Source of the DNA: Stentor roeselii
Taxonomy: Eukaryota; Ciliophora; Heterotrichea; Heterotrichida; Stentoridae
Assembly: GCA_006503475.1 (NCBI GenBank)
Contig: RSEH01000211.1
Location: 1 to 64,000, forward strand
Length of the DNA stretch: 64,000 nt
Reading direction: 5' to 3'
Shown here: positions 1-64,000 of the stretch, one piece after another
Numbering within the stretch: position 1 is the first letter of the stretch
Layout of the letters: every line of letters starts with the position of its first letter
The notes under the pieces: generated by a model
The model's database searches: none
The model's input: the letters and a program-made list of their open reading frames with translations, nothing else
Told to the model about the DNA's origin: nothing
Translations under genes and position numbers: made by a program

Positions 1-1050
1 GTAAACATTTGAACTAGCATCTAAGCAATTTTCACACTTAACTGTTGTATTACAGTTCGTTAAAACGTCTTGACAATTAGCACAAATGATATCTTTTGGA
101 CTGTAGTAATATCCTGGAGAGCATTTTAGTAAGGTGACATTAGACTCAAGGACAATACAGTATCTTTTACCAGAATGATAGAGACAGCTATTTGAATTAC
201 ACCCGCCGCAATCAAGACAAACATCTTCATAACATCCGAAATTGCAGTTCAAGCATGTTGAGTGGCTAGTGACTGGAAGACAGTATATTTTATTATTTTC
301 TTTCAATGCAATCTCGCAATCTTGGATGCAACTTGGATCAGGGCAAGTATCAATCATACTAGAGTCAGAGAAGAATATGTTAGGATTAACTGTTGAATTA
401 AATAAATAAAAGTTCCACAAATACAGAGACATTGCAGTATAAAAATAATTGGAGAACATAATTTTATTTTCGCAAGTAGTATACTCAAAAGTAAATAAAA
501 ATACTAACTTGCTATCAAGATAAAATTTTATCGTTGTGTTTTCTCTGAGTATTGAAATAATTGCCCATTTTTCTAAATAGTTAATACCATAATCCCATAT
601 ATTCGAGTTAGATTTATTATAAAAATTAGAATAAGGATTAGAATTCTTCATCTGCACCTGAACAGTTTTTGAGTAAGATTCAACTCCAAAACAAATATAT
701 TGACAATCATTTTCATAAATTAAATTGAAATTATTTGGAATTCGATCATTTAAAGTGTTGAACCATAGGACTGCTGAAAAATCAGATAAATATAGATCAT
801 ATAGTAGCGGATTGTTTTCATGAAGAAATATTAATTTGAAATCAGAAGAACAATCAAAGTACGCTCCTCTATCAGTAGGGATTGTATCATGCATGTCAGG
901 TGAAGCAGAATCCCCATTAATTCCATGATTTTCGAAACCTGAGTAATCATAAAATATTTGACCAAAATTAACCCAAAATTTGTATTGAAGAATTGAAGTA
1001 GCTCTAATTTGAGACAAAATTATATGAAAAATGATGATGAAAGCTTCCAT
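1..1050 (-). CDS. Secreted Cys-rich surface protein with lectin-like N-terminus, 5' part only
   Basis: The frame is open on the minus strand from an ATG at 1050 to the left window edge, 350 codons without a stop, so the 3' part lies outside. The first ~17 residues (MEAFIIIFHIILSQIRA) look like a signal peptide. Residues ~20-240 are aromatic-rich and beta-like, as in LamG/concanavalin-type domains (inference). From about residue 245 the protein becomes very Cys-rich with repeated CxxC pairs, resembling furin-like or growth-factor-receptor repeats of large ciliate surface proteins. It is probably extracellular or a large membrane-anchored surface protein; the membrane segments would be in the missing part. 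Exact family unknown. Confidence 0.75.
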   Translation of the reverse strand, partial: MEAFIIIFHIILSQIRATSILQYKFWVNFGQIFYDYSGFENHGINGDSASPDMHDTIPTDRGAYFDCSSDFKLIFLHENNPLLYDLYLSDFSAVLWFNTLNDRIPNNFNLIYENDCQYICFGVESYSKTVQVQMKNSNPYSNFYNKSNSNIWDYGINYLEKWAIISILRENTTIKFYLDSKLVFLFTFEYTTCENKIMFSNYFYTAMSLYLWNFYLFNSTVNPNIFFSDSSMIDTCPDPSCIQDCEIALKENNKIYCLPVTSHSTCLNCNFGCYEDVCLDCGGCNSNSCLYHSGKRYCIVLESNVTLLKCSPGYYYSPKDIICANCQDVLTNCNTTVKCENCLDASSNVY

Positions 1051-2043
1051 TTTTTATAGACATAATAAAATTATTTCAAATAAACTATAATTATTTAATT
1101 TACATTCTATCGAAATCAAAGAAGCAGTCAATTTTTATGTGTAGTTATTCCAAAATATTTTGATTTAATGAATTACTGTGAGATTATTCAAACCAAAATG
1201 AATCCAGGGTGATTACCTTTTGATAGAAATTCTAATTTAATTTCCCTAACTATCTGACAGAGAATATTCCTTCTTAGGTAGCTTAAAAATGTATGTTTGC
1301 ATCATCATCTTTGATGCAGAAGATCTTAAAATTTTGAATTACTTTCTAAAATTATAAGTTTTTGCTAATACAATATTTGGATTTTATATTTATCCAAAAG
1401 ATAACCTTATTAAGTATACTTTCAATAAAGGCCTAAACTCTACCAAATCAAGATTAAGATTATTAATCAATCATAAATCCATTTGAAGTGAAGATTTAGC
1501 AGTAACTAATTTACATATTACCTAGTTTCTCAATTTAAAATCTTAAATTTTCAATAGTTTAGATTACCTAGGAAAATAATCGTCAAAAAAAACTTACTAT
1601 GATTATCAATACATTCTCGTAATATACAAGATATTGTCCTTTAAAAATCTTAATAAAATAGTGGCTTTCTATGCCAAAATCAAATATTAGTGTAAACTTT
1701 TAAATTTATCTAGATTTTAGCAGGGCCTGGCTAATCTCCTAAAAATAGTAAAAATGAATGATTTTTTACGGAATTTTATATACCTTATTACTAACTTTAA
1801 TGAATTTTCAAGGAAATTTTACCTTAAATTCGATACTCGATGTAGACTCTTAAAATTTATTAGATTTAATTATGATCTTTTATAAATATATAGTTAACCT
1901 AAGCTTATATTGATTTGAATCGAATCATGTCTATAATTTTAACCTTTTTATGGAAATGCAAATTTTTATACCGTTTCTATTCAAGAATAATTAGGTAATT
2001 AGATGATACTGTGGGAATACCAATATGAATAAAATTAGAATAA
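1051..2043. other. Intergenic, AT-rich, no gene seen
   Basis: About 1 kb of AT-rich DNA between two divergently transcribed genes (surface protein on minus, PKG on plus). I see no long frame, no tRNA-like fold and no clear repeat. It presumably holds both promoters. Confidence 0.6.
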
Positions 2044-4703
2044 ATGGGTTGTTTCAAGCTGAAACCTTTAAAACTTCTTGACACATCCACACTTCCATCA
2101 TTAGGAAGCAAGCGACTTTCAAATACCGGACTCTCATCATTGATCAAAGAATTCTCATCAGACAGAAGATCAACCAAAGAAAAATCCGCTAAATTCGACC
2201 CTCGTCTAAACCATCTTCCTACAGATCATGCTGAAATCGAATCAAAAATCGATTCAGCGATCCAGTATCAAGAAAAGAGCAGTTTCAAATCTTTAAAATC
2301 CTATCATCCCACTTCATTTTCAACTTTTTATCTCCATCCCACCTAACAAACCTGGCCCATTCATTCAAATTCATTCATCTAGAGGCTAAAAAAATAATCT
2401 ACGCTGAAGGTGATCGTTTTCAGCACTTTTATATTATCAGCTCAGGGTCTGTTGAAGTCCTTTTGAACAATCAACGAAAAGCAGTTATTTCAAAAAATGG
2501 ACATTTTGGTGAATCGGGTCTTTTATTTAACTCTAAAAGCACCTCCACTATCAAGACTTTAGAAAATACTGAATGCTGGGTGTTGAAAAGGAATGATTTT
2601 AAAGATGCACTTCAGATGATTTCTTATGAAAAATTAGAGGAAAACAAGGAATTTTTGATGAATTTTCAATTTTTTAACAAGTTGTTAGAATATCAGCGGG
2701 ATTTTTTGATTAGTTCGGTGGTCGTTCATGAATTCGGACCAGGACAAAGAATCCTCCGAGAAAGAGACAAAGGAAACTTGATATATTTTATAAAAAAGGG
2801 GCAAGTTCTAGTAAGTATCGATGGTGTCCAACTAAGAACTTTAGGACCTGGAGAGTATTTCGGAGAGCAAGCATTAATATATAAAACCTTCCGCACAGCT
2901 TCAGTAGATACCCTAGACCAAGTAACCCTTCTCAGTCTAGACTCAAAAGAAATCGCGAATTTAATCGGAAGTGAATTCGAGTACTTATTATTCAATCACA
3001 GTCTTCGGATTTCAATGGAAAAAAACCATCATTTTTCAAAACTTCACAAAAATCAAATAGAAAAAATAATCGAAACAGTTGAAATCAAATATTTAGATAA
3101 AAAAGAAATTTTGATTCAAAAAGGAGAATTTTCTGGATTTTTTGTGATTTTTATCCTTAAAGGTAAAATTTTGAACGGGAATAAAACACTTAAAAAGTTT
3201 GAAATTATTGGAGAAAACGATCTATATGAACAAAAATCAAAAAAATATGATAAAAATTTTGTGACTCTTGATGAAACTGTTGTTGCAAAGATTTCTAAAC
3301 AAAAATTTGAGGAAATACTTGGAAAGGGTTTTAAAGAAGCTGTAAAAATGAATAAAATTTTAAATGTTTTAGAAAAAGTTAATATTTTTAGGAACCTTTC
3401 AAAGGAAAAAATAGAGTCTTTGGCTGTGAAACTTAAAATTGAGAAGTATGAAAAGGATCGAGTTATTTTGAAACAGAGTGAAGAGGGAGAAAAGTTGTTT
3501 ATTTTGAAAAAGGGAGAAGTTTTAGTTAAAGTTGGGAATAACTTTGTGAGAGAGGTTGTTAGACATGATTACTTTGGAGAAAGATCTTTGATTTTTAATG
3601 AAAATAGAACTGCTACTGTGATTTCTAAAGGATGTACGTGTTGGGTGCTTCAAAAGCAGGATTTTTTAGCTCTAATCACCCCTAAAACCCGTAAAATGAT
3701 CTTAAAAAGAATCGAGCTTCAAAACGATTCATTATCCTTAAAATCCCTAAAAATATTAAAACAACTCGGAAAAGGCACATACGGAAACGTTTTTACTGTA
3801 TATAACTCTAAATCAAATAACTTATATGCATTAAAAACAGTATCAAGAGAAAAAATAGAAACTCACAAAATCCAAAAAGACCTGACCCAAGAAAAGAAAA
3901 TCCTTTCAATGCTCGATCATCCATTCATCATAAATCTAATAAAAACCTTTAAAGACTCTCATCGAGTTTACCTTGTAATGGAACTAGTCCAAGGAATCGA
4001 CTTTTTCGACTTACTTCGAAAGTTCAATTCTTGGGAAGAAGAAAAAGCTCGATTTTACATTTCTTGTCTTGTTTTAATTCTTGAGTATCTTCATGAAAGA
4101 AAAGTGATTTACAGAGATTTGAAACCAGAAAATATCATCATCGATCAAGAAGGGTATCCTAAGTTAATTGACTTTGGCTTGGCGAAGGTCATTCAGGGAA
4201 GAACTTATTCGGTTGCGGGAAGTTCGCATTATATGGCACCTGAAATCATTAAAGGTCTTGGGTATGGACTTGAAGCTGACTATTGGAGTCTTGGAATTAT
4301 TATTTATGAAATTTTATGTAATCAGGTCCCTTGGGGAGAACATGAAGAGAATCCTATGGAAGTTTATAACTTGATTGTTAAAAATAAGATCATTTTACCT
4401 TCGAATATCAGAAATCATCATATTGCGAAACTTTTACAGAAATTGTTGAGTCAGATACCGGCTTCTAGAGGAAATATTGAAAGTATTAAAAAGGATGTTT
4501 GGTTCATTTCTATGGATTTTAACAGTTTATTAGAAAAAAATGTTCCTGCACCTTTTAAACCTGCAGTTGAGGATTATTCGAAATTGATTAAATCAGGTGT
4601 TTCGAACAAGCAGGGATTATCAAGATTTATTATGAAGTATGAAGATGGGTGTCAAAATCTAGCTATGGAAAAATTAGATAAACACTGGGATTTTAAGTTT
4701 TAA
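2044..4703 (+). pseudogene. cGMP-dependent protein kinase-like gene (PKG copy 1) with one frameshift
   Basis: A Met-Gly-Cys start (predicted N-myristoylation plus palmitoylation) opens a 100-codon frame. The rest of the PKG continues in another frame, which is recognisable from about 2280 (the CNB-A part beginning FKILSSHF) to the TAA at 4703. The two frames differ by a one-base loss near 2265-2283, and no 15-nt intron can fix this, because the shift requires a length of 2 modulo 3. Downstream the frame is intact: CNB-A (lacking the phosphate-binding Arg: KSTSTI), CNB-B (FGEQALIY..FRTASV), a degenerate CNB-C, CNB-D (FGERSLIF..NRTATV), and an AGC kinase with YRDLKPEN, DFG and a WDF-F tail. It is closest to the minus-strand copy at 34105-36753. 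The long clean downstream frame means either a very recent break or an assembly base error; in the latter case it is a functional kinase of ~885 residues. Confidence 0.8.
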
Positions 4704-5539
4704 AATCTTAGGATATTTAGTTAGAATATTTATGTTGAATAGCACAGGATTCAGAGTGTAAGGGGTATATGGAAAAATTTCAATATATAGACAATTAAAT
4801 TGGCTTTCAAAATATATATATTAAACTCAACTTTTATATATTTTTTAATATCTTGTATAAATTTAGAGAATACTGAAATATAAAGATTTTCATGCAGTTT
4901 TTAAGATATTTCTTTAAGTTCTTATATATATTTAGTATAATTTAAGTAATCTTACATCTCCAACTATTGATTATCTTAAATGAATTATTTTAAAGGTTTC
5001 ATTCAGGCATTAAATAGTTTTTATTATGTTGTTTCTCTGACTAAAACACTTGGTATTGTTAAATAATCATTAAACTTAATAATTAGATCAGAAGAGGAAG
5101 AAATATGAAATTTTTCATGTTGAATCAAAGAGAAATGCACTCAATCAGTAATCATTTATAGAAATCATTAGTTTTCAGTGTTTTATTGATTGAATAACAA
5201 AATTTTTCAATTCAGTGATTGGATTTGTTCATAATTCCATGAAAAACTCTAAATTAATACATTTTTTGAATAGATTCTTTATTCTCAGAAATAGTTATAA
5301 AGAACTCAGCTATTTTATTTAAAAACAGGATAAAAGTTCATTCTTATATCTGCTAAGTATATTAGGAGGGTCTTATTCTATAAAATGTTTGGTAATTAGT
5401 TATAGAAAAATGCTAGAAATCGATAAATCTCTCTATCGAACATTCTCGATCAGATTAAACAAAAATATCATAATAATTGCCCACCCAAATAAGTTTTAAA
5501 GCATTGAAAAACATAAGTTAATATCGTTTTCCCATATAA
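4704..5539. other. Intergenic between PKG copies 1 and 2
   Basis: 836 bp of AT-rich DNA with no frame of interest. It starts G/T-rich after the PKG stop and ends with CCCATATAAATG at the next start codon. Nothing else was recognised. Confidence 0.6.
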
Positions 5540-8404
5540 ATGGGTTGTAGTTCACTGAAACGATCAAGCGAAAAAGACCAAAAAAACCTAAAAAATCTTC
5601 AAAAAAACCAGAAATCTCAGAAAAAAACCCAAAAAAAACCACACTTACGAAGAAACCTAACAACAGAAACCACGACATTGCCCTTCCTTTCTGAAGAAAA
5701 TGAAAACCTGCTTAAATTCAAAAATTCTTTAACATCCGACGATCATCTTAACCTAGAGAAACTTGAAGCCATTCTTTCGACACATCCTCTTTTTTACAAC
5801 CTTTCTCATTCTCACCTAAAAAAATTATCAAAGAAATTTACTTTGATATTCGCAACTGAAGGCAAAATTTTGCTTAACGAAGAAGAAAAACCTAAAAATT
5901 TCTTCATAATTGACAAAGGACAAGTTGATGTTTTAGTAAAAAACCAGGTAAAAAGTTCACTTTTCCAAGGAATGCATTTTGGTGAAGCTTCAATAATTAA
6001 TAATCCTAAAATAAAAGCAACTTTCAGGGCTCAACAAGAAACTCTTTACTTTTTATTAAAGACTAAAACAATTACTAAAATTTTAAATATTGTGCAGAAA
6101 CAAGTTTCATTCGAAGATTACTTAAAAAAAGTCGTTATTTTGAATGAAATTTTTAATAAAATTCCTGAAATTTTTTATAGTCACTTGAAAGTTTATCAGA
6201 TTGATTCAGGTCAACAGTTTTTGAGAGAAATGAATGAAAATATTGTTTATTTTGTAATGAATGGAAGAGTTATCGTTGGACAGGATGAGGAAAACTTTCA
6301 GATATATCAAGAAGGGGACTTTTTCAGCGAGTATCATCTTGAAAATGAATTCTTTGAAGGAATGGCTCGAGCTCAAGGGAAGACTGTTATACTTGCACTG
6401 GATACTTCCCCTTTGAGTGGAATCGACGATAATCTTTTGAATTTTCTGAAATTTTACTGTTCGATTAAAACTTGCATCAACCAAAGCAAAAAGTACTGCA
6501 AGTTAATTTCTGAGCAGCAAAGAATAGTGAGTAGAAATGCAGTGATTAAGATATTTGATAGAGAAACTGATGTTGAAGTTTTTTGTAAGGAGAGTTGGAT
6601 GATTTTTATAATTCAAGGAGAAATTACAGTAGGAGAAAAAAAATTCAAAAAGCATCAAATCGCCTTAATAAGAGAAAATAAAGGAAGAAGAAAAAATAAA
6701 GAAACAAGTGAAACTAGAGAAACTAAAAATACAAGAGAAAATCAAGAAAAAAGAGAAAATCAAGAAAAAAGAGAAAATCAAGAAAAAAGAGAAAATCAAG
6801 AAAAAAGAGAAAATCAAGAAAAAAGAGAAAATCAAGAAAAAAGAGAAAATCAAGAAAAAAGAGAAAATCAAGAAAAAAGAGAAAATCGAGAAAATCAAGA
6901 AACAAGAAAAAATCAAGAAACAAGAAAAAATCAAGAAACAAGAAAAAATCAACAAAAAATTGAAAATCAACAAAAATCTTGTTATAAAGTCTCTCAGGGC
7001 TCAGTGATCGCCTTGATATCCACCAAAAAAATAAAAAGTCTCTTTGGTAGGCCCCTGAACATCCAACTAAAACTAAACGATTTGCTATCCTTTTTAAAAA
7101 AAATCAGTATATTCAGCCATTTATCTTACTCCAAACTGACTGAACTAGTTTCCCTCCTCAAATATCAAGAGTTTGGCTTCAACGAATCAATTTACGAAAA
7201 AGGTGAAATCTCAGACTTCATTTTTCTTATTCAAACCGGACAAGTAAAAATCACAAAAACTTTCCATACACAAGAATTATTCCAAAATGATTTCTTCGGC
7301 GAAAGTTGCATATTCAACAATAAAATGAAAGAAACAGCTACTTCATACGGCTGCCGATGTTTAAAACTCTCAAAAAATCACTTTGAATCCTTTTTAAATC
7401 CAGAATATTTAACGAAAAACTTGAAAAAATTCAAAGAAATTGAAAATTTTTATCTTAATGATTTTTCAGTCATTAAACTCATCGGAAAAGGAGCGTTTGG
7501 GAATGTTTTTCTGACATTTCATGAAAACTCTAAAAATTTTTACGCTTTGAAGTCGATTCATAAGCAAAGAGTTGAAAGACTTGATATTTTTAAGAGTTTA
7601 TTACAAGAAAAAAAAGTTTTAGGAATTGTGGATCATCCTTTCATTGTAAAATTGGTGAAAACATTTAAAGATAATCAAAGGGTTTACTTTTTGATGGACT
7701 TGATTAAAGGAATTGATTTTTTTGAATATTTAAAAAGATCTGGAAAGTTGAAAGAAGAAGAAGTCATTTTTTATAGTTCTTGTTTGTTACTTGTTCTTGA
7801 GTATCTTCATAAACTGAAAGTTATTTATAGAGATTTGAAACCTGAAAATATTATTATTGATGAAAAAGGGTTTCCGATACTTGTGGATTTTGGAATGTCG
7901 AAAATTATTAAAGGAAGAACTTATACTTATGCTGGGACTTGTCAGTATATGGCTCCTGAAGTTATTTTAGGGAAAGGGTATAGCTTCGAAGCTGATTATT
8001 GGAGTTTGGGAATCGTAATGTATGAAATGATTGTAGGATGCTTGCCTTGGGGAAACTTAACAACGAACCCATTTGAAATTTCTGAAATGATATTAAAAGA
8101 GAAGCTGAAATTTCCAAATAAAATGAAAAAATCTGGTCTTTTAGGGATAATTGAAGGACTACTCATTAAAGACCCGAAACTGAGATCATGCAGCGATAAA
8201 CTGGAAAAACAACTGAAATTCGCAGGAGCTGATTTAGATAAAATCTTGAGTAAACAGGTTGAGACACCATTTAAACCGAAAAATTGTGAAAAGTTTGAAC
8301 CTGAAGGCTTGAAAAGAGCAAAGAATAATGATTTGTTGATTGCTAAATTCGAAAAAGATGTTGATTTGAGAGAAAAACTGAAAAATGATTGGGACTGCTT
8401 TTGA
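5540..8404 (+). CDS. PKG-like kinase copy 2, probably cyclic-nucleotide-insensitive, with repeat insert
   Basis: 954 residues, beginning MGC (myristoylation/palmitoylation signal) followed by a Lys/Gln-rich linker (~10-55). Four CNB-like regions precede an AGC kinase domain (~645-900) with the ATP-site Lys (YALKSI), catalytic YRDLKPEN, DFG (VDFGMSK), activation Thr (RTYTYAGT) and a WDCF tail, so the kinase looks active. The phosphate-binding cassettes are degraded: CNB-A reads FGEAS..KIKATF, CNB-B has no FGE or Arg, and CNB-D reads FGESC..MKETATS. The Arg that holds the cyclic phosphate is missing in all of them. Residues ~400-480, inside the CNB-C loop, are a Glu/Asn/Gln/Lys/Arg hexapeptide repeat absent from the paralogues. 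It may be regulated by something other than cGMP (inference). Confidence 0.88.
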   Translation: MGCSSLKRSSEKDQKNLKNLQKNQKSQKKTQKKPHLRRNLTTETTTLPFLSEENENLLKFKNSLTSDDHLNLEKLEAILSTHPLFYNLSHSHLKKLSKKFTLIFATEGKILLNEEEKPKNFFIIDKGQVDVLVKNQVKSSLFQGMHFGEASIINNPKIKATFRAQQETLYFLLKTKTITKILNIVQKQVSFEDYLKKVVILNEIFNKIPEIFYSHLKVYQIDSGQQFLREMNENIVYFVMNGRVIVGQDEENFQIYQEGDFFSEYHLENEFFEGMARAQGKTVILALDTSPLSGIDDNLLNFLKFYCSIKTCINQSKKYCKLISEQQRIVSRNAVIKIFDRETDVEVFCKESWMIFIIQGEITVGEKKFKKHQIALIRENKGRRKNKETSETRETKNTRENQEKRENQEKRENQEKRENQEKRENQEKRENQEKRENQEKRENQEKRENRENQETRKNQETRKNQETRKNQQKIENQQKSCYKVSQGSVIALISTKKIKSLFGRPLNIQLKLNDLLSFLKKISIFSHLSYSKLTELVSLLKYQEFGFNESIYEKGEISDFIFLIQTGQVKITKTFHTQELFQNDFFGESCIFNNKMKETATSYGCRCLKLSKNHFESFLNPEYLTKNLKKFKEIENFYLNDFSVIKLIGKGAFGNVFLTFHENSKNFYALKSIHKQRVERLDIFKSLLQEKKVLGIVDHPFIVKLVKTFKDNQRVYFLMDLIKGIDFFEYLKRSGKLKEEEVIFYSSCLLLVLEYLHKLKVIYRDLKPENIIIDEKGFPILVDFGMSKIIKGRTYTYAGTCQYMAPEVILGKGYSFEADYWSLGIVMYEMIVGCLPWGNLTTNPFEISEMILKEKLKFPNKMKKSGLLGIIEGLLIKDPKLRSCSDKLEKQLKFAGADLDKILSKQVETPFKPKNCEKFEPEGLKRAKNNDLLIAKFEKDVDLREKLKNDWDCF
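6737..6979 (+). repeat. In-frame 18-bp minisatellite encoding ENQEKR repeats
   Basis: Eight perfect or near-perfect 18-bp units encode ENQEKR (6737-6880). A 9-bp partial unit (ENR) and five diverged units (ENQETR, KNQETR twice, KNQQKI, ENQQKS) follow. The unit is a multiple of three, so expansion or contraction keeps the kinase frame. It sits in a surface loop of the third, degenerate CNB domain of PKG copy 2. The predicted product is a charged, probably helical or disordered segment. Confidence 0.95.
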
Positions 8405-9195
8405 TAGAATAATCTATATTTATAGAATCTTTCAATTAATCAATATCAGATATAAATTTCATCATGAAAATAAGGAATTTATCTTTAAGCAGAATAAGAT
8501 TATTTCATTATGAAAATAAGGAATTTATCTTTAAGCAGAATCAGATTATTCCATCATGAAAATAAGGAATTTAGATTTATATCTTTAAACACAATAAGAT
8601 TAATTCCGAAAAAAAATACATTATTGAATTATTCTTAATAGCCTTTATCTCATCCCTACACCTTTTTTGTTTACTTGAAAAAATTTGTTATTATTGTTGA
8701 TTAAGATTATCTCTCTATGAAACATTGATAAAAAGCTATTTATAATCTTTAAGGATTCTGAAAATTTGAAAGGCTTTGCATATCTTAATAAATTAAAGAT
8801 ATATTGAAAGTAAAGCCCAAGTCGATTAAAGCCTTATATAAAGATATTTTTTTATTATTTTCATACAGACTTAAATAAACTCATTCAATATTAGCGTAAA
8901 ATTTTAAATTTCAATTCTAGGTAACCTTTAAGCCAGATTTAGTCTTTAAGTTATATTTAGTTAATCTGGATGATCATATGGTAGTAAAAGTCAAATGTTA
9001 AAGACACGAAATTTTTTAGGATCAAATATTATTTTAAATCATTAATTATGAGACAAGCTTGCTTAATTATCTAAATATCAATATAAAGCATCCTAGTTCA
9101 AAAAACTTTCAATAATATCTGATGGTTTTTATCCGAGTCTTATAGAAATAGACCAACCTGTTAAATCAATTATTCAGGATTTTATAACTATAAAA
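8405..9195. other. Intergenic between PKG copies 2 and 3, with a short tandem repeat
   Basis: 791 bp of AT-rich DNA. The first 200 bp hold a three-copy 46-bp tandem repeat (listed separately). The remainder shows no frame and no RNA-like element. It ends with ACTATAAAAATG at the PKG copy 3 start. Confidence 0.6.
8457..8606. repeat. 46-bp direct tandem repeat, three units
   Basis: The core TGAAAATAAGGAATTT recurs at 8465, 8511 and 8557, exactly 46 bp apart, followed each time by ATCTTTAA-C and a variant of CAGAATAAGATTATTCCATCA. The third unit carries a small extra segment and is diverged. It is non-coding and lies just downstream of the PKG copy 2 stop. Confidence 0.85.
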
Positions 9196-11847
9196 ATGGG
9201 CTGTTGTAAGCTAGTTTCTAAAAATGCTTTGATCGATTCAACAATACCTACTCAAGGAAGCAAAATGATACAAAATAGTGAACTTTCCAACATAATTGAA
9301 GAGTATTCACCTGGACGCAGAGTGAGCAAGCAGAAGTCAGCTGTTTTTGATCCTCGCCTTTCACTATCTTCTACTGAAGAAATGGAGATTGTGAATGGAA
9401 GTGAGCAAAAGAAGCCACTCACAAGTCAAGAAAGAGCAAAAATAACCAAAATATTGAAAAATCATTTCATTTTCAACTCTTTATCCTCAGACCATATCAC
9501 AAAACTTACAAAAGAATTCAAAACTTTCTCATTCGAGCCAAAAAAAATCATTTTTTCTCAAGGCCACAGAGGTCAAAACTTTTACACAGTAAAATCAGGC
9601 TCAGTAGAAGTTCTTTTAGACAACCAAAGAAAAGCAGTGATTTCTTCAGGTGGATATTTTGGAGAAATGGCTTTAATATATAATTCCAAGAGAACAGCAA
9701 CAATTAGAACATTAGAAAAAGTAGTCTGCTGGGTGTTAAAGGGGGATAAATTCAGACAAGCCATCCAGTTAGTATCATCTGAAAAACTTCAAGAAAACAA
9801 GGACTTTTTAAAGAATTTCCATTTTTTCAATAAACTAACCGATCACCAAAAAGACTCCTTATTAAGTTTGTTAACAGTCCAAGAATTCTCTCCAGGTCAA
9901 AGAATAGTCCGAGAACAAGAAAAAGGCTCCATTATTTACATCATAAAAAAAGGAGAAGTCGTTGTAAGCATCGACGGAGTTCAACAAAGAATCCTCGGTC
10001 CAGGCGAATACTTCGGGGAACAAGCCTTGATCTACAAAAGTCTTCGCACCGCTTCAGTCGACGCCATCGGAAACGTCATCCTTCTCAGCCTAAACTCAAA
10101 AGAACTAGAAAATCTTCTCGGCAATGAGTTAGAATACGTCATCTACAAAAACAGCGTCAGGATCTCAATTGAAAAAAGTCATCACATATCAAAACTCCAA
10201 AAACACCAAAAAGAAAAAATCGTTGAAGCAGTTAAAATCGAACATATCACTGAAAATACCAAAATCATCGAAAAAGGAGAAAAAAATGAACTGGTTTTAA
10301 TCCTTAAAGGTGAAATCGTTGTAGGAAAAGAAAAACTCGGAAAATTTGAAATGGTCGGCGAAAGAGACCTTTTTCAGCAAAAAACAAAAAAATCTAAAGA
10401 CTTAAAAAGTTCTTCTGAGTCAGTCATCGCAAGAGTTACTTTTGATAAAATTCATGAAATTTTAGGAACATCTCTGAAAAATTCTCTAAAAATCTGTAAA
10501 ATTTTCAGGATTTTAAAAAAAATTCAGATTTTCCGAAATATTCCAGGTGGTAAACTTGAGTCACTTATTTCAAAGTTTTCAATTGAAAAGTTCGGAATGA
10601 ATAAAGTTATTTTTGAACAGGGTGAAATAGGAGAAAAATTTTTTATAATAAAAAAAGGAGAAGTCGTTGTTCAAGTCGACGGGCAGTTCATTCGAGAAGT
10701 GGTCCGACATGACTACTTCGGTGAAAGGTCTCTTGTCTTAAGTGAAGCCAGGACGGCGACAGTAATTTCAAAGAGTTGCACTTGTTGGGTGTTACACAAG
10801 CAAGACTTTTTAGACATCATCACAACAGAAGCCCGATCTTTAATCCTAAAAAGAATCGATCTCCAAAACGACTCAGTCACCTTAAAAGACCTGAAACTTT
10901 TGAAAAGACTCGGAAAAGGCACCTTCGGCAACGTTTTCGTCGCATTCAGCACAAAGTCCAAGTTAATCTACGCCCTTAAAACAGTAGAAAGAGAAAAAAT
11001 CGAAAGATACGAAATCCATAAAAATCTTACCCAAGAAAAAAAAATCATGTTACTTTTAGACCATCCTTTTATAGTGAAACTCGTGAAAACCTTTAAAGAT
11101 CGACTTCGAGTTTACTTTTTGATGGAGCTGGTTCAAGGAATCGACTTATTCGACCTTCTTCGAAAGTTTAATTCTTGGGAAGAAGAAAAAACTCGTTTTT
11201 ACTCTGCTTGTCTTGTTCTTGTTCTTGAGCATATTCATGAAAGAGGAGTCATTTATCGAGACTTGAAACCGGAAAATGTCATCATCGATCATGACGGGTA
11301 CCCGAAGGTCATTGATTTTGGACTTGCGAAGATTATTCAGGGAAGGACTTATTCAGTTGCTGGAAGTTCACATTACATGGCGCCTGAAGTTATTAAAGGC
11401 ATTGGGTATGGACTTGAAGCTGATTGTTGGAGCCTTGGAATTATTATTTATGAAATTTTATGTAATAAGGTTCCTTGGGGAGAACATGAAAAGGATCCTA
11501 TGGAAGTTTATAATTCGATTATCAAGGATAAACTTGTTTTTCCTCAATATGTGCAAAGTCCTTATACTGTTAAATTTATTGAAAAATTACTCAATCGAAA
11601 CCCGGCTTTAAGAGGGAAAATTGAAAATATTAAAAAAGATGCTTGGTTTTCTTCTGTTGATTTTGATGAATTGATTGAAAAAAATGTTAAACCTCCTTTT
11701 AAGCCTTGTGTTGAGGATTATTCGAAAATTGTTAAAAGTGATGTTTTGAAGAAACAAGATTTTGATAAATTTATTAGGAAATATGAAGACTGCTGGAAAC
11801 AAATGAAAAAGGAGGAGTTGAATTATACTTGGGATTTTGAATTTTGA
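9196..11847 (+). CDS. cGMP-dependent protein kinase-like, copy 3 (intact, four CNB domains)
   Basis: 883 residues, predicted to phosphorylate Ser/Thr targets in response to cGMP. The MGCCKL start predicts myristoylation and palmitoylation, hence membrane attachment. CNB-A (~80-190, FGEMALIY..KRTATI), CNB-B (~200-315, FGEQALIY..LRTASV) and CNB-D (~430-555, FGERSLVL..ARTATV) keep the phosphate-binding Glu and Arg. Each has Thr after the Arg, the residue associated with cGMP preference; PKA has Ala there. CNB-C (~320-425) is degenerate. The kinase (~565-825) has GKGTFGNVF, YALKTV, YRDLKPEN and DFG, and Ser replaces the activation-loop Thr (RTYSVAGSS). The WDFEF tail recalls the C-terminus of animal PKG. 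Length and the four-CNB layout with a degenerate third domain match the alveolate/apicomplexan PKG type. It has the best-preserved cGMP sites of the four copies here. Confidence 0.93.
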   Translation: MGCCKLVSKNALIDSTIPTQGSKMIQNSELSNIIEEYSPGRRVSKQKSAVFDPRLSLSSTEEMEIVNGSEQKKPLTSQERAKITKILKNHFIFNSLSSDHITKLTKEFKTFSFEPKKIIFSQGHRGQNFYTVKSGSVEVLLDNQRKAVISSGGYFGEMALIYNSKRTATIRTLEKVVCWVLKGDKFRQAIQLVSSEKLQENKDFLKNFHFFNKLTDHQKDSLLSLLTVQEFSPGQRIVREQEKGSIIYIIKKGEVVVSIDGVQQRILGPGEYFGEQALIYKSLRTASVDAIGNVILLSLNSKELENLLGNELEYVIYKNSVRISIEKSHHISKLQKHQKEKIVEAVKIEHITENTKIIEKGEKNELVLILKGEIVVGKEKLGKFEMVGERDLFQQKTKKSKDLKSSSESVIARVTFDKIHEILGTSLKNSLKICKIFRILKKIQIFRNIPGGKLESLISKFSIEKFGMNKVIFEQGEIGEKFFIIKKGEVVVQVDGQFIREVVRHDYFGERSLVLSEARTATVISKSCTCWVLHKQDFLDIITTEARSLILKRIDLQNDSVTLKDLKLLKRLGKGTFGNVFVAFSTKSKLIYALKTVEREKIERYEIHKNLTQEKKIMLLLDHPFIVKLVKTFKDRLRVYFLMELVQGIDLFDLLRKFNSWEEEKTRFYSACLVLVLEHIHERGVIYRDLKPENVIIDHDGYPKVIDFGLAKIIQGRTYSVAGSSHYMAPEVIKGIGYGLEADCWSLGIIIYEILCNKVPWGEHEKDPMEVYNSIIKDKLVFPQYVQSPYTVKFIEKLLNRNPALRGKIENIKKDAWFSSVDFDELIEKNVKPPFKPCVEDYSKIVKSDVLKKQDFDKFIRKYEDCWKQMKKEELNYTWDFEF

Positions 11848-11969
11848 ATTATTTTTGTTAGAGATAGTTATTTTCGTGAAATTAATTAAATTATTAGAGG
11901 ATTACTTGAAGTAAATATATAGCTTATACATTTTTGATTTATTCTTACTATACCTAAACAACTAAACCT

Positions 11970-12485
11970 TTATGAATTTAAAACTCTCATTAAAGAATTT
12001 CTCGATTTTTCAATCGAAAAAATCTTCCATTCAGTAACTTCCTGAATATACAAAATTTTATAAAATGCCAAAATCAATAAAACTAAGCAAGTAACAACTG
12101 AAAATACGCAACCTCCAACAACAATCCAAGAAAGTGTAGCTTTATTTTCGAAGTCCAGTTTAGATAAAGACAAAATAATCACGGCAACAGTCATAGAAAT
12201 GATAATAGCAAGAAAAATAGGGATCATGCAGCAATAAAGAAATTCTTCTTGAATACCTTTCCGAGGATTGAAGACTTTTTGTATTTTTATTTTAGTTTTA
12301 TATGAAAATCCACAAATCTCACATTTGGGTGTTGAAATTGACCCTTTTTGATAGCTGATCCAATTCTTCAAACAAGTTTCATGGATATATTCTGCAGTTC
12401 CAGAGCAAAGGCAAGGCGTGATAAGGTTCTTTGTATTATCATCATAGCATACGCGGCATATCGCATCAAATCCAACCACTTCCAT
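11970..12485 (-). CDS. MARCH-type (RING-CH) membrane E3 ubiquitin ligase
   Basis: 171 residues. An N-terminal RING-CH finger (residues ~10-60) has the C4HC3 order: CRVC, CLCSGT, H-x2-C, then W before CEIC. Two hydrophobic segments follow (~80-105 and ~115-142), as in the MARCH family, which place the finger in the cytosol next to a membrane substrate. The family transfers ubiquitin to membrane proteins to drive endocytosis or degradation. Its substrate cannot be told from sequence. It is convergent with PKG copy 3 (122 bp apart) and lies head-to-tail with the TPI-like gene 60 bp upstream. Confidence 0.85.
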   Translation of the reverse strand: MEVVGFDAICRVCYDDNTKNLITPCLCSGTAEYIHETCLKNWISYQKGSISTPKCEICGFSYKTKIKIQKVFNPRKGIQEEFLYCCMIPIFLAIIISMTVAVIILSLSKLDFENKATLSWIVVGGCVFSVVTCLVLLILAFYKILYIQEVTEWKIFSIEKSRNSLMRVLNS

Positions 12486-12545
12486 ATTACAATAAAATCT
12501 TACAAAACTAATAAATTCGATAATTCTAACATATCTCTAATCTCT

Positions 12546-13250
12546 TCAAAGTAATTCCAAAGTCTTTCCAATAATCCCTTCTCCATTCTCATTAACCACA
12601 ACTCCATCAATTCCACTTTTCTTAACATCCTTTAAAAAATCACTACTTTCCACCAAAAACTTCACTTTTTTCAAATTTTCCTCACAAGTAATTTTTCCCA
12701 ACAACTCAAAAACAACAGTCCTAACCTCCAAAGCCTCCTCAACCTTAAAACCCTTTCTCATCTGAAAGGCCCAGACAGGTTGATAAGCAAGAAAAAGACA
12801 TTCCCAATCATTCCAAACCTTTAAAATTTCAAGTTGTTTCTGAAAAACATCTTCACTAAACCCAGCCTTTTTTTCTTCAATATTTTCCCCAAATGCGAAA
12901 ACGACTTTCAACGAATTTTCCTGAGCCCTGATTAAAATCCCTTCAAGAGTTTCATTATCTTCAAAAAGTCTTCTTTCGTGATGTCCAACTAAAACCCATT
13001 CAACTCCAAAGTCCCGAATTTGTGAGGCAGTGACAAGAGGTCCTTCTCCATCATTGTCGTAAGGTGAGCAAGTCTGAGCAGCGATGTGATTCCATTTCAA
13101 TTGATTCCTGACGAGATCAAAATGAATAAAAGAAATTGCCAAGATAACAAAAAAATCCTTTTTAATTTCTTGACAAGCTTGTAGAACACTTGTGACTTCT
13201 GAGATGTGTAAAAAACTTTTAAAATTAGCGAAAATGATGACCTGATTCAT
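12546..13250 (-). CDS. Triosephosphate isomerase-like protein lacking the catalytic Glu
   Basis: 234 residues, aligning along the whole TPI barrel: N-terminal ANFKSF (cf. GNWKMN, Lys kept), VGHHERR (cf. LGHSERR, catalytic His and Glu kept), FAFGE (cf. CIGE), and AYQPVWA (cf. AYEPVWA). The catalytic base Glu of the last motif is Gln, codon CAA. The flexible loop 6 (normally GTGKTA) is QMRKGF, and the phosphate-binding GGS of loop 7 is ESS. True TPI interconverts DHAP and glyceraldehyde-3-phosphate; this copy is probably weak or inactive, and a binding or regulatory role is inference. The start follows from homology, since the motif lies at residues 7-12. Its ATG is only 4 bp from the divergent carbonic-anhydrase-like gene. 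Confidence 0.87.
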   Translation of the reverse strand: MNQVIIFANFKSFLHISEVTSVLQACQEIKKDFFVILAISFIHFDLVRNQLKWNHIAAQTCSPYDNDGEGPLVTASQIRDFGVEWVLVGHHERRLFEDNETLEGILIRAQENSLKVVFAFGENIEEKKAGFSEDVFQKQLEILKVWNDWECLFLAYQPVWAFQMRKGFKVEEALEVRTVVFELLGKITCEENLKKVKFLVESSDFLKDVKKSGIDGVVVNENGEGIIGKTLELL

Positions 13251-13254
13251 TATA
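13251..13254. promoter_or_regulatory. Four-base gap (TATA) between two divergent start codons
   Basis: The TPI-like start (minus, ATG at 13250) and the carbonic-anhydrase-like start (plus, ATG at 13255) are separated only by TATA. Both starts are supported by homology or a signal peptide. Core promoter elements of both genes must therefore lie within each other's coding sequence, or one start is wrong. Confidence 0.6.
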
Positions 13255-14073
13255 ATGCTTTTAATTTACCTTGTATACCCAGTGTTAAGCGCTGACTGCA
13301 CCGAGGACTCTCTTCAAAGTCCAATAGACATAGTATCTCCTTTTACCTACAAAGACCCTTCCATCAGTTTCTACCTCGGGTACCAAGAAAAGACTTTACT
13401 TTACCATGACGGGTCTTCTCTGCACATTGACGGCGATTTCGGCGGTTTTTTATGGAATTCTTCCTATTTTTGGTCAACAGGTCTAGTCTTCAAGCAACCA
13501 AGCGAGCATACCTTAGAAGGTACTTCAATGCCAATGGAAATGCAGGTCTTTTTCACAGACCAGTTCAAAAACCAAGCAGGTCTTGTCGTGTTTTTCGAGG
13601 AATCAAGTGAAAGTAACTTTTTATATGAAGTCGGCTTCGGTAATCCTCAATTGCAAGACGCGGAAGAAGGTTCTTTGTTTTTCATTGAAGAAGCTGTTGA
13701 CATTGGAGCACTTTTAGGATACCCGAAGACTTATCTTTATTATGAAGGGTCTACTACTGTCAGTCCTTGTGTCGCGAATTTCACTTGGGTGGTCTTGACT
13801 GACACTTATAAGGCTTCGAAGGAACAATTGGACAACTTTCCAACGAACCTTTATGGAGTCGGCAGGGAAACTCAGCCTTTGAATGATCGGAAAATTTTCT
13901 GTAATTTTAAAACTTCTAGCACTGGGGAAATTGTTTATGAGGAAGAGACTCAGGATGAAGAAGTCATTCAAACTATCAGCATGGGGAAGAGTTATGAAAA
14001 TGTGAATGATGATTTTATTGTTGAAAATGAAGTTTATTTGAATGAGTTTCCACAGGTGGAAAATATTTATTAA
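13255..14073 (+). CDS. Alpha-carbonic-anhydrase-related protein without zinc ligands
   Basis: 272 residues with a short signal peptide (MLLIYLVYPVLSA). The alpha-CA fold is recognisable: QSPIDI near residue 22, PSEHTLEG, PMEMQVFF and the late GSTTVSPC..TWVVL segment. The zinc site is gone. Where active enzymes read FHFH-PSEHT, this protein reads LVFKQPSEHT, replacing both His with Val and Lys, and the EMH of the third ligand is EMQ. It is therefore predicted to be a secreted CA-related protein that cannot hydrate CO2; the role is unknown (binding or structural). The C-terminal ~50 residues are acidic. The next gene begins 19 bp after its stop on the same strand. Confidence 0.85.
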   Translation: MLLIYLVYPVLSADCTEDSLQSPIDIVSPFTYKDPSISFYLGYQEKTLLYHDGSSLHIDGDFGGFLWNSSYFWSTGLVFKQPSEHTLEGTSMPMEMQVFFTDQFKNQAGLVVFFEESSESNFLYEVGFGNPQLQDAEEGSLFFIEEAVDIGALLGYPKTYLYYEGSTTVSPCVANFTWVVLTDTYKASKEQLDNFPTNLYGVGRETQPLNDRKIFCNFKTSSTGEIVYEEETQDEEVIQTISMGKSYENVNDDFIVENEVYLNEFPQVENIY

Positions 14074-14092
14074 TTAGGAAATAATTTAAAGG

Positions 14093-14929
14093 ATGAGGCT
14101 TAGGTTCAAAGAAACATTAGTGGAAATGAATACGCCTGAAAGTTATGCGGAACTTGTTGATCAGATTGCAGTTAAATTTAATGTTACTGATGTTAAGGCC
14201 AAGGTTGTTACTACTGAGGGGACTTACATGGTAACTTCGACTCCTGAGTACCAGAATATCCCTAATCATACCATCAATGAAGTCGAAGTTTTAACTGATT
14301 TACCCATGCATGATGGCAGCTTGCCTTTCAATCAATTTGACAGCATCGATACTTGCACGTCGCATGAAAAAACCGACTCTGAAGAATCAAAACATTCAGA
14401 AGTCTCCTCGTCATTACTGAATTCAACCTCACGAATTCAGTCTACGACTAAACAAGTTTCAGAGACACAGACTGAGAAAAACTTCAAAGATACTTCGACT
14501 TCTACTCATTTGGAAAAGGTTCATTTTGAAGTGCAATACGACCAACCTTTGATTATAGAACATGAAAAATTAAAAGAGTTTTTTAAGAAGAGTCTTGTTG
14601 AGATGCAGAGTTCAAACAAGCAAAAATTTGTGCATCAAAACTTCATCTGTCATATATGTCAATGTACTCCAATCATTGGAGTTCGATATGAATGTCTAGA
14701 GTGTAAAGTGAATTTTTGTGAGATTTGTGAAGAGATCAATTCTCATGAGCATGATCGACTTGTTCATAAAGGAAACTTGAAAGAGATAGATACTGTCAAT
14801 GATAGCAAAGATACTTTTATTAAGAAATTGTTTGAGATGGGCTTTGATGATGTTAAGAAAGTTAGAATTGTGGCTGAAAAGTACAAATATGACCTGAATA
14901 AAACTGTTAATGACTTGTTGTTCAACTAA
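14093..14929 (+). CDS. PB1-ZZ-UBA protein, p62/SQSTM1/NBR1-like selective autophagy receptor
   Basis: 278 residues. The N-terminus (1-75) looks like a PB1 domain with the basic strand MRLRFKET, a type that pairs with acidic PB1 faces. Residues ~95-150 are Ser/Thr-rich. A ZZ zinc finger lies at ~182-225 (CHIC, CLEC, CEIC, H-x-H). The C-terminal ~35 residues (FIKKLFEMGFDD..VNDLLF) form a UBA domain. In the family PB1 drives polymerisation, UBA binds ubiquitin on cargo, and an LC3-interacting motif recruits autophagosomes. I could not place a convincing LC3 motif. The role in aggrephagy is inferred from domain order only. Confidence 0.82.
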   Translation: MRLRFKETLVEMNTPESYAELVDQIAVKFNVTDVKAKVVTTEGTYMVTSTPEYQNIPNHTINEVEVLTDLPMHDGSLPFNQFDSIDTCTSHEKTDSEESKHSEVSSSLLNSTSRIQSTTKQVSETQTEKNFKDTSTSTHLEKVHFEVQYDQPLIIEHEKLKEFFKKSLVEMQSSNKQKFVHQNFICHICQCTPIIGVRYECLECKVNFCEICEEINSHEHDRLVHKGNLKEIDTVNDSKDTFIKKLFEMGFDDVKKVRIVAEKYKYDLNKTVNDLLFN

Positions 14930-14975
14930 CAGATTCTAGCCTCATTTAAATAAGTTAATCCAATCCATTATAAAA

Positions 14976-16991
14976 ATGTCTTGCTATGAAGAAGACCTGG
15001 GCGAAAAGCCTTACTCTTCAAACGAATACTCAAAGTCAGTAATTCTGGCAGATCTTGCAGTATCCAAGCTAGAGTCCAAACTTTCGCTTCAAAGAGGAGC
15101 TTCTTCTTTGAACCTAAGCGATTCCTTCATCGGTGACGAGGGATGTGCATTAGTGGCCAGTTACATAAAAGAGAACCTAGGACTTCACTCTTTAGAAATG
15201 AGAGGAAACAGCATCGCTGGCGAGGGTCTTAAACATCTGGCCAGTGCGCTTCGAGGACAGAACTTCGTTAGAACCATCTCCCTTGAATGGAATAACATCG
15301 GAGACTCTATCGGCAACTTGCTTGATGTTCTTTCGTATTCAAGCAGTCTTCAGTATATTGACTTGAGAAATAATCGAATCGGCCCTGATGGCGCCTCCGC
15401 CATCGCAAGATTCATTGAAAATTCTCCTTCTATTGCTAAAATTGACCTCAGGTGGAATGAGTTGGGAGTCTTGGGAGGCAAGAAGTTGCTGAATAGTGTT
15501 TCTAGAAGTAGAAGTCTTAGAGTTTTGGAGTTGAGTGGAAATAAAATCCCTGAGGATTTAATTTTGCAGATTGAACAACTTTTGAGAGGAGACGACAAAG
15601 CCAACAGAACTGATGGCTTCAGAGATGAAAAAATTCTAAGTCGCACTGATGACAAAAGCTTCAGAGGCTTCTCCGACTTCAGAGACGTAGAAGTTCGAGA
15701 AGTCCGTGAAAACCGTGAAACTCGAGAAGGCAGGTCAAGCATAAAATCTCCTTCAAGAACAAAAGACTTCAACTACAACGACGAGCTTTACGCGAAATAC
15801 GAAGCCCAGATGATAACAAACGCAAGAAACGAAGCCAGAATCAACGAACTCGAAATTCTTCTGGAACAAGAAACCCGCAAAGTCCAAGACGTGAAAAACG
15901 AGCTTTTAAAAGACCTTGATGCGGAAAAGGCTCGAAGGACTTATTCTGATGAAAATTTCATGATGTATAAAGAAGAGGCTTTGAAGAGAGAAATGGAACT
16001 TGAGAGGAATCTTCAGGAAATTGATTCGAAACTTTCAAGGACTGCTAATGAAAAGAATTTGGTTTTAGCTGATTTAGATACTCTTCAGCAGCAGTATGAA
16101 AAGTTGCATATTTCTAGTCAGGATCGCATCAGGGCTCTTGAAGAAAGGCTGAGTCAGCAGGAAAGGTCTGCTCGACAATTGGAAGAATCTGCTCGGCAAT
16201 CTCTTGACCGTAACAAAAAAGAATCAGAGCAAACTCTCTACGAAGTCTCCCGAGACTATCAAAACAAACTAGAAATCGCAGATGAATCTCAAAGAAACTT
16301 ACGAAACCAAAAAGAATCTCTTGAAACCGAAGTAAAATCTCTAAAATCCCAAATAATCCAGATAAAGACTCAATCACAAGAAGCATTGGCAGACCTTGAA
16401 TACCAGCTTCGAGAAGAAGAGAACAACAAATACACGACAGCTGTTCGAAACTTCGAAGGCAGAATCAAGACTTTAGAAGATTCAAGAGAAGGTCTTAACA
16501 AACGTTTGACAGACACGCAGCGGGAATTCGCCCAAAGCGAAAAAAGAGGTTCTGATCAGGTGAATAATCTGGAGAATAACCTTAATGCATTGAGAGAAGA
16601 AAAAAATGAACTTTCGATTCGCCTTCAGAAGGTCACGGCTCAGAAGGATAACTTGTCGAATGATTTGTATATAACCAAGTCGGCTCTTGATAGGGCTGAA
16701 GCTGAGAATGAAGAACTTAACCATACCTTGAAGGAAAGGAAGGAAGCTCATGTAAATCAGCTCGAAAAAGTCTGTCAAGAACATGCTGCTGAAAGGAAAA
16801 GCTTAGAAGGCAACCGGGACTTACTTATCGAACAGAGCAAACAACTAGAAAGCGAATTAAATCGCGTTCGAAGAGACAGAGACCGTATCATAAAAGAACA
16901 TGAGTACCTGGCTGATATATTAAAACAGAGAGTTACAGCCTTGATTCAAGATACTGTCTTGGGTCACATGAGAAAACTGGAGAATGAATAG
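14976..16991 (+). CDS. LRRC45-like protein (leucine-rich repeats plus long coiled coil)
   Basis: 671 residues, almost the length of human LRRC45. Ribonuclease-inhibitor-type leucine-rich repeats occupy ~30-205 (repeating L-SLE-x2-N-IG and IDLRNN-IG units). An Arg/Glu/Asp-rich linker covers ~205-255. A nearly continuous coiled coil runs ~265-665 with heptads and no transmembrane segment. LRRC45 is known at centrosomes and basal bodies, in the centriole linker and distal appendages, and is needed for ciliogenesis; the same place is likely in this heavily ciliated cell. Orthology rests on architecture and length, so another LRR-coiled-coil basal-body protein remains possible. Confidence 0.72.
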   Translation: MSCYEEDLGEKPYSSNEYSKSVILADLAVSKLESKLSLQRGASSLNLSDSFIGDEGCALVASYIKENLGLHSLEMRGNSIAGEGLKHLASALRGQNFVRTISLEWNNIGDSIGNLLDVLSYSSSLQYIDLRNNRIGPDGASAIARFIENSPSIAKIDLRWNELGVLGGKKLLNSVSRSRSLRVLELSGNKIPEDLILQIEQLLRGDDKANRTDGFRDEKILSRTDDKSFRGFSDFRDVEVREVRENRETREGRSSIKSPSRTKDFNYNDELYAKYEAQMITNARNEARINELEILLEQETRKVQDVKNELLKDLDAEKARRTYSDENFMMYKEEALKREMELERNLQEIDSKLSRTANEKNLVLADLDTLQQQYEKLHISSQDRIRALEERLSQQERSARQLEESARQSLDRNKKESEQTLYEVSRDYQNKLEIADESQRNLRNQKESLETEVKSLKSQIIQIKTQSQEALADLEYQLREEENNKYTTAVRNFEGRIKTLEDSREGLNKRLTDTQREFAQSEKRGSDQVNNLENNLNALREEKNELSIRLQKVTAQKDNLSNDLYITKSALDRAEAENEELNHTLKERKEAHVNQLEKVCQEHAAERKSLEGNRDLLIEQSKQLESELNRVRRDRDRIIKEHEYLADILKQRVTALIQDTVLGHMRKLENE

Positions 16992-17240
16992 TAGGTAGTT
17001 AAAATATCCTAATCTTTAGAAATCTTCAAAAATTCTCTAAATATTCACAAACTCAAACATTTCATTTCCCAATAAATCTTCCATTTTAACCTCTTTTATA
17101 TCAACATCTTCCATTTTCCCTATAATCATCTAAAACCTTCGCCAATCCAGAATTTTCATGATTCAGAATTCAAATACCTTTAGTCATTCTTTAAACAAGA
17201 GCTTCTTCAAGGTTTACTGATATCTTGCATTTTAATATAA

Positions 17241-17567
17241 ATGATTCTCAAAACTACAGAAACTCGCAGCTTTTACACTTCGAGCCCCTTTTCTCTTGGA
17301 GGCACTGAACTTCGTTTGGACAGTGAAAACCCTGGACAACTGAATCTTCTTACTTTGAAATCGATGAGTTCATCAGAGACTTTTCGCTTTTTTCAAGCAT
17401 CTGATCAAAAAGATTTGATATTTTCAGAGAATTCAGAAAAAATCTTTTCAGAGGTTTTTCATGAATATGGGGGTGAAGAAGGTTTTGGTTGTGGGCAAAC
17501 GACTGGAAATACTGAAGGTAGGGCGGAAGAGGTCCAAGCTCAAGAGAGTTATCTGGTTTTAAACTAG
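17241..17567 (+). CDS. Small protein of unknown function
   Basis: 108 residues from an ATG preceded by AATATAA, a context seen at many genes here. Ser/Thr-rich with a Gly/Glu-rich C-terminus. No family recognised. The last ~30 codons also read as a basic stretch in another frame (KVLVVGKRLEILKV...), so the true C-terminus is uncertain. Codon bias and start context favour a real gene, but weakly. Confidence 0.4.
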   Translation: MILKTTETRSFYTSSPFSLGGTELRLDSENPGQLNLLTLKSMSSSETFRFFQASDQKDLIFSENSEKIFSEVFHEYGGEEGFGCGQTTGNTEGRAEEVQAQESYLVLN

Positions 17568-17950
17568 TGCTATTATCACTACTTAGTAAATGGCTATGGT
17601 TTAGTTGAGTTTTGATTTGGTTTTAGAGGATTTCATTTGGTCTTGTGCTTGATTCAGGTGATTTTTTTGGTTTGGTGATATTTCAGAATTCGTTGAAAGA
17701 ATTAGACATGTGAGGGTTTTTAGATTTTTTCGATGTATTAAAGTAATTTGATTAGTTTCGTTGCTGTGAAATGATATAGTTGTAAATTGTAGGTAATCAA
17801 TTAAAAACCCCCAAATCCCCATCTTCCAAAACCTTCTAAAAATTTCCCAAAACCCACTTTTTCCCAATCCCTTAAAATCCAACTAAAAATCTCTCCCACA
17901 ACGCCCATTTCCCTAATCCTCAAAAGCACTTAAAAAAAAAATCAAATAAA
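17568..17950. other. Intergenic with composition switch
   Basis: 383 bp. The left half, after the plus-strand stop, is G/T-rich. The right half, before the next plus-strand ATG, is A/C-rich, with the switch near 17790. No gene is supported; a 93-codon minus-strand frame here looks like a composition artefact. Confidence 0.6.
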
Positions 17951-19330
17951 ATGAACATTCTTTCAATCGAAAAACAATTCCGAGCCCTAGACGAAAAAGA
18001 AAAAGAAATCCGTCAATACTTCAACCCAAAGTCCAAAAAAGGTAAAAAGCATCACTACATCGCCGACATCCGAGCAGATTTCCAATACGACACCCTTCTC
18101 TACGGCCTTGGAATGTTCTGGCTTCAAGAGTCCGAATCCTCTTCCGAGGATTTAAAAATCGAGCTTCCTCAAAATCATTCTCTTCCAGCGGCAAAGTTAT
18201 CAACCAAAAAGCCTCCAATTCTCGCGAAAAGGAAAAATTTGGGTCTTCTTGACTTGCAGAAGCCTCTTGTGAAAGACCACTATGAAGGAATTTTTTCAAA
18301 TACGAAATATCTGAACCATGACTATCTTTATAAAAAACCTAATCAGGACCTGGGAAAACCAGGGTGGAAGACCAGGGCCGACCAGAAACTTTCAGTGAAA
18401 AATCGAGCTGCGAGAGAAGAAATGATTTACTCTGCACGAAACCTTGACAGAAAAAGAGAAGTCGAACAAAAAATAAGACAATTTCGCTCTGATTACCCGG
18501 AACCTCTTCCAAAAGAAGCGGACTCTGTTGTGTCCCCTGAAGAGTTCAAAGAATATCTAAAACAATGCAAAGGGATTATTTGTTATGAGAAACCTTTTCA
18601 GAAGTTCAACTTGGACCTTGCTGGTTTGAGAAAAGAACAGAAAATCACAGGACATGTGACGGATCAGAAAATGTTCAGGATTTTTTTTGAGAGCTCGACT
18701 GTTGTTAGTCTAGAAACGAAAAATTTGCAGTTTTCAGCAACTTTCACTGATTTGAATGTGGCGTCTTTTCCGACTCAGACTTTATCGAATTTGAAAAATG
18801 AGTCAAAAGCGGTTCTTGTGGACCTGAAGCAAGTTTTTTCATATCCTCTTGACTCTCATACGATCAGGGTGTTAGTTCAAGGAACTGAGGAGTCTTTCGA
18901 TTACTATCACTGTCTCTGTAGTCATTCAGAAGGACTTGAAGAGAAAATCAAAGAACAGATTATTCAATATAAAGTCCTTCTTTACAAGAATTCAAAAACC
19001 ACGAAAGATAAAGTCAACCCTTTGACCCTTCAGCAGCTTCACTTGAAGTTCAAGCCGAAGCTTCCGAAAATTGAGTCGAAACCGAAGACGACAAGTGCGA
19101 CAAGGAAGAAGTCTTATCACAACCCGATTACTACGGCGTTGTTTTCATATAAAAAAAATATTGAAGCCTTCCACCCAATGGCTTATCCTTCAAACTTAAG
19201 TATTTTTGAAGCTCATGATTTTATTGAAGAAAATTATCCTGTTTTACCGAAGCCGAAAGGGAATCAAGAAGAGGATAGAAGGGTTTCCTTGGAAATCAGT
19301 GGACTTGGGTTGAATACTACCTTTTCTTAA
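17951..19330 (+). CDS. Unknown, basic cytosolic protein
   Basis: 459 residues, Lys-rich, no signal peptide or membrane segment. The first ~40 residues (QFRALDEKEKEIRQYFNPKS) look helical. The middle, ~195-330, alternates hydrophobic strands as a beta-rich domain might (MFRIFFESSTVVSLETKNL). The tail is Lys/Pro/Thr-rich. I recognise no family. It is convergent with the spliced minus-strand gene ending at 19333, only 2 bp from its stop codon. Confidence 0.7.
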   Translation: MNILSIEKQFRALDEKEKEIRQYFNPKSKKGKKHHYIADIRADFQYDTLLYGLGMFWLQESESSSEDLKIELPQNHSLPAAKLSTKKPPILAKRKNLGLLDLQKPLVKDHYEGIFSNTKYLNHDYLYKKPNQDLGKPGWKTRADQKLSVKNRAAREEMIYSARNLDRKREVEQKIRQFRSDYPEPLPKEADSVVSPEEFKEYLKQCKGIICYEKPFQKFNLDLAGLRKEQKITGHVTDQKMFRIFFESSTVVSLETKNLQFSATFTDLNVASFPTQTLSNLKNESKAVLVDLKQVFSYPLDSHTIRVLVQGTEESFDYYHCLCSHSEGLEEKIKEQIIQYKVLLYKNSKTTKDKVNPLTLQQLHLKFKPKLPKIESKPKTTSATRKKSYHNPITTALFSYKKNIEAFHPMAYPSNLSIFEAHDFIEENYPVLPKPKGNQEEDRRVSLEISGLGLNTTFS

Positions 19331-19332
19331 GA

Positions 19333-20307
19333 TTATAAATATATTATGTCTCGAACCTCGCTTGTTGCACGATTTTGAGTTAAGGTTTTTTTCATCATTG
19401 CGCTGCAGGCTCTTCGGTGTATGTATGGACTGTAGTTTTTTATTCTTTCTGAAGCTTTTTGAACTGCGCTTTTCACTTCTGGACTCACACGGTTTTTTTG
19501 GATTTCGGGAGGTCTCTTATAAGGAAAAATTGATTCAACCATCATATCATGCATCGCTTTAGCACTCAATTTCCCTCCATACTTCAAACTCGACTTCTAA
19601 TTATCTCTTACCGGCCTTTCCTTGCGATCATTAGTGATACAAACCCTACGAGAAGGATCCGAAATTAAATTAACATCAACCTTAATAGAAGTATTCCAAT
19701 TTTTTCCCTCTTTTTTCACATCATTTATAGAATTTTGATTGAAAATCTCTGAAGTAATACTATTACTTTCGTATTTTTTCTCTATTTTCGTATTAAAGTT
19801 CCAACTAGCCGAATGCGGTCGACGTCGAGAAGCTTCTCGAGAAGGTCTTCGACTTGAATGGCATTCACGGCTTCGAGGCTTTGAAGAACTTGGAGAAGAA
19901 GAAAGGTTAAGAGACTGTTTCAAGTCATCATAACAAGTGTAGTCTATTTTTTTGCTTAGAAGGTAAAAATGCTGCTTTAGTTGTGAAAGGGTTATTTCTC
20001 CTGATATGTACTGCTGGGCTAGGTCAGGGTAGTTGTTTCCCATCATTTTTTCTATCAGTTCTGCTCGTTTTAGTCGTTCTAGTGCCTCGTCGTTGACTTT
20101 TATTGGGTTGTTTGAATAGTCTTTTGGTTTTATTTGTAGTTGGCGCTCTGATTCTGTGTCTGATGAACTGAATGAAGAACCTTCTGAATCAGCGGGTTTA
20201 GGTTGTTTTCTATTGAGTAAATATTTGTATTTCTGTAAGATCACTTTGAGGATTTTTTCATGTGATTTTGAGTAAAGTTTTTTGTATTTTTGTTCTCTTC
20301 CTTTCAT
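19333..20307 (-). CDS. Unknown Ser/Arg-rich protein, one 15-nt intron
   Basis: Two minus-strand frames (20307-19597 and the one ending at 19333) join when the 15-nt intron GTAAGAGATAATTAG (19611-19597) is removed. The first frame would otherwise stop at the intron's own TAG. The joined product is 319 residues: a Lys-rich helical N-terminus, a Ser-rich acidic patch (~44-55), a short helical unit (~70-115, QQYISGEITLSQLKQHF), a Ser/Arg-rich linker, and a C-terminal ~80-residue segment with KYGGKLSAKAMHDMMV. No family recognised. It is divergent from the gene at 20425 with 117 bp between starts. Confidence 0.72.
19597..19611 (-). other. 15-nt spliceosomal intron, phase 0
   Basis: GTAAGAGATAATTAG on the minus strand, lying between CCG and AAG codons. 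Its removal restores a continuous frame across the two exons. Confidence 0.9.
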
Positions 20308-20424
20308 TTATGAGGGTTATGAGAAAGGGTCTGTTATTAATCTTAAACTATTAAATAAATCCAAAGTTCCAACAAAACTTTCATCTGCAATCCTTTCATA
20401 TCAAGCATCAAACAATCATAATAA

Positions 20425-21024
20425 ATGTTGACTACTCTTTCCTATTACGAAGAAGAAAAATCTCAAAAATTAAGCCGAATGAATCGCCGTCTTTTTCCTC
20501 TTTCAATGTTTCCGAACTCTTATCAAGAGAGTTACTTAGCGAAGACAAAGTTGAACCCATCCAAAAGATTAAAGTTTCCAGGTAAAAAAAACCAAATCAA
20601 GGCAAGACCCGGACATACCATGACAGGTTTTTTCGAAGAAGAGTCACTTCCTGAAGCAAAGCCAAGAACCCAATCAACACAAGTACCTCGGATCCACTAC
20701 AAGCACTTAAAAATGCAGAACTTCGACAAGGACACTGACCAGCATCGTTATTTTTATAAGCCCTGCTCTTTGAAGCTCTCCCCTCGATGCACTGTCACTG
20801 TTTATTCCCCTTCTCCTCTTGGTGATAGTCCGAAAGTCAAACATAGGGAACAGACTACTATCAAGAAAAAAAAAACCACGGAAAATGTTGAAGTACCGAA
20901 AACTGCTGTCAAACTTACGAGGATCACTTCTTCGAAAATAAGCTTCCCTGCTGTTAATATTGGACAGGTTATGATGAGGGTTAAAGATCTGGTGATTGAC
21001 CCTTTGAAACAGGAGTTTCGCTGA
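20425..21024 (+). CDS. Unknown small basic protein
   Basis: 199 residues, strongly basic and Pro/Ser/Thr-rich. It contains several dibasic runs and a Lys cluster (~153-158). No domain, signal peptide or membrane segment seen. The ATG follows CATAATAA, fitting the local start context. Likely a lineage-restricted cytoskeletal or nuclear protein, but this is a guess from charge only. Confidence 0.6.
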   Translation: MLTTLSYYEEEKSQKLSRMNRRLFPLSMFPNSYQESYLAKTKLNPSKRLKFPGKKNQIKARPGHTMTGFFEEESLPEAKPRTQSTQVPRIHYKHLKMQNFDKDTDQHRYFYKPCSLKLSPRCTVTVYSPSPLGDSPKVKHREQTTIKKKKTTENVEVPKTAVKLTRITSSKISFPAVNIGQVMMRVKDLVIDPLKQEFR

Positions 21025-21359
21025 TTTTTAATTAATTATGGGTCTTTAGGATTTATGTGGAAAGTGGAATGTTTTAGATGGGTTGTTTTTTTAGTGGATT
21101 TTTTGGGGTTTAATGAAGGGATTGTTTTTGAATTAATATAAAAACTCAGCAGTGACTCAAATACCAATCTCAAATTCCTTCTAAAATTCCACTATTTCTA
21201 ATATTCCTAATCAATTAAATCCTCGCTAAACTAGAACTTCTCAAACAACTAAACCTAAACCTTCAAATTTCCTCTTAAAAATCCAAATTCTCAATATAAA
21301 CTTTAAACATACCTCAACCAATTTAGACATCATTAATCAATTCCATAATAATTTTAAAT
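21025..21359. other. Intergenic with composition switch
   Basis: 335 bp. G/T-rich up to about 21130, then A/C-rich up to the next plus-strand start. No frame or repeat of note. Confidence 0.6.
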
Positions 21360-22964
21360 ATGGGAAACTGCACTACCCTTCAAAAGAAAAAATCAAATGA
21401 CTCAAAATCCAAGACAAAACATTCAGGTCCAAAACCGAGCTTAAACATCAAAAAAACACCAGAACTTGTGATCAGCTCAGCGAATTCCTTCTCAAGTCAA
21501 AAACACTCCAAGAGCAGCTTTTCGGTAGCCTCAGACACTCAAGAAAAAGTTTCAGAAACTCAATCAAAGGCCAAAAAATCTTCAAATTCAGAAATAGACG
21601 AAAAAACATTGCCCGATGGGTTAGTTGATAGGAACTCATACCAAAGAAAGAAAATGAGAAAAGCTTTATATGAAAGAAATAAACTTTTATTGAGTCCAAC
21701 GCCAGAAATCCTGAATCCTGATGATCCTAACAAAAGATTTGATCTTTCTTCTAAAGATTTATTTGAAGCCAGTTTTTTTTCAAAGGTTTGTAAAAGTTTT
21801 GATGGCTTCGCAAGTGATCAATTCAGGAAACCCGCTAATAGCTTTGTGGAAGATGAAGGGTTGAAAGGCTTTCTTATGCAAAATGAGAGAAATGAGAAAA
21901 AATCGAAAAATAGCTTAAAAAGATTAAGCAGGAATAGCTTTCAGGCTGAATTGGTCCCTGACTTCCTTGATGGGGTCACGGCTTTAGATGTGAATATTCT
22001 TTACAATGTTAATCAAGAGTTCGGAGATGGAAATGAGTTAGTTCAAAGATTTGGAACCTTGAGGTCAATTACAAAAAATAATAAAAAACGCTTCTCTTTG
22101 AAATCACTCAGTTGTCATGACTTGGAAAATATCAGCTTAAAGCATATCAAAATCAGCAAAAATTCTGAAATTTTGATGTTTTTTATACCTTTTGTGAAAA
22201 ATAATAATGATTTTATTGATTATCGCTTCACATCGATTGACTCTCATTATTTTGAGTGCTTTTGTAAGAATTATGATGAATTTGAAGAGAAAGTTAAAAG
22301 TGAAGCTAATGGTTTTATGAGGTTAATTGAAAGGTTTCCAAATCGATGGACTGATGGAATCATTCCTTTTGTCATTGAAAAAAACTTGATGTTTGTAAGC
22401 AACCCAAATAATGAAAATATTTATAGCATCGTTTTCAAGTCAATGAGAACAGTTGAAAGTCAAACGATTATTAGGTTCGTTAAATATAATCCTAAAGAAC
22501 ATACACAGTTCTTAAATTTCAGTCTGGATAAAATGAATAGCTCTTATCTTGGTGCTTCTAAAGGAAAAAATCAAATAACTTTAAGCTGTAGGGCAATTGA
22601 AGCTGATGTTTTACATCAATTGATGCATAGTTTTGGCTTCATGCATATGCACCAGAAATCAAATGATGAGTCATTTGATTATATAAGCAGAGCAAATGTA
22701 AAAAACGCAAACCATGATGGTCATGCATGCTTTTATGGATTAAAGTTTGGACCTTTTGATGCTGATTCAGTCCTTATGTGGCCAAGTTGTGAGAATATGA
22801 TTTCATCTACCAATGATGAATATAAACCAGCAACACAACTTTCGAAATTTGACAGTTTAAAGGTGAATTTTTTTTATGATAATTCAAATTTAAACTTGAG
22901 TGATGAAGAATTAAGGCATAAATATAAAGCATTTAAAAAAGAAGCTGAAATTTTAAAACAATAG
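21360..22964 (+). CDS. N-myristoylated astacin-like (M12A) protein with inactive metalloprotease site
   Basis: 534 residues. It starts MGNC, a myristoylation/palmitoylation signal, and has no signal peptide, so it should face the cytosol. The first ~120 residues are Ser/Lys-rich and disordered. The C-terminal third resembles the astacin catalytic domain: RWTDGIIPFVIE (cf. the opening strand of astacins), the zinc site HQLMHSFGFMH, and a Met-turn-like DSVLMWPS. All three zinc His residues are present, but the catalytic Glu (HExxH) is Gln, codon CAA, and the Met-turn Tyr is Trp. It is therefore probably a zinc-binding pseudoprotease. Secreted astacins being normal, a lipidated intracellular version is unusual. 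Role unknown. Confidence 0.75.
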   Translation: MGNCTTLQKKKSNDSKSKTKHSGPKPSLNIKKTPELVISSANSFSSQKHSKSSFSVASDTQEKVSETQSKAKKSSNSEIDEKTLPDGLVDRNSYQRKKMRKALYERNKLLLSPTPEILNPDDPNKRFDLSSKDLFEASFFSKVCKSFDGFASDQFRKPANSFVEDEGLKGFLMQNERNEKKSKNSLKRLSRNSFQAELVPDFLDGVTALDVNILYNVNQEFGDGNELVQRFGTLRSITKNNKKRFSLKSLSCHDLENISLKHIKISKNSEILMFFIPFVKNNNDFIDYRFTSIDSHYFECFCKNYDEFEEKVKSEANGFMRLIERFPNRWTDGIIPFVIEKNLMFVSNPNNENIYSIVFKSMRTVESQTIIRFVKYNPKEHTQFLNFSLDKMNSSYLGASKGKNQITLSCRAIEADVLHQLMHSFGFMHMHQKSNDESFDYISRANVKNANHDGHACFYGLKFGPFDADSVLMWPSCENMISSTNDEYKPATQLSKFDSLKVNFFYDNSNLNLSDEELRHKYKAFKKEAEILKQ

Positions 22965-23050
22965 TCTCCTAAAGTATCTTCCAGGCATCATCTCACTAAA
23001 ATAATAAAATCTTAATTTAACCTCTAAAAAACCTTTTCAAACCAAAATAA

Positions 23051-23617
23051 ATGCAATCATCAGAACTAACAAACCAAACCTGCACAATCTGCCTTTTACC
23101 TTTAGAGTACCCCATATGCAAGTTAGTCTGCGACCACATCTACTGTTTCGAGTGCATTCAAGAGTGGTGCAAGACACATGAGACCTGCCCTCTCTGTTCC
23201 CAAGTGATAAAACTCGGCTTTAAATACGATTCAACCATCGAGATCACTGAAGTAGTCTTCGACAAGCAAGTAGTTGAAAAAGAACTATCCTTGGACTGCC
23301 TGGACCACAGTTACTTCAAGCAAGAAATCTCGAAACTTCTAAGACTTTGTTACGAGTTAGAAGTCTCACGCTTTAAACAACGAAACTCAAAAGGTACCCC
23401 TGGAGAATGGCGAGGACTTCAGAATATTCGAAACAGGTTAGAAACTTTAAGACTGGAAAATCAGGCTTTTGTCAGGTTCGACCCTCAGGCTTTGTTGGAT
23501 GAGGTTTATTCGATGGAACAGGATGTTGACAGTATCAAGAATGGAGTTTTTCAAGAAAAGGACTTTTGTGAAGTGGTTGAACATGACTACTCTGATGAGG
23601 ATTATTATGATGATTGA
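23051..23617 (+). CDS. RING-finger (C3HC4) E3 ubiquitin ligase-like protein
   Basis: 188 residues. The RING lies at ~10-52: CTIC, CKLVCDHIYCFECI, CPLC with spacing of the C3HC4 type. The remainder is helical and ends in an acidic Asp/Glu/Tyr tail. RING proteins recruit E2 enzymes for ubiquitin transfer; no substrate domain is recognisable. It is convergent with the thioesterase gene, the stops being 6 bp apart. Confidence 0.8.
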   Translation: MQSSELTNQTCTICLLPLEYPICKLVCDHIYCFECIQEWCKTHETCPLCSQVIKLGFKYDSTIEITEVVFDKQVVEKELSLDCLDHSYFKQEISKLLRLCYELEVSRFKQRNSKGTPGEWRGLQNIRNRLETLRLENQAFVRFDPQALLDEVYSMEQDVDSIKNGVFQEKDFCEVVEHDYSDEDYYDD

Positions 23618-23623
23618 AGTCTA

Positions 23624-24259
23624 TTAATTTAACTGAGCCCTTAGCCAGACTTTCACCTCGTTCCATTCTTGCATTGTTACTGTATGTTGAAGATGAGGCT
23701 CGGTCCTGTATGTCGTGTTAATCCCTTGCAAATTTCTTGTAAAAGTCTGCTGACACCTATTCAAAGGAAGCACAGGATCACTTCCCCCATTAAATAAAAA
23801 CACCGGAATTGACTTTCTGTCTTCCGGTATCTGCATAGGAAAAGAATATCCACTTAAAGCGATGACCGCATCGATTTTCCCTGAATACTTGCTTAAAGCA
23901 GTATAAAGACTCATGACAGCGCCTTGAGAAAATCCTCCTAAAATGAGTTTATTTGTAGTTTTTGCTTCTTCTTCTAAATATCTCTTGATGATAGCCACAG
24001 AGGACTCTGCTGAAACATCATATTCATCAGTCAGGTTCTTGAAATCGTACCAACTGTTACACGACATTCCACCATTTATCGTCACTGGCTGTGTTGGAGC
24101 TGTTGGAAGAACCACTTTGCAGTTCGGCAGAAGAGGACTTTCTGAGAATAAGTCCACGAAGCCTTCTGCTGAATCACCCAGACCGTGAAGCCAGACTATA
24201 GTGTAAGTGTGAATTGATGGGATCAGGTAGATGTCTCGACCTTTTACTAGTCTTTGCAT
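23624..24259 (-). CDS. Acyl-protein thioesterase (APT1/LYPLA family)
   Basis: 211 residues, the usual family length. The alpha/beta-hydrolase signatures are intact: WLHGLGD oxyanion region (~24-30), GFSQGAVMS nucleophile elbow with the catalytic Ser (~110), SDP with the catalytic Asp (~160), and LQHTVT with the catalytic His (~192). The family removes palmitate from Cys of membrane-anchored proteins and hydrolyses lysophospholipids. Many proteins in this window carry predicted Met-Gly-Cys palmitoylation sites, a plausible but unproven substrate class. Confidence 0.9.
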   Translation of the reverse strand: MQRLVKGRDIYLIPSIHTYTIVWLHGLGDSAEGFVDLFSESPLLPNCKVVLPTAPTQPVTINGGMSCNSWYDFKNLTDEYDVSAESSVAIIKRYLEEEAKTTNKLILGGFSQGAVMSLYTALSKYSGKIDAVIALSGYSFPMQIPEDRKSIPVFLFNGGSDPVLPLNRCQQTFTRNLQGINTTYRTEPHLQHTVTMQEWNEVKVWLRAQLN

Positions 24260-24439
24260 TTTTATTTGGAATGGCTTGGATTTAGTGGTTTTTGGATTTT
24301 TTGAGGAATTTGAGGATTTTACGGGGTGGAGGAAAGAGATTGAAAGGAAAAAGTTTTGGATTCTTTTTTGAGGATTTTTAGATATTAGCTTTGATTCTAG
24401 AATATCTTAGAAAATCTATTAGTTACTGTAATTCTTAAT

Positions 24440-24694
24440 TCAAAGCTTTAGCAATAAAATCAAAAAAAGGCAAAAAAGCACAGCGATTAACTGTACCAAA
24501 AAGCTGACTGAAAATCCATCAACTATTTTTTTCATTTTATTCGAAAGACTTTGATGAATTTTGAAATTGAAATTCTGTATATCTTCCACTTCTTTGATAT
24601 AATCTTTATTGATCTCATTTTCCTTTTCAATATTCAAGTAAATCTCTTCCAATTCCTCTATTTTCGAACTGATTTCAATGATTTGTCCCTCCAT
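24440..24694 (-). CDS. Small tail-anchored coiled-coil protein
   Basis: 84 residues: an acidic helical coiled coil (~3-50) followed by one C-terminal hydrophobic helix (~60-82) ending LLLKL. This is the layout of tail-anchored proteins, including SNAREs, though I cannot assign a SNARE layer. Its 5' end and upstream flank appear to have been duplicated next door (24728-24842). Confidence 0.55.
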   Translation of the reverse strand: MEGQIIEISSKIEELEEIYLNIEKENEINKDYIKEVEDIQNFNFKIHQSLSNKMKKIVDGFSVSFLVQLIAVLFCLFLILLLKL

Positions 24695-24727
24695 AGTTAA
24701 AATTATAAAAAAATCATTAAAGTTCTA

Positions 24728-24842
24728 ATTTTCCTTCTCAATATTAAAATAAATCTCTTTAATTTCTTCAATATTCAACCAAATCTCTTTCATTTCCTAT
24801 TCCCATTAATTTCAATGATTTTCCTCCATAATTAAAATTATT
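24728..24842 (-). repeat. Decayed partial copy of the 5' end of the tail-anchored gene
   Basis: Segments such as TTTCAATGATT-TCCTCCATA-TTAAAATTAT and TTCTCAATATT-AA-TAAATCTCTT repeat those at 24621-24720 with several differences and an internal duplication. The copy of the start region is followed at once by a stop (ATG GAG GAA AAT CAT TGA), so it is not a gene. Confidence 0.65.
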
Positions 24843-26613
24843 AAATGAAAACATGATTCAAGTCATTATGTCCTTTCACTATTCCAAGTTCCAAGGGAGT
24901 AAGTCCTTTAGAGTCAGTAGACCGACAATCACTTCCACAGTCAATTAAAAAGTTAACAATATTGAGCAGTCCATTTTTGCAGGCATAATGAAGAGGAAGT
25001 CGTTGTTTCTCATCTAAACAATTGATAGTCAGTCCAAGTCTGATCACTTTTTTCAGTTTTGCCTCGTTTCCTTCAATCACTGCCCTGTGAACTGCAGTTC
25101 TTTTCCTTTTTAGTCTTTACTTCAGGTCTGAAGAATAAGGATTTGTCCCTTTTGATAACAGGTACTCGGCGCATTCGAAGTTTCCGAATGAACAAGCGAT
25201 TAAAAAAGCGTTTTCTCCTTTGGTCTGAGTGGTGATTACGTTTCTTTTATCTAGTTGAACTGCTTTTCGCAGAAGGTATTGCAGAAGTTGAAGGTTTCCT
25301 GTCCTGGATGCGAACATTAATAGGGTTTCTTGGAGTTTTATGTCGAAAGAGTTGAGATCGTATCCTGTTTCTATCAATTTTTCTAGGATTTTAGAATAGT
25401 TTCGGTTTCCTGATTTGAATATTTCTTCGATTTCTACTATTTTTAATTCGGTTTCGGATTTTGATGATGATTTTTCATTTTTACATATTCCAGCCTCATC
25501 ATCATTAAAACTTTCATCAAACCTATTCCTGAACTCCCTGATCAACCTTTCACTTTCCTGATCCCTTTCACTAGGCAATCTACTATTCGCAGGTTTTGTA
25601 ATTTCCATTTTAACTTTCAAAACAGCAAAAATCAAGTCCTTAACTTCCAGATTTTCATAGTTTTCAGCAAGTTTTTCAAAAGTCCTGGCAAGTATCTTCG
25701 GATCAGCATTAAAAATATATTTCTTATCAAAAAGTCCTCTAATATCAAAAGAGGCGAGATCAAGAAAGTCCCAAGTTTTAACAAACAATTCATTATGACT
25801 TTCCAACCGATTAAAACTGATCTCAACTTCTTGAATCCTGCTGAAATTAAAAGTCCTTGACTTGCCTTCTCGAACTGCAATAGCCCTGACAAGTTTCCAG
25901 GCCCCTTGAGCAGTAATAAGATTAAAATTCAAATTAACAACTTTCAAAGTCCCTGAAACATTTGCGATGATCTCAGCGATGACCTCAGCTCCTAAGTCAG
26001 TGATCAAGTTGCCTTCAAGTTGGATATTTTCAATATTCTGATGGTTTTTCATGATTTTTTGAAGGGGAAAAACGTGATCATCAGTCATGTCCAGGTGGTT
26101 TAGTCTCAGTTCAGTCATTTTTTCATCTGAAAATAAAGACTTTATCGTGTTTAACAAGCAGATTTTCGTTGATCGAATAGTTTCTATTGAAAGTTCTGAG
26201 TTTTCAATTAAAACTTTCGCTTTTCGCAGATAGTCAAGAACATGGGAAAGTTTTTCATCAGTTTCATGAAATTTTTTCTTGAAAAATTCGACTTTTTTCT
26301 GAGTGTCTTTTAGACGAGCTTCAAGAGAATGGGAGTAAAATTGGGATTGCTTGATTTTCTTTGTTGCTTCGGAAATCTCTCCGAGGTAAGAGTCTCGCCA
26401 TTTTGACTCGTTTTTTAGACGTTCTTCGAGGTAGACTAGTTTTATTTGGAGGTCTTCGTTTTTCTTTTTAAGATCCAGGATTTCTTGAAAGGTTTCTGCA
26501 CTTTTTAAGATTTACTTTTCGGTTGTTGGCTGATTTGAGTTTACCAGGAATGTTCGGGATAGACGAGAATTTGATCTGGAATTCGCAGGACGCTTATGAA
26601 GGGCTCTTATCAT
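24841..26613 (-). CDS. Coiled-coil / leucine-rich-repeat / ankyrin protein, two 15-nt introns
   Basis: The ATG at 26613 (reading MIRALHKRPAN) opens a frame that continues through introns at 26515-26501 and 25120-25106 to the TAA at 24841, giving 580 residues. Order: a short basic N-terminus, a coiled coil (~35-130), leucine-rich repeats (~155-250, e.g. IQLEGNLITDLGAEVIAEII), a linker with an acidic Ser-rich part, then about four ankyrin repeats (~405-575, e.g. RTAVHRAVIEGN and LPLHYACKNGLLNIVNFLI). The second intron falls inside the ankyrin array, and splicing restores the repeat consensus across the join, which strongly supports it. A scaffold role is likely; partners unknown. Confidence 0.85.
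25106..25120 (-). other. 15-nt intron, phase 2
   Basis: GTAAAGACTAAAAAG on the minus strand. Removal joins CTG AA to G and restores an ankyrin repeat across the join. Confidence 0.9.
26501..26515 (-). other. 15-nt intron, phase 2
   Basis: GTAAATCTTAAAAAG on the minus strand. Unspliced it puts TAA in frame; spliced, the coiled-coil frame runs back to the ATG at 26613. Confidence 0.85.
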
Positions 26614-26815
26614 TTAGGATGATTAGTAATAATTAGGATTTAATTGAAAGGTTTTAGTTTTTATGGGTTTTTTATGTTTGATAAGGATGGATTGATAATT
26701 GAAAGATTTTTTATGGAATTATTAAGGAGATTTTTATTGAGGAGGTAATCAGAGTTGTAGAGAGTCTGAAAGAGAAGTTAGGAGAAAGTTTATTGAACAG
26801 ACTTAAAATATTCTA

Positions 26816-27370
26816 CTAAGTATTTAGCACTCCAGTAAAGTTGATTTTAATGACAGGCCTCGGAAATTCCGGCATAATTTTATACAATTCAACCAAAGGC
26901 GCAAGATCAAGAATTCCTTTCAATTTATTCCCACTGAACCTCAAAGAATTACTGCTAACAGCCGAGCTAAACGGTGGTTTTTTTTCAAAACTATTAGGAG
27001 TCTTCGCTCTTTCCTCATTTTTTTCATTTTTTTCGATTTTGGCACATTTTTCAATTCCTCTGCCCTTTTCCCTATCAAGCATTTCCTGCAAGAATTCAAT
27101 TTTTTCCTTAAATTTTTCTTCATTTTCAACAATTCTAGTCTGAGCTTCCTTAAGCTGTTGCAAAGCAAGATCTCTTTCACGATGAGCTTTCTGTTCATTT
27201 CCCAAGGCGACTTTGAGTTGATTTTCAAGTGCAACAATCCTATCTTCAAGTAAGTTCAATTTACTCAGAGGTGGTTCTTCAGTAGCAGGTCTTGGAGGCA
27301 GTTCAGGTACTTTAGAAGGCGTCTTAGACCTGATTTGTTTCAAAAGAGCAGCAGGGTCAAATTCAGTCAT
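26816..27370 (-). CDS. Unknown coiled-coil protein overlapping the upstream DHODH-like gene
   Basis: 184 residues from ATG 27370 (MTEFDPAALLKQIRSKT), chosen because earlier codons in this frame lack an ATG close by and would run deeper into the upstream gene. Pro-rich start (~18-35), coiled coil (~38-110), then a Lys/Ser linker and a more hydrophobic C-terminus. The first 8 bases overlap the end of the DHODH-like gene on the same strand (start inside ATGACTGA). No family recognised. Confidence 0.65.
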   Translation of the reverse strand: MTEFDPAALLKQIRSKTPSKVPELPPRPATEEPPLSKLNLLEDRIVALENQLKVALGNEQKAHRERDLALQQLKEAQTRIVENEEKFKEKIEFLQEMLDREKGRGIEKCAKIEKNEKNEERAKTPNSFEKKPPFSSAVSSNSLRFSGNKLKGILDLAPLVELYKIMPEFPRPVIKINFTGVLNT

Positions 27371-28406
27371 TTTTATCTTTACTATAAAAGTTAAAAGCAG
27401 AGTCAATCGAATCAAATTTTCCTTCATTCAAAGCCTTTAAAAGTTCATCCTGCAGTCTTTTCAATTCCCAAGGTCCTCTACAGAGAAGTACAGAAAATAC
27501 CTGAACTGCCTTTGCTCCCATTTTCACTCTTTCTAAAATTTCTCTTCCATCCCAAAGTCCTCCAAAGCTAATAACTTCAAGTTTTCCACCTGTTTGACTC
27601 ACTACTTTTTTCAAAATTTCCCGAGAAAGTCTTACGTCGTCTGAAGAGTCCCCGACGATGATTCCGTCGATTCCTAATTCGATGCAAGTTTGGACAAGAG
27701 CTTCTGTGTCTTGCCACTCGCAGTCGATTTTCACGTATATCGGGACGTAAAGCCTGCGAATCTTTCGGTCGTAGAAGTCCAGAATGTCTGACTCGAATGC
27801 TGCGATTAGACCCATTTCGAAGTTACGCTCGTTTACGAGTTTTTCGAGAAGTCTGCGAAATCTGAAGGGCCTTTGGTAGAGCTTTAGGTCTTTTCCTGGA
27901 GCACTGCAAAGGTTCACTGTGAAGAAGTCGGCTAGGTGGTAGAATTCCATGAGTAGGTATAAATAGTCGTCGTCTAGAAGGTGAACCATTGTGAAAAGGT
28001 TTTCTTGGAGAATGTGAAGATTTAAACCTCTTGGACCTATTTTGAAGTGCTTTAGGTATTTTTTTAACGGGAATAAACCTGTGCTGGATATTGGACAGTT
28101 TTGGTTTATACTCGTTTCAGTGATTTCGTAAGGGGTTTTGTTGAAGGATTCTGTGGATTGTACTATTGGACCGATCTCTATGAATGAGTGGCCTTGTTCA
28201 AGCAAAGGAACGAAATTCATTCCATTTATATCAAGCCCTGCACTAAGCCCAATTGGAGACTTTAAATAAGAGTTGAACGCTTGAGTTTTTAGCTTTGAGT
28301 CCAAAGGCAGAGGTTCCGTAGGAATAAAAAGCTGAAGCCATAGCGATTTAAACAACAAACCGGGAAAGTAGTCTCTAAACACGGGATAAAAAGAAGCAGC
28401 TCCCAT
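27363..28406 (-). CDS. Dihydroorotate dehydrogenase-like protein with degraded substrate site
   Basis: 347 residues, collinear with class 2 DHODH: KSPIGLSAGLDINGM (cf. GLAAGLDKDG), FIEIGPI (cf. IEIGTV), TVNLCSAPG (cf. INISSPNT), YVKIDCE (cf. VKIAPD), GIDGIIVGDSS (cf. GVIATNTT) and MGAKAVQVFS near the FMN phosphate. The barrel and the catalytic Ser position are kept. The Lys of GLDK is Ile, the Asn of INRMGF is Ser, and the Asn of SSPNT and the Asn-Thr pair are replaced, so orotate binding is probably lost. True DHODH makes orotate for pyrimidines on the inner mitochondrial membrane. It may be a pseudoenzyme or act on another substrate; this is inferred from residue loss. Confidence 0.75.
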   Translation of the reverse strand: MGAASFYPVFRDYFPGLLFKSLWLQLFIPTEPLPLDSKLKTQAFNSYLKSPIGLSAGLDINGMNFVPLLEQGHSFIEIGPIVQSTESFNKTPYEITETSINQNCPISSTGLFPLKKYLKHFKIGPRGLNLHILQENLFTMVHLLDDDYLYLLMEFYHLADFFTVNLCSAPGKDLKLYQRPFRFRRLLEKLVNERNFEMGLIAAFESDILDFYDRKIRRLYVPIYVKIDCEWQDTEALVQTCIELGIDGIIVGDSSDDVRLSREILKKVVSQTGGKLEVISFGGLWDGREILERVKMGAKAVQVFSVLLCRGPWELKRLQDELLKALNEGKFDSIDSAFNFYSKDKND

Positions 28407-28457
28407 TTTTGATTGTAGCTGAATGTCACTTGTTTAGACTAAGTAGAAGATGATTTA

Positions 28458-28670
28458 TTAAAATACTGAGACCCGCACCCCACCTTTATCGTAAGTCCTC
28501 GCCTGTTGAGGCGCTCTTGACTTTTCAGAGACCAAAGCTTTCAGGATCTCATCTTTTGTGACTTTTTTTTTATACTCGTCTCCTACTGCGAAGTCTTCTT
28601 TGATGACTGTCTTGATTTCAGACCTGTTAACACCTCTTTGACGTAAACAGTTCATTTCAACGTTTCCCAT
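28458..28670 (-). CDS. Small predicted N-myristoylated protein, unknown
   Basis: 70 residues beginning MGNVEMNC (Gly-2 myristoylation possible, Cys close by for palmitoylation). Charged and Lys-rich, with no membrane segment, ending in GGVRVSVF. The start context CCAATAAATAATG resembles the local pattern. No family recognised. It sits 51 bp upstream of the DHODH-like start on the same strand. Confidence 0.55.
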   Translation of the reverse strand: MGNVEMNCLRQRGVNRSEIKTVIKEDFAVGDEYKKKVTKDEILKALVSEKSRAPQQARTYDKGGVRVSVF

Positions 28671-29005
28671 TATTTATTGGACTGGATAAATTTACTATTT
28701 TATTAAGAAACTAGGTGGAAGAATTTTTGGTTTTTTTGAATGTTTTTTTGGGTTTAAGGGGTCTTTAGATGGTTTTAAGTTATTGGATTTATTGGAGAAA
28801 TGTTGAGAAAAGTTTAAAAGTTAATTGATTTTTCTGTAAGGATCTGAATGGTTTGAATATCTATTGAAATGTAGATAAATGCACAAACCAATTAAAATTC
28901 CTACCAAACAACTCAACAAACCAATTAAAATTCCTCCCAAACAACCACCAAATCCCCTGTAAAAATTCCCCTACTCCCTAAACCCGGTAAAACTATTCCA
29001 ACCTG
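28671..29005. other. Divergent intergenic region with sharp composition switch
   Basis: 335 bp between divergent genes. It is G/T-rich next to the minus-strand start and A/C-rich next to the plus-strand start, switching near 28870. A short direct repeat (CAAACCAATTAAAATTCCT at ~28883 and ~28918) lies in the right half. No gene seen. Confidence 0.65.
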
Positions 29006-30937
29006 ATGAAAAAAATGCTATCAAAATTCCTATCACGAATAACCCACCATAAAATAATGCAAGAGGCGATGTCCGAATCCGACCTTCAAAGCTGGTTCAC
29101 ATCAAAGCGAGCATCAATAGAAGAGTTACTAAAACACCGTTTTTTCTTCAAGCCATCCTTCGAGATCTACGGTGGAGTAAGTGGTTTATACGACTACGGC
29201 CCTCCAGGTTGTGCATTGAAACGCGAGGTGGAAGACTTATGGCGTCGTCACTTTATCCTCGAAGAAGACATGCTTGAGCTCTCCGGAACAAACCTGACCC
29301 CCGAGGTAGTCCTGGAAGCTTCAGGACACGTGGAAAAATTCTCAGACTTTATGGTGCTAGACACAATAAACGAGCGTTGTTACAGAGCTGACAAATATTT
29401 AACTGAATCACTGAAAAAAATACTCGCCAAGGGCGACACCTCCGAAGACCTCCGAAACGAGTTGTCAAAAGTTCTAAGCATTGTCGACACCCTGGGTGCA
29501 AAGGCCCTGAATGAAACTTTCCAGAAATACGGAATTCTTTCTGAAGATGGAAACCCGTTATCTTACCCAGAACCTTTCAACTTAATGTTCTCTACTTCAA
29601 TAGGTCCAAGTGGCAAACATCGAGGGTTTCTAAGACCTGAAACAGCGCAAGGAATCTTTGTAAATTTCAAGAATTTATACGATTTTAATCGCAATCGCCT
29701 GCCATTCGCAGCTGCTCAGATCGGTTTAGGCTTTAGAAATGAAATCTCACCACGTGATGGGCTTTTGCGTGTGAGAGAGTTCACAATGGCAGAAATCGAG
29801 CATTTTGTGAACCCTAAAGCGAAGAACCATTCAAAGTTCGCATCAGTCAGAGACCAGGTCCTTCCACTTTACTCTCAAGGACAACAGGAGAAACTTGGGG
29901 AAAGTCTTCAGATCACTATTGGTGAAGCGGTTCAAAGAGGCATCGTCAATAATGAGACTTTGGGTTATTATATTGTCAGGACTTACTTGTTCCTTGTCAG
30001 TTGTGGAGTTAGAAAAGATGCAATTCGCTTCAGACAACACCTGGCTGATGAAATGGCTCATTATGCTGCTGACTGCTGGGATGCTGAGATTTTAAATAGC
30101 TATGGATGGGTCGAATGTGTCGGAATCGCTGATAGGAGCTGTTATGACTTGTCTCGTCATTCAGAAAAAAGCAAGAAAAATTTACAAGCTGCTGAAAAAT
30201 ATGAACAGCCACTCACTGTTGAATTCATTGATATGAAACCGAATAAAGGGGAAATCGCGAAGGTCTATAAACAGAAAACTCAAGAAATCGTCGCTTTTCT
30301 TGCAGAGACTTCGGAAAATGTCAAAAGCGAGATCTGGAAAAAATTTGAAGAATCTAAAGAAGTATTGATTAATGTTACAGGAAATGAATATAAACTTGAA
30401 GGGAAAATGATTGCACCTGTTAATAGCAAGAAAACTATTACACAAGAAGTGTTTTATCCTTCTGTTATTGAACCTTCTTTTGGAATAGGAAGGATTATTT
30501 ACTCAGTTTTGGAACATGCTTATCGAGAAAGAGAAAATTTGCAGGAAGCCAGAAGTTTTTTAAAGCTTAATCCAATCATAGCGCCTATCAAATGTTGTCT
30601 TTTGCCTTTATCGAAAAATGACGTGTTTGAAGCACCTGTGAATCAACTGAAGGAAAGTATTAAGAGAAAAGGACTTTCTTGTGAAGTCGATTATTCCAGC
30701 TCGACTATTGGAAAAAGATACGCCAGATGTGATGAGGTCGGAATTCCTTTCGCTGTTACTGTCGACTTTCAGACTCAAAGTGACCAGACTGTTACTTTAA
30801 GAGAAGCTGCTGGAATGACTCAGGTTAGAATTCCGATGAGTGATGTTGCTAAGGTGCTGAGGAAACTTGTTAATGCTAGTTTGACTTGGGAACATGTTTC
30901 GAGTAATTATCCTTCGTTTGCTGCGAATACTAATTAG
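29006..30937 (+). CDS. GARS1: Glycyl-tRNA synthetase (eukaryotic/archaeal dimeric type)
   Basis: 643 residues. It joins glycine to tRNA-Gly using ATP. Class II motifs are intact: the ligand-binding start (FFFKPSFEIYGGVSGLYDYGPPGC, ~47-70), motif 2 (FLRPETAQGIFV, later GLGFRNEISPRDGLLRVREF), motif 3 (PSFGIGRIIYSVLEH, ~490), then an anticodon-binding domain (~535-630). A basic N-terminus (MKKMLSKFLSRITHHK) precedes further Met residues at 4, 18 and 22. In other eukaryotes one gene supplies both mitochondrial and cytosolic enzyme from alternative starts, and the same is plausible here. No second GlyRS is seen in the window. Confidence 0.95.
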   Translation: MKKMLSKFLSRITHHKIMQEAMSESDLQSWFTSKRASIEELLKHRFFFKPSFEIYGGVSGLYDYGPPGCALKREVEDLWRRHFILEEDMLELSGTNLTPEVVLEASGHVEKFSDFMVLDTINERCYRADKYLTESLKKILAKGDTSEDLRNELSKVLSIVDTLGAKALNETFQKYGILSEDGNPLSYPEPFNLMFSTSIGPSGKHRGFLRPETAQGIFVNFKNLYDFNRNRLPFAAAQIGLGFRNEISPRDGLLRVREFTMAEIEHFVNPKAKNHSKFASVRDQVLPLYSQGQQEKLGESLQITIGEAVQRGIVNNETLGYYIVRTYLFLVSCGVRKDAIRFRQHLADEMAHYAADCWDAEILNSYGWVECVGIADRSCYDLSRHSEKSKKNLQAAEKYEQPLTVEFIDMKPNKGEIAKVYKQKTQEIVAFLAETSENVKSEIWKKFEESKEVLINVTGNEYKLEGKMIAPVNSKKTITQEVFYPSVIEPSFGIGRIIYSVLEHAYRERENLQEARSFLKLNPIIAPIKCCLLPLSKNDVFEAPVNQLKESIKRKGLSCEVDYSSSTIGKRYARCDEVGIPFAVTVDFQTQSDQTVTLREAAGMTQVRIPMSDVAKVLRKLVNASLTWEHVSSNYPSFAANTN

Positions 30938-31238
30938 ATTAGATAGGTTGTGTTGGAATTGACTTTTTAGAGTGATAGGAAGGTTTAGTTTAGCCATTTC
31001 AGGTTAAATAAGTTAATAATTTTGTTTCAAGTCGATATTGAAGGATTTAACCTTTTTTGAATTAAAGGAAAAAGGTTTATGGATAAAAATTTTGATGGGA
31101 ATTTAGGCAGGTTAGAAAATCAGGATTTTTTAGATTATTTATATTTTTAAGGAATTTCAAGAACAGGTTTATTGAATTAGTTGGTTTTTTTTAGTAGTAT
31201 TTCTTGCATATAGAAAAATACTTTACTTATTATTTTCC
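30938..31238. other. Intergenic, G/T-rich
   Basis: 301 bp, G/T-rich throughout on the plus strand as expected after a plus-strand stop. Nothing else recognised. Confidence 0.6.
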
Positions 31239-31538
31239 ATGGCGGAATCCATTCAGAAACTGTCCCTTGACACTGAGTCTCTTTCAAACAGATTGTCTTA
31301 TTTATCACCTTCAGCGAAACGATCTCTAACAGCCAGGTCAACTGACAGAATAAATTTCAACAAGTCAGGATTTTCAAGTCCCAAGTGTGTGAGAGCGACT
31401 CATGAAATGCTTATGCCTTCATTCAAATCAGACAACCGACGAAACTCTCATCATGATATGTCAAAGTCGATTGTAATCAATAATCGCCGAATCGGAGAAA
31501 ATCTTTTGCTTGATTCTTTTCCTTTAAGTCCAAAGTAA
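31239..31538 (+). CDS. Small Ser/Arg-rich protein, unknown
   Basis: 99 residues, basic, rich in Ser, Arg and Asn, with several Arg-x-Ser or Ser-Pro sites that look phosphorylatable. No domain seen. The long AT-rich surroundings and lack of homology leave doubt, but codon use resembles the neighbouring genes. Confidence 0.45.
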   Translation: MAESIQKLSLDTESLSNRLSYLSPSAKRSLTARSTDRINFNKSGFSSPKCVRATHEMLMPSFKSDNRRNSHHDMSKSIVINNRRIGENLLLDSFPLSPK

Positions 31539-32189
31539 CCTCTTTAATGATATAACAATAATATTGGCTTGAACTAGAAATTTGATGTTTGAAGATAGAA
31601 AATTTGGAAAATAGATGAGGACTCTTCGCACTTGAAAAAGTTTCAATAAAACTGTTTTCGTGAATCGAATTGTTTAAATTCATTAATAGATAAGAAATAG
31701 TCAATGATATTGGAAAGTGTATTATTTGATTAAGTATAAAAGACTTAGATTATTTTGAAATAAGGAAGATTTTTCATGGGATTGAAAAATTAAGATGATG
31801 AAGAAGTATTAAAATAAAAGAAAATCTATGTGTTGATATCGAATTGAAAAGTATATCAGACTAATAAATCTTTGATTTTTCATATTTATAAGAAAAACTT
31901 ACTATGATGATGTATAAGGAGTCTTCATTGAGAGGTAATAAAAGGAGTAAAATCAATATAGCATAATATAAATCAATGAATAGAAAAATAACAGATGCAT
32001 CAGAATCTTTATGAATTTATAGTAATCAATAACTAATTATATAAAAGATGCACCAGAATAATTAGTGAGCATCATCAAAGGAATATATAAAAAATAAGCA
32101 TAATAGAGTTTTACTCATCCTTCAACCAACTCCTAAAATTAATCCAATCTATACCTACCCCTAAATAATCCAATAATCCTAAAATTACA
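31539..32189. other. Intergenic, AT-rich
   Basis: 651 bp. No frame of note. Short imperfect repeats around AGATGCA(T/C)CAGAAT occur near 31993 and 32047. The last ~80 bp, after the minus-strand stop, is A/C-rich. Confidence 0.6.
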
Positions 32190-33158
32190 TTAATTATTCT
32201 CACTTTTTTTCTTCAATCTCTCTTCCACAACCCCTTCAATCAAAAAGCTTTCCTTCCTCTCCCTAACAGGCGTAATAGAAAGCGGTGCATATTTGAACCT
32301 CTCAACCTTCCTAAGACTAACCCCAGAATTATTTGAAATCAAAACAGGAGTAACAGCTCGACCAGGTGAACCCTTTTCTCTTTCCTTAACATATTTCAAC
32401 AATCCCCACTTAATAGGAAGTTCTTCCTTCTGCTGTTTATTCTGAGTTCTATTCAAAAACTTAGGAGCCAATGAGATGGCAGAAGAATTTTTCATAATAT
32501 CCGGCAACTGGGTGTTATTTTTCTTTGGAGTAATAGACCTTAAACAATGATTCATCCAGCTGTACATATTCGGTCTGAAGCCTCCAACAAGATGAATTTT
32601 GCTGTACAAGTTTATCGAGTGAAACTTCGAAGACTGCAAGATTTGGACCTTCGTCGAATGAACACATCGAGAATACTCGCTTGACAATGTTGAACGAGAC
32701 AAGCAGTCAACTACTTCAAAGACAATATCGTAAAACTCACAGAAGCTCAGACTACTTCGAGACTTAAAGTCAATTTCTGTGTCTTGAGAAAGGTGCACTT
32801 CGATCAGTCTTGGATTCGCCATCGCCTGTTGGAACTGCCTGTAAAAAGATTCCATTACTACTGAGTATATCTGCTTTGATATGCCTCGAAGGTTGCCTGG
32901 GTTTAGACTTTCCCAGAGTTTTAACATTTCGGAGAAAAACATTGAAGAACGTTTTATTTGTTGACGCTTTAGAAGAGATGTGAATGGGTAGTAGTCTAGG
33001 ACTGATAAGGATGGACGGAGGATTTTTAGGTATTTGTCGTCTTCGATTATCTCTTGGCCTGGAATGTAAGAAAAACGGTGGCTTCGCCATTTGTTGCCAC
33101 AGCGGAAACTGGAGTAGTCAAGTTTCAGCATTTCGATGTCTTGGTCGAGCTTTTCCAT
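32190..33158 (-). CDS. Unknown, helical protein with basic tail
   Basis: 322 residues. The first ~200 residues look globular and helical (FSEMLKLWESLN, QIYSVVMESFYRQF, FYDIVFEVVDCL). The last ~120 are Lys/Arg/Pro/Ser-rich. No signal peptide or membrane segment. No family recognised; such helical-plus-basic proteins are common among ciliate axonemal or cortical proteins, but I cannot assign it. Confidence 0.65.
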   Translation of the reverse strand: MEKLDQDIEMLKLDYSSFRCGNKWRSHRFSYIPGQEIIEDDKYLKILRPSLSVLDYYPFTSLLKRQQIKRSSMFFSEMLKLWESLNPGNLRGISKQIYSVVMESFYRQFQQAMANPRLIEVHLSQDTEIDFKSRSSLSFCEFYDIVFEVVDCLSRSTLSSEYSRCVHSTKVQILQSSKFHSINLYSKIHLVGGFRPNMYSWMNHCLRSITPKKNNTQLPDIMKNSSAISLAPKFLNRTQNKQQKEELPIKWGLLKYVKEREKGSPGRAVTPVLISNNSGVSLRKVERFKYAPLSITPVRERKESFLIEGVVEERLKKKSENN

Positions 33159-34104
33159 TAATTATGAGGTTTTTTTGATGTGATTTATGGGTTGGGTTCT
33201 TTTGAGATAAAATTGGTTAATTTTATGATTGTCATTTTTTTGGTTTGTTGTGAAGAATAATGGATAATTTGGTGAAAAAGTTAATTTGATAATTGAGAAC
33301 TATTGAAAGGTTTTATATATTTTTTCTAGCTGGTGATTGAATAAATAATTGATTTTTATTCAGCAGTGATAATTACTGAAAAATATATAAGATGACTTTA
33401 TAAATATATAATCGATTAATATATGCAAGATTACTCATAAACAATTTATGAATACACAAGGAAGTATCAGGTATTTGATTAGATTTTTGATGTATCCTGT
33501 TCATATTTTAATACTTGAGCATAGCCTACTCTTTAAGGAACATCCGAATTCAAGTGATTTTTTTATTTATTATTAAATGCCTTAAGAAACGATCCTTAAT
33601 TTAACAAGCTACTATAATTTATTCCGACTATCTCTAATAAAATTATTTTAATTAGTAAATTGATTATTATTCTGATTAATGAGTCGTTATTCTATTCTGT
33701 TATATAATTTCTCATTTCATCTAAATTTCTATTTAATTTATATTTGATGAGAAAGAGTTTAATCATATTAGCATATATCTGATATCATAAGTTTTTTTTT
33801 AATATCCAAATAATTTTATATCAATTTGGTGCCGAAGATAGTGATAAAACTTGAGCATCACTGAATAGGCCTTTAAAAGTGTTAAAATAAACAATCAACG
33901 TAAAATGATACTTTCGTACAAGAAGTAAAGAAATCAAATTTTTCTATAAAATCTGTGTTAATTTCTCTCTCAAATAAAATAATTAGAAAACTAATAATAT
34001 TTCTAAAATAATCAAATAATTAGACATATAATGATGTCTAATTCCATTTTCATCTATTCATCCTTCGCCATGAATATCCTAATATTTATCAAAATAACCT
34101 AAAA
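33159..34104. other. Intergenic, very AT-rich
   Basis: 946 bp between a divergent gene and the 3' end of PKG copy 4. G/T-rich near 33160-33300, A/T-rich afterwards. No gene or repeat recognised. Confidence 0.6.
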
Positions 34105-36753
34105 TTAAAACTCAAAATCCCAATCTTTATCATTTCTATCCTTTTCAAATTGTTTTCGATCATCTTCATATTTCAAAATAAATTTTCCTAAGTCTTTCTG
34201 CATTAAAATACTCGACTTAATCAATCTGCTATAGTCCTCAACATCTGGTTTAAAAGGTGGATGGACATTTTTTTCTATTAAACAGTTAAAACTGATAGAA
34301 ATAAACCAAACATCCTTTTTGATACTTTCTATACTTCCTCTACAAGCAGGTGTATGATTAAGTAACTTTTGAACAAGTTTCACAACATGATTATTTTTCA
34401 ATGTTTGCGGTAAAGTAAGTTTCCCATTGATAATCAAATTATAAACTTCCATCGGGTCATTTTCATATTCTCCCCAAGGTACCTTATTGCATAAAATTTC
34501 ATAAATAATGACTCCAAGGCTCCAATAGTCCGCTTCAAGTCCATATCCTAAACCTTTGATGACTTCAGGAGCCATATAATGAGTACTTCCTGCAATTGAA
34601 TAGGTCCTGCCCTGAATTACTTTCGCTAATCCAAAGTCAATCAACTTGGGGTACCCGTCTTGATCGATGATGATATTTTCTGGCTTAAGGTCGCGATATG
34701 CAACTTTTCTTTCATGTAGATATTCAAGAATCAAAACAAGACAAGAAACATAAAATCGGGCACTTTCTTCTTCCCATAACTTGAAACGTCGAAGTAAGTC
34801 GAAAAAGTCGATGCCTTGGACAAGCTCCATCACGAAATAAACTCGATGAGGGTCTTTAAAGGTCTTTACGAGCTTTACGATGAAAGGATGATCGAGCATC
34901 AAAAGGATTTTCTTTTCTTGGATCAGGTATTTTTGGATTTGGTGAGTTGTTATTTTGGACCTTGATACGGTTTTCAATGCGTATAAGTGCTTTGTTTTGG
35001 AATTGTATACAGTGAAGACGTTTCCGTATGTGCCTTTACCTAATCTTCTTAAGATTTTTAAGTCTTTTAAAGATACTGAGTGGTTTTGAAGGTCGATTCT
35101 TTTGAGGATCATTTCATGTGTTTTTTCTGTGATTAGATCTAAAAAGTCCTGCTTTTTGAGAACCCAACATATACACCCTTTAGATATAACAGTGGCAGTC
35201 CTCGTTTCATCAAAAATCAAAGATCTTTCTCCAAAGTAATCATGTCTAACCATCTCCCTTACAAAGTTATTCCCAACATTAACTACCACCTCTCCCTTTT
35301 TTACAATATACAACTTTTCTCCCTCTTCAAATCGGTTAAAAATAACTTCATCTCTGCTAAACCTCTCAATTTTCAGTTTTCCAACCAAAGACTCAAGTTT
35401 ATCCCTTGAAATATTCCTAAAAATATTGATTTTTTCTATAATTTTTAAAACTTTATTCATTTTTACAGTTTTTCTAAACTCTTTCCCAAGAACTTCCTCA
35501 ATTTTCTGAGCTGAGATACTCGCAACAACAGTTTCATCAAGTATCATAATTTTTTTTAAATATTTCTTTGAATTATGTTTAAACATATCCTCTTCTCCAA
35601 TAATTTCAAATTTCTTCAGTATTTTTTTGTTATATAAAACTTCACCTTTAAGAATAAAAACAACAGAAAATCCTTCTTCTTGATTATTAATGATGAAAAT
35701 TTCGTTTTTATCTAGATGTTTGATTTCAACGGCATCAACAATTTTTTCTATTTGATTTTTATAAAGGTTAGAAAAATGTTTACTTTTTTCCATTGAAATT
35801 TGTAAACTGTGGTTGAATAGTAGGTATTCGAAATCAGGTCCAAGTAAACTTGCTATTTCCTTTAAGTTTAGACTAAGAAGGGTTACTTGATTGATTGCGT
35901 CTACAGAAGCTGTGCGAATTGTTTTGTATATTAAGGCTTGTTCTCCGAAGTAATCTCCTGGTCCTAATGTTCTTTGCTGGACTCCATCGACACTCACCAA
36001 AACTTGACCTTTTTTAACGAAATATATCAAACTTCCCTTGTCCTTTTCACGGAGTACCCTTTGTCCAGGCCCGAATTCACGAACAACCAAAGCACTTATC
36101 AAAAAATCTTGCTGATACTCTGAAAGTTTATTAAAAAAATGAAAGTTCATTAAAAATTCCTTACTTTCCTCTAATTTTTCATTTGAAATCAACATAATTG
36201 CCTCTTTAAAATAATCTCTTTTCAATACCCAAAATTCAGTTTTTTCTAAAGTTTTCATAGTTGAGGTGCTTTTTGAGTTCAAGAAAAGAGCCGATTCACC
36301 GAAATGTCCATTTTTTGAAATTATTGCTTTTTGTTGGTTATTCAGAAGGACTTCAACAGACCCTGACTTGATTATGTAAAAGTGTTGAAAACAATCTCCT
36401 TGAGCGTAAATTATTTTTTTTCCTTCAAATACGACAGAATTGAATGAATGGGTAAGGTTCGTTAGGTGGGATGGGGTTAAAGAGCTGAAGATGAAATGGG
36501 AAGATAGGATTTTAAAGACCTCAGACTTTTCTTTTTCTGAGATTGGAATTGCTGATTCGATTTCAGCCTGCTCTGATTGAAAATTATTCAGACGAGGGTC
36601 AAAAAATGCTGACTTCTGCTTGGTTAATCTTCTGTCTGATGAGAATTCTTCGATCATTGTTGCTAGCCTTGAGCTTGAAAACCGCTTGGTTCCTTGTGGT
36701 GAGAGCCTGGTCATCTCAGGACTTTTCGAAGGTTTCAGCTTTGAACAACCCAT
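34105..36753 (-). CDS. cGMP-dependent protein kinase-like, copy 4 (intact)
   Basis: 882 residues, starting MGCSKLKPSKS (myristoylation/palmitoylation). Four CNB regions: CNB-A keeps FGES but has Ser in place of the phosphate-binding Arg (KSTSTM), CNB-B (FGEQALIY..IRTASV) and CNB-D (FGERSLIF..TRTATV) are complete with the Thr typical of cGMP sites, and CNB-C is degenerate. The kinase domain is complete (GKGTYGNVF, YALKTV, YRDLKPEN, DFG, RTYSIAGST, APE), ending WDFEF. It shares the N-terminal motif, the CNB-A substitution and many residues with the frameshifted copy 1, so these two are the closest pair, now ~30 kb apart and inverted. It is probably activated by cGMP through two high-quality sites instead of three. 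Confidence 0.93.
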   Translation of the reverse strand: MGCSKLKPSKSPEMTRLSPQGTKRFSSSRLATMIEEFSSDRRLTKQKSAFFDPRLNNFQSEQAEIESAIPISEKEKSEVFKILSSHFIFSSLTPSHLTNLTHSFNSVVFEGKKIIYAQGDCFQHFYIIKSGSVEVLLNNQQKAIISKNGHFGESALFLNSKSTSTMKTLEKTEFWVLKRDYFKEAIMLISNEKLEESKEFLMNFHFFNKLSEYQQDFLISALVVREFGPGQRVLREKDKGSLIYFVKKGQVLVSVDGVQQRTLGPGDYFGEQALIYKTIRTASVDAINQVTLLSLNLKEIASLLGPDFEYLLFNHSLQISMEKSKHFSNLYKNQIEKIVDAVEIKHLDKNEIFIINNQEEGFSVVFILKGEVLYNKKILKKFEIIGEEDMFKHNSKKYLKKIMILDETVVASISAQKIEEVLGKEFRKTVKMNKVLKIIEKINIFRNISRDKLESLVGKLKIERFSRDEVIFNRFEEGEKLYIVKKGEVVVNVGNNFVREMVRHDYFGERSLIFDETRTATVISKGCICWVLKKQDFLDLITEKTHEMILKRIDLQNHSVSLKDLKILRRLGKGTYGNVFTVYNSKTKHLYALKTVSRSKITTHQIQKYLIQEKKILLMLDHPFIVKLVKTFKDPHRVYFVMELVQGIDFFDLLRRFKLWEEESARFYVSCLVLILEYLHERKVAYRDLKPENIIIDQDGYPKLIDFGLAKVIQGRTYSIAGSTHYMAPEVIKGLGYGLEADYWSLGVIIYEILCNKVPWGEYENDPMEVYNLIINGKLTLPQTLKNNHVVKLVQKLLNHTPACRGSIESIKKDVWFISISFNCLIEKNVHPPFKPDVEDYSRLIKSSILMQKDLGKFILKYEDDRKQFEKDRNDKDWDFEF

Positions 36754-37950
36754 TTTTCTTTATACTATCCTTTTGAAAAAATCATCATGGCTCGTCTAAT
36801 ATTTTACATAAAAAATACTTTGTTATATTCAAAAATTATTGTAATTAAGTTTCTTTTATACTTAGATAAAATCATGCAATTTTATTCATCTCTATTCAAC
36901 ATTTTCTAATTTTTTATCTAACCAAATAAAGTTCAAAAGTTCCAAAAAGTTCAAATCCAAAAAATTTTTCACATAGAAAATTATTAAAATAATTCAGATA
37001 AGTTCATAGATGAAATATGAAAATTTTACTATCAAAATCAAGACTCTATGATCATCATAAGCAAACAATTTTTGAATTTTAGAAAAAAAATAAAATAATT
37101 TATGAAGATGCAATATAACCTGAAAAAAAAGCTTAATTATGGAAACATTTTATTTCTTCATATTACAAAAGAATAAGTGTATTAACTCGATGTATTTCTG
37201 GGGAATTGAAAAATAAAATAATTTGGAATGCATTTTTATCTGTATTGAATTTCTATAGCATTCTCTAATAAACCTTTCAATAAACTAGGGTTACTTGGAA
37301 TATTTGGAGTTTATTTTACATAATCTAAGTATTTAAGTTTATCTTCAAACAATAGTATGTCTAAGTGATGGTACTGATAAAAAGATCTAAAATTGATATT
37401 TAATAATATTGAAGATAGATTATCAATGTTTTTGACAGAAATAGGATTTATTTGAAAATCTTATAATTGTGAAAGAGAAATTTCGTGATAAATTTTGATT
37501 TATTTCGTGTTAAACAACCAAAGATTATTTAATTTGAAGTAAAAAATAAATTCAAATATTCCCAAATCTATCCATAAATTCTGGAAATTCGTAGAAGCGG
37601 TCATAGCAAATGCACCAAATAACTCTAGTAAACATCAAAAAGACACTCAATAAATTTTCAAAATTAAATAAATTCAAAATACTTCAATCATACTTGTTCA
37701 AAAAGACAATAATTAATCGAATAAATAAAATCTTGTCTTAAAAATTCCTTAACAATAGTCTTTTAATAAAAACATCTAAAATATAATTAAACTTAATTAC
37801 CTTAACCATAAAATCATTTCTCGACAAATATTGATTATTTAAATCTATTCTAAAAAAACTCAAATTCTTCAAATAAATCCTAAATAAAAATCCAAAATGC
37901 CCATCCCACAAAAACCCCTTGCAAAAAATATCTAACATCCAATAACAATA
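36754..37950. other. Intergenic, divergent, very AT-rich
   Basis: 1197 bp between the starts of PKG copy 4 (minus) and the CNOT10-like gene (plus). The final ~80 bp before the CNOT10 start is A/C-rich. I find no frame, RNA or repeat that I can support. Confidence 0.6.
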
Positions 37951-39813
37951 ATGTCTTTTTCACACTTCAAAGAGGGAAACTTCAAAGCAGCAATATCAGA
38001 GCTCGAAAAGCAGATCCCCGAAAAGCCAGAAGAATCAGACAACCTAGAAATAGCTCGTTACTACCAATCCGGTTGCAAAGACACATCCGAATTGCTGTCC
38101 AAGCTCGAGTCCCTAAAGAAAAAACCATTCAAACTCTACAACCAATCAGTCCTTCTTTACTACAAAGAGCAATACGGCACAGCAATCAAGATTCTCGAAG
38201 AACTCGTGAAAATGCCAGATTTAACCTGTGAATATCTGACTTTCAAAGCAAACATCCTGCTGATAGAGTCATATTTAGCCTTAGACCTTCTCACAGAAGT
38301 AAAGCCTTTACTTTCTAAACTAGAAGAACCAGAGATCTTATCAACGACAAAAGAAATCCCAGCCAATAATTTCTTTGCTTCTCTTATTCTAGGCGCCTGG
38401 TCAGAGGAAAAATGTGATGAAGATGTTTCGACTAACGAGCTTCTTTTCGTTGCGAATATCTTAAAGTGTCGATTTCACTTAAAACAAGGAGAATCTGAAC
38501 AGGCCAAGTCTTGTTTAAACCTCGCTGAAAGCTTCTGGGCTCGAATAAACCTGGAAAATTACGAACCGAATCTAGTGAAACATCTTCAAACTCAGCAGGT
38601 TGTTATAAAAAACTATCTTTATGCACAGATCGCGTATACCGAGGGAAATATGAACGCGACTTTACAGCAGTTGAATCAAGCCCAAATTGAAGTTTTGCCG
38701 TTACTTGGAGAGAAACAGTCTCATCCTTCTTGCACTCCAAGTCGAGAAAAACTGAGTCATCCGATTTATCATTATAATAATTTGGGATGTGTTCATTTAC
38801 GACTGGGAAAACCAAGACTTTCAAGGTTTTACTTCACGAAAGCTTTAGAAACTCTGAAGCCTCATAATCAAGTTGACACATCGAAGCCTCTTAGTACTGT
38901 GACTTATCATTCTTCGCAGAGAAGAGCTGACTTGCTTTATAACTCTGCTTTAGCACTGCTTAACTCTGGGAAACCGAAACATGCTTTGGATTGTTTGCAG
39001 GAAATTTGCCCTTTAATGCAAAATAAACCCTTGTTTTGGTATAGAATTGCTCAGTGCTATGTCATGATTCATCTTAAAAATCTTTCTACTGGAAGACGTG
39101 AGATGATTAGTGATGTTTGTCAGAATCAAATTGGAAAAAAATATTATCTTCCGGCGAAGGTCACTTATGCGTTTAAAGAAGAGGAAGATAAGGAAAGTGA
39201 AAATCCTTTAGAACAGGCTGCTATGTGTTTGAGAAATGCACTTAGCTTGTGTAAGGAGGAAGATATGAAGATTAACTTTTTGTTACTTTTGTGTTATGTT
39301 TGTATGAACACTCAACCGCAATGTGCCCTGTCAGCAGCTCAACAGCTTCTACACATGGAAGTAACAGAAAGCCAAAGATTCATCGCCTCAATGTACGCCT
39401 CAGAAGCCCTTTTAATCCTAGGCAAGCCAAGACAAGCAATCGAGTACGTTTCCCACATTCCAAAAGAGTTAAAATTAAAATGTCACTCAACCCTAAGTCC
39501 CTCCGGTGCAGTTTTCACAGAAGAAGTAAGCAGCAGGTTCGTCCAAAGCATAAACTTAAGTTCAGCACATTTAAACAACGGTAACATTCCACAAGCGCAG
39601 CAAGCCTTAAACGTAGCTTTGAACTATTTCAACTTAAGCCTGCAACCAAGCAACCAGCCGAGTCTTCCAGTTCCTGCAGCGATTCTCAATATTGCAATTT
39701 ACATTTCATTGAAACTAGGAAATCATTCACAAGCTGAACATTTTCTGAGGTCTCGGCAGATCTATCAAGGAATGCAGTACAACAAGATGACTGAACCAAG
39801 TTTAAATAGATAA
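37951..39813 (+). CDS. CNOT10: CNOT10-like TPR subunit of the CCR4-NOT deadenylase
   Basis: 620 residues made of TPR-like helical pairs. Segments characteristic of CNOT10: the N-terminal SHFKEGNFKAAISELE, LYNQSVLLYYKEQYGTAIKILEEL (~80-104), NNLGCVHLRLGKPRLSRFYFTKALE (~273-298), and LLYNSALALLNSGKPKHALDCLQEICPLMQNKPLFWYRIAQCYV (~330-373; shown in pieces by residue range, key residues L-N-G-P-A-L-L-W-R-A-C). CNOT10 and CNOT11 bind the N-terminus of CNOT1 and modulate mRNA deadenylation in the cytosol. It is shorter than human CNOT10 (~740). No membrane segment. Confidence 0.82.
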   Translation: MSFSHFKEGNFKAAISELEKQIPEKPEESDNLEIARYYQSGCKDTSELLSKLESLKKKPFKLYNQSVLLYYKEQYGTAIKILEELVKMPDLTCEYLTFKANILLIESYLALDLLTEVKPLLSKLEEPEILSTTKEIPANNFFASLILGAWSEEKCDEDVSTNELLFVANILKCRFHLKQGESEQAKSCLNLAESFWARINLENYEPNLVKHLQTQQVVIKNYLYAQIAYTEGNMNATLQQLNQAQIEVLPLLGEKQSHPSCTPSREKLSHPIYHYNNLGCVHLRLGKPRLSRFYFTKALETLKPHNQVDTSKPLSTVTYHSSQRRADLLYNSALALLNSGKPKHALDCLQEICPLMQNKPLFWYRIAQCYVMIHLKNLSTGRREMISDVCQNQIGKKYYLPAKVTYAFKEEEDKESENPLEQAAMCLRNALSLCKEEDMKINFLLLLCYVCMNTQPQCALSAAQQLLHMEVTESQRFIASMYASEALLILGKPRQAIEYVSHIPKELKLKCHSTLSPSGAVFTEEVSSRFVQSINLSSAHLNNGNIPQAQQALNVALNYFNLSLQPSNQPSLPVPAAILNIAIYISLKLGNHSQAEHFLRSRQIYQGMQYNKMTEPSLNR

Positions 39814-39818
39814 GACTA

Positions 39819-40052
39819 GATTGGGATTTGGATATTATTATGAATGTTTGAAGAATTTTAAGAATTTCAGGAAATGATTGGGATTTGGATGTTATTATGA
39901 ATATTGAGAAGAATTATAAGAATTTTAGGAAAAGATTGGGATTTGGATATTATTATGAATATTTGAAAAGAATTATAAGAATTTAAGGAAAAGATTGGGA
40001 TTTGGATATTATTATGAATATTGAGAAGAATTATAAGAATTTCAGAGAAAAA
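39819..40052 (+). repeat. ~58-bp tandem repeat, four units, the last forming a gene start
   Basis: GATTGGGATTTGGATATTATTATGAAT recurs at 39819, 39876, 39934 and 39993, with spacings of 57, 58 and 59 bp. The fourth unit contains the ATG (40014) and first codons of the following gene. Earlier units repeat the same start region but run into stops or other frames. Confidence 0.85.
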
Positions 40053-40856
40053 AGTGAAATTTCTAAAGACTTGCAAGGTTTTAGTTTAGATCAGAAGGTT
40101 GATGGTTTAAGAGGAAATCATCGGCATTGTAAGACTTTATCTTCAGATTTTCTTGATAGGACTCGACCTGAAAAGCAGTTGTCCAGGTTAAGACTGATGC
40201 AGAGGAAGAAGGAAAGGATTCAGGTAATGTGTAAATAGATTCAAAGTATCAGTAAACAACTTCAAAACCCTTCTGAAAATGATTTTTTTTCAATAAATAA
40301 ACCGAATCCTCAGTCACATTTGAATCAGAATCTTTGGATGGACCTGAAAAATGTTCCTACAAGCAGATTGAAACATGTTTTACCTGTTCATGTCAGGGAA
40401 AATGACTTGAAAGGACTTAACTCTATTGTGGCTCGAGGACTGGTTGAAATGAAAATTAAGGAAAGTCTTGAGGATCAGAAACTGGTCAATAAAATTAAAG
40501 GCCGATTGTTTAATATTCAGAGACATTCTTACTATGTTAAATTGGAGCAAAGGGCTGGAATTTCTAAGGTTCGTAATCGAGATGTTGATCAAGGGGTTTT
40601 CGGGTATATAAAGTCGTATAAAATATCGCCGAGACTGCTTTCTTTAAGTAATCCTCACAAGGTTTCTTTTGATGAGTTTGATAAAAGTGATTACCGAGGA
40701 CTGATCTCGAAAGACTACCCAAAAATAATAAACCAATCAACCCGTCACGATTTCCAAGATAATCCAAAGCCCATTCCACTAAAATCCGAATTAGAAGAAA
40801 CAATTCAATCAATATCAGACTTCGAGAAAAAGCTTTTAATAATTTCAAACCCATGA
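40014..40856 (+). CDS. Unknown protein, one 15-nt intron, 5' end inside a tandem repeat
   Basis: 275 residues after removal of the intron at 40224-40238. The ATG at 40014 (MNIEKNYKNFREK) is the first ATG in frame; the upstream TTG is unlikely to be used. The protein is basic and helical (~60-80: RLRLMQRKKERIQIQS) with a long charged C-terminal half. No family recognised. It is convergent with MPC1, the stops being 14 bp apart. Confidence 0.7.
40224..40238 (+). other. 15-nt intron, phase 0
   Basis: GTAATGTGTAAATAG between CAG and ATT codons. Removal joins the two frames of the gene. Confidence 0.9.
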
Positions 40857-40870
40857 AGCTAATTCTAATC

Positions 40871-41173
40871 CTAGCTATTACTCTTATCTTCCGCATCAAT
40901 TTTCCTTTTCAAAAGCGTAGCCTGTACACAAACATTCGTGATATGACATCCTAAAAGCAGATAATTCCTCGGTTTGACCCTCCAAGCAAACCTAGAAAAC
41001 ATAATCGAGTACAACATAAGTGTAAAGGTCATATTTTTCGATATCTTTTCAGGTGGTTTATTCATGTCAATAATTCCAGCAACAATAAATCCCCAGTTCA
41101 AGAAAGGCCCCCAGAAGTGAGTCGTTTTAATGCCAGTGGGTCCTTTTAGGTATTCAATGAATTTTTGAGCCAT
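40871..41173 (-). CDS. MPC1: Mitochondrial pyruvate carrier subunit 1
   Basis: 100 residues, the usual length. Diagnostic MPC1 segments are present: STHFWGP-like THFWGPFLNWG (~18-28), a MNKPPEKIS loop, MTFTLMLYSIMFSRFAWRVKPRN (~48-70, by position) and LLGCHITN (~73-80). MPC1 forms a heterodimer with MPC2 in the inner mitochondrial membrane and imports pyruvate. MPC2 is not in the window. The ARMC9-like gene ends 13 bp upstream on the same strand. Confidence 0.93.
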   Translation of the reverse strand: MAQKFIEYLKGPTGIKTTHFWGPFLNWGFIVAGIIDMNKPPEKISKNMTFTLMLYSIMFSRFAWRVKPRNYLLLGCHITNVCVQATLLKRKIDAEDKSNS

Positions 41174-41186
41174 TTATATTCTTTAT

Positions 41187-43037
41187 CTAGTTTTTGAGCA
41201 CTGGAGTTCTTGGAATCTTCGACTTTGGCCGGCATCCTTGAATCAAGTCGCTGAACTCAAGAGGAGTGTTGCTTGGCCTTTGCTTCTCGATTGTCGACAT
41301 GTCGGTCGGGTAGGCTACGTAAAAGGATGCTCGGGACTCGGGGCCTACTTGGTATTGACGAAGAAGCTCCTCGCCGAGAAGTGCTGAATGATCTAATAAC
41401 TCGTCCACGTCTTCTTCGTCGGAAATTTGGTCGCTTTCTTCGTCGGGGTTGTCTTGTTCTTCGTCTTGCTCATCGTCTGAGTAGCAGCTATCTTCATATT
41501 CACACTTCAACTGTTCTAAAATAAAATAAATCTGTTTCCGAAAAGCCTCTTCCGAGTTATCATGCAGCTGTTTCAAAACCCGATCAAATCCCATTTTCAA
41601 TGCTTTTTGTTTAAGTGAGACTCTAGTAAATATCGAGTAAAGCGTTCCATTAATATAAGTTCTAAGATTCGGGTTTTCATGATTAACAAGTGAAGACAAA
41701 AGTGGAAGAATATCAAGTTTTTCACAGACATCTTTTCCAGTAGTTCTAAGACTTAAGTTCATAAGAAGGGCAGAGCTATACTCCAAGCTATACTCGCTAA
41801 GTTCATCATGTTTTCTCAAAACCATGACAAGCCACTCAATGACTTTAAGTTCGATCATGATAGTCTGAGGCCGTCTTCTAAGTGATAACTTTTGCAAGTT
41901 CCCGATGATATTTTGCCTTAAAATCGAGTCCTTTTCTTCTTTTTTCAGTAAAAACACAAAGACAGGGATGAGGTTAGGGTCACGAAGAAGGTAAGTCCTT
42001 CCTTGCACTTCACTTGCGACGACATTTGAGAGTTTTGACAAGTAATCAATGACTTTTAAAGACCCTGTCTGTAACAAATTACTCAATCCTGACTCATTTA
42101 TCTTTAAAATATCTTGCGTGATGTAATCATCTAACACACTTCGTCGCACTGTTGATGAAGTGCGAGTCAGTCTCCATCTCAAAGCTTGAAGCAAGGCACA
42201 TGACTTGACTTCATCAGAAAGCGAAAACAAATCCCTTCTAATCATCTGATAATTGACCGGCATTAGACTTTCCTTATGAATCACAGGAATGAAAGAACTC
42301 GCATTGCTCACGGAATCCTCTGAAGTAATTAAAAACTTTTCATATTCATTCACCTTCTTTCTCATCAAGTCAAGATTCGCCTGTCCAAGTCCTCCAATAT
42401 GTCCTAAAAGTTGCTTTGAAATGTCTAACAAAGAAAAAGCGAAATTCGTCCACTTTGAGTTACTTTCTATTATCGCTGCTCTTAAATACTCTTCATGATT
42501 TTTCGCTCGGATTAACTCTTGGGCATTGTTGGCAGGTTTATAATTCGCTAAAGAACCTAAATAAATCCCGATTCGTGAACGCAACTCATTTATCCAGGAC
42601 TGGGTGAAATATTTTTGAAAAGTTGGGTGAGAACTGGGGTTTGGAATGTGAGGTAAAGCGTAAAATGGGAGAAATTCGTTTGTTTTGCAGAAGTCAGCTC
42701 CTTTAGTAGCTAGAAACTCTTTAAAAATTTTTATTTCTTGGTTCCAGACGTCTTTTCTTCCTTGAATAACAGGGAAAATCGTGAAGTAGATGTTGAGGAA
42801 AAATTCAAGTTTTTCGTATTCGCCTACTTTCCATAAAGGAGGGATGTATCGTTCCCAATGCTCAAAAAACTTTTTTCGGATACCTTCGTCAAAAGCGCCC
42901 AGAATCAGGTTGTGCCATTCTTTGTGAGATATGATTCGAGCTGAAGGAATTTCTGTTTGAAACTGATCCAGGGTCTTGGTCAGGTTGTTAAGCACGAGGT
43001 AGAAGTGGGTTATTGCGTGATTTTCATTTTGGTCCAT
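41187..43037 (-). CDS. ARMC9: ARMC9-like armadillo protein of the ciliary base
   Basis: 616 residues. The centre (~315-520) holds armadillo-type helical repeats with segments nearly identical to animal ARMC9: VIDYLSKLSNVVASEVQGR, DSILRQNIIGNLQKLSLRRR, PQTIMIELKVIEWLVMVL, SLEYSSALLMNLSLRT. An acidic stretch (~530-560) and a basic tail follow. The LisH motif of animal ARMC9 is not obvious at the N-terminus. ARMC9 works at basal bodies and daughter centrioles with the TOGARAM1 module and is mutated in Joubert syndrome; a basal-body role fits a ciliate. Confidence 0.85.
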   Translation of the reverse strand: MDQNENHAITHFYLVLNNLTKTLDQFQTEIPSARIISHKEWHNLILGAFDEGIRKKFFEHWERYIPPLWKVGEYEKLEFFLNIYFTIFPVIQGRKDVWNQEIKIFKEFLATKGADFCKTNEFLPFYALPHIPNPSSHPTFQKYFTQSWINELRSRIGIYLGSLANYKPANNAQELIRAKNHEEYLRAAIIESNSKWTNFAFSLLDISKQLLGHIGGLGQANLDLMRKKVNEYEKFLITSEDSVSNASSFIPVIHKESLMPVNYQMIRRDLFSLSDEVKSCALLQALRWRLTRTSSTVRRSVLDDYITQDILKINESGLSNLLQTGSLKVIDYLSKLSNVVASEVQGRTYLLRDPNLIPVFVFLLKKEEKDSILRQNIIGNLQKLSLRRRPQTIMIELKVIEWLVMVLRKHDELSEYSLEYSSALLMNLSLRTTGKDVCEKLDILPLLSSLVNHENPNLRTYINGTLYSIFTRVSLKQKALKMGFDRVLKQLHDNSEEAFRKQIYFILEQLKCEYEDSCYSDDEQDEEQDNPDEESDQISDEEDVDELLDHSALLGEELLRQYQVGPESRASFYVAYPTDMSTIEKQRPSNTPLEFSDLIQGCRPKSKIPRTPVLKN

Positions 43038-43061
43038 TTTGAGTTTATTTTGTTCATGGAA

Positions 43062-43275
43062 GATTTAAGAGTGATTTTTTTGGATTTTTTGGAAATTTGG
43101 GATTTTTTGGATTTTTAGGGTTTTTTTTGGAATTTTTTTGGGATTTTTTTAGGGATTTTTGGATTTTTTTTGGGTTTTGTTGTGATTTTTTGGGTTTTTG
43201 GGTTTTTTGGGTTTTTTTTGGATTTTTTTTGGGTTTTTTGGGATTTTTGGCGTTTTTGGGTTTTTTTTTAGGAAA
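43062..43275. repeat. G/T low-complexity tract with several GGG runs
   Basis: On the plus strand almost only T and G, as T5-8 runs separated by GG or GGG and occasional A. It lies immediately upstream of the ARMC9-like start (minus strand), so its sense strand is A/C-only. Frames through it (poly Phe/Gly/Leu) are artefacts. Four or more GGG runs with 5-6 nt loops near 43195-43265 could form a G-quadruplex. Confidence 0.85.
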
Positions 43276-43287
43276 TGGATATAATTA

Positions 43288-43473
43288 ATGATGAAAGGAC
43301 TACTCTACTTCTTCATCAGATGCTTTAAAACTGATAAGAAAAATGATAGGGAAGAAATGCAAGATGTTAAATATTATGAGATTGAACGGGAACAGTTTGA
43401 CTTCAGCTTTGGACCTGGAACGAATCGGGATGAAGAAAATAATATTCAAGACAATCCATCGGAAAGCAATTAA
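43288..43473 (+). CDS. Small acidic protein with hydrophobic N-terminus, doubtful
   Basis: 61 residues: a short hydrophobic start (MMKGLLYFFIRCF) then Lys/Asp/Glu-rich. The start lies just after the G/T tract. No homology recognised; it may be a chance frame or a very small secreted or lipid-anchored protein. Confidence 0.3.
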   Translation: MMKGLLYFFIRCFKTDKKNDREEMQDVKYYEIEREQFDFSFGPGTNRDEENNIQDNPSESN

Positions 43474-43980
43474 ATAGACTTAATTATTGTTAGCTCACTT
43501 GTTTAGTTAGTAAAAGTTAGAAGGTGTTGTATAAAACTTTTTAGAATCTTCTATGAATAAAAACAACTTTTTTTAGGAAAATAAATTGTTACAGATTATT
43601 GTTAAGAAGATTGTAATTAAGTTTTTCTTTCTTTAAGTTTTATTTAATTGTATATTTTTCATTTGGTTCTTATTAGGAAATATGATTTCATGATGACTCC
43701 GTTGATAAATATTGAATATAATGTAAATTTATATCGGAATTAAGATCATATCGTTACGAACTATCTTAAATGCCTAATAAAATTTAAAGATTAATAAAAA
43801 ATCATCCATATACTCTAAAGAATTAATAATCAGTAAAAAGAATTAAAATATTGTAATTCTCTATTAATCCATATACTTTAACCATTTTCGAAAAAGTTTA
43901 TAAAAAACCCTTCTTATGATTAAAGTCACTGAAAACTAAGAATCGTTTCTGAAATTGAATTTATAAATCAATCTAAAATA
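43474..43980. other. Intergenic, AT-rich
   Basis: 507 bp of AT-rich DNA before the gene at 43981. No frame, RNA or repeat recognised. Confidence 0.6.
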
Positions 43981-45276
43981 ATGGACTTATTTGACGTTCC
44001 TCTGATTAAACCAAATATCAACCAAGGAGACTCTTTAATCGATGAGCCATCATCAGCTTCTAATTACGACATAGAAGATAACCCCTCATTTGAGTCTCAT
44101 ATCAGTGATTCCCTTTACTACACAGAAAACACAGGGCAAATTTCAAAATTTTTAGTTACTGAGGAATCGAAACAAGCCAGTAATGAAAAAATTGAAAACG
44201 ATAGTGAAGACTCTGAAATGAAACAAAGTGAAACATCAAAATTGATGGTATTCAATGATTACTCCGACTCTCCTGTGAAATCCTCAATAAACTTCATAGA
44301 ATACACCGAATTCAACACCCGAAAAGCCGAAAAGACTCATTCATTCGATGAAACTCGTTACGAAATAGTAACAAACTCCTCTCAAATCAAAGAAAAAACC
44401 TTAAAAGCCGCAAAGTCAAGTCAAACATCTTCAAGCCCAATAAAAATCATTGAAAACTCGAGCAGATCAATAGACGAAGGTCCTGAAATCAGTAATTCTT
44501 CCCCATCTCCCAATGAAAAAACCCCTAAAATGATGAAAACAAATCCAAGAAACCTAAAACTCGATTTAAAATCTATAAACAAGTCAATCAACAGCAGAAT
44601 CAACAGAAACGAATTGAATTTCACGACTCCTCTGGTAGTTTCTCCTGAACCGTGGAAGTCAGCTCGAGATTCAGTGAAAAGTCTCAGAGAAAGTATTCCT
44701 TTTTCTATTGTAAGCTCTAGATCAAACTTTGAATTAGAAATTTTACATTCTGATAGATTTAGCACTAGAAAGAGACTTGGATTTATTGAAAATGAACTTG
44801 AAAAAACTCAACAAAAAATTAGATTTTTAAATAGTCAGATGATTGAGAGTGAAAAAAAATATTTTATTGAAAAATCGCAGAAAATGAGTGAGAATCATTA
44901 TGAGAAAATGAGACTGGATATACAGGAGATTAAGAATGTGATTTTCACTTAGGAAAACCTCGAAAAAGAAAATGAAAGACTCCGAGCACAACTAAACGAA
45001 TTATTAAATAAATCAATGCCTCTCTCCAAATACGAGCCATCATTTTCCAAACCCTCTTTCCAATCCCCTCTAACCAAAAGCCTAGAAGAGCCAAAATCAA
45101 ACGATCACCTAAAAGAAAAAATCCAAAACCTATCCGAAACCAAAGAAAAAATCGAGCGCGAGCTAAGAAAACTCGGAATAACTTCACAAAGAAGACAAAT
45201 CCTAAAAGAAAAGCTAGAAGAAACCCAAAATTCTCTGACTTCTTTAAAAGAAAAGTATTTTTTCTCATCTCTTTAG
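43981..45276 (+). CDS. Unknown Ser-rich, coiled-coil protein with one 15-nt intron
   Basis: 426 residues after removal of the 15-nt intron at 44938-44952. Residues 1-250 are Ser/Thr/Glu-rich and likely disordered. Two coiled coils follow: ~265-345 (spanning the splice join, where the heptads continue as EIKN-ENLEKENERLRAQLNELL) and ~375-422. The intron is unusual in beginning GTG. No family recognised; probably a structural or cytoskeletal protein. It is convergent with the syndetin-like gene, stops 17 bp apart. Confidence 0.75.
44938..44952 (+). other. 15-nt intron with GTG start, phase 0
   Basis: GTGATTTTCACTTAG. Removal joins two coiled-coil frames in register. It is the only one of the eight introns here that begins GTG instead of GTA. 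Confidence 0.82.
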
Positions 45277-45293
45277 CATCTAAATCAATTAAT

Positions 45294-47939
45294 TTACAAA
45301 AAAATCAACTTCAAATAACTTTTTTCAACTTTTCTAAGAATTTTATTTTTTTCCTTTTCAGTCATTTCACAAAACTGAGGTAAAGTCTTTAAAAGTCTCA
45401 TCTGCCGATGAAAAGAAACATCAGGATTTTCCAAAACCCATTCAACAACATCCTGAATCTCCATTTCCCAAACTTGAAGATATTCAAGTTCTTCCTTCGG
45501 CCGAGGTACTTTAACTATTTTTTTCACAGTTTTCCAGAAAGATTTCAAATCTCTTCTCATTTGATTTCTTCCAGCAGTGTTAAAATGTGAAACAAGACTG
45601 AAACTTTCAATGATTTCATCAAAACAAATAGAAACTAACAATTCCAAGACTTTTAACCTGGCAGGTGAAGGGACGATGAGAGGATCATTTATAACTTGGC
45701 AGAATTCTTTGAAATATTTTACAAGTTTTATAACGAAACCACTTTTTCCTTCATATGTCTCTTCAGACCATTTGCTTTTTTCAATGAAAGGTCTTAGCCA
45801 GGATAATTCCAAGTTTCTTTTAAGAAGAGGTTCAAGAATAAAACAACTCAAATTACCTGAAAGTTCTGAATGACTTGTTAAAAATCTTTCTATCTGTGAA
45901 AATTCCTCTTCAGCTAATGAAAACTGTAGGACTTTGATACTTTCAAGACTTTTCAAGATATTTTTATAAGATTCTAGTGCAACTAGTGCCTTTGTCATTG
46001 AATTCGCGATTTCTTTTCGTGAATGAAGATTTTTTATGTTGGTATCAAGTTCGCCTGACTGGGTTTCTATCACGTCTTTCATTCGAAATGTGTGAATTTG
46101 CACTGGTCTGAACCTACTTTGAAATAAAAAAAGAGAGTAAAAGTAACTCAAGTCTTTTTCACATTTTTCCATCGGAGGGATTTCTTTATGAAGGTTTTTT
46201 TTCCACTCACTTGTGCTGAAAAAATGGAAAATTTCAAAAACCTGCTTAAATTTTACGTAAAAATCTAAAATTTCAGTAAGGTAGTGGAACACCTCGAATG
46301 AAAGAGGACTTAAAACTGATATTAAATCCATGTAGTTTCTTAAGATCTTTAAGATGTTCATTCCTGTCATTGAAAAAATTGGCGCGTTTGATTCGATGCT
46401 GATTCTTGGAAGAATTTTTGAAAAATTTTCTGGTTTTTCTTTGGAAAGTGAAAAAATTTCGCTTTTCATGAAAGATGAGAATGAAAAAGATGAGTTTAAA
46501 CTTTTTCGGGAATCTTGGGAAGATAAATTTTTGGATAATTCGGTTTGTAGGTTGAATGTCTTCGGAATTGGAAGTTGCTCCCATTTCTCTACTTCTAACA
46601 TGTTACTGAATAATACTTACACTACTTTTAACCAGTTTTGATGGTGAAAGGAAATCAAAAAATTTGAGAGTTTTGAAAGGACTGTGTTTTGGAGAGCCTC
46701 GGGAAAAACTTCTGAGAAGTTTTTGAAGAAGATTAAAAATGATGAAAAAAAATCTGAAAATTGACGAAGTTCTCCGTGTTGGAGTTGTCCGATTTGATTA
46801 CTTTGTTCAAAAAAACTGATAATTTTTTCATTGATATTTTTACAGAACTTCTTTTTATATTTTCTGATAGATTTGAAGAGTTTTTGATAAGAATTTTCAA
46901 CTGATTCAAAGTCTAAAAAATAATTCGAATTCCTCATGTTTTTAAATGAATCTTGAAGTGTTTCTGAATGGAACCAAGAAAGAATTTGATGATAGTTGAA
47001 CATCAAGTTCGTAAGACTAGAAAAAATCTCTGAGATCAAAGGAATGAAGTTTTTGACAGGAGTGATTTTTATCATGTAGGCAGTCGATGATAAAGTAAGA
47101 TGCGGGACAGCAGATTGAAAACTTTTCAAAAAGCATTCATCTACTTTTTCATCAAATATCGACTTGATAGCTGAAGAGACCTGGCCACTTCCATCCTCAG
47201 TTATCAATGCAAAAACTAAATTTCCAAATAAAACTGAATCAAACTTCAAGCAAATCTTTTCTAAATCTTCGTTAATATTTTTATTAACTTTTTCAAAGTT
47301 TTTACTTAAATTTTCTTTGAACTGCTGAAAAACCTTAAACTCAAAAATTTCATGATTTTCGCTGATTTCTTGAAATTCAGTTAAAATCTTCAAAACTTCA
47401 AAAAAATTCTTGTTTTCTAAACTTTCTTTGAATTTTATCAAAAATTTGAAAGAAAATTCCTCAAAAATCAGAAATTTTTTTATAAGAGTTTCAAGATTTT
47501 TCTGTCTTTTGTTAAGAATTCCGAGTTTTAAGTAGTTTTCTGCTAAAGTTTTTCTTAGAAGTTGATGATTTTTTAATAGACTTGTTGTTTGCTCCTCACT
47601 CTCTGTCAGTAAAGAGCTAAAGGACTGGACTGTGTTGAGACCTGATGAGAACTGGTTTGAGTTCTGCTCGATTTCATAGAAAAAAGATCTTGTTGATAAC
47701 GAATTCAGCTTTTCCAGTTCGTTAATCCTGCTGAAAATGTCTTGAAAACTAGAAAAAGACTTGCATTCTAATTCGAAGTGATTGGAATTTTCAAGCCAGT
47801 ACTCTTGAGGAAGATTTTCTATCAGATAAGATTTCAGCAAAGATGATTCGATTTCAATAGGCTGCTCTTGTCTCGGCTTATAAAATTGAAACTCTTTTTC
47901 AGAAGGGTCTTGCTTGAAAAAGCTTAAAAGATAATCCAT
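45294..47939 (-). CDS. VPS50: Syndetin/VPS50-like subunit of the EARP tethering complex, one 15-nt intron
   Basis: 876 residues after splicing out 46620-46606. The ATG at 47939 (MDYLLSFFKQ) is the first in frame after a stop. The N-terminal half is a long helical, coiled-coil VPS54-like region (~50-300). The C-terminal half resembles the syndetin tail: NILKILRNYMDLISVLSPLSFEVFHYLTEILDFY (~520-555, by position) and FWKTVKKIVKV..W..DVVEWVLENP near the end. EARP tethers recycling endosome carriers together with VPS51-53. Other CATCHR-family subunits are the alternative. The sequence is very Phe/Lys/Glu-rich and diverged. Confidence 0.65.
46606..46620 (-). other. 15-nt intron, phase 2
   Basis: GTAAGTATTATTCAG on the minus strand. 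Splicing turns ...KVV-stop into KVVNMLEVEKW and fuses the two halves of the syndetin-like gene. Confidence 0.88.
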
Positions 47940-48284
47940 TATGTTTTTGCAAATATTTCTAGAGTCCCTGATAAAACCTTGCAAAAATATCAACTATTAA
48001 AGCCTTACTTAAAAAGAAAGAATAAAGTCGCTTCTTTGAAACTTCAACAGTGATTAAATCAATCGATTTCCAATAAAACCTTGAAATAAATGAAAAGTTC
48101 TCAAGTAAAGTTATTAAAACAGCAAAAAGAGTAAAAAATATCAAATATTTAAAATATTGAAAAAATTATTTTTTTTTCACTCCACAAAACTTGAAGAACT
48201 ACTTCGAAACCTTCGAGCTATTCAATCAAAACTTCAGCCTTTAAATTTTACCAACTTGGAGACTTATCATTACAATCATTATAA
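47940..48284. other. Divergent intergenic region
   Basis: 345 bp between the syndetin-like start and the plus-strand gene at 48285. A 61-codon minus-strand frame here is hydrophobic and ends in a stop just before the syndetin start; I do not support it as a gene. Confidence 0.5.
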
Positions 48285-48734
48285 ATGGAAGAACTTCAAC
48301 ACTGGATTCAGCTCGGAAGAACCTTGAATATAAAGAAAACAAAATTCGAATTGATTTCAAGACAAGCCTATAAAAATATTGAAAAAATCCAAGAAAATAT
48401 AAAAAAAACTCAAGAAATGATGACTTGTTTGGAGACCATCACAGATGAATCAATAGAATTTTATTCAAAAACTCTTCAGAGATTTCAAGAAGCTCTTCTT
48501 AAACAGTTCGAGTTCACTCATCTCAAATCATTGACTCTGATCTTTTCTGTCCTAAGAAGTAAATTAAGACTTAGAAGCACAAGATTTAACTGTTTAATGA
48601 TTTTGAACACCTGCAAAGTCTTTAGGAGGCTCTTGGTTGATTTACTTGATATGCCATTTAAGGATATTATTTACATGGCGCTTTTCGAACTCGATATGAT
48701 CAAGCATGATATTAAAGAAAAAATGCTAATGTGA
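48285..48734 (+). CDS. Unknown helical protein
   Basis: 149 residues, almost entirely helical with a coiled coil at ~25-75, no membrane segment. Start context CATTATAAATG fits the local pattern. No family recognised. Confidence 0.6.
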   Translation: MEELQHWIQLGRTLNIKKTKFELISRQAYKNIEKIQENIKKTQEMMTCLETITDESIEFYSKTLQRFQEALLKQFEFTHLKSLTLIFSVLRSKLRLRSTRFNCLMILNTCKVFRRLLVDLLDMPFKDIIYMALFELDMIKHDIKEKMLM

Positions 48735-49048
48735 CTTGATCTAAATTAGCCTATTTAATGATATAACATCACTTTCTTCAATATTTTACAATAAAAAACT
48801 AAAAAGTTTAGAGATTTGTAGGATTTTTATGATTTTCATGATTTTTTAATATGCAAAAATCTCCGATTTTTGCTTGAATTTGAAGAAACTCTTCAATCCT
48901 GAACCTGATTCATCTAAAATTTTTAAATAAGGATAAAATTTTTACTGAATTAATTCAAAAGTAAAATTCATCAAACTTAAAATTTAACTTCTACACAAAA
49001 ACTCTAAATTTCTAAAATTTCATTCATAACTAAACCTCTAAATACAAC
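48735..49048. other. Convergent intergenic region
   Basis: 314 bp between two stops. The right half is A/C-rich on the plus strand (G/T-rich for the minus-strand gene). Nothing else seen. Confidence 0.6.
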
Positions 49049-49486
49049 TTAAAACAAATTACAAGTCATTCCACAGCTACAAACCCTTTCATCTTTCTTG
49101 GGTTCATCATTTTCGAAAAATGCTTTTTCAAGTCGGGTATAAACTTGTTTGATTTCATTAAGTTGCTCTTCACTTAAAAATTGGCCTTGATCTTGAAAAC
49201 CATCTGAAAAGTTCTGACTTTTTCTGTCGATATCATTAAGGAAAGTTTTCAGTTGTTGGAACAAGATACAATGAGGACAGTTCTGAGAGTTTTGACTGTG
49301 TTTAAATAGATTTTGAGTCTCGCATTCTTTCAGTCGATTTTTTATCATTTGGAAGAGTTCTCCTGTTGAATAGGTTTCAGGGGATGTTGAAAAGGGTCCT
49401 GTTTTTAATGTCGTAGGCGATTCAGATTCGGAGTCGTTTGTGTTGGTGATGACGATTTTTAGGTTAGATCTTTGAGAGCTTATCAT
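49049..49486 (-). CDS. Unknown protein ending in a CaaX-like box
   Basis: 145 residues. Ser/Thr-rich N-terminus, a helical middle with a CPHC pair (~70-73), and the terminal sequence CSCGMTCNLF. The last four residues, CNLF, fit a CaaX prenylation box (Phe last, usually geranylgeranyl), with two further Cys upstream that could be palmitoylated. No family recognised; lipid anchoring is prediction only. Confidence 0.6.
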   Translation of the reverse strand: MISSQRSNLKIVITNTNDSESESPTTLKTGPFSTSPETYSTGELFQMIKNRLKECETQNLFKHSQNSQNCPHCILFQQLKTFLNDIDRKSQNFSDGFQDQGQFLSEEQLNEIKQVYTRLEKAFFENDEPKKDERVCSCGMTCNLF

Positions 49487-50906
49487 TTTTTATTAGGGTA
49501 ATGAATTATTAGAGGATTTTTAGTGGATTTATATGGTTTTATTGTTGGTTGGATATATGCTGAAATGAAAAATGATGAAAATTTTATCAAGTTTTAGATT
49601 TTTTAAGAAAAACTGGATTAGATGTTAGAGAATTTAGAGTTTTTGGGTAGTTATTGATTTGATTATGCAGGGAGGTTTAAGTACTTTAAGAGAGGTATAT
49701 GTTTGAATATTTTAAAGGTTGATTGAGTTGATAAATTGAGGATGATTTTAGATGCTTTGAGGGTATTTGTTATTATTGAAGAATCATAGGGAAAGATGAT
49801 GAAAATTTTAAAATTTTGATGATTTATGAGGATTTAGGTATTTGAATGAAGTTTATTAGTTGGGGTAGTATTGAATTATACTCAATTGATATTTATTAAC
49901 TAAATGTATTACAATCTGATCAGCCAATTCATGCTCTTTAAGTTTGATAAACTTTAAATAAAGAAAATCTTTAAATATATAATAAGCAACCCTTAGTCTG
50001 AATAAAATTTTGAATTGTTTTTAAACCAATCTCTTTATCATATAAAAGCGCACTACCTAAGTCTTTGATCTTTCTCTTTTCGAATGAAAAATATCTGTTA
50101 TTTAAAGTCAAAGATCATAAAACTTTAAATAATAAATCTAATAGATTTCTAAATTTCGTTTGTCGGTATGGTAAAATTTAATCTTTTACCCTCCAACTTT
50201 GAGAAATATTCCTCCGTACATTATTTATCAAATCCAGAAAACCAGAAACTTAAAAAATCATCAACTTTCTTCCAGAAAGACAAGTCTTCAATCAGTCCTT
50301 TGATTCATCTATAAATAGAAGTAACTAATCCTTTCAAAAAAAACAAACCAGGTCTACTTTAATTTATTATTGAATATTCAAGAAATTATAGAAATAAATC
50401 TTAATTTTCATTTCGCTTGTCAAGTTTTTTCTAATCCATCTTTAAAGTCTTAAATTTAAACTATATGAGGATCTGTTGAATAAGTCATCAAGATAAAAAA
50501 AGCCTATCTCTCTGTTTCGCATAAAAAATTAAAGTCCTTTAAATTTTATCAAGTTGTTGGAGACCTCGCTCAAGGCAGTTGCATCAGTTTTCTTATAACT
50601 ATCCAAAGTCCTTAATATTGAAAGTCTATATTAAATGTAATGGCTATTGATTTGTCAATCAATTAACTCTCAATGCTCAGCCTATATTATAAACTGCATG
50701 ATTTTAAGATATTTCCACATATCTCACTTGCGCCTCGTTACTTCAATCATAAATCAGACACCACTGTTAAATAGTAGCCTTCTCCTTAAAACTCTAAAAA
50801 ATCCATAAATAAATTTCGATGCTAATGACCCTAATCTTTCACTAATTATAGAAATCCTTCTCAAAATCTTCCTTATTCCAAATAAGATTATTCAATTAAC
50901 AGAAAT
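49487..50906. other. Longest gene-free stretch, AT-rich
   Basis: 1420 bp. G/T-rich at the left (upstream of a minus-strand start), A/C-rich at the far right (downstream of a minus-strand stop), mixed AT between. I find no supported frame, tRNA or repeat. A non-coding RNA gene cannot be excluded by eye. Confidence 0.55.
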
Positions 50907-51566
50907 CTAAGTAAGAGGAATACTTTGGGCCTCTTCTTCTCGGTTTTCTTGAGACCTCAACTTGAGGAAAATAAAGAAGTACCCTGGCATGATGACTGAT
51001 GTGATGATCAAAGTTGAAAGAGACAAGTTGAATCCTTTTTCAGCACAAACACTTTTAATCCCATTGTATGCAAAATCATGTGAACAGCTTCCATAAGTCA
51101 TTTTCGTTAAGCTCGAAAAAATGACCACTGCTAAAATATGAAGAGCTTCCGCAACCAGTAGAAAAAAACCTGCTGTGACCGAGTTGATAAAAGACTTAAA
51201 ATAAGGAAACCTCACCAGTTCCAGTATTAAAAAGACAATCACGGTAGCCATAAGCACAATAGCAAAACTATCAAAAGTGACTAAAACCGCTCCAGCATAA
51301 TACCAATGCAAGTACCTAGAACAGTGATAATCACATTCATCATAACAGTGCAAAAAAGTATCTCCCTCATCACAGAAGCCAAGGTCATTCTTCGGTCCTA
51401 ACACCTTTCCCTTCAAAGTCCCCAAGTCAAATCCAGAATCAGTCCATTTCTGACTAAACCACTCATCACTAGCCAAAGACGCGATAAGAAGACAAAAAGG
51501 AACCAACAAAAAAAGACCAAAAATTATAATCCAAACCGCTTTTTTCAATCCAAAAGCCCTAGCCAT
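50907..51566 (-). CDS. Four-transmembrane protein with Cys-rich first loop (claudin-like topology)
   Basis: 219 residues from the ATG at 51566 (MARAFGLKK); an upstream GTG is not a likely start. Hydrophobic segments at ~10-33, ~90-115, ~127-152 and ~180-202. The first extracellular loop (~35-88) holds W, DLG and five Cys (CDEG..CYDECDYHC), a layout like claudin/PMP22-type tetraspan proteins. The second loop has two Cys. The C-terminus is short and polar. Family assignment is by topology only. It lies 32 bp downstream of the next minus-strand gene. Confidence 0.65.
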   Translation of the reverse strand: MARAFGLKKAVWIIIFGLFLLVPFCLLIASLASDEWFSQKWTDSGFDLGTLKGKVLGPKNDLGFCDEGDTFLHCYDECDYHCSRYLHWYYAGAVLVTFDSFAIVLMATVIVFLILELVRFPYFKSFINSVTAGFFLLVAEALHILAVVIFSSLTKMTYGSCSHDFAYNGIKSVCAEKGFNLSLSTLIITSVIMPGYFFIFLKLRSQENREEEAQSIPLT

Positions 51567-51598
51567 TGTCTTTATCACTAACTAAAATCAATAAATAC

Positions 51599-52048
51599 TT
51601 ACTCCCCAAGCATTTTCTTCGTGACAGTCCTTTGAAGCTTTTTCGTGAAAAGCATTTCCTGTTGTGTCCTCAATTTAAACTTCCTGTCATTTACGAACTC
51701 CTGACATTGTCCTAAAAGATCCTCTCTTCTTTCTTGGAATTCATCGAAAACTGGCTGCATTTTTCCAAGTTTCATGGTCAAAGAAACCACGTTTTTTCGA
51801 GTGAAGCCTACTTTTTGCTTAGTGTCTTCACAAAGGCTGTTTAAACTTTTCAAGTAATTTTCAGCTAAAAACGCTTGTGGAGAGTATGACGCGCAAAGGC
51901 GAAGACTGTGGATTTGCTTTGATTGGGTTTCGGCTTTGAAGACTTTTCGTGATCTGATGTGCTTTCCTAAGTCGCTTATTGGGTCTTTTCGGTGAACTTT
52001 TGGACTGGATTTGGTTGATGATGGCGAATTTAGACTTGTTTTAAACAT
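51599..52048 (-). CDS. Unknown basic helical protein
   Basis: 149 residues. Ser/Lys-rich start (~1-45), then a helical, coiled-coil-prone body (~60-145) with many Lys/Arg/Gln. No family recognised. Its ATG is only 9 bp from the divergent start of the MGC EF-hand-like gene. Confidence 0.62.
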   Translation of the reverse strand: MFKTSLNSPSSTKSSPKVHRKDPISDLGKHIRSRKVFKAETQSKQIHSLRLCASYSPQAFLAENYLKSLNSLCEDTKQKVGFTRKNVVSLTMKLGKMQPVFDEFQERREDLLGQCQEFVNDRKFKLRTQQEMLFTKKLQRTVTKKMLGE

Positions 52049-52057
52049 TAGATATAA
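52049..52057. promoter_or_regulatory. Nine-base gap between divergent start codons
   Basis: TAGATATAA separates ATG 52048 (minus) from ATG 52058 (plus). It contains the ATATAA seen just before many starts in this window. Confidence 0.55.
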
Positions 52058-52720
52058 ATGGGCTGCGCGAGTTCAAGGTTTGATAAAAGTCAGGAGGAAG
52101 TTGTTTTGGAAACTTTGGAAAGAAATTTGTTGTTTTGTAAGAACTCGGCTTGTGATGTGGACTTGATTGTTAGGAAGTATTCGTTTCAGGGAGTTATTAA
52201 TGAAAATCATTGGGGGAATATTGTCAAGATGCTTAATTTGAATTATACTTCTGAGAATATTAAGGAGTTTTACAGGTGTTTTGAAAGTAAGGACAAAGGA
52301 TTCTATCTTAATAAAATTCTTGTACTGGGAATACTTAATGGAAATGATTCAAAAGAAAACAAAGCCAGACTATTATTCGAAGCTTTCGACACTCTTGACT
52401 CGAAAATTGCAGATAAAAGCACTTTAAGATATATTTTTGATAGTATCATTGAATGCTCTGTTGAAAGTGTGAAATCACTTGTTAAAGTAATGAATCAAGG
52501 TGAAAAGGAAGAAAAACTCATAGAATTTTTACAAACTATTGGAGCAAAAGTAAGAAAGGTTCGTAAAACCTGGACTGAAAATATTATGCAAGATGAAGAA
52601 AATGTTTCTATGAACCGTTTCATTGAATTTATGAAAAATGATCAAGATATGGACTTGCTAAGTCCTGTTGGAGTTAGACACACCTTGAAAAAATTTAAGA
52701 TAGAAAATAAAGATAGTTGA
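52058..52720 (+). CDS. Lipid-anchored EF-hand-like protein (MGCASS start)
   Basis: 220 residues beginning MGCASSRF, a strong myristoylation/palmitoylation signal. The body has the helix-loop-helix rhythm of calcineurin-B/neuronal-calcium-sensor proteins (~45-120: FYRCFESKDKGFYLNKIL, LLFEAFDTLDSKIADKSTLRYIF; and ~185-195: VSMNRFIEFM), but the loops lack the full set of calcium-binding acids. Probably a membrane-bound calcium-sensor relative, possibly not binding calcium. Assignment is tentative. Confidence 0.65.
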   Translation: MGCASSRFDKSQEEVVLETLERNLLFCKNSACDVDLIVRKYSFQGVINENHWGNIVKMLNLNYTSENIKEFYRCFESKDKGFYLNKILVLGILNGNDSKENKARLLFEAFDTLDSKIADKSTLRYIFDSIIECSVESVKSLVKVMNQGEKEEKLIEFLQTIGAKVRKVRKTWTENIMQDEENVSMNRFIEFMKNDQDMDLLSPVGVRHTLKKFKIENKDS

Positions 52721-52806
52721 ATATCATAATTCATAATGAATTTTTATAAGCTTCAAACAAATGAATATGAAAGCGGTTCAAAATCAAATAAATCATAAAA
52801 TTTATT

Positions 52807-53259
52807 TTAATCATTAGAAATTTCTGATTCTTCACTATTTTCTTCCGATTCTTCGCTAATTACTTCAGACCCTTCATTCGAGTGTTTAGAATGAGAAGAG
52901 TTCGAATTAGAGATATTTTTTCCCTGTTCTTGATCATCTTTTAAAAGTTTTTCACTTTCTTTCATTCCTAAAGAGTCCCTGATGCCAAAGACACTTAGAG
53001 CTATTTCTAAGAATAGTCGAATTGTGAGTACTCCACACGGTAGTAGTATCAAAGATGTGGAAACTGAGACAAAAAGACCAATATTTCCTTTTAGAACACA
53101 ACAATATAAGGTAAAAAGGGTGCAAAACAGCCAAAGTAATGCCAAAGTCAAATAATAAAGAATTGGAACCCATCTTTCCTATATTTTCCTTACACTTTCC
53201 CATGAGTCGAAATAAAGAAGATCATTGAAATCTCGTTTTTCTTGAATTCGGAACTTCAT
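52807..53259 (-). CDS. DUF4282-like two-TM membrane protein, one 15-nt intron
   Basis: 145 residues after splicing (intron 53193-53179). Exon 1 (ATG at 53259) encodes MKFRIQEKRDFNDLLYFDSW, and exon 2 continues ESERWVPILYY. Two hydrophobic helices (~30-55 and ~60-85) are followed by RLFLEIALSVFGIRDSL, which resembles the R-x2-E-x7-F-I/R-x-N-L end of DUF4282 proteins. The tail is acidic and Ser-rich. Function unknown. Confidence 0.7.
53179..53193 (-). other. 15-nt intron, phase 0
   Basis: GTAAGGAAAATATAG on the minus strand. Removal gives ...SWES-ERWVP, joining a 5' exon with an ATG to a frame that otherwise has no ATG start. Confidence 0.85.
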
Positions 53260-53426
53260 ATTTAACTGTTTTATTTGAATAAGGCTGTATATTGAAATAG
53301 AATAAGTAAGTTTAAATCTAATAGAGTAGTTAAAGATTAATTATATTTAATCATCCATGATAATCATTTTTGAATTAATAGTGAAAAGAGTCTTGTTCTT
53401 TTTCCAGTGTTGGCTGTTTAAATTGT

Positions 53427-54722
53427 ATGAATAACTTAATTTATTTGGATGTTGTTTCCTTTCATTCCAATAAACTCCTACTCTATTATCATTCATCTAA
53501 TAACTTTTTTCGAATGTCAGAAAGAGGTACCTTAAGAAGCACCTTAACTCGTCTTAGCACAACAAGTCTTTCTTCAGATTATTTTCAGCCAGACATTCTC
53601 TGTCCTCTGGCTGAAGAACGAAATCTCTATCTGACAGACGATAAGTGTTTTAATTGCTCAACCAAATTTAATGTACCCGGAGTAGCCCATAGTAAAAAGG
53701 ATTTCTGCCGATTCTGTTATCGTGGGATGTGCGGGAATTGTATGCATCGTTTAACTTATTTCCATCAAGAGCTAGAAGAAAATCAACCGATTTGTCAACA
53801 GTGCATTCACAAAGTAACTATTTTAAGTCTTGACTTCCAAAACGAGATACAAAAAAACCGACTAGAAAGATTAGAACTTAGAAAAGAAATAAGCTTGGCA
53901 ATTACTCAAAGAATTCAAATCACAAAAGAAAGACAAGACCTTGAATATCATTTAACTGAAATCAAGAAATCTTTAGGAGAGAATTTAGAAGAAAGCTTAA
54001 AAAATATCGAAATTTTAAAGATAACCTTTGAGAGAAATAATGAAAAAGTTGAAGCTTTGAAGAATAGTGTCAATCAAAAAACTCTAGATTGTAGACAACT
54101 GATTCAAGAAGAAAAAGAAAAAAGTAAATTGAATTCACTTAATAAGAGTAAACTGCAGAAAGAAAAAATCGAGCAAGAAATGATCAGCTCGCAACTTTTA
54201 GAAGTCAATAGACAGGTCAATGTTTTTAAGAGGATTATTGATGACAGTGGAGAAACTGAAGAAGTCATTGCTGGGAATATCGAGAATTTGATTTCAAGTA
54301 TCACAGAACTGCAAGAAAAGTATGAAGATGTCACTAGTAAAATTAATCAAGGTAAAGAAATTCAGTCGTTTGTTGTTGAAGAGATTGGAAAAAATCAAGA
54401 GAAAATTGATGAATTGAATAAAAAACTGGAGTATTACAAAAAACCTTTGGGGGAGATGGAATTTAGTCAAATTGAAATTGATACTTTGAATAAGTTGAAA
54501 ATGCAAATTAAGGAATTAGATGAAATCATCAAGTTGAAAGAAGAAAGGAAAACTAGACATTATTCTATTTATCGAAAAGATCATACCCATGCTAAGATAC
54601 CTTTTACGTCTTTAGAAGAGGTCCCAATACAAAAATCTTCTGAAAATTCGAAAGCTTTTAATCAAGAGGATGGTAAGAAAACTGAAAAAAATTCTTGTTG
54701 TAGGGTTTGCATTATAATTTAG
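53427..54722 (+). CDS. Zinc-finger (FYVE-like) coiled-coil protein ending in a CaaX box
   Basis: 431 residues from the first ATG. A second ATG at 53514 (MSERGTLRST) gives 402 residues and may be the real start, because the first 29 residues look like translated AT-rich leader. A treble-clef finger at ~72-122 (CFNC, CRFC, CGNC, CQQC) resembles FYVE/FYVE-related domains that bind PI3P or Rab GTPases. A long coiled coil covers ~130-385. The end reads SCCRVCIII: CIII fits a CaaX box with extra Cys upstream. A prenylated membrane-tether or Rab-effector role is inferred. Confidence 0.7.
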   Translation: MNNLIYLDVVSFHSNKLLLYYHSSNNFFRMSERGTLRSTLTRLSTTSLSSDYFQPDILCPLAEERNLYLTDDKCFNCSTKFNVPGVAHSKKDFCRFCYRGMCGNCMHRLTYFHQELEENQPICQQCIHKVTILSLDFQNEIQKNRLERLELRKEISLAITQRIQITKERQDLEYHLTEIKKSLGENLEESLKNIEILKITFERNNEKVEALKNSVNQKTLDCRQLIQEEKEKSKLNSLNKSKLQKEKIEQEMISSQLLEVNRQVNVFKRIIDDSGETEEVIAGNIENLISSITELQEKYEDVTSKINQGKEIQSFVVEEIGKNQEKIDELNKKLEYYKKPLGEMEFSQIEIDTLNKLKMQIKELDEIIKLKEERKTRHYSIYRKDHTHAKIPFTSLEEVPIQKSSENSKAFNQEDGKKTEKNSCCRVCIII

Positions 54723-55582
54723 AATAATTAAGGTTTGGAATGATGGTTTATATTTTTTTATTTTAATGCCGATCATTTAATGGATATTGTTATTGAAACA
54801 TAATTTATAGGATCATGTTAAAGTCAAAGAACTAGAATTATTTATTCAGCTTTAGAAAACATTTGGCTATTTTTGAAGTTTTGAAAATTCTGATTTTTTG
54901 CTTGTTCTGTACTTCCAGAACTATTTTTCAGTTTTGTAGTTTTCTTTGTTAGAATTTAATTTACAACTAATTTGATGAAAGGAAGTTAGATGATCAATTA
55001 ATTCATTAAGGGTACTCTTAATGCCATCTATATTTGAGATGATTATTTATCAATTCGATGAATGAAATTCAAAAAGCACTTCAAATCAAAGATATAAGAC
55101 TTCATTGTTTAAAAAATTGTACTATTTCTTATTCGATTTCTTCTTGGCATTCAACTTTTGATATCAAATTTTCATAGTTTTTCTTCAATGATATTGGCAA
55201 CGTTTAATTAAGTTTTTTTTAAATATTTTTAAGGTTGATTAATTCAACGAATGAGGAAATTTGTGTTAATAGTTCAAGAAATACAGGTTATTTCTTATTG
55301 AACGTAAATAAAATTCTTATAAGAATTAACATTTTGTAATGAACCTAATTACTATAACAATATTTCCGAATTAATCATCATCATTTGAAAAATAAACTTG
55401 ATCAAGAATTGAAATATCTCCACTTTTTAGTCTTGATCATTTCTTTGAAGAATGATAATGTCTGAAAATGTTTATTTCATTATATTTACAAGAGTTCAAA
55501 TATCATGATCTAAACTCACCTATTAAAGATTTCGAAAGGTGTCTACCATTGATTATTAATAGTCTAAAGTAATTAATATTAT
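54723..55582. other. Convergent intergenic region, AT-rich
   Basis: 860 bp between two stops. No supported frame, repeat or RNA seen. Confidence 0.6.
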
Positions 55583-56086
55583 TTAAATATTTCTATCAGA
55601 GCAAGTATGTTGAGTTATAAAATCTTCAATCTCACCAAAGAAAAATTTATTTTTTTGCGGTTTTTCTTTAAACTTTGAGTTAAGAGAACAATGATAAGTT
55701 TTCTTTTCAAAAACAAAGTTTTTATCTTTGTTTTTCAGATGAAACTTGTAATACTCTACTAAAATCTTCTTACTAACAGTTTTCAATGAAGAAATCCTAT
55801 CATTGAATTCAGAATTTTCCTTAAAAAATCGATGATATCTAGGACATTTGTAAAACAGCGAATCCCAAAAACTTCCTGAATTCCCAATAAAAAATTTTTT
55901 TCCTTTATCAGATCGAAGTCCTTCTAACCCAAACCTATAATTCATGATTTGTATATTGTTCTGAAACTTGTTCCTGCAATGATAAAACCAGATCTTTGTT
56001 AAGAAATTATTATATTTCGAAACTTTTTTACCTTTGATCGCTTTCTTTGTTTTTCTGATCTGGCCTGAGAAGTTTGATTTGTTCAT
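55583..56086 (-). CDS. Unknown basic protein
   Basis: 167 residues, very Lys/Phe/Asn-rich, with no membrane segment. Scattered Cys and His do not form a clear finger. Start context GATATAAATG fits the local pattern. No family recognised; base composition is more AT-rich than most genes here. Confidence 0.5.
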   Translation of the reverse strand: MNKSNFSGQIRKTKKAIKGKKVSKYNNFLTKIWFYHCRNKFQNNIQIMNYRFGLEGLRSDKGKKFFIGNSGSFWDSLFYKCPRYHRFFKENSEFNDRISSLKTVSKKILVEYYKFHLKNKDKNFVFEKKTYHCSLNSKFKEKPQKNKFFFGEIEDFITQHTCSDRNI

Positions 56087-56105
56087 TTATATCTTGGAAT
56101 GATTG

Positions 56106-56405
56106 ATGAAGACTTTCAATTATTTTCATCTTCTCTCAGATAAATTTTATAATCTTCTACCTCTTCAAATTATGGACAGAACAACTAGCGCTATCACTGA
56201 TTCTTGTAATGAAAATGATCCAAGTGTCATGTTTTACCCGAATTTTAATGTTTCTGGTGTCTCTTCGTTAGTTCCAGAATCTCAACGTAGCTATAGCTAT
56301 AATTTAGACGCTCTTGAACTTAGGCAAAAAGTATTAACTCCAAAGAAGAATCGAGTAGTTGAGCAGCAATCAGACCAAAGCTGCCGAGCGTGTTCAATCC
56401 TCTAG
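56106..56405 (+). CDS. Small protein ending in a CaaX box (CSIL)
   Basis: 99 residues from the first ATG, or 77 from the ATG at 56172 (MDRTTSAITDS), which may be the true start. Ser/Asn-rich. It ends SCRACSIL: CSIL is a CaaX box with Leu last (typically geranylgeranylated) and an extra Cys upstream for palmitate. No domain recognised. Confidence 0.55.
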   Translation: MKTFNYFHLLSDKFYNLLPLQIMDRTTSAITDSCNENDPSVMFYPNFNVSGVSSLVPESQRSYSYNLDALELRQKVLTPKKNRVVEQQSDQSCRACSIL

Positions 56406-56426
56406 TAAACTCTAAATAAAAAAACA

Positions 56427-57284
56427 TTAAGTTAAACTTTTCATCTGTTTTAAAATTCTAGTCGAGTTTCTCCTCATAGCTTGATGTTCAGCAGGTTTTA
56501 AAAGTCTTTCATCAATGACGACCTCAGTCTGGCCAGTTCGTGGCTTGACATCAATATTTGCCTGTGCAAGAAAAGTAGACATAGGAAGAACTAAGTCATC
56601 ACAATAGTCGAATCGATTATGTTCCATCTTCGGAGGTAAGAAGAGGGCGCAAGGTCCTGAACAGGCTTCATGAAGTTTCTGAGAATGACTGAAAGGGACA
56701 AGTTTATCTTTGATTCCATGGACGAGAAATGTTGGACACTTTATAAAAGGCATGTGGTCGATATTTCTGAATCTTTCTTTTACCATCATCTTTGCAAGTC
56801 TCCCTGCAACGTTTTTTACAACGTCTTTGATTGAGGTGAAGGCTGACATTAATAAGAGACAACCCACTGGGTTATGCCTCGCAATAAAACACGCAGGGCC
56901 ACTGCCGATCGACCGTCCAAAAATCAGTATATCTGAGTCACCGAACTTGAAGTCTTCTTTGATGAACTTGTAAACTGTTTGAGCATCTCTCAGAATGGCA
57001 GTCTCACTTGTCTTACCTTTATAAAGACCATATCCTGGGTACTCAACTGCGATAACGTTCACATTAAGAACTGATCTGAGCATGTCTACCAGGTCGTAAC
57101 TCGAACGCAGGTCTTCTGCGTTACCATGGAAGAAAATCAGGATTTTACTTGAAGTGCACAGCGACTTCATAAAAATGCATGGAATTGATACCATCTCGTC
57201 TTTTGGCACCCAGATTAGGTCTGGAATGTCTAGAGAGCTGTACAAACAAGAAGGAGCAGGGAAGAGAATCCGGTTAATTTCCAT
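56427..57284 (-). CDS. ABHD17-like serine hydrolase (protein depalmitoylase family)
   Basis: 285 residues. Alpha/beta-hydrolase core: FFHGNAEDLRSSYD (~51-64), VEYPGYGLYKG (~79-89), GRSIGSGP nucleophile elbow with the catalytic Ser (~124), HGIKDKLVP with the catalytic Asp (~190) and MEHNRFDY with the catalytic His (~220). These match the ABHD17 (FAM108) family, which removes palmitate from Ras and PSD-95 in animals. The animal N-terminal Cys cluster is reduced to single Cys residues (~13). The C-terminal ~45 residues are basic. It lies 11 bp downstream of another minus-strand gene. Confidence 0.88.
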   Translation of the reverse strand: MEINRILFPAPSCLYSSLDIPDLIWVPKDEMVSIPCIFMKSLCTSSKILIFFHGNAEDLRSSYDLVDMLRSVLNVNVIAVEYPGYGLYKGKTSETAILRDAQTVYKFIKEDFKFGDSDILIFGRSIGSGPACFIARHNPVGCLLLMSAFTSIKDVVKNVAGRLAKMMVKERFRNIDHMPFIKCPTFLVHGIKDKLVPFSHSQKLHEACSGPCALFLPPKMEHNRFDYCDDLVLPMSTFLAQANIDVKPRTGQTEVVIDERLLKPAEHQAMRRNSTRILKQMKSLT

Positions 57285-57295
57285 AATTATAACAT

Positions 57296-57934
57296 CTAAT
57301 CTGAAATTTCACTCGAACTACAAAATACCTGCGCAGAGGTACTAGATGTGTTATGAGGTTTCGCTTGTTTCAACTCAACAGGTTTCAAAAGTTTCGGAAT
57401 AAGCCTCTCGGCAGGCTTCAACTCACTCGAAAATGCTTTTTTAAACGATTCTGATGGAAAACTGGAGTAAGCTGAACTAGAGCCTCTCTTTTCACATTCA
57501 TCGACAGTGAAAATATGTGACTGGAAGCCCAAAGTTGTTGGCTTTCTTTCTTTTGTACAAAGCTCTTTTCCTACAAGTTTCTTCGCTGGAGGCTGCCGGT
57601 CGAATTTGAAGGACTTGCCCGCTGACTTGTATTGACTTGTGTGTCGGCATGAGTGACTTCCACTTGATTTCTTTTGGAAGTTTGAATGAGAAGTTGAACG
57701 GTTTGGAGTGTTTTGTCGGTTTGAGTCTTTTGCTTTAACGACTTTGAAGTTTTCTAGATGAAGTTTTAAACCTGGAACTTGTTTTGAGACAGGAAAACCC
57801 AGGGCTTGAAGGGATTTGTAAGAGGAGATCCCGTGATAGATTAGCTTTTTGAGAATAGCTGGCCAATCCTGAGCAGGGAAATCCTGAAGAAAACTCTTAA
57901 TAAGACCATCAGAATAAAAATCTTCAATCTCCAT
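57296..57934 (-). CDS. Unknown Ser/Lys-rich protein
   Basis: 212 residues from the ATG at 57934 (MEIEDFYSDG). Residues ~1-60 form a small helical module (FLQDFPAQDWPAILKKLIYHG). The rest is Ser/Lys/Pro-rich and likely disordered. No family recognised. Confidence 0.62.
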   Translation of the reverse strand: MEIEDFYSDGLIKSFLQDFPAQDWPAILKKLIYHGISSYKSLQALGFPVSKQVPGLKLHLENFKVVKAKDSNRQNTPNRSTSHSNFQKKSSGSHSCRHTSQYKSAGKSFKFDRQPPAKKLVGKELCTKERKPTTLGFQSHIFTVDECEKRGSSSAYSSFPSESFKKAFSSELKPAERLIPKLLKPVELKQAKPHNTSSTSAQVFCSSSEISD

Positions 57935-58045
57935 GTTATAATAAAATCCCTGAAACACCAAAAAAATTCTATTCTTGAACCTAAACCCAATTCCAAAAAA
58001 AACCTTTAAAAAAAACTAGAAACCATCTAAAACCTTAATTAATAT

Positions 58046-58990
58046 ATGGAACCAATGAAAAAGATAAAACTTATCCCATGGTCCGAATGCCCAAAGCTTC
58101 ACATGGCCTTCAAGTTTTCCTACATCGGCTTCAACTACGACGTAATCCACGATTAGGGCGTAGCAAGTCAACAGAACACAAAAAACACAATCGAAGAGCA
58201 TTTATTCAAAGCTCTTCTTAGAACCAACTTGATAGAAGAGCGCAAGTCCTGCAACTACTCACTCTGCGGTCGTACAGATAAAGGAGTAAGCGCTTTAAAC
58301 AACGCTTTTTCAATAACCCTTCGTTCAAGAGGCGCTCACCAGGCAGGAGAGTTCAATTTTTGCAAAATGCTAAACAGTCAACTTCCAGACGACATCAGAA
58401 TAACAGCTTTTTCTGTCGTTCCTCATCATTTCGACGCACGGTTCAGTTGTTTATACAGAGAATATCGTTATCATTTCATCATCGGCTCGAAAGACCTGAA
58501 CCGCATGTCTGAAGCTTGCAAGTTGTTTGAAGGGGTTCATGATTTTAGGAACTTTTGCAAGGAAGACCCGGAAAAACATAGAAAAACTGAAAGAAGAGTT
58601 TTGAATTGTCGTGTTGAAAGCACTGGACTGGTTGGAACTGTTGTTGTTGTTGGGTATTCGTTTTTGTGGCATCAGGTCAGATGTATGGTTGCGGTTTTGT
58701 TTAAGGTCGCTGATGGACTTGAATGCCCTGATATTGTGACTAGTATGCTTCGACATCTTGGACAAAAACCTCAGTATGAAATCGCTGGTGAAACTGGACT
58801 TGTGTTGTATGATTGTGCGTTTGAAACTGTTGAGTTTCAGCCATGCCCTGTTGATGAAGTCGCTCGGCCGCTTAGTTTTATTCAGGATGACCTTACTGTT
58901 AAACTGCAAGTCTTGAACATGTTAACCAGAGGCTACAACAGGTCAGGACTTGAAAAGCCAGGTAAAAAAATTAAGCTAAAACCTAAGTAG
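58046..58990 (+). CDS. PUS3: tRNA pseudouridine synthase PUS3-like, one 15-nt intron
   Basis: 309 residues after removing the intron at 58142-58156. Exon 1 (ATG 58046) encodes the KFSYIGFNYD strand, which joins GVASQQNTKNTIEEHLFKAL, a PUS3 signature. The catalytic Asp lies in CGRTDKGVSA. Other TruA-family motifs are SVVPHHFDARFSCLYREYRY, FVGVHDFRNF-like FEGVHDFRNFCK and FLWHQVRCMVAVL. PUS3 makes pseudouridine at positions 38/39 of tRNA anticodon arms. The C-terminus is basic. Confidence 0.92.
58142..58156 (+). other. 15-nt intron, phase 0
   Basis: GTAATCCACGATTAG. Splicing joins NYD to GVASQ, exactly the conserved YDGFASQ-type segment of PUS3, the best protein-level proof of a 15-nt intron in this window. 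Confidence 0.95.
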
Positions 58991-59599
58991 TTAAAAACCC
59001 TTACAACCTAAACACCTCGAGTCACTCATAACCTCAGCATCAAAAACCAATCGACAGTCCTTACAAATCTCATAATTCGGAATTTTTTCATTAAATTCTT
59101 TTGCAATATTCTCAAACCTGGAGTGAATGATTTCGTTTTTACACTTAAAGCAATTCAGCTCTCTATTTTTGTATTGGGTCAAGACACATACATCACAAAT
59201 AGGGCAATCACAGCCACTTCGAGCAAGAGTGTTAAGGTCAAAACTTTTGCTACAAATAAGACATTTCTTCAATTTGAACTCATATACATCAATTTCAGGG
59301 AAAAGAGATATCAAGTGTTCCAAAAGACTTTTTTCGTAAGCTGTGAGTCGGTTTTCATGTATGCAAAAACCTAATTCTGAGTCTTTGAGAAGACATTCAA
59401 TACAATGAAAATTTGGACAATTTTTCAGCTTGATGGAACTATTGTTGTGAAGCTTATGACTGATGTTTATAGCTTTTTTGAATTGCTTGTTTTTCACAAT
59501 TGCTTCTAACTTTTCACTGACCTCTTTGACATCGATGTTTTGATCACATTCATAAAGTATTTTCATGTAAGTCTGCAATAACTCAATAGCTTCGTTCAT
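58991..59599 (-). CDS. RING-like zinc-finger protein, unknown
   Basis: 202 residues. The N-terminal ~60 residues are helical, then several Cys pairs: CPNFHCIEC, CLIC, CDCPICDVC, CFKC, CKDC and CLGC at the extreme end. The central set (~110-155) resembles a RING or treble-clef pair. Ubiquitin ligase activity is possible but unproven. Its start faces the zinc-finger gene at 59799 with 199 bp between. Confidence 0.65.
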   Translation of the reverse strand: MNEAIELLQTYMKILYECDQNIDVKEVSEKLEAIVKNKQFKKAINISHKLHNNSSIKLKNCPNFHCIECLLKDSELGFCIHENRLTAYEKSLLEHLISLFPEIDVYEFKLKKCLICSKSFDLNTLARSGCDCPICDVCVLTQYKNRELNCFKCKNEIIHSRFENIAKEFNEKIPNYEICKDCRLVFDAEVMSDSRCLGCKGF

Positions 59600-59798
59600 A
59601 TTATTTATTAATAAAATGAATCAGGTGAATTAAACAATAACCTGAAAATTTATCATAATTTTTAACATAACAAATAAAATCCTAAAAAATCAAAGAAAAG
59701 CTCACCCTTTCAATATCAACTCAGAATAAAACCAAATGAAAAAATCACAAAACATCTTCCATGTTATCTAAAATAATTCTATATAAAAATTATAGACA

Positions 59799-61790
59799 AT
59801 GAATAGAGACGCTAAAGGAATTATAGAAGAAATAAAAAGAGACATCGCATTTGTCTCACTGAGCAAGAAAAACCTAAACACCTCAAACAGCAGTGGCCAA
59901 TTACAGGTAAAAATAAGCGACATCACTTTCAGAATGAAGCCCGCTCCAAGAAACCTGATTTCAAAAAACACTCAAGTCTTCATAAAAGAACTAGGAGGTG
60001 GAAAGACTCAAGTTTACCTTGACAGCGACATCGACCTTCACATAAAGTTCGGTCTTGTAATCGATATCAAAGAAAACGAGCAGGCTGTAGTTGTTTTTGA
60101 CTATATCTGCAACTATGACGTGCGATTCATTCACTTCGTCTCAGACAAAGGACAGAAAATTCCTTTAGACGAGATAAGAAAACGTAAAAATACCAACGTC
60201 ATGATTTACTTCAACGCTGATGCTGTCATTGAAGTTAGAGAACTTGACGAAAAAGCCAATTTAAAATTTTTTTTAGATAACTTCGCAAAAGCCCCTTCAG
60301 GGCAAGAAGAAGAAACTTATTTTTGCTTGAAAGACCAAAAGATGAATATTTTCAAAGTTTTTCAAGATTTTGTTTTTTTTCCTTCTTCAGGTGAAAAGTT
60401 TCCTTGTGATCAGGTCAAGTTTAAGGTAGGGTCGAATGTTGTTGTTACTTTTGTTGATGGAAGGATCAGAGCTGAAATTGAAATTGATAGGTCGACTCAG
60501 ACTATCAGAAATAATAAAAAAGCGAGTTCTATTAGTAAAGAAAGTAAAACCCAAGCGATCACTACTCAAAATTCAGTAAGGGGAAAAGCTAAATCTAATG
60601 AAGTTGGCGGGTATCAAACAGCTCCAGTCCAGACTTATATATACGCCTGGAGATTATATGATTCTAACATATCGCTTTGGTATCGTTCTAAGGATAGCAT
60701 GAGTGAAAAAGCACTTATTTTGATTGCTTTACTTGAGATTTGCTTTAGGTTACCTGAAAATCCTTCAAGAACTACAATTTATTACAAGTTATACAGTGCC
60801 ACTCAGATGCTGAACTCGTCTTACACTGTTACTTTAGATAAACTATTCAGTTTTTATAGACAAGAAGGAATCGCTACTGAAATAAACGATTTATTTTCAT
60901 TTATTTACCAACACAAAGCGTATTTAGAGTCACTTTCTGACTATTTAATCGTGAATATTCAAGACTTTGAATCAATTTCAGAGTCGTTTGATGTTGTTAT
61001 TTACTTTCTTGATACTCCTAAAGCTGAATGGGCTGAATTCCACCCATTATTTAAACCTGGAATCAATTATCCTCTCATCATGCTTCAGACTTACCCTGAA
61101 CTCAGGATACTTTACAATAAAGACATGATGGTCGCTGATGGATTCGATACCAGTTCATTAAAACAAACTCTCTGTGGAAAGGCGAATCTTAAACACCTTA
61201 CAAAAGGCTTTGAAGCAAAAGGTCAAGAATTTCAAACTTTCATTAAAAAAGTCTCTGATTTAAAAATTTCTCTTGCGAATAACTTCCAAGGATCTCAAGA
61301 AGAATTTTCAAAATTAACAGAAGGACTTTCTCTAGCTTGCAAGTCAATTTTACCTGTGATTCCTGTTGAAGAGTATGAAAGTTGTTTAGAAGTTTTTAAA
61401 AATTTAAAAACAATTAAGTTACCAAATCGAGTCATCACTTGCGCTGGCTGTAAAACTGAAACAATTGCGAAGTATCAATGTTCAGGTCCTGATCATCATA
61501 TTTTATGTAAAAATTGCGCTTTTATATCAGCGAAAAGATTAGCATGTGCTCTCTGTGGTAAAGAATGTAACTTTGACACATCACAAGAAACCTATGCATG
61601 TGTTGTATGTAAGCAAACCTACGACAGCATGTATTTTATTGGAATCGGGTCATGTTTTTGCATTTTAGACTCAGACTGTGCAAAAAAAATCTTATCTGCG
61701 AAATTGTGTCCAATTCACAAAAGACAGATACCACATCCTGAGATTCAATGGATTGAATACGCTTTATCTACTCTAGGATACTCTAGCTAG
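59799..61790 (+). CDS. Large protein with beta-barrel-like repeats and C-terminal zinc fingers
   Basis: 663 residues. The N-terminal ~230 residues show three units with the rhythm of small OB/cold-shock barrels (KGIIEEIKRDIAFVSL, FGLVIDIKENEQAVVVF, ETYFCLKDQKMNIFKVF); this is inference. The middle (~280-500) is helical. The C-terminus (~545-660) carries Cys/His pairs: CAGC, CSGPDHH, CKNC, CALC, CVVC, C-F-C and CPIHKR, as in RING-like or double fingers. No family recognised. Divergent partner of the RING-like gene at 58991. Confidence 0.65.
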   Translation: MNRDAKGIIEEIKRDIAFVSLSKKNLNTSNSSGQLQVKISDITFRMKPAPRNLISKNTQVFIKELGGGKTQVYLDSDIDLHIKFGLVIDIKENEQAVVVFDYICNYDVRFIHFVSDKGQKIPLDEIRKRKNTNVMIYFNADAVIEVRELDEKANLKFFLDNFAKAPSGQEEETYFCLKDQKMNIFKVFQDFVFFPSSGEKFPCDQVKFKVGSNVVVTFVDGRIRAEIEIDRSTQTIRNNKKASSISKESKTQAITTQNSVRGKAKSNEVGGYQTAPVQTYIYAWRLYDSNISLWYRSKDSMSEKALILIALLEICFRLPENPSRTTIYYKLYSATQMLNSSYTVTLDKLFSFYRQEGIATEINDLFSFIYQHKAYLESLSDYLIVNIQDFESISESFDVVIYFLDTPKAEWAEFHPLFKPGINYPLIMLQTYPELRILYNKDMMVADGFDTSSLKQTLCGKANLKHLTKGFEAKGQEFQTFIKKVSDLKISLANNFQGSQEEFSKLTEGLSLACKSILPVIPVEEYESCLEVFKNLKTIKLPNRVITCAGCKTETIAKYQCSGPDHHILCKNCAFISAKRLACALCGKECNFDTSQETYACVVCKQTYDSMYFIGIGSCFCILDSDCAKKILSAKLCPIHKRQIPHPEIQWIEYALSTLGYSS

Positions 61791-62540
61791 TTACCTATTT
61801 ACTAAAACATTAACCGACTCCCAGATACTCTCCACATCTTTCAGCATATTTTCTATCTTTTCATATTCCTCAACACAAACTTTACTCCATTTTCCAATCG
61901 AGTCTTCTTTTTCAACACCTTCAGTCATAAACATCTGGATCTTCTCCTGGTATGTTTTTTTAAAGATTTTTAAGGATTTTATGAAGTTTTCTAGAGCGTT
62001 TTTATAGTTTTTCAGCAGGTTTTGATCTGGAAGATCTGTTTCTTGTAGTTTTGGAGCCATTGATGATACTCGCTTCACCTCCTGGCTCCAGTAGTCTAAA
62101 GTTATCTGAAGCTCTTGAGAGATTGAAGTTGATGATGAATGCTTTGGAGGGAAGTTGGAAAGGAAGAGCTTTGTTTGTTTGTCGAAAATTGAAAAGTTTG
62201 AACTGATGAAGTTCAGGTTTCGCTCTAGTGATTCAAGTGGAAATGAAGGGGTTAAGAGCATTAGAAGGGAGATTAGGTGTGAGATTGAGGTTGATTGTGG
62301 ACATGTACCTTGGATTATTTCGGATGATGAAGGTATTCCGAGATCGGAGTAGATTGTAGTCAGACGGGCGATCTGAGTCACTCCAGGCAAGTTCAAATCA
62401 GGATCCCTTAAAATTCCAGGCTCAAAAATTTCCAATACCATTTCCTGAAACTCAATCCTTTTCTGAGTAGGTAAAACAATATCCAAACTATCCTCAATAT
62501 CAAATCCAAATCCTTTTAAAAGTATTTCAAGTCCTTCCAT
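61791..62540 (-). CDS. Unknown helical protein
   Basis: 249 residues from the ATG at 62540 (MEGLEILLKGFG); the frame remains open upstream but that part is antisense to the next gene, so this start is preferred. Mostly helical with coiled-coil potential at ~130-245. A HAUS/augmin-like subunit is conceivable from overall character, but I see no decisive motif. Its stop directly abuts the stop of the preceding plus-strand gene (61790/61791). Confidence 0.6.
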   Translation of the reverse strand: MEGLEILLKGFGFDIEDSLDIVLPTQKRIEFQEMVLEIFEPGILRDPDLNLPGVTQIARLTTIYSDLGIPSSSEIIQGTCPQSTSISHLISLLMLLTPSFPLESLERNLNFISSNFSIFDKQTKLFLSNFPPKHSSSTSISQELQITLDYWSQEVKRVSSMAPKLQETDLPDQNLLKNYKNALENFIKSLKIFKKTYQEKIQMFMTEGVEKEDSIGKWSKVCVEEYEKIENMLKDVESIWESVNVLVNR

Positions 62541-62596
62541 TATAAAAAAATCCCAAAAACCTCCTAAAAAAAACCTCTTAAAAAATTCCTCTATAA

Positions 62597-64000
62597 ATGT
62601 TAATCCTCGCACTAATACATCTAGTATCAGGAGGTCTATCTCTCGGTAAAAAGAGTATTTACGACCCAGGAGTCTTATCCTGGAGCGAAAAATTATGGTG
62701 TTTGAGTCCAATAACAATATCCGAGTCAAACGCAGGTAGTACAGTTTCGATGTCTTTTTCATTCCACACATTATCCTCAGTGTCCTCAGGTGTGTTTTGC
62801 GTGGAATTTCCAGGAACTTTTTCAGATTCTCAAAAATGTCAGTCAATCTCTTCCTTTTCAGCAGATTCTGACTATACAGTGACCTTTACTGATTTAGACC
62901 TGCCTTCAACTGCAGGTCCTCATGGTCCTTTCGTAGTCTATACAGCGAGTTCCTCAACTGGCAACATAATCGACCTGAACAAGAACTTCGGGTATGTCTG
63001 GTTGTATGACAGTTACACTGAAGTCAGCTCCGGGCTTTCTTTGGCTTTAGGTTCAAGTGAAGTTCAGACGAGTACAGAAATAATCTTCACCTTCTCAATC
63101 ACGACTTCTCTATGGGCCAATGACTACTTTTCTTTATCATTTCCAAGCAACTTTCAAGTGACTTCTGAGAAATGCAACAGCTTGACTGAAGTCCTGGCTT
63201 CGAAAAACTCTGACACTTCAGACTTGCCTTGTTCAGTGACAGGTTCTTTACTTTTTATCTACGGCAACTTGAAAGAAATCGAGGCGAGTGAGGACTTGCC
63301 AGTGGAACTTTCGATAAAAGTGAGTACTTTCACAACACCTTCAAGTACAGTCCTCAAGGCGAATATGAACTGGACTTTAAAAACCTTGAGATATGGAACG
63401 CAACAGGTCTTGCAAGCTTTTAACACTGACGGCCCGATTCTTAACTATAAAAGCTTGACTGTTCAATCATGGGCTCCAGTTGTAAGTAAAAGTGTGACAA
63501 AAGGATGCAGTGGGTACTTGACGTTGACTTTCACTTTAGACTTGAAAGTTCCGAAAGAAGGGTCTATCAACTTTGCATTTACTAATTTGGATTTAAGTGC
63601 TTTGGCCTGGAAAAGTGATGAAAGTCAAACTTCGGACTCGGGAACTGTCGGATTTTTTTATCTTGATCCGAAGATTTCAGCTGATTGTGAAATTAGTGAA
63701 GATGGAGATGGTTTAATTTGCACTGCTACTGATGATATCTCAGCTGGAAGTTATTATTTGGTCACTTTTCCTGATTTAGATGAAACTCCTGCCACTGTGA
63801 TTGTGACTACTACTGATGAGAATTCGTTAAGTATTCAAGTTTCAGAAAGTTTTACTTTGACTTACTCCACTGCAAATCAGTTAACTTCTGCAAGTGTTAA
63901 GTTCGCGAGTGATAATTCTGGAAGTTACACAGCAGACTCCGCTTCTCAGGTGATCGGATATATCAAGTTTAAGTCTCCTGTTGATTTATCCGTGGGGGAC
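62597..64000 (+). CDS. Secreted Ser/Thr-rich surface protein, 5' part only
   Basis: The frame is open for 468 codons from the ATG at 62597 (context CTCTATAAATG) to the right edge, so the 3' part lies outside. A signal peptide is evident (MLILALIHLVSGGLS). The rest is Ser/Thr/Asp-rich with alternating hydrophobic residues, like repeated beta-sandwich domains, and few Cys. No membrane segment yet. Probably an extracellular or large membrane-anchored surface protein; family not recognised. Confidence 0.75.
   Translation, partial: MLILALIHLVSGGLSLGKKSIYDPGVLSWSEKLWCLSPITISESNAGSTVSMSFSFHTLSSVSSGVFCVEFPGTFSDSQKCQSISSFSADSDYTVTFTDLDLPSTAGPHGPFVVYTASSSTGNIIDLNKNFGYVWLYDSYTEVSSGLSLALGSSEVQTSTEIIFTFSITTSLWANDYFSLSFPSNFQVTSEKCNSLTEVLASKNSDTSDLPCSVTGSLLFIYGNLKEIEASEDLPVELSIKVSTFTTPSSTVLKANMNWTLKTLRYGTQQVLQAFNTDGPILNYKSLTVQSWAPVVSKSVTKGCSGYLTLTFTLDLKVPKEGSINFAFTNLDLSALAWKSDESQTSDSGTVGFFYLDPKISADCEISEDGDGLICTATDDISAGSYYLVTFPDLDETPATVIVTTTDENSLSIQVSESFTLTYSTANQLTSASVKFASDNSGSYTADSASQVIGYIKFKSPVDLSVGD

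What the first reader, a model, noticed from the sequence alone, without database searches (positions are those of the whole stretch)
21360..22964. Cytosolic, myristoylated pseudo-astacin
HQLMHSFGFMH keeps all zinc ligands but swaps the catalytic Glu for Gln, and the protein starts MGNC in place of a signal peptide. Astacins are normally secreted proteases. A lipid-anchored, zinc-binding, non-cleaving version would be a new use of the fold.
Basis: partly seen in the sequence, partly recalled or inferred. Interest (0 to 1): 0.7.

Follow-up and report, generated by a model that had tools for sequence, protein, structure and literature searches.

The report
Lipid-anchored dead astacin family, ciliate
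A ciliate gene encodes an astacin-type metalloprotease fold that has lost the residue needed to cut proteins, kept its three zinc-binding histidines, and begins with a fatty-acid anchor signal instead of a secretion signal; it has three sister genes of the same design, so it looks like an evolved, maintained protein rather than one odd gene.

Summary
Observation confirmed. The 534-aa ORF at 21360-22964 (+) starts MGNC, has no signal-peptide-like stretch, and carries an astacin domain (Pfam E 5.8e-13; the 21 best Foldseek matches are astacins) with HQLMHSFGFMH: three zinc His kept, catalytic Glu replaced by Gln. Tyr149 of astacin is lost too (Met-turn SVLMW).

The genome holds at least 8 such genes with 9 astacin domains. 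One of 9 keeps the Glu; 7 of the 8 Glu-less domains keep all three His. Four genes form a clade; 4 of 4 begin MG with Cys or His at position 4, and none keeps Glu (Q, Q, L, Q). Related genes have Cys-rich tails, two scoring as UBR box, an intracellular N-degron reader. Standard code and 15-nt introns suggest a Stentor-like heterotrich.

Best reading: a membrane-tethered pseudo-astacin that binds proteins or peptides without cutting. Sequence, fold and missing Glu are shown; lipidation, zinc and inactivity are inferred; the ligand is a guess. Zinc-site-keeping pseudo-ADAMs and lipidated dead calpains are known; my limited literature searches found no astacin case. New variant of a known kind.

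The parts
21360..22964 (+). Gene for the pseudo-astacin, 534 aa, TAG stop
21360..21434 (+). First 25 residues MGNCTTLQKKKSNDSKSKTKHSGPK: predicted N-myristoylation site (Gly2), possible palmitoylation site (Cys4), basic tail (7 Lys/Arg)
   Evidence: lipidation inferred
21435..22313 (+). Long N-terminal region, Ser/Lys-rich, no Pfam match, not alignable to paralogue C212 (residues 26-318)
22347..22889 (+). Astacin domain, residues 330-510
22614..22646 (+). HQLMHSFGFMH: zinc His 419, 423, 429; Gln420 in place of the catalytic Glu
22767..22781 (+). Met-turn position SVLMW; Trp474 in place of astacin Tyr149

Best explanation
A cytosolic, membrane-tethered pseudo-astacin. N-myristoylation at Gly2, probably palmitoylation at Cys4, and a basic tail hold it on the cytosolic face of a membrane. 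The astacin domain keeps a zinc site through three His but cannot activate water because the general base Glu93 is Gln and Tyr149 is Trp. It most likely works as a binder: it holds a protein or peptide ligand in the former substrate cleft at the membrane, as a scaffold, a receptor, or a competitor of an active relative such as C281 domain 1. SHOWN: astacin sequence and predicted fold, missing Glu and Tyr, three His, no signal peptide, four-gene clade. INFERRED: lipidation, zinc occupancy, lack of activity. GUESSED: the ligand and the scaffold or competitor role.
For: Fold: Pfam E 5.8e-13; AlphaFold2 on a 7-row alignment gives pTM 0.69, and the ten 10-residue blocks covering protein residues 328-427 have pLDDT 86-97; Foldseek ranks 1-21 are astacin-family chains, best 6saz E 4.0e-8, probability 1.00. 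Dead site maintained: 8 of 9 domains lack Glu (Q, L, N or I instead) while 7 of these 8 keep all three His. In the 6 complete Glu-less, His-bearing domains 23 of 182 ungapped columns are invariant and the three His are among them (0.0018 for three given columns). Control: 6 of 6 bacterial astacins read (of 18 plasmid hits) have HExxHxxGxxH and a Met-turn ending in Tyr. Anchor: 4 of 4 clade members start MG, against 8 of 60 non-family ORFs of at least 150 aa in the DNA held, while their tails have drifted beyond alignment in the pair tested. NMT gene, E 8.9e-67. Cytosolic: no signal-peptide-like stretch in any of the 8 genes; astacin Cys42 and Cys64 face other residues and Cys84 faces a gap (alignment, numbering); two related genes score as UBR box.
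Against: No direct evidence of lipid, zinc, ligand or expression. The part of the model from residue 428 on, with the third zinc His, is weaker (blocks of 69, 60, 42, 56, 79, 48 up to about residue 487), and the Foldseek rmsd to astacin is 7-8 A with TM-score 0.59 or less. Without an alignment the fold was not recovered (mean pLDDT 32.2). Zinc could be only structural and the cleft unused. The four genes share ancestry, so 4 of 4 is not four independent events, and MG starts are not rare here (8 of 60). No homologue from another eukaryote could be examined.
Confidence: 0.5

Rival explanations
1. Structural scaffold only: zinc merely ties the two subdomains together and the protein acts through its long N-terminal region or its surface; the old cleft binds nothing.
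For: The His are kept but Glu, Tyr149 and mostly the Met-turn Met are not, as expected if zinc has a purely structural role; the N-terminal 318 residues are long and low-confidence in the part modelled.
Against: Cleft-side residues were not analysed, so nothing here speaks against it strongly; one domain (C281 d2) has lost all three His yet survives in an open frame, so zinc is not essential to the fold in every copy.
Confidence: 0.27
2. Still a protease, with Gln or water activated in another way, or by pairing with an active astacin.
For: Three zinc His kept; an active-looking relative exists in the same genome (C281 d1, HEMMH...SILNY).
Against: Glu93 is the general base/acid and Tyr149 a zinc ligand of astacin (PMC6400186, passages), and both are gone; the position of the Glu is occupied by Q, L, N or I in relatives, which does not suggest one replacement chemistry.
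Confidence: 0.07
3. Decaying pseudogene or recent loss of function without a role.
For: One relative, C508c, is split between two frames, so the family does produce broken copies.
Against: Open frame of 534 codons; a clade of four divergent genes (best identity 45%) that all keep open frames, MG starts and three His.
Confidence: 0.04
4. Non-cutting decoy or inhibitor of astacin-type effectors of intracellular bacteria such as the LegP class.
For: LegP is the best NCBIfam match of the window protein (E 1.2e-14) and of C281 d1 (E 3.9e-24), and astacin-type effectors act inside host cells by their annotation.
Against: Scores are far below the curated 300 bits; no evidence of contact between such bacteria and this ciliate; four old, divergent copies do not show a recent arms race.
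Confidence: 0.04

Closest known systems
Astacin family, M12A / Pfam PF01400 (crayfish astacin, BMP1, meprins)
   Same: Sequence above the Pfam cut-off, predicted fold, zinc helix HxxxHxxGxxH
   Different: No catalytic Glu, no Tyr149, no signal peptide, the alignable disulfide Cys absent, predicted lipid anchor
ADAM7 and other pseudo-ADAMs (M12B)
   Same: Metzincin pseudopeptidases; ADAM7 is listed as HQLGHNLGMQHD, the same Glu-to-Gln change with the His kept (PMC11266112 Table 2, passages read)
   Different: Transmembrane with an extracellular protease domain; another metzincin family; Met-turn Met typically kept (same passages)
Kinetoplastid calpain-like proteins such as CAP5.5
   Same: Protease-fold protein without catalytic residues, N-myristoylation and palmitoylation, member of an expanded protist family (PMC13317235, passages read)
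   Different: Cysteine-protease fold, no homology; attached to the cytoskeleton
LegP astacins (NCBIfam NF045530)
   Same: Best NCBIfam match; annotated as effectors, so acting inside host cells
   Different: 54.4 bits against a curated cut-off of 300; sequences not fetched, active site not compared
UBR box, Pfam PF02207
   Same: Related genes C281 and C508c score over the Pfam cut-off; nearest PDB chains are UBR4, weak
   Different: The window protein has no such domain; C508a and C508b have a similar Cys/His tail by eye but no Pfam hit

Membership tests
Pfam PF01400 Astacin (homology) | Score over the gathering cut-off 22.5 bits | tested here: met
   49.4 bits, E 5.8e-13
Pfam PF01400 Astacin (homology) | Astacin-like fold | tested here: met
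   pTM 0.69; Foldseek ranks 1-21 astacin family; C-terminal subdomain modelled with low confidence
M12A peptidase (working enzyme) | Zinc ligands His92, His96, His102 | tested here: met
   H419, H423, H429
M12A peptidase (working enzyme) | General base/acid Glu93 | tested here: not met
   Gln420
M12A peptidase (working enzyme) | Met147 and Tyr149 at the Met-turn | tested here: not met
   SVLMW: Leu and Trp
M12A peptidase (working enzyme) | Secretion signal and disulfides C42-C198, C64-C84 | tested here: not met
   No signal-peptide-like stretch; C42, C64, C84 not matched by Cys; C198 is outside that alignment
N-myristoylated proteins | Gly2 with Ser/Thr or small residue at position 6 | tested here: met
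   MGNCTT; relatives MGQCSC, MGNHSS, MGACIS; the rule itself is recalled
N-myristoylated proteins | Lipid actually attached | not testable with these tools
   needs labelling or mass spectrometry
Zinc-binding pseudopeptidase | Zinc bound and no proteolysis | not testable with these tools
   needs purified protein
LegP (NF045530) | Score over the curated cut-off 300 bits | tested here: not met
   54.4 bits

The most novel reading that the evidence does not exclude
In this ciliate lineage the astacin fold moved into the cytosol and became a peptide-reading module: one branch joined to UBR boxes (N-degron readers), another lipid-anchored, with nearly all copies kept zinc-competent but non-cutting, so that a protease family turned into membrane and N-degron peptide receptors around one probably active astacin-UBR enzyme (C281).
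Probability: 0.15. Interest if true: 0.78.

Novelty: new variant of a known kind. Interest (0 to 1): 0.52.

Why it matters
Astacins are known as secreted or cell-surface proteases (PMC11266112 and recalled). A maintained group of non-cutting copies on the cytosolic side would show that the fold can serve purely as a binding module inside the cell, and would give a natural set (one Glu-bearing, seven His-keeping Glu-less, one without His) for testing what the zinc site of a metzincin does without catalysis. The link between an astacin domain and UBR boxes in one protein would tie a protease fold to N-degron reading.

Tried and rejected
Tried without result: profile search for relatives in genome contigs and viral contigs with alignment A2 (no conserved enough stretch); single-protein scans (genome contigs, none confirmed of 111 stretches, viral contigs, none confirmed of 3); the DNA search in genome contigs returned 0, but the pattern I wrote was one base short at the Gly codon, so this zero means nothing and used the last scan. 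Phages: no match. AlphaFold2 on the single sequence failed (mean pLDDT 32.2); I had meant to submit the alignment and spent one of two jobs. Second structural aligner not available.

Considered and rejected: that TGA codes for Trp here. One WD40-like gene (L022, near 4948) has an in-frame TGA, but the 7 or 8 TGA-ended ORFs of the window end where genes end and are not followed by long open frames, with one 38-residue exception. That introns alter the reading of the target: see observation check. In one search the C281 row was measured from a wrong Met; one search repeats it from the right one. In one search the MG background of 8 in 65 still held family members; one search gives 8 in 60.

Full report
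OBSERVATION. The ORF at 21360-22964 (+) is real: 534 codons, first in-frame ATG, TAG stop. It encodes MGNCTTLQKKKSNDSKSKTKHSGPK... and, at residues 419-429, HQLMHSFGFMH. Pfam finds one domain, Astacin, E 5.8e-13, 49.4 bits (cut-off 22.5), residues 330-453. In the PDB by sequence, 11 of the 12 distinct sequences listed at E up to 10 are astacin-family chains, best E 1.5e-6. Against astacin numbering (H92, E93, H96, H102, M147, Y149; disulfides C42-C198, C64-C84; passages of PMC6400186) the window protein keeps the three His, has Gln for Glu93, Leu for Met147 and Trp for Tyr149, and lacks Cys where C42, C64 and C84 align.

ORGANISM. The genome (G000) has 44.4 Mb in 522 contigs and is not named. 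All three stop codons end window ORFs (16 TAA, 12 TAG, 8 TGA of 36). Three interrupted window ORFs were examined, and each is bridged by a 15-nt GT..AG stretch with A at position 10 (3 of 3). Stentor coeruleus has introns of 15-16 nt, in most of which the branch-point A is the 10th base, and the paper's introduction places it before ciliate-specific codes arose (passages of PMC9505925). I infer a Stentor-like heterotrich ciliate; this was not tested further (rRNA search failed).

PARALOGUES. A search with the protein gives 9 matches in the genome, one of them weak (E 0.005); the Astacin profile gives 9, all over the cut-off. They fall into 8 genes with 9 domains. Zinc motif / Met-turn: window HQLMHSFGFMH / SVLMW; C505 HQIMHCLGFMH / SVLYC; C325 HLIMHCLGFMH / SVLMK; C212 HQLMHSLGFFH / SIMHY; C508a HNLMHILGFVH / SVIHS; C508b HILMHILGFTH / SVLHL; C508c HILMHVIGFTH / SVMHL; C281 domain 1 HEMMHCLGFSH / SILNY; C281 domain 2 no zinc His (RLLMTCLGFTY) / SILFF. 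So Glu is kept in 1 of 9, all three His in 8 of 9, Tyr149 in 2 of 9, the Met-turn Met in 2 of 9. C508c is split between two frames, a broken gene or an assembly fault.

CLADE. In a maximum-likelihood tree with 6 bacterial domains (14 rows; C508c left out because its domain is incomplete) the four genes C129 (window), C505, C325 and C212 form a clade (98/97), C212 outermost; C508a and C508b pair (96/91); these six together have 92/92, not starred; the two C281 domains lie outside them. End branches are long and 4 of 11 inner branches are open. The order fits loss of Glu before the six split, with Tyr149 still present in C212, but ancestral states were not computed. The four-gene clade is exactly the set that starts MG: MGNCTT, MGQCSC, MGNHSS, MGACIS. 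The other four genes do not. Among 60 non-family ORFs of at least 150 aa in the DNA held, 8 start MG; three of these are the cyclic-nucleotide-kinase-like genes of this window, so the background is raised and the ORFs include some that may not be genes. The N-terminal regions of the window gene and C212 do not align (E 0.74).

IS THE DEAD SITE KEPT? In the 6 complete Glu-less His-bearing domains, 23 of 182 ungapped columns are invariant; the three His are among them, the Glu column is not (0.0018 for three given columns, which ignores ancestry). Control: 18 plasmid records match C281 domain 1; 6 were read and 6 of 6 have HExxHxxGxxH and SxM[HN]Y. The zinc site is thus constrained while the catalytic position varies.

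LOCATION. No gene of the 8 has a signal-peptide-like N-terminus (best 12-residue hydropathy mean in the first 42 residues from -0.30 to 0.68; 7 genes, C281). The genome encodes an N-myristoyltransferase (E 8.9e-67). C281 and the C508c fragment score as zf-UBR (E 3.7e-8 and 4e-7); C508a and C508b do not, though their tails look alike by eye. PDB support for UBR is weak (UBR4, E 0.002 for C281 and 0.043 for C508c). UBR boxes read N-degrons in the cytosol (recalled). No sign of an outward route was found.

FOLD. AlphaFold2 on residues 218-534 with seven family rows: mean pLDDT 64.8, pTM 0.69; protein residues 328-427 at pLDDT 86-97 by blocks, weaker after that, and below 50 for most of residues 218-325. 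Foldseek: 60 PDB matches at E up to 0.001, ranks 1-21 of the 50 shown are astacin-family chains, then MMPs mixed with meprin and myroilysin; best 6saz, E 4.0e-8, TM-score by target 0.59, rmsd 7.3 A. Without an alignment the model failed.

MECHANISM. I commit to a membrane-tethered binder that keeps zinc and does not cut (0.5). Rivals: zinc as a structural staple only (0.27), residual or assisted proteolysis (0.07), decay (0.04), decoy for bacterial astacins (0.04).

NOVELTY. A 2024 review of inactive metallopeptidases lists ADAMs, neprilysin-like, carboxypeptidase-like, MPP, EBP1 and FtsHi cases in the passages I saw; astacin occurs once in its text, as a metzincin (find passages, not the whole paper). 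Searches: astacin + pseudoprotease, 2 papers; astacin + ciliate, 28 papers, 20 listed, judged by title and abstract start; Stentor + astacin, 0; astacin + UBR box, 0; astacin family + pseudoenzyme terms, 6 listed, none counting 'astacin family', 4 papers, none on a pseudo-astacin by title. These cover one open-access library only. I did not see a pseudo-astacin described there; nematode or other cases in journals not held are possible.

Noticed in passing
L019 2677-6636 (G000 C281): One open frame of 1310 residues from its first Met with two astacin domains, the first canonical (HEMMHCLGFSH), the second without zinc His, and zf-UBR matches: an astacin-UBR fusion. Literature search for astacin + UBR box gave 0 papers.
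   Followed up: partly
L018 2201-7344 (G000 C508): Three neighbouring astacin genes with Cys-rich tails, two on one strand and one on the other; one is split between two frames.
   Followed up: partly
window 2463-11847 and 34105-36753: Four long ORFs with cyclic-nucleotide-binding-like and kinase-like sequence; three start MGC, suggesting lipid-anchored cyclic-nucleotide-dependent kinases. Only 5540-8404 was checked by Pfam (Pkinase, cNMP_binding).
   Followed up: partly
window 5540-8404: The kinase ORF contains a run of near-identical ENQEKR units.
   Followed up: no
window 44940-44955, 19597-19615, 25105-25120: 15-nt GT..AG introns with A at position 10 bridge three interrupted ORFs.
   Followed up: yes
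L022 4945-4950: In-frame TGA inside a WD40-like ORF pair, with the frame continuing; readthrough, error or a broken gene.
   Followed up: partly
window 23051-23617: RING-finger protein gene directly downstream of the pseudo-astacin, 86 bases after its stop.
   Followed up: partly
window 52058-52720: A further MGCASS start on a 220-residue ORF without a Pfam match.
   Followed up: no
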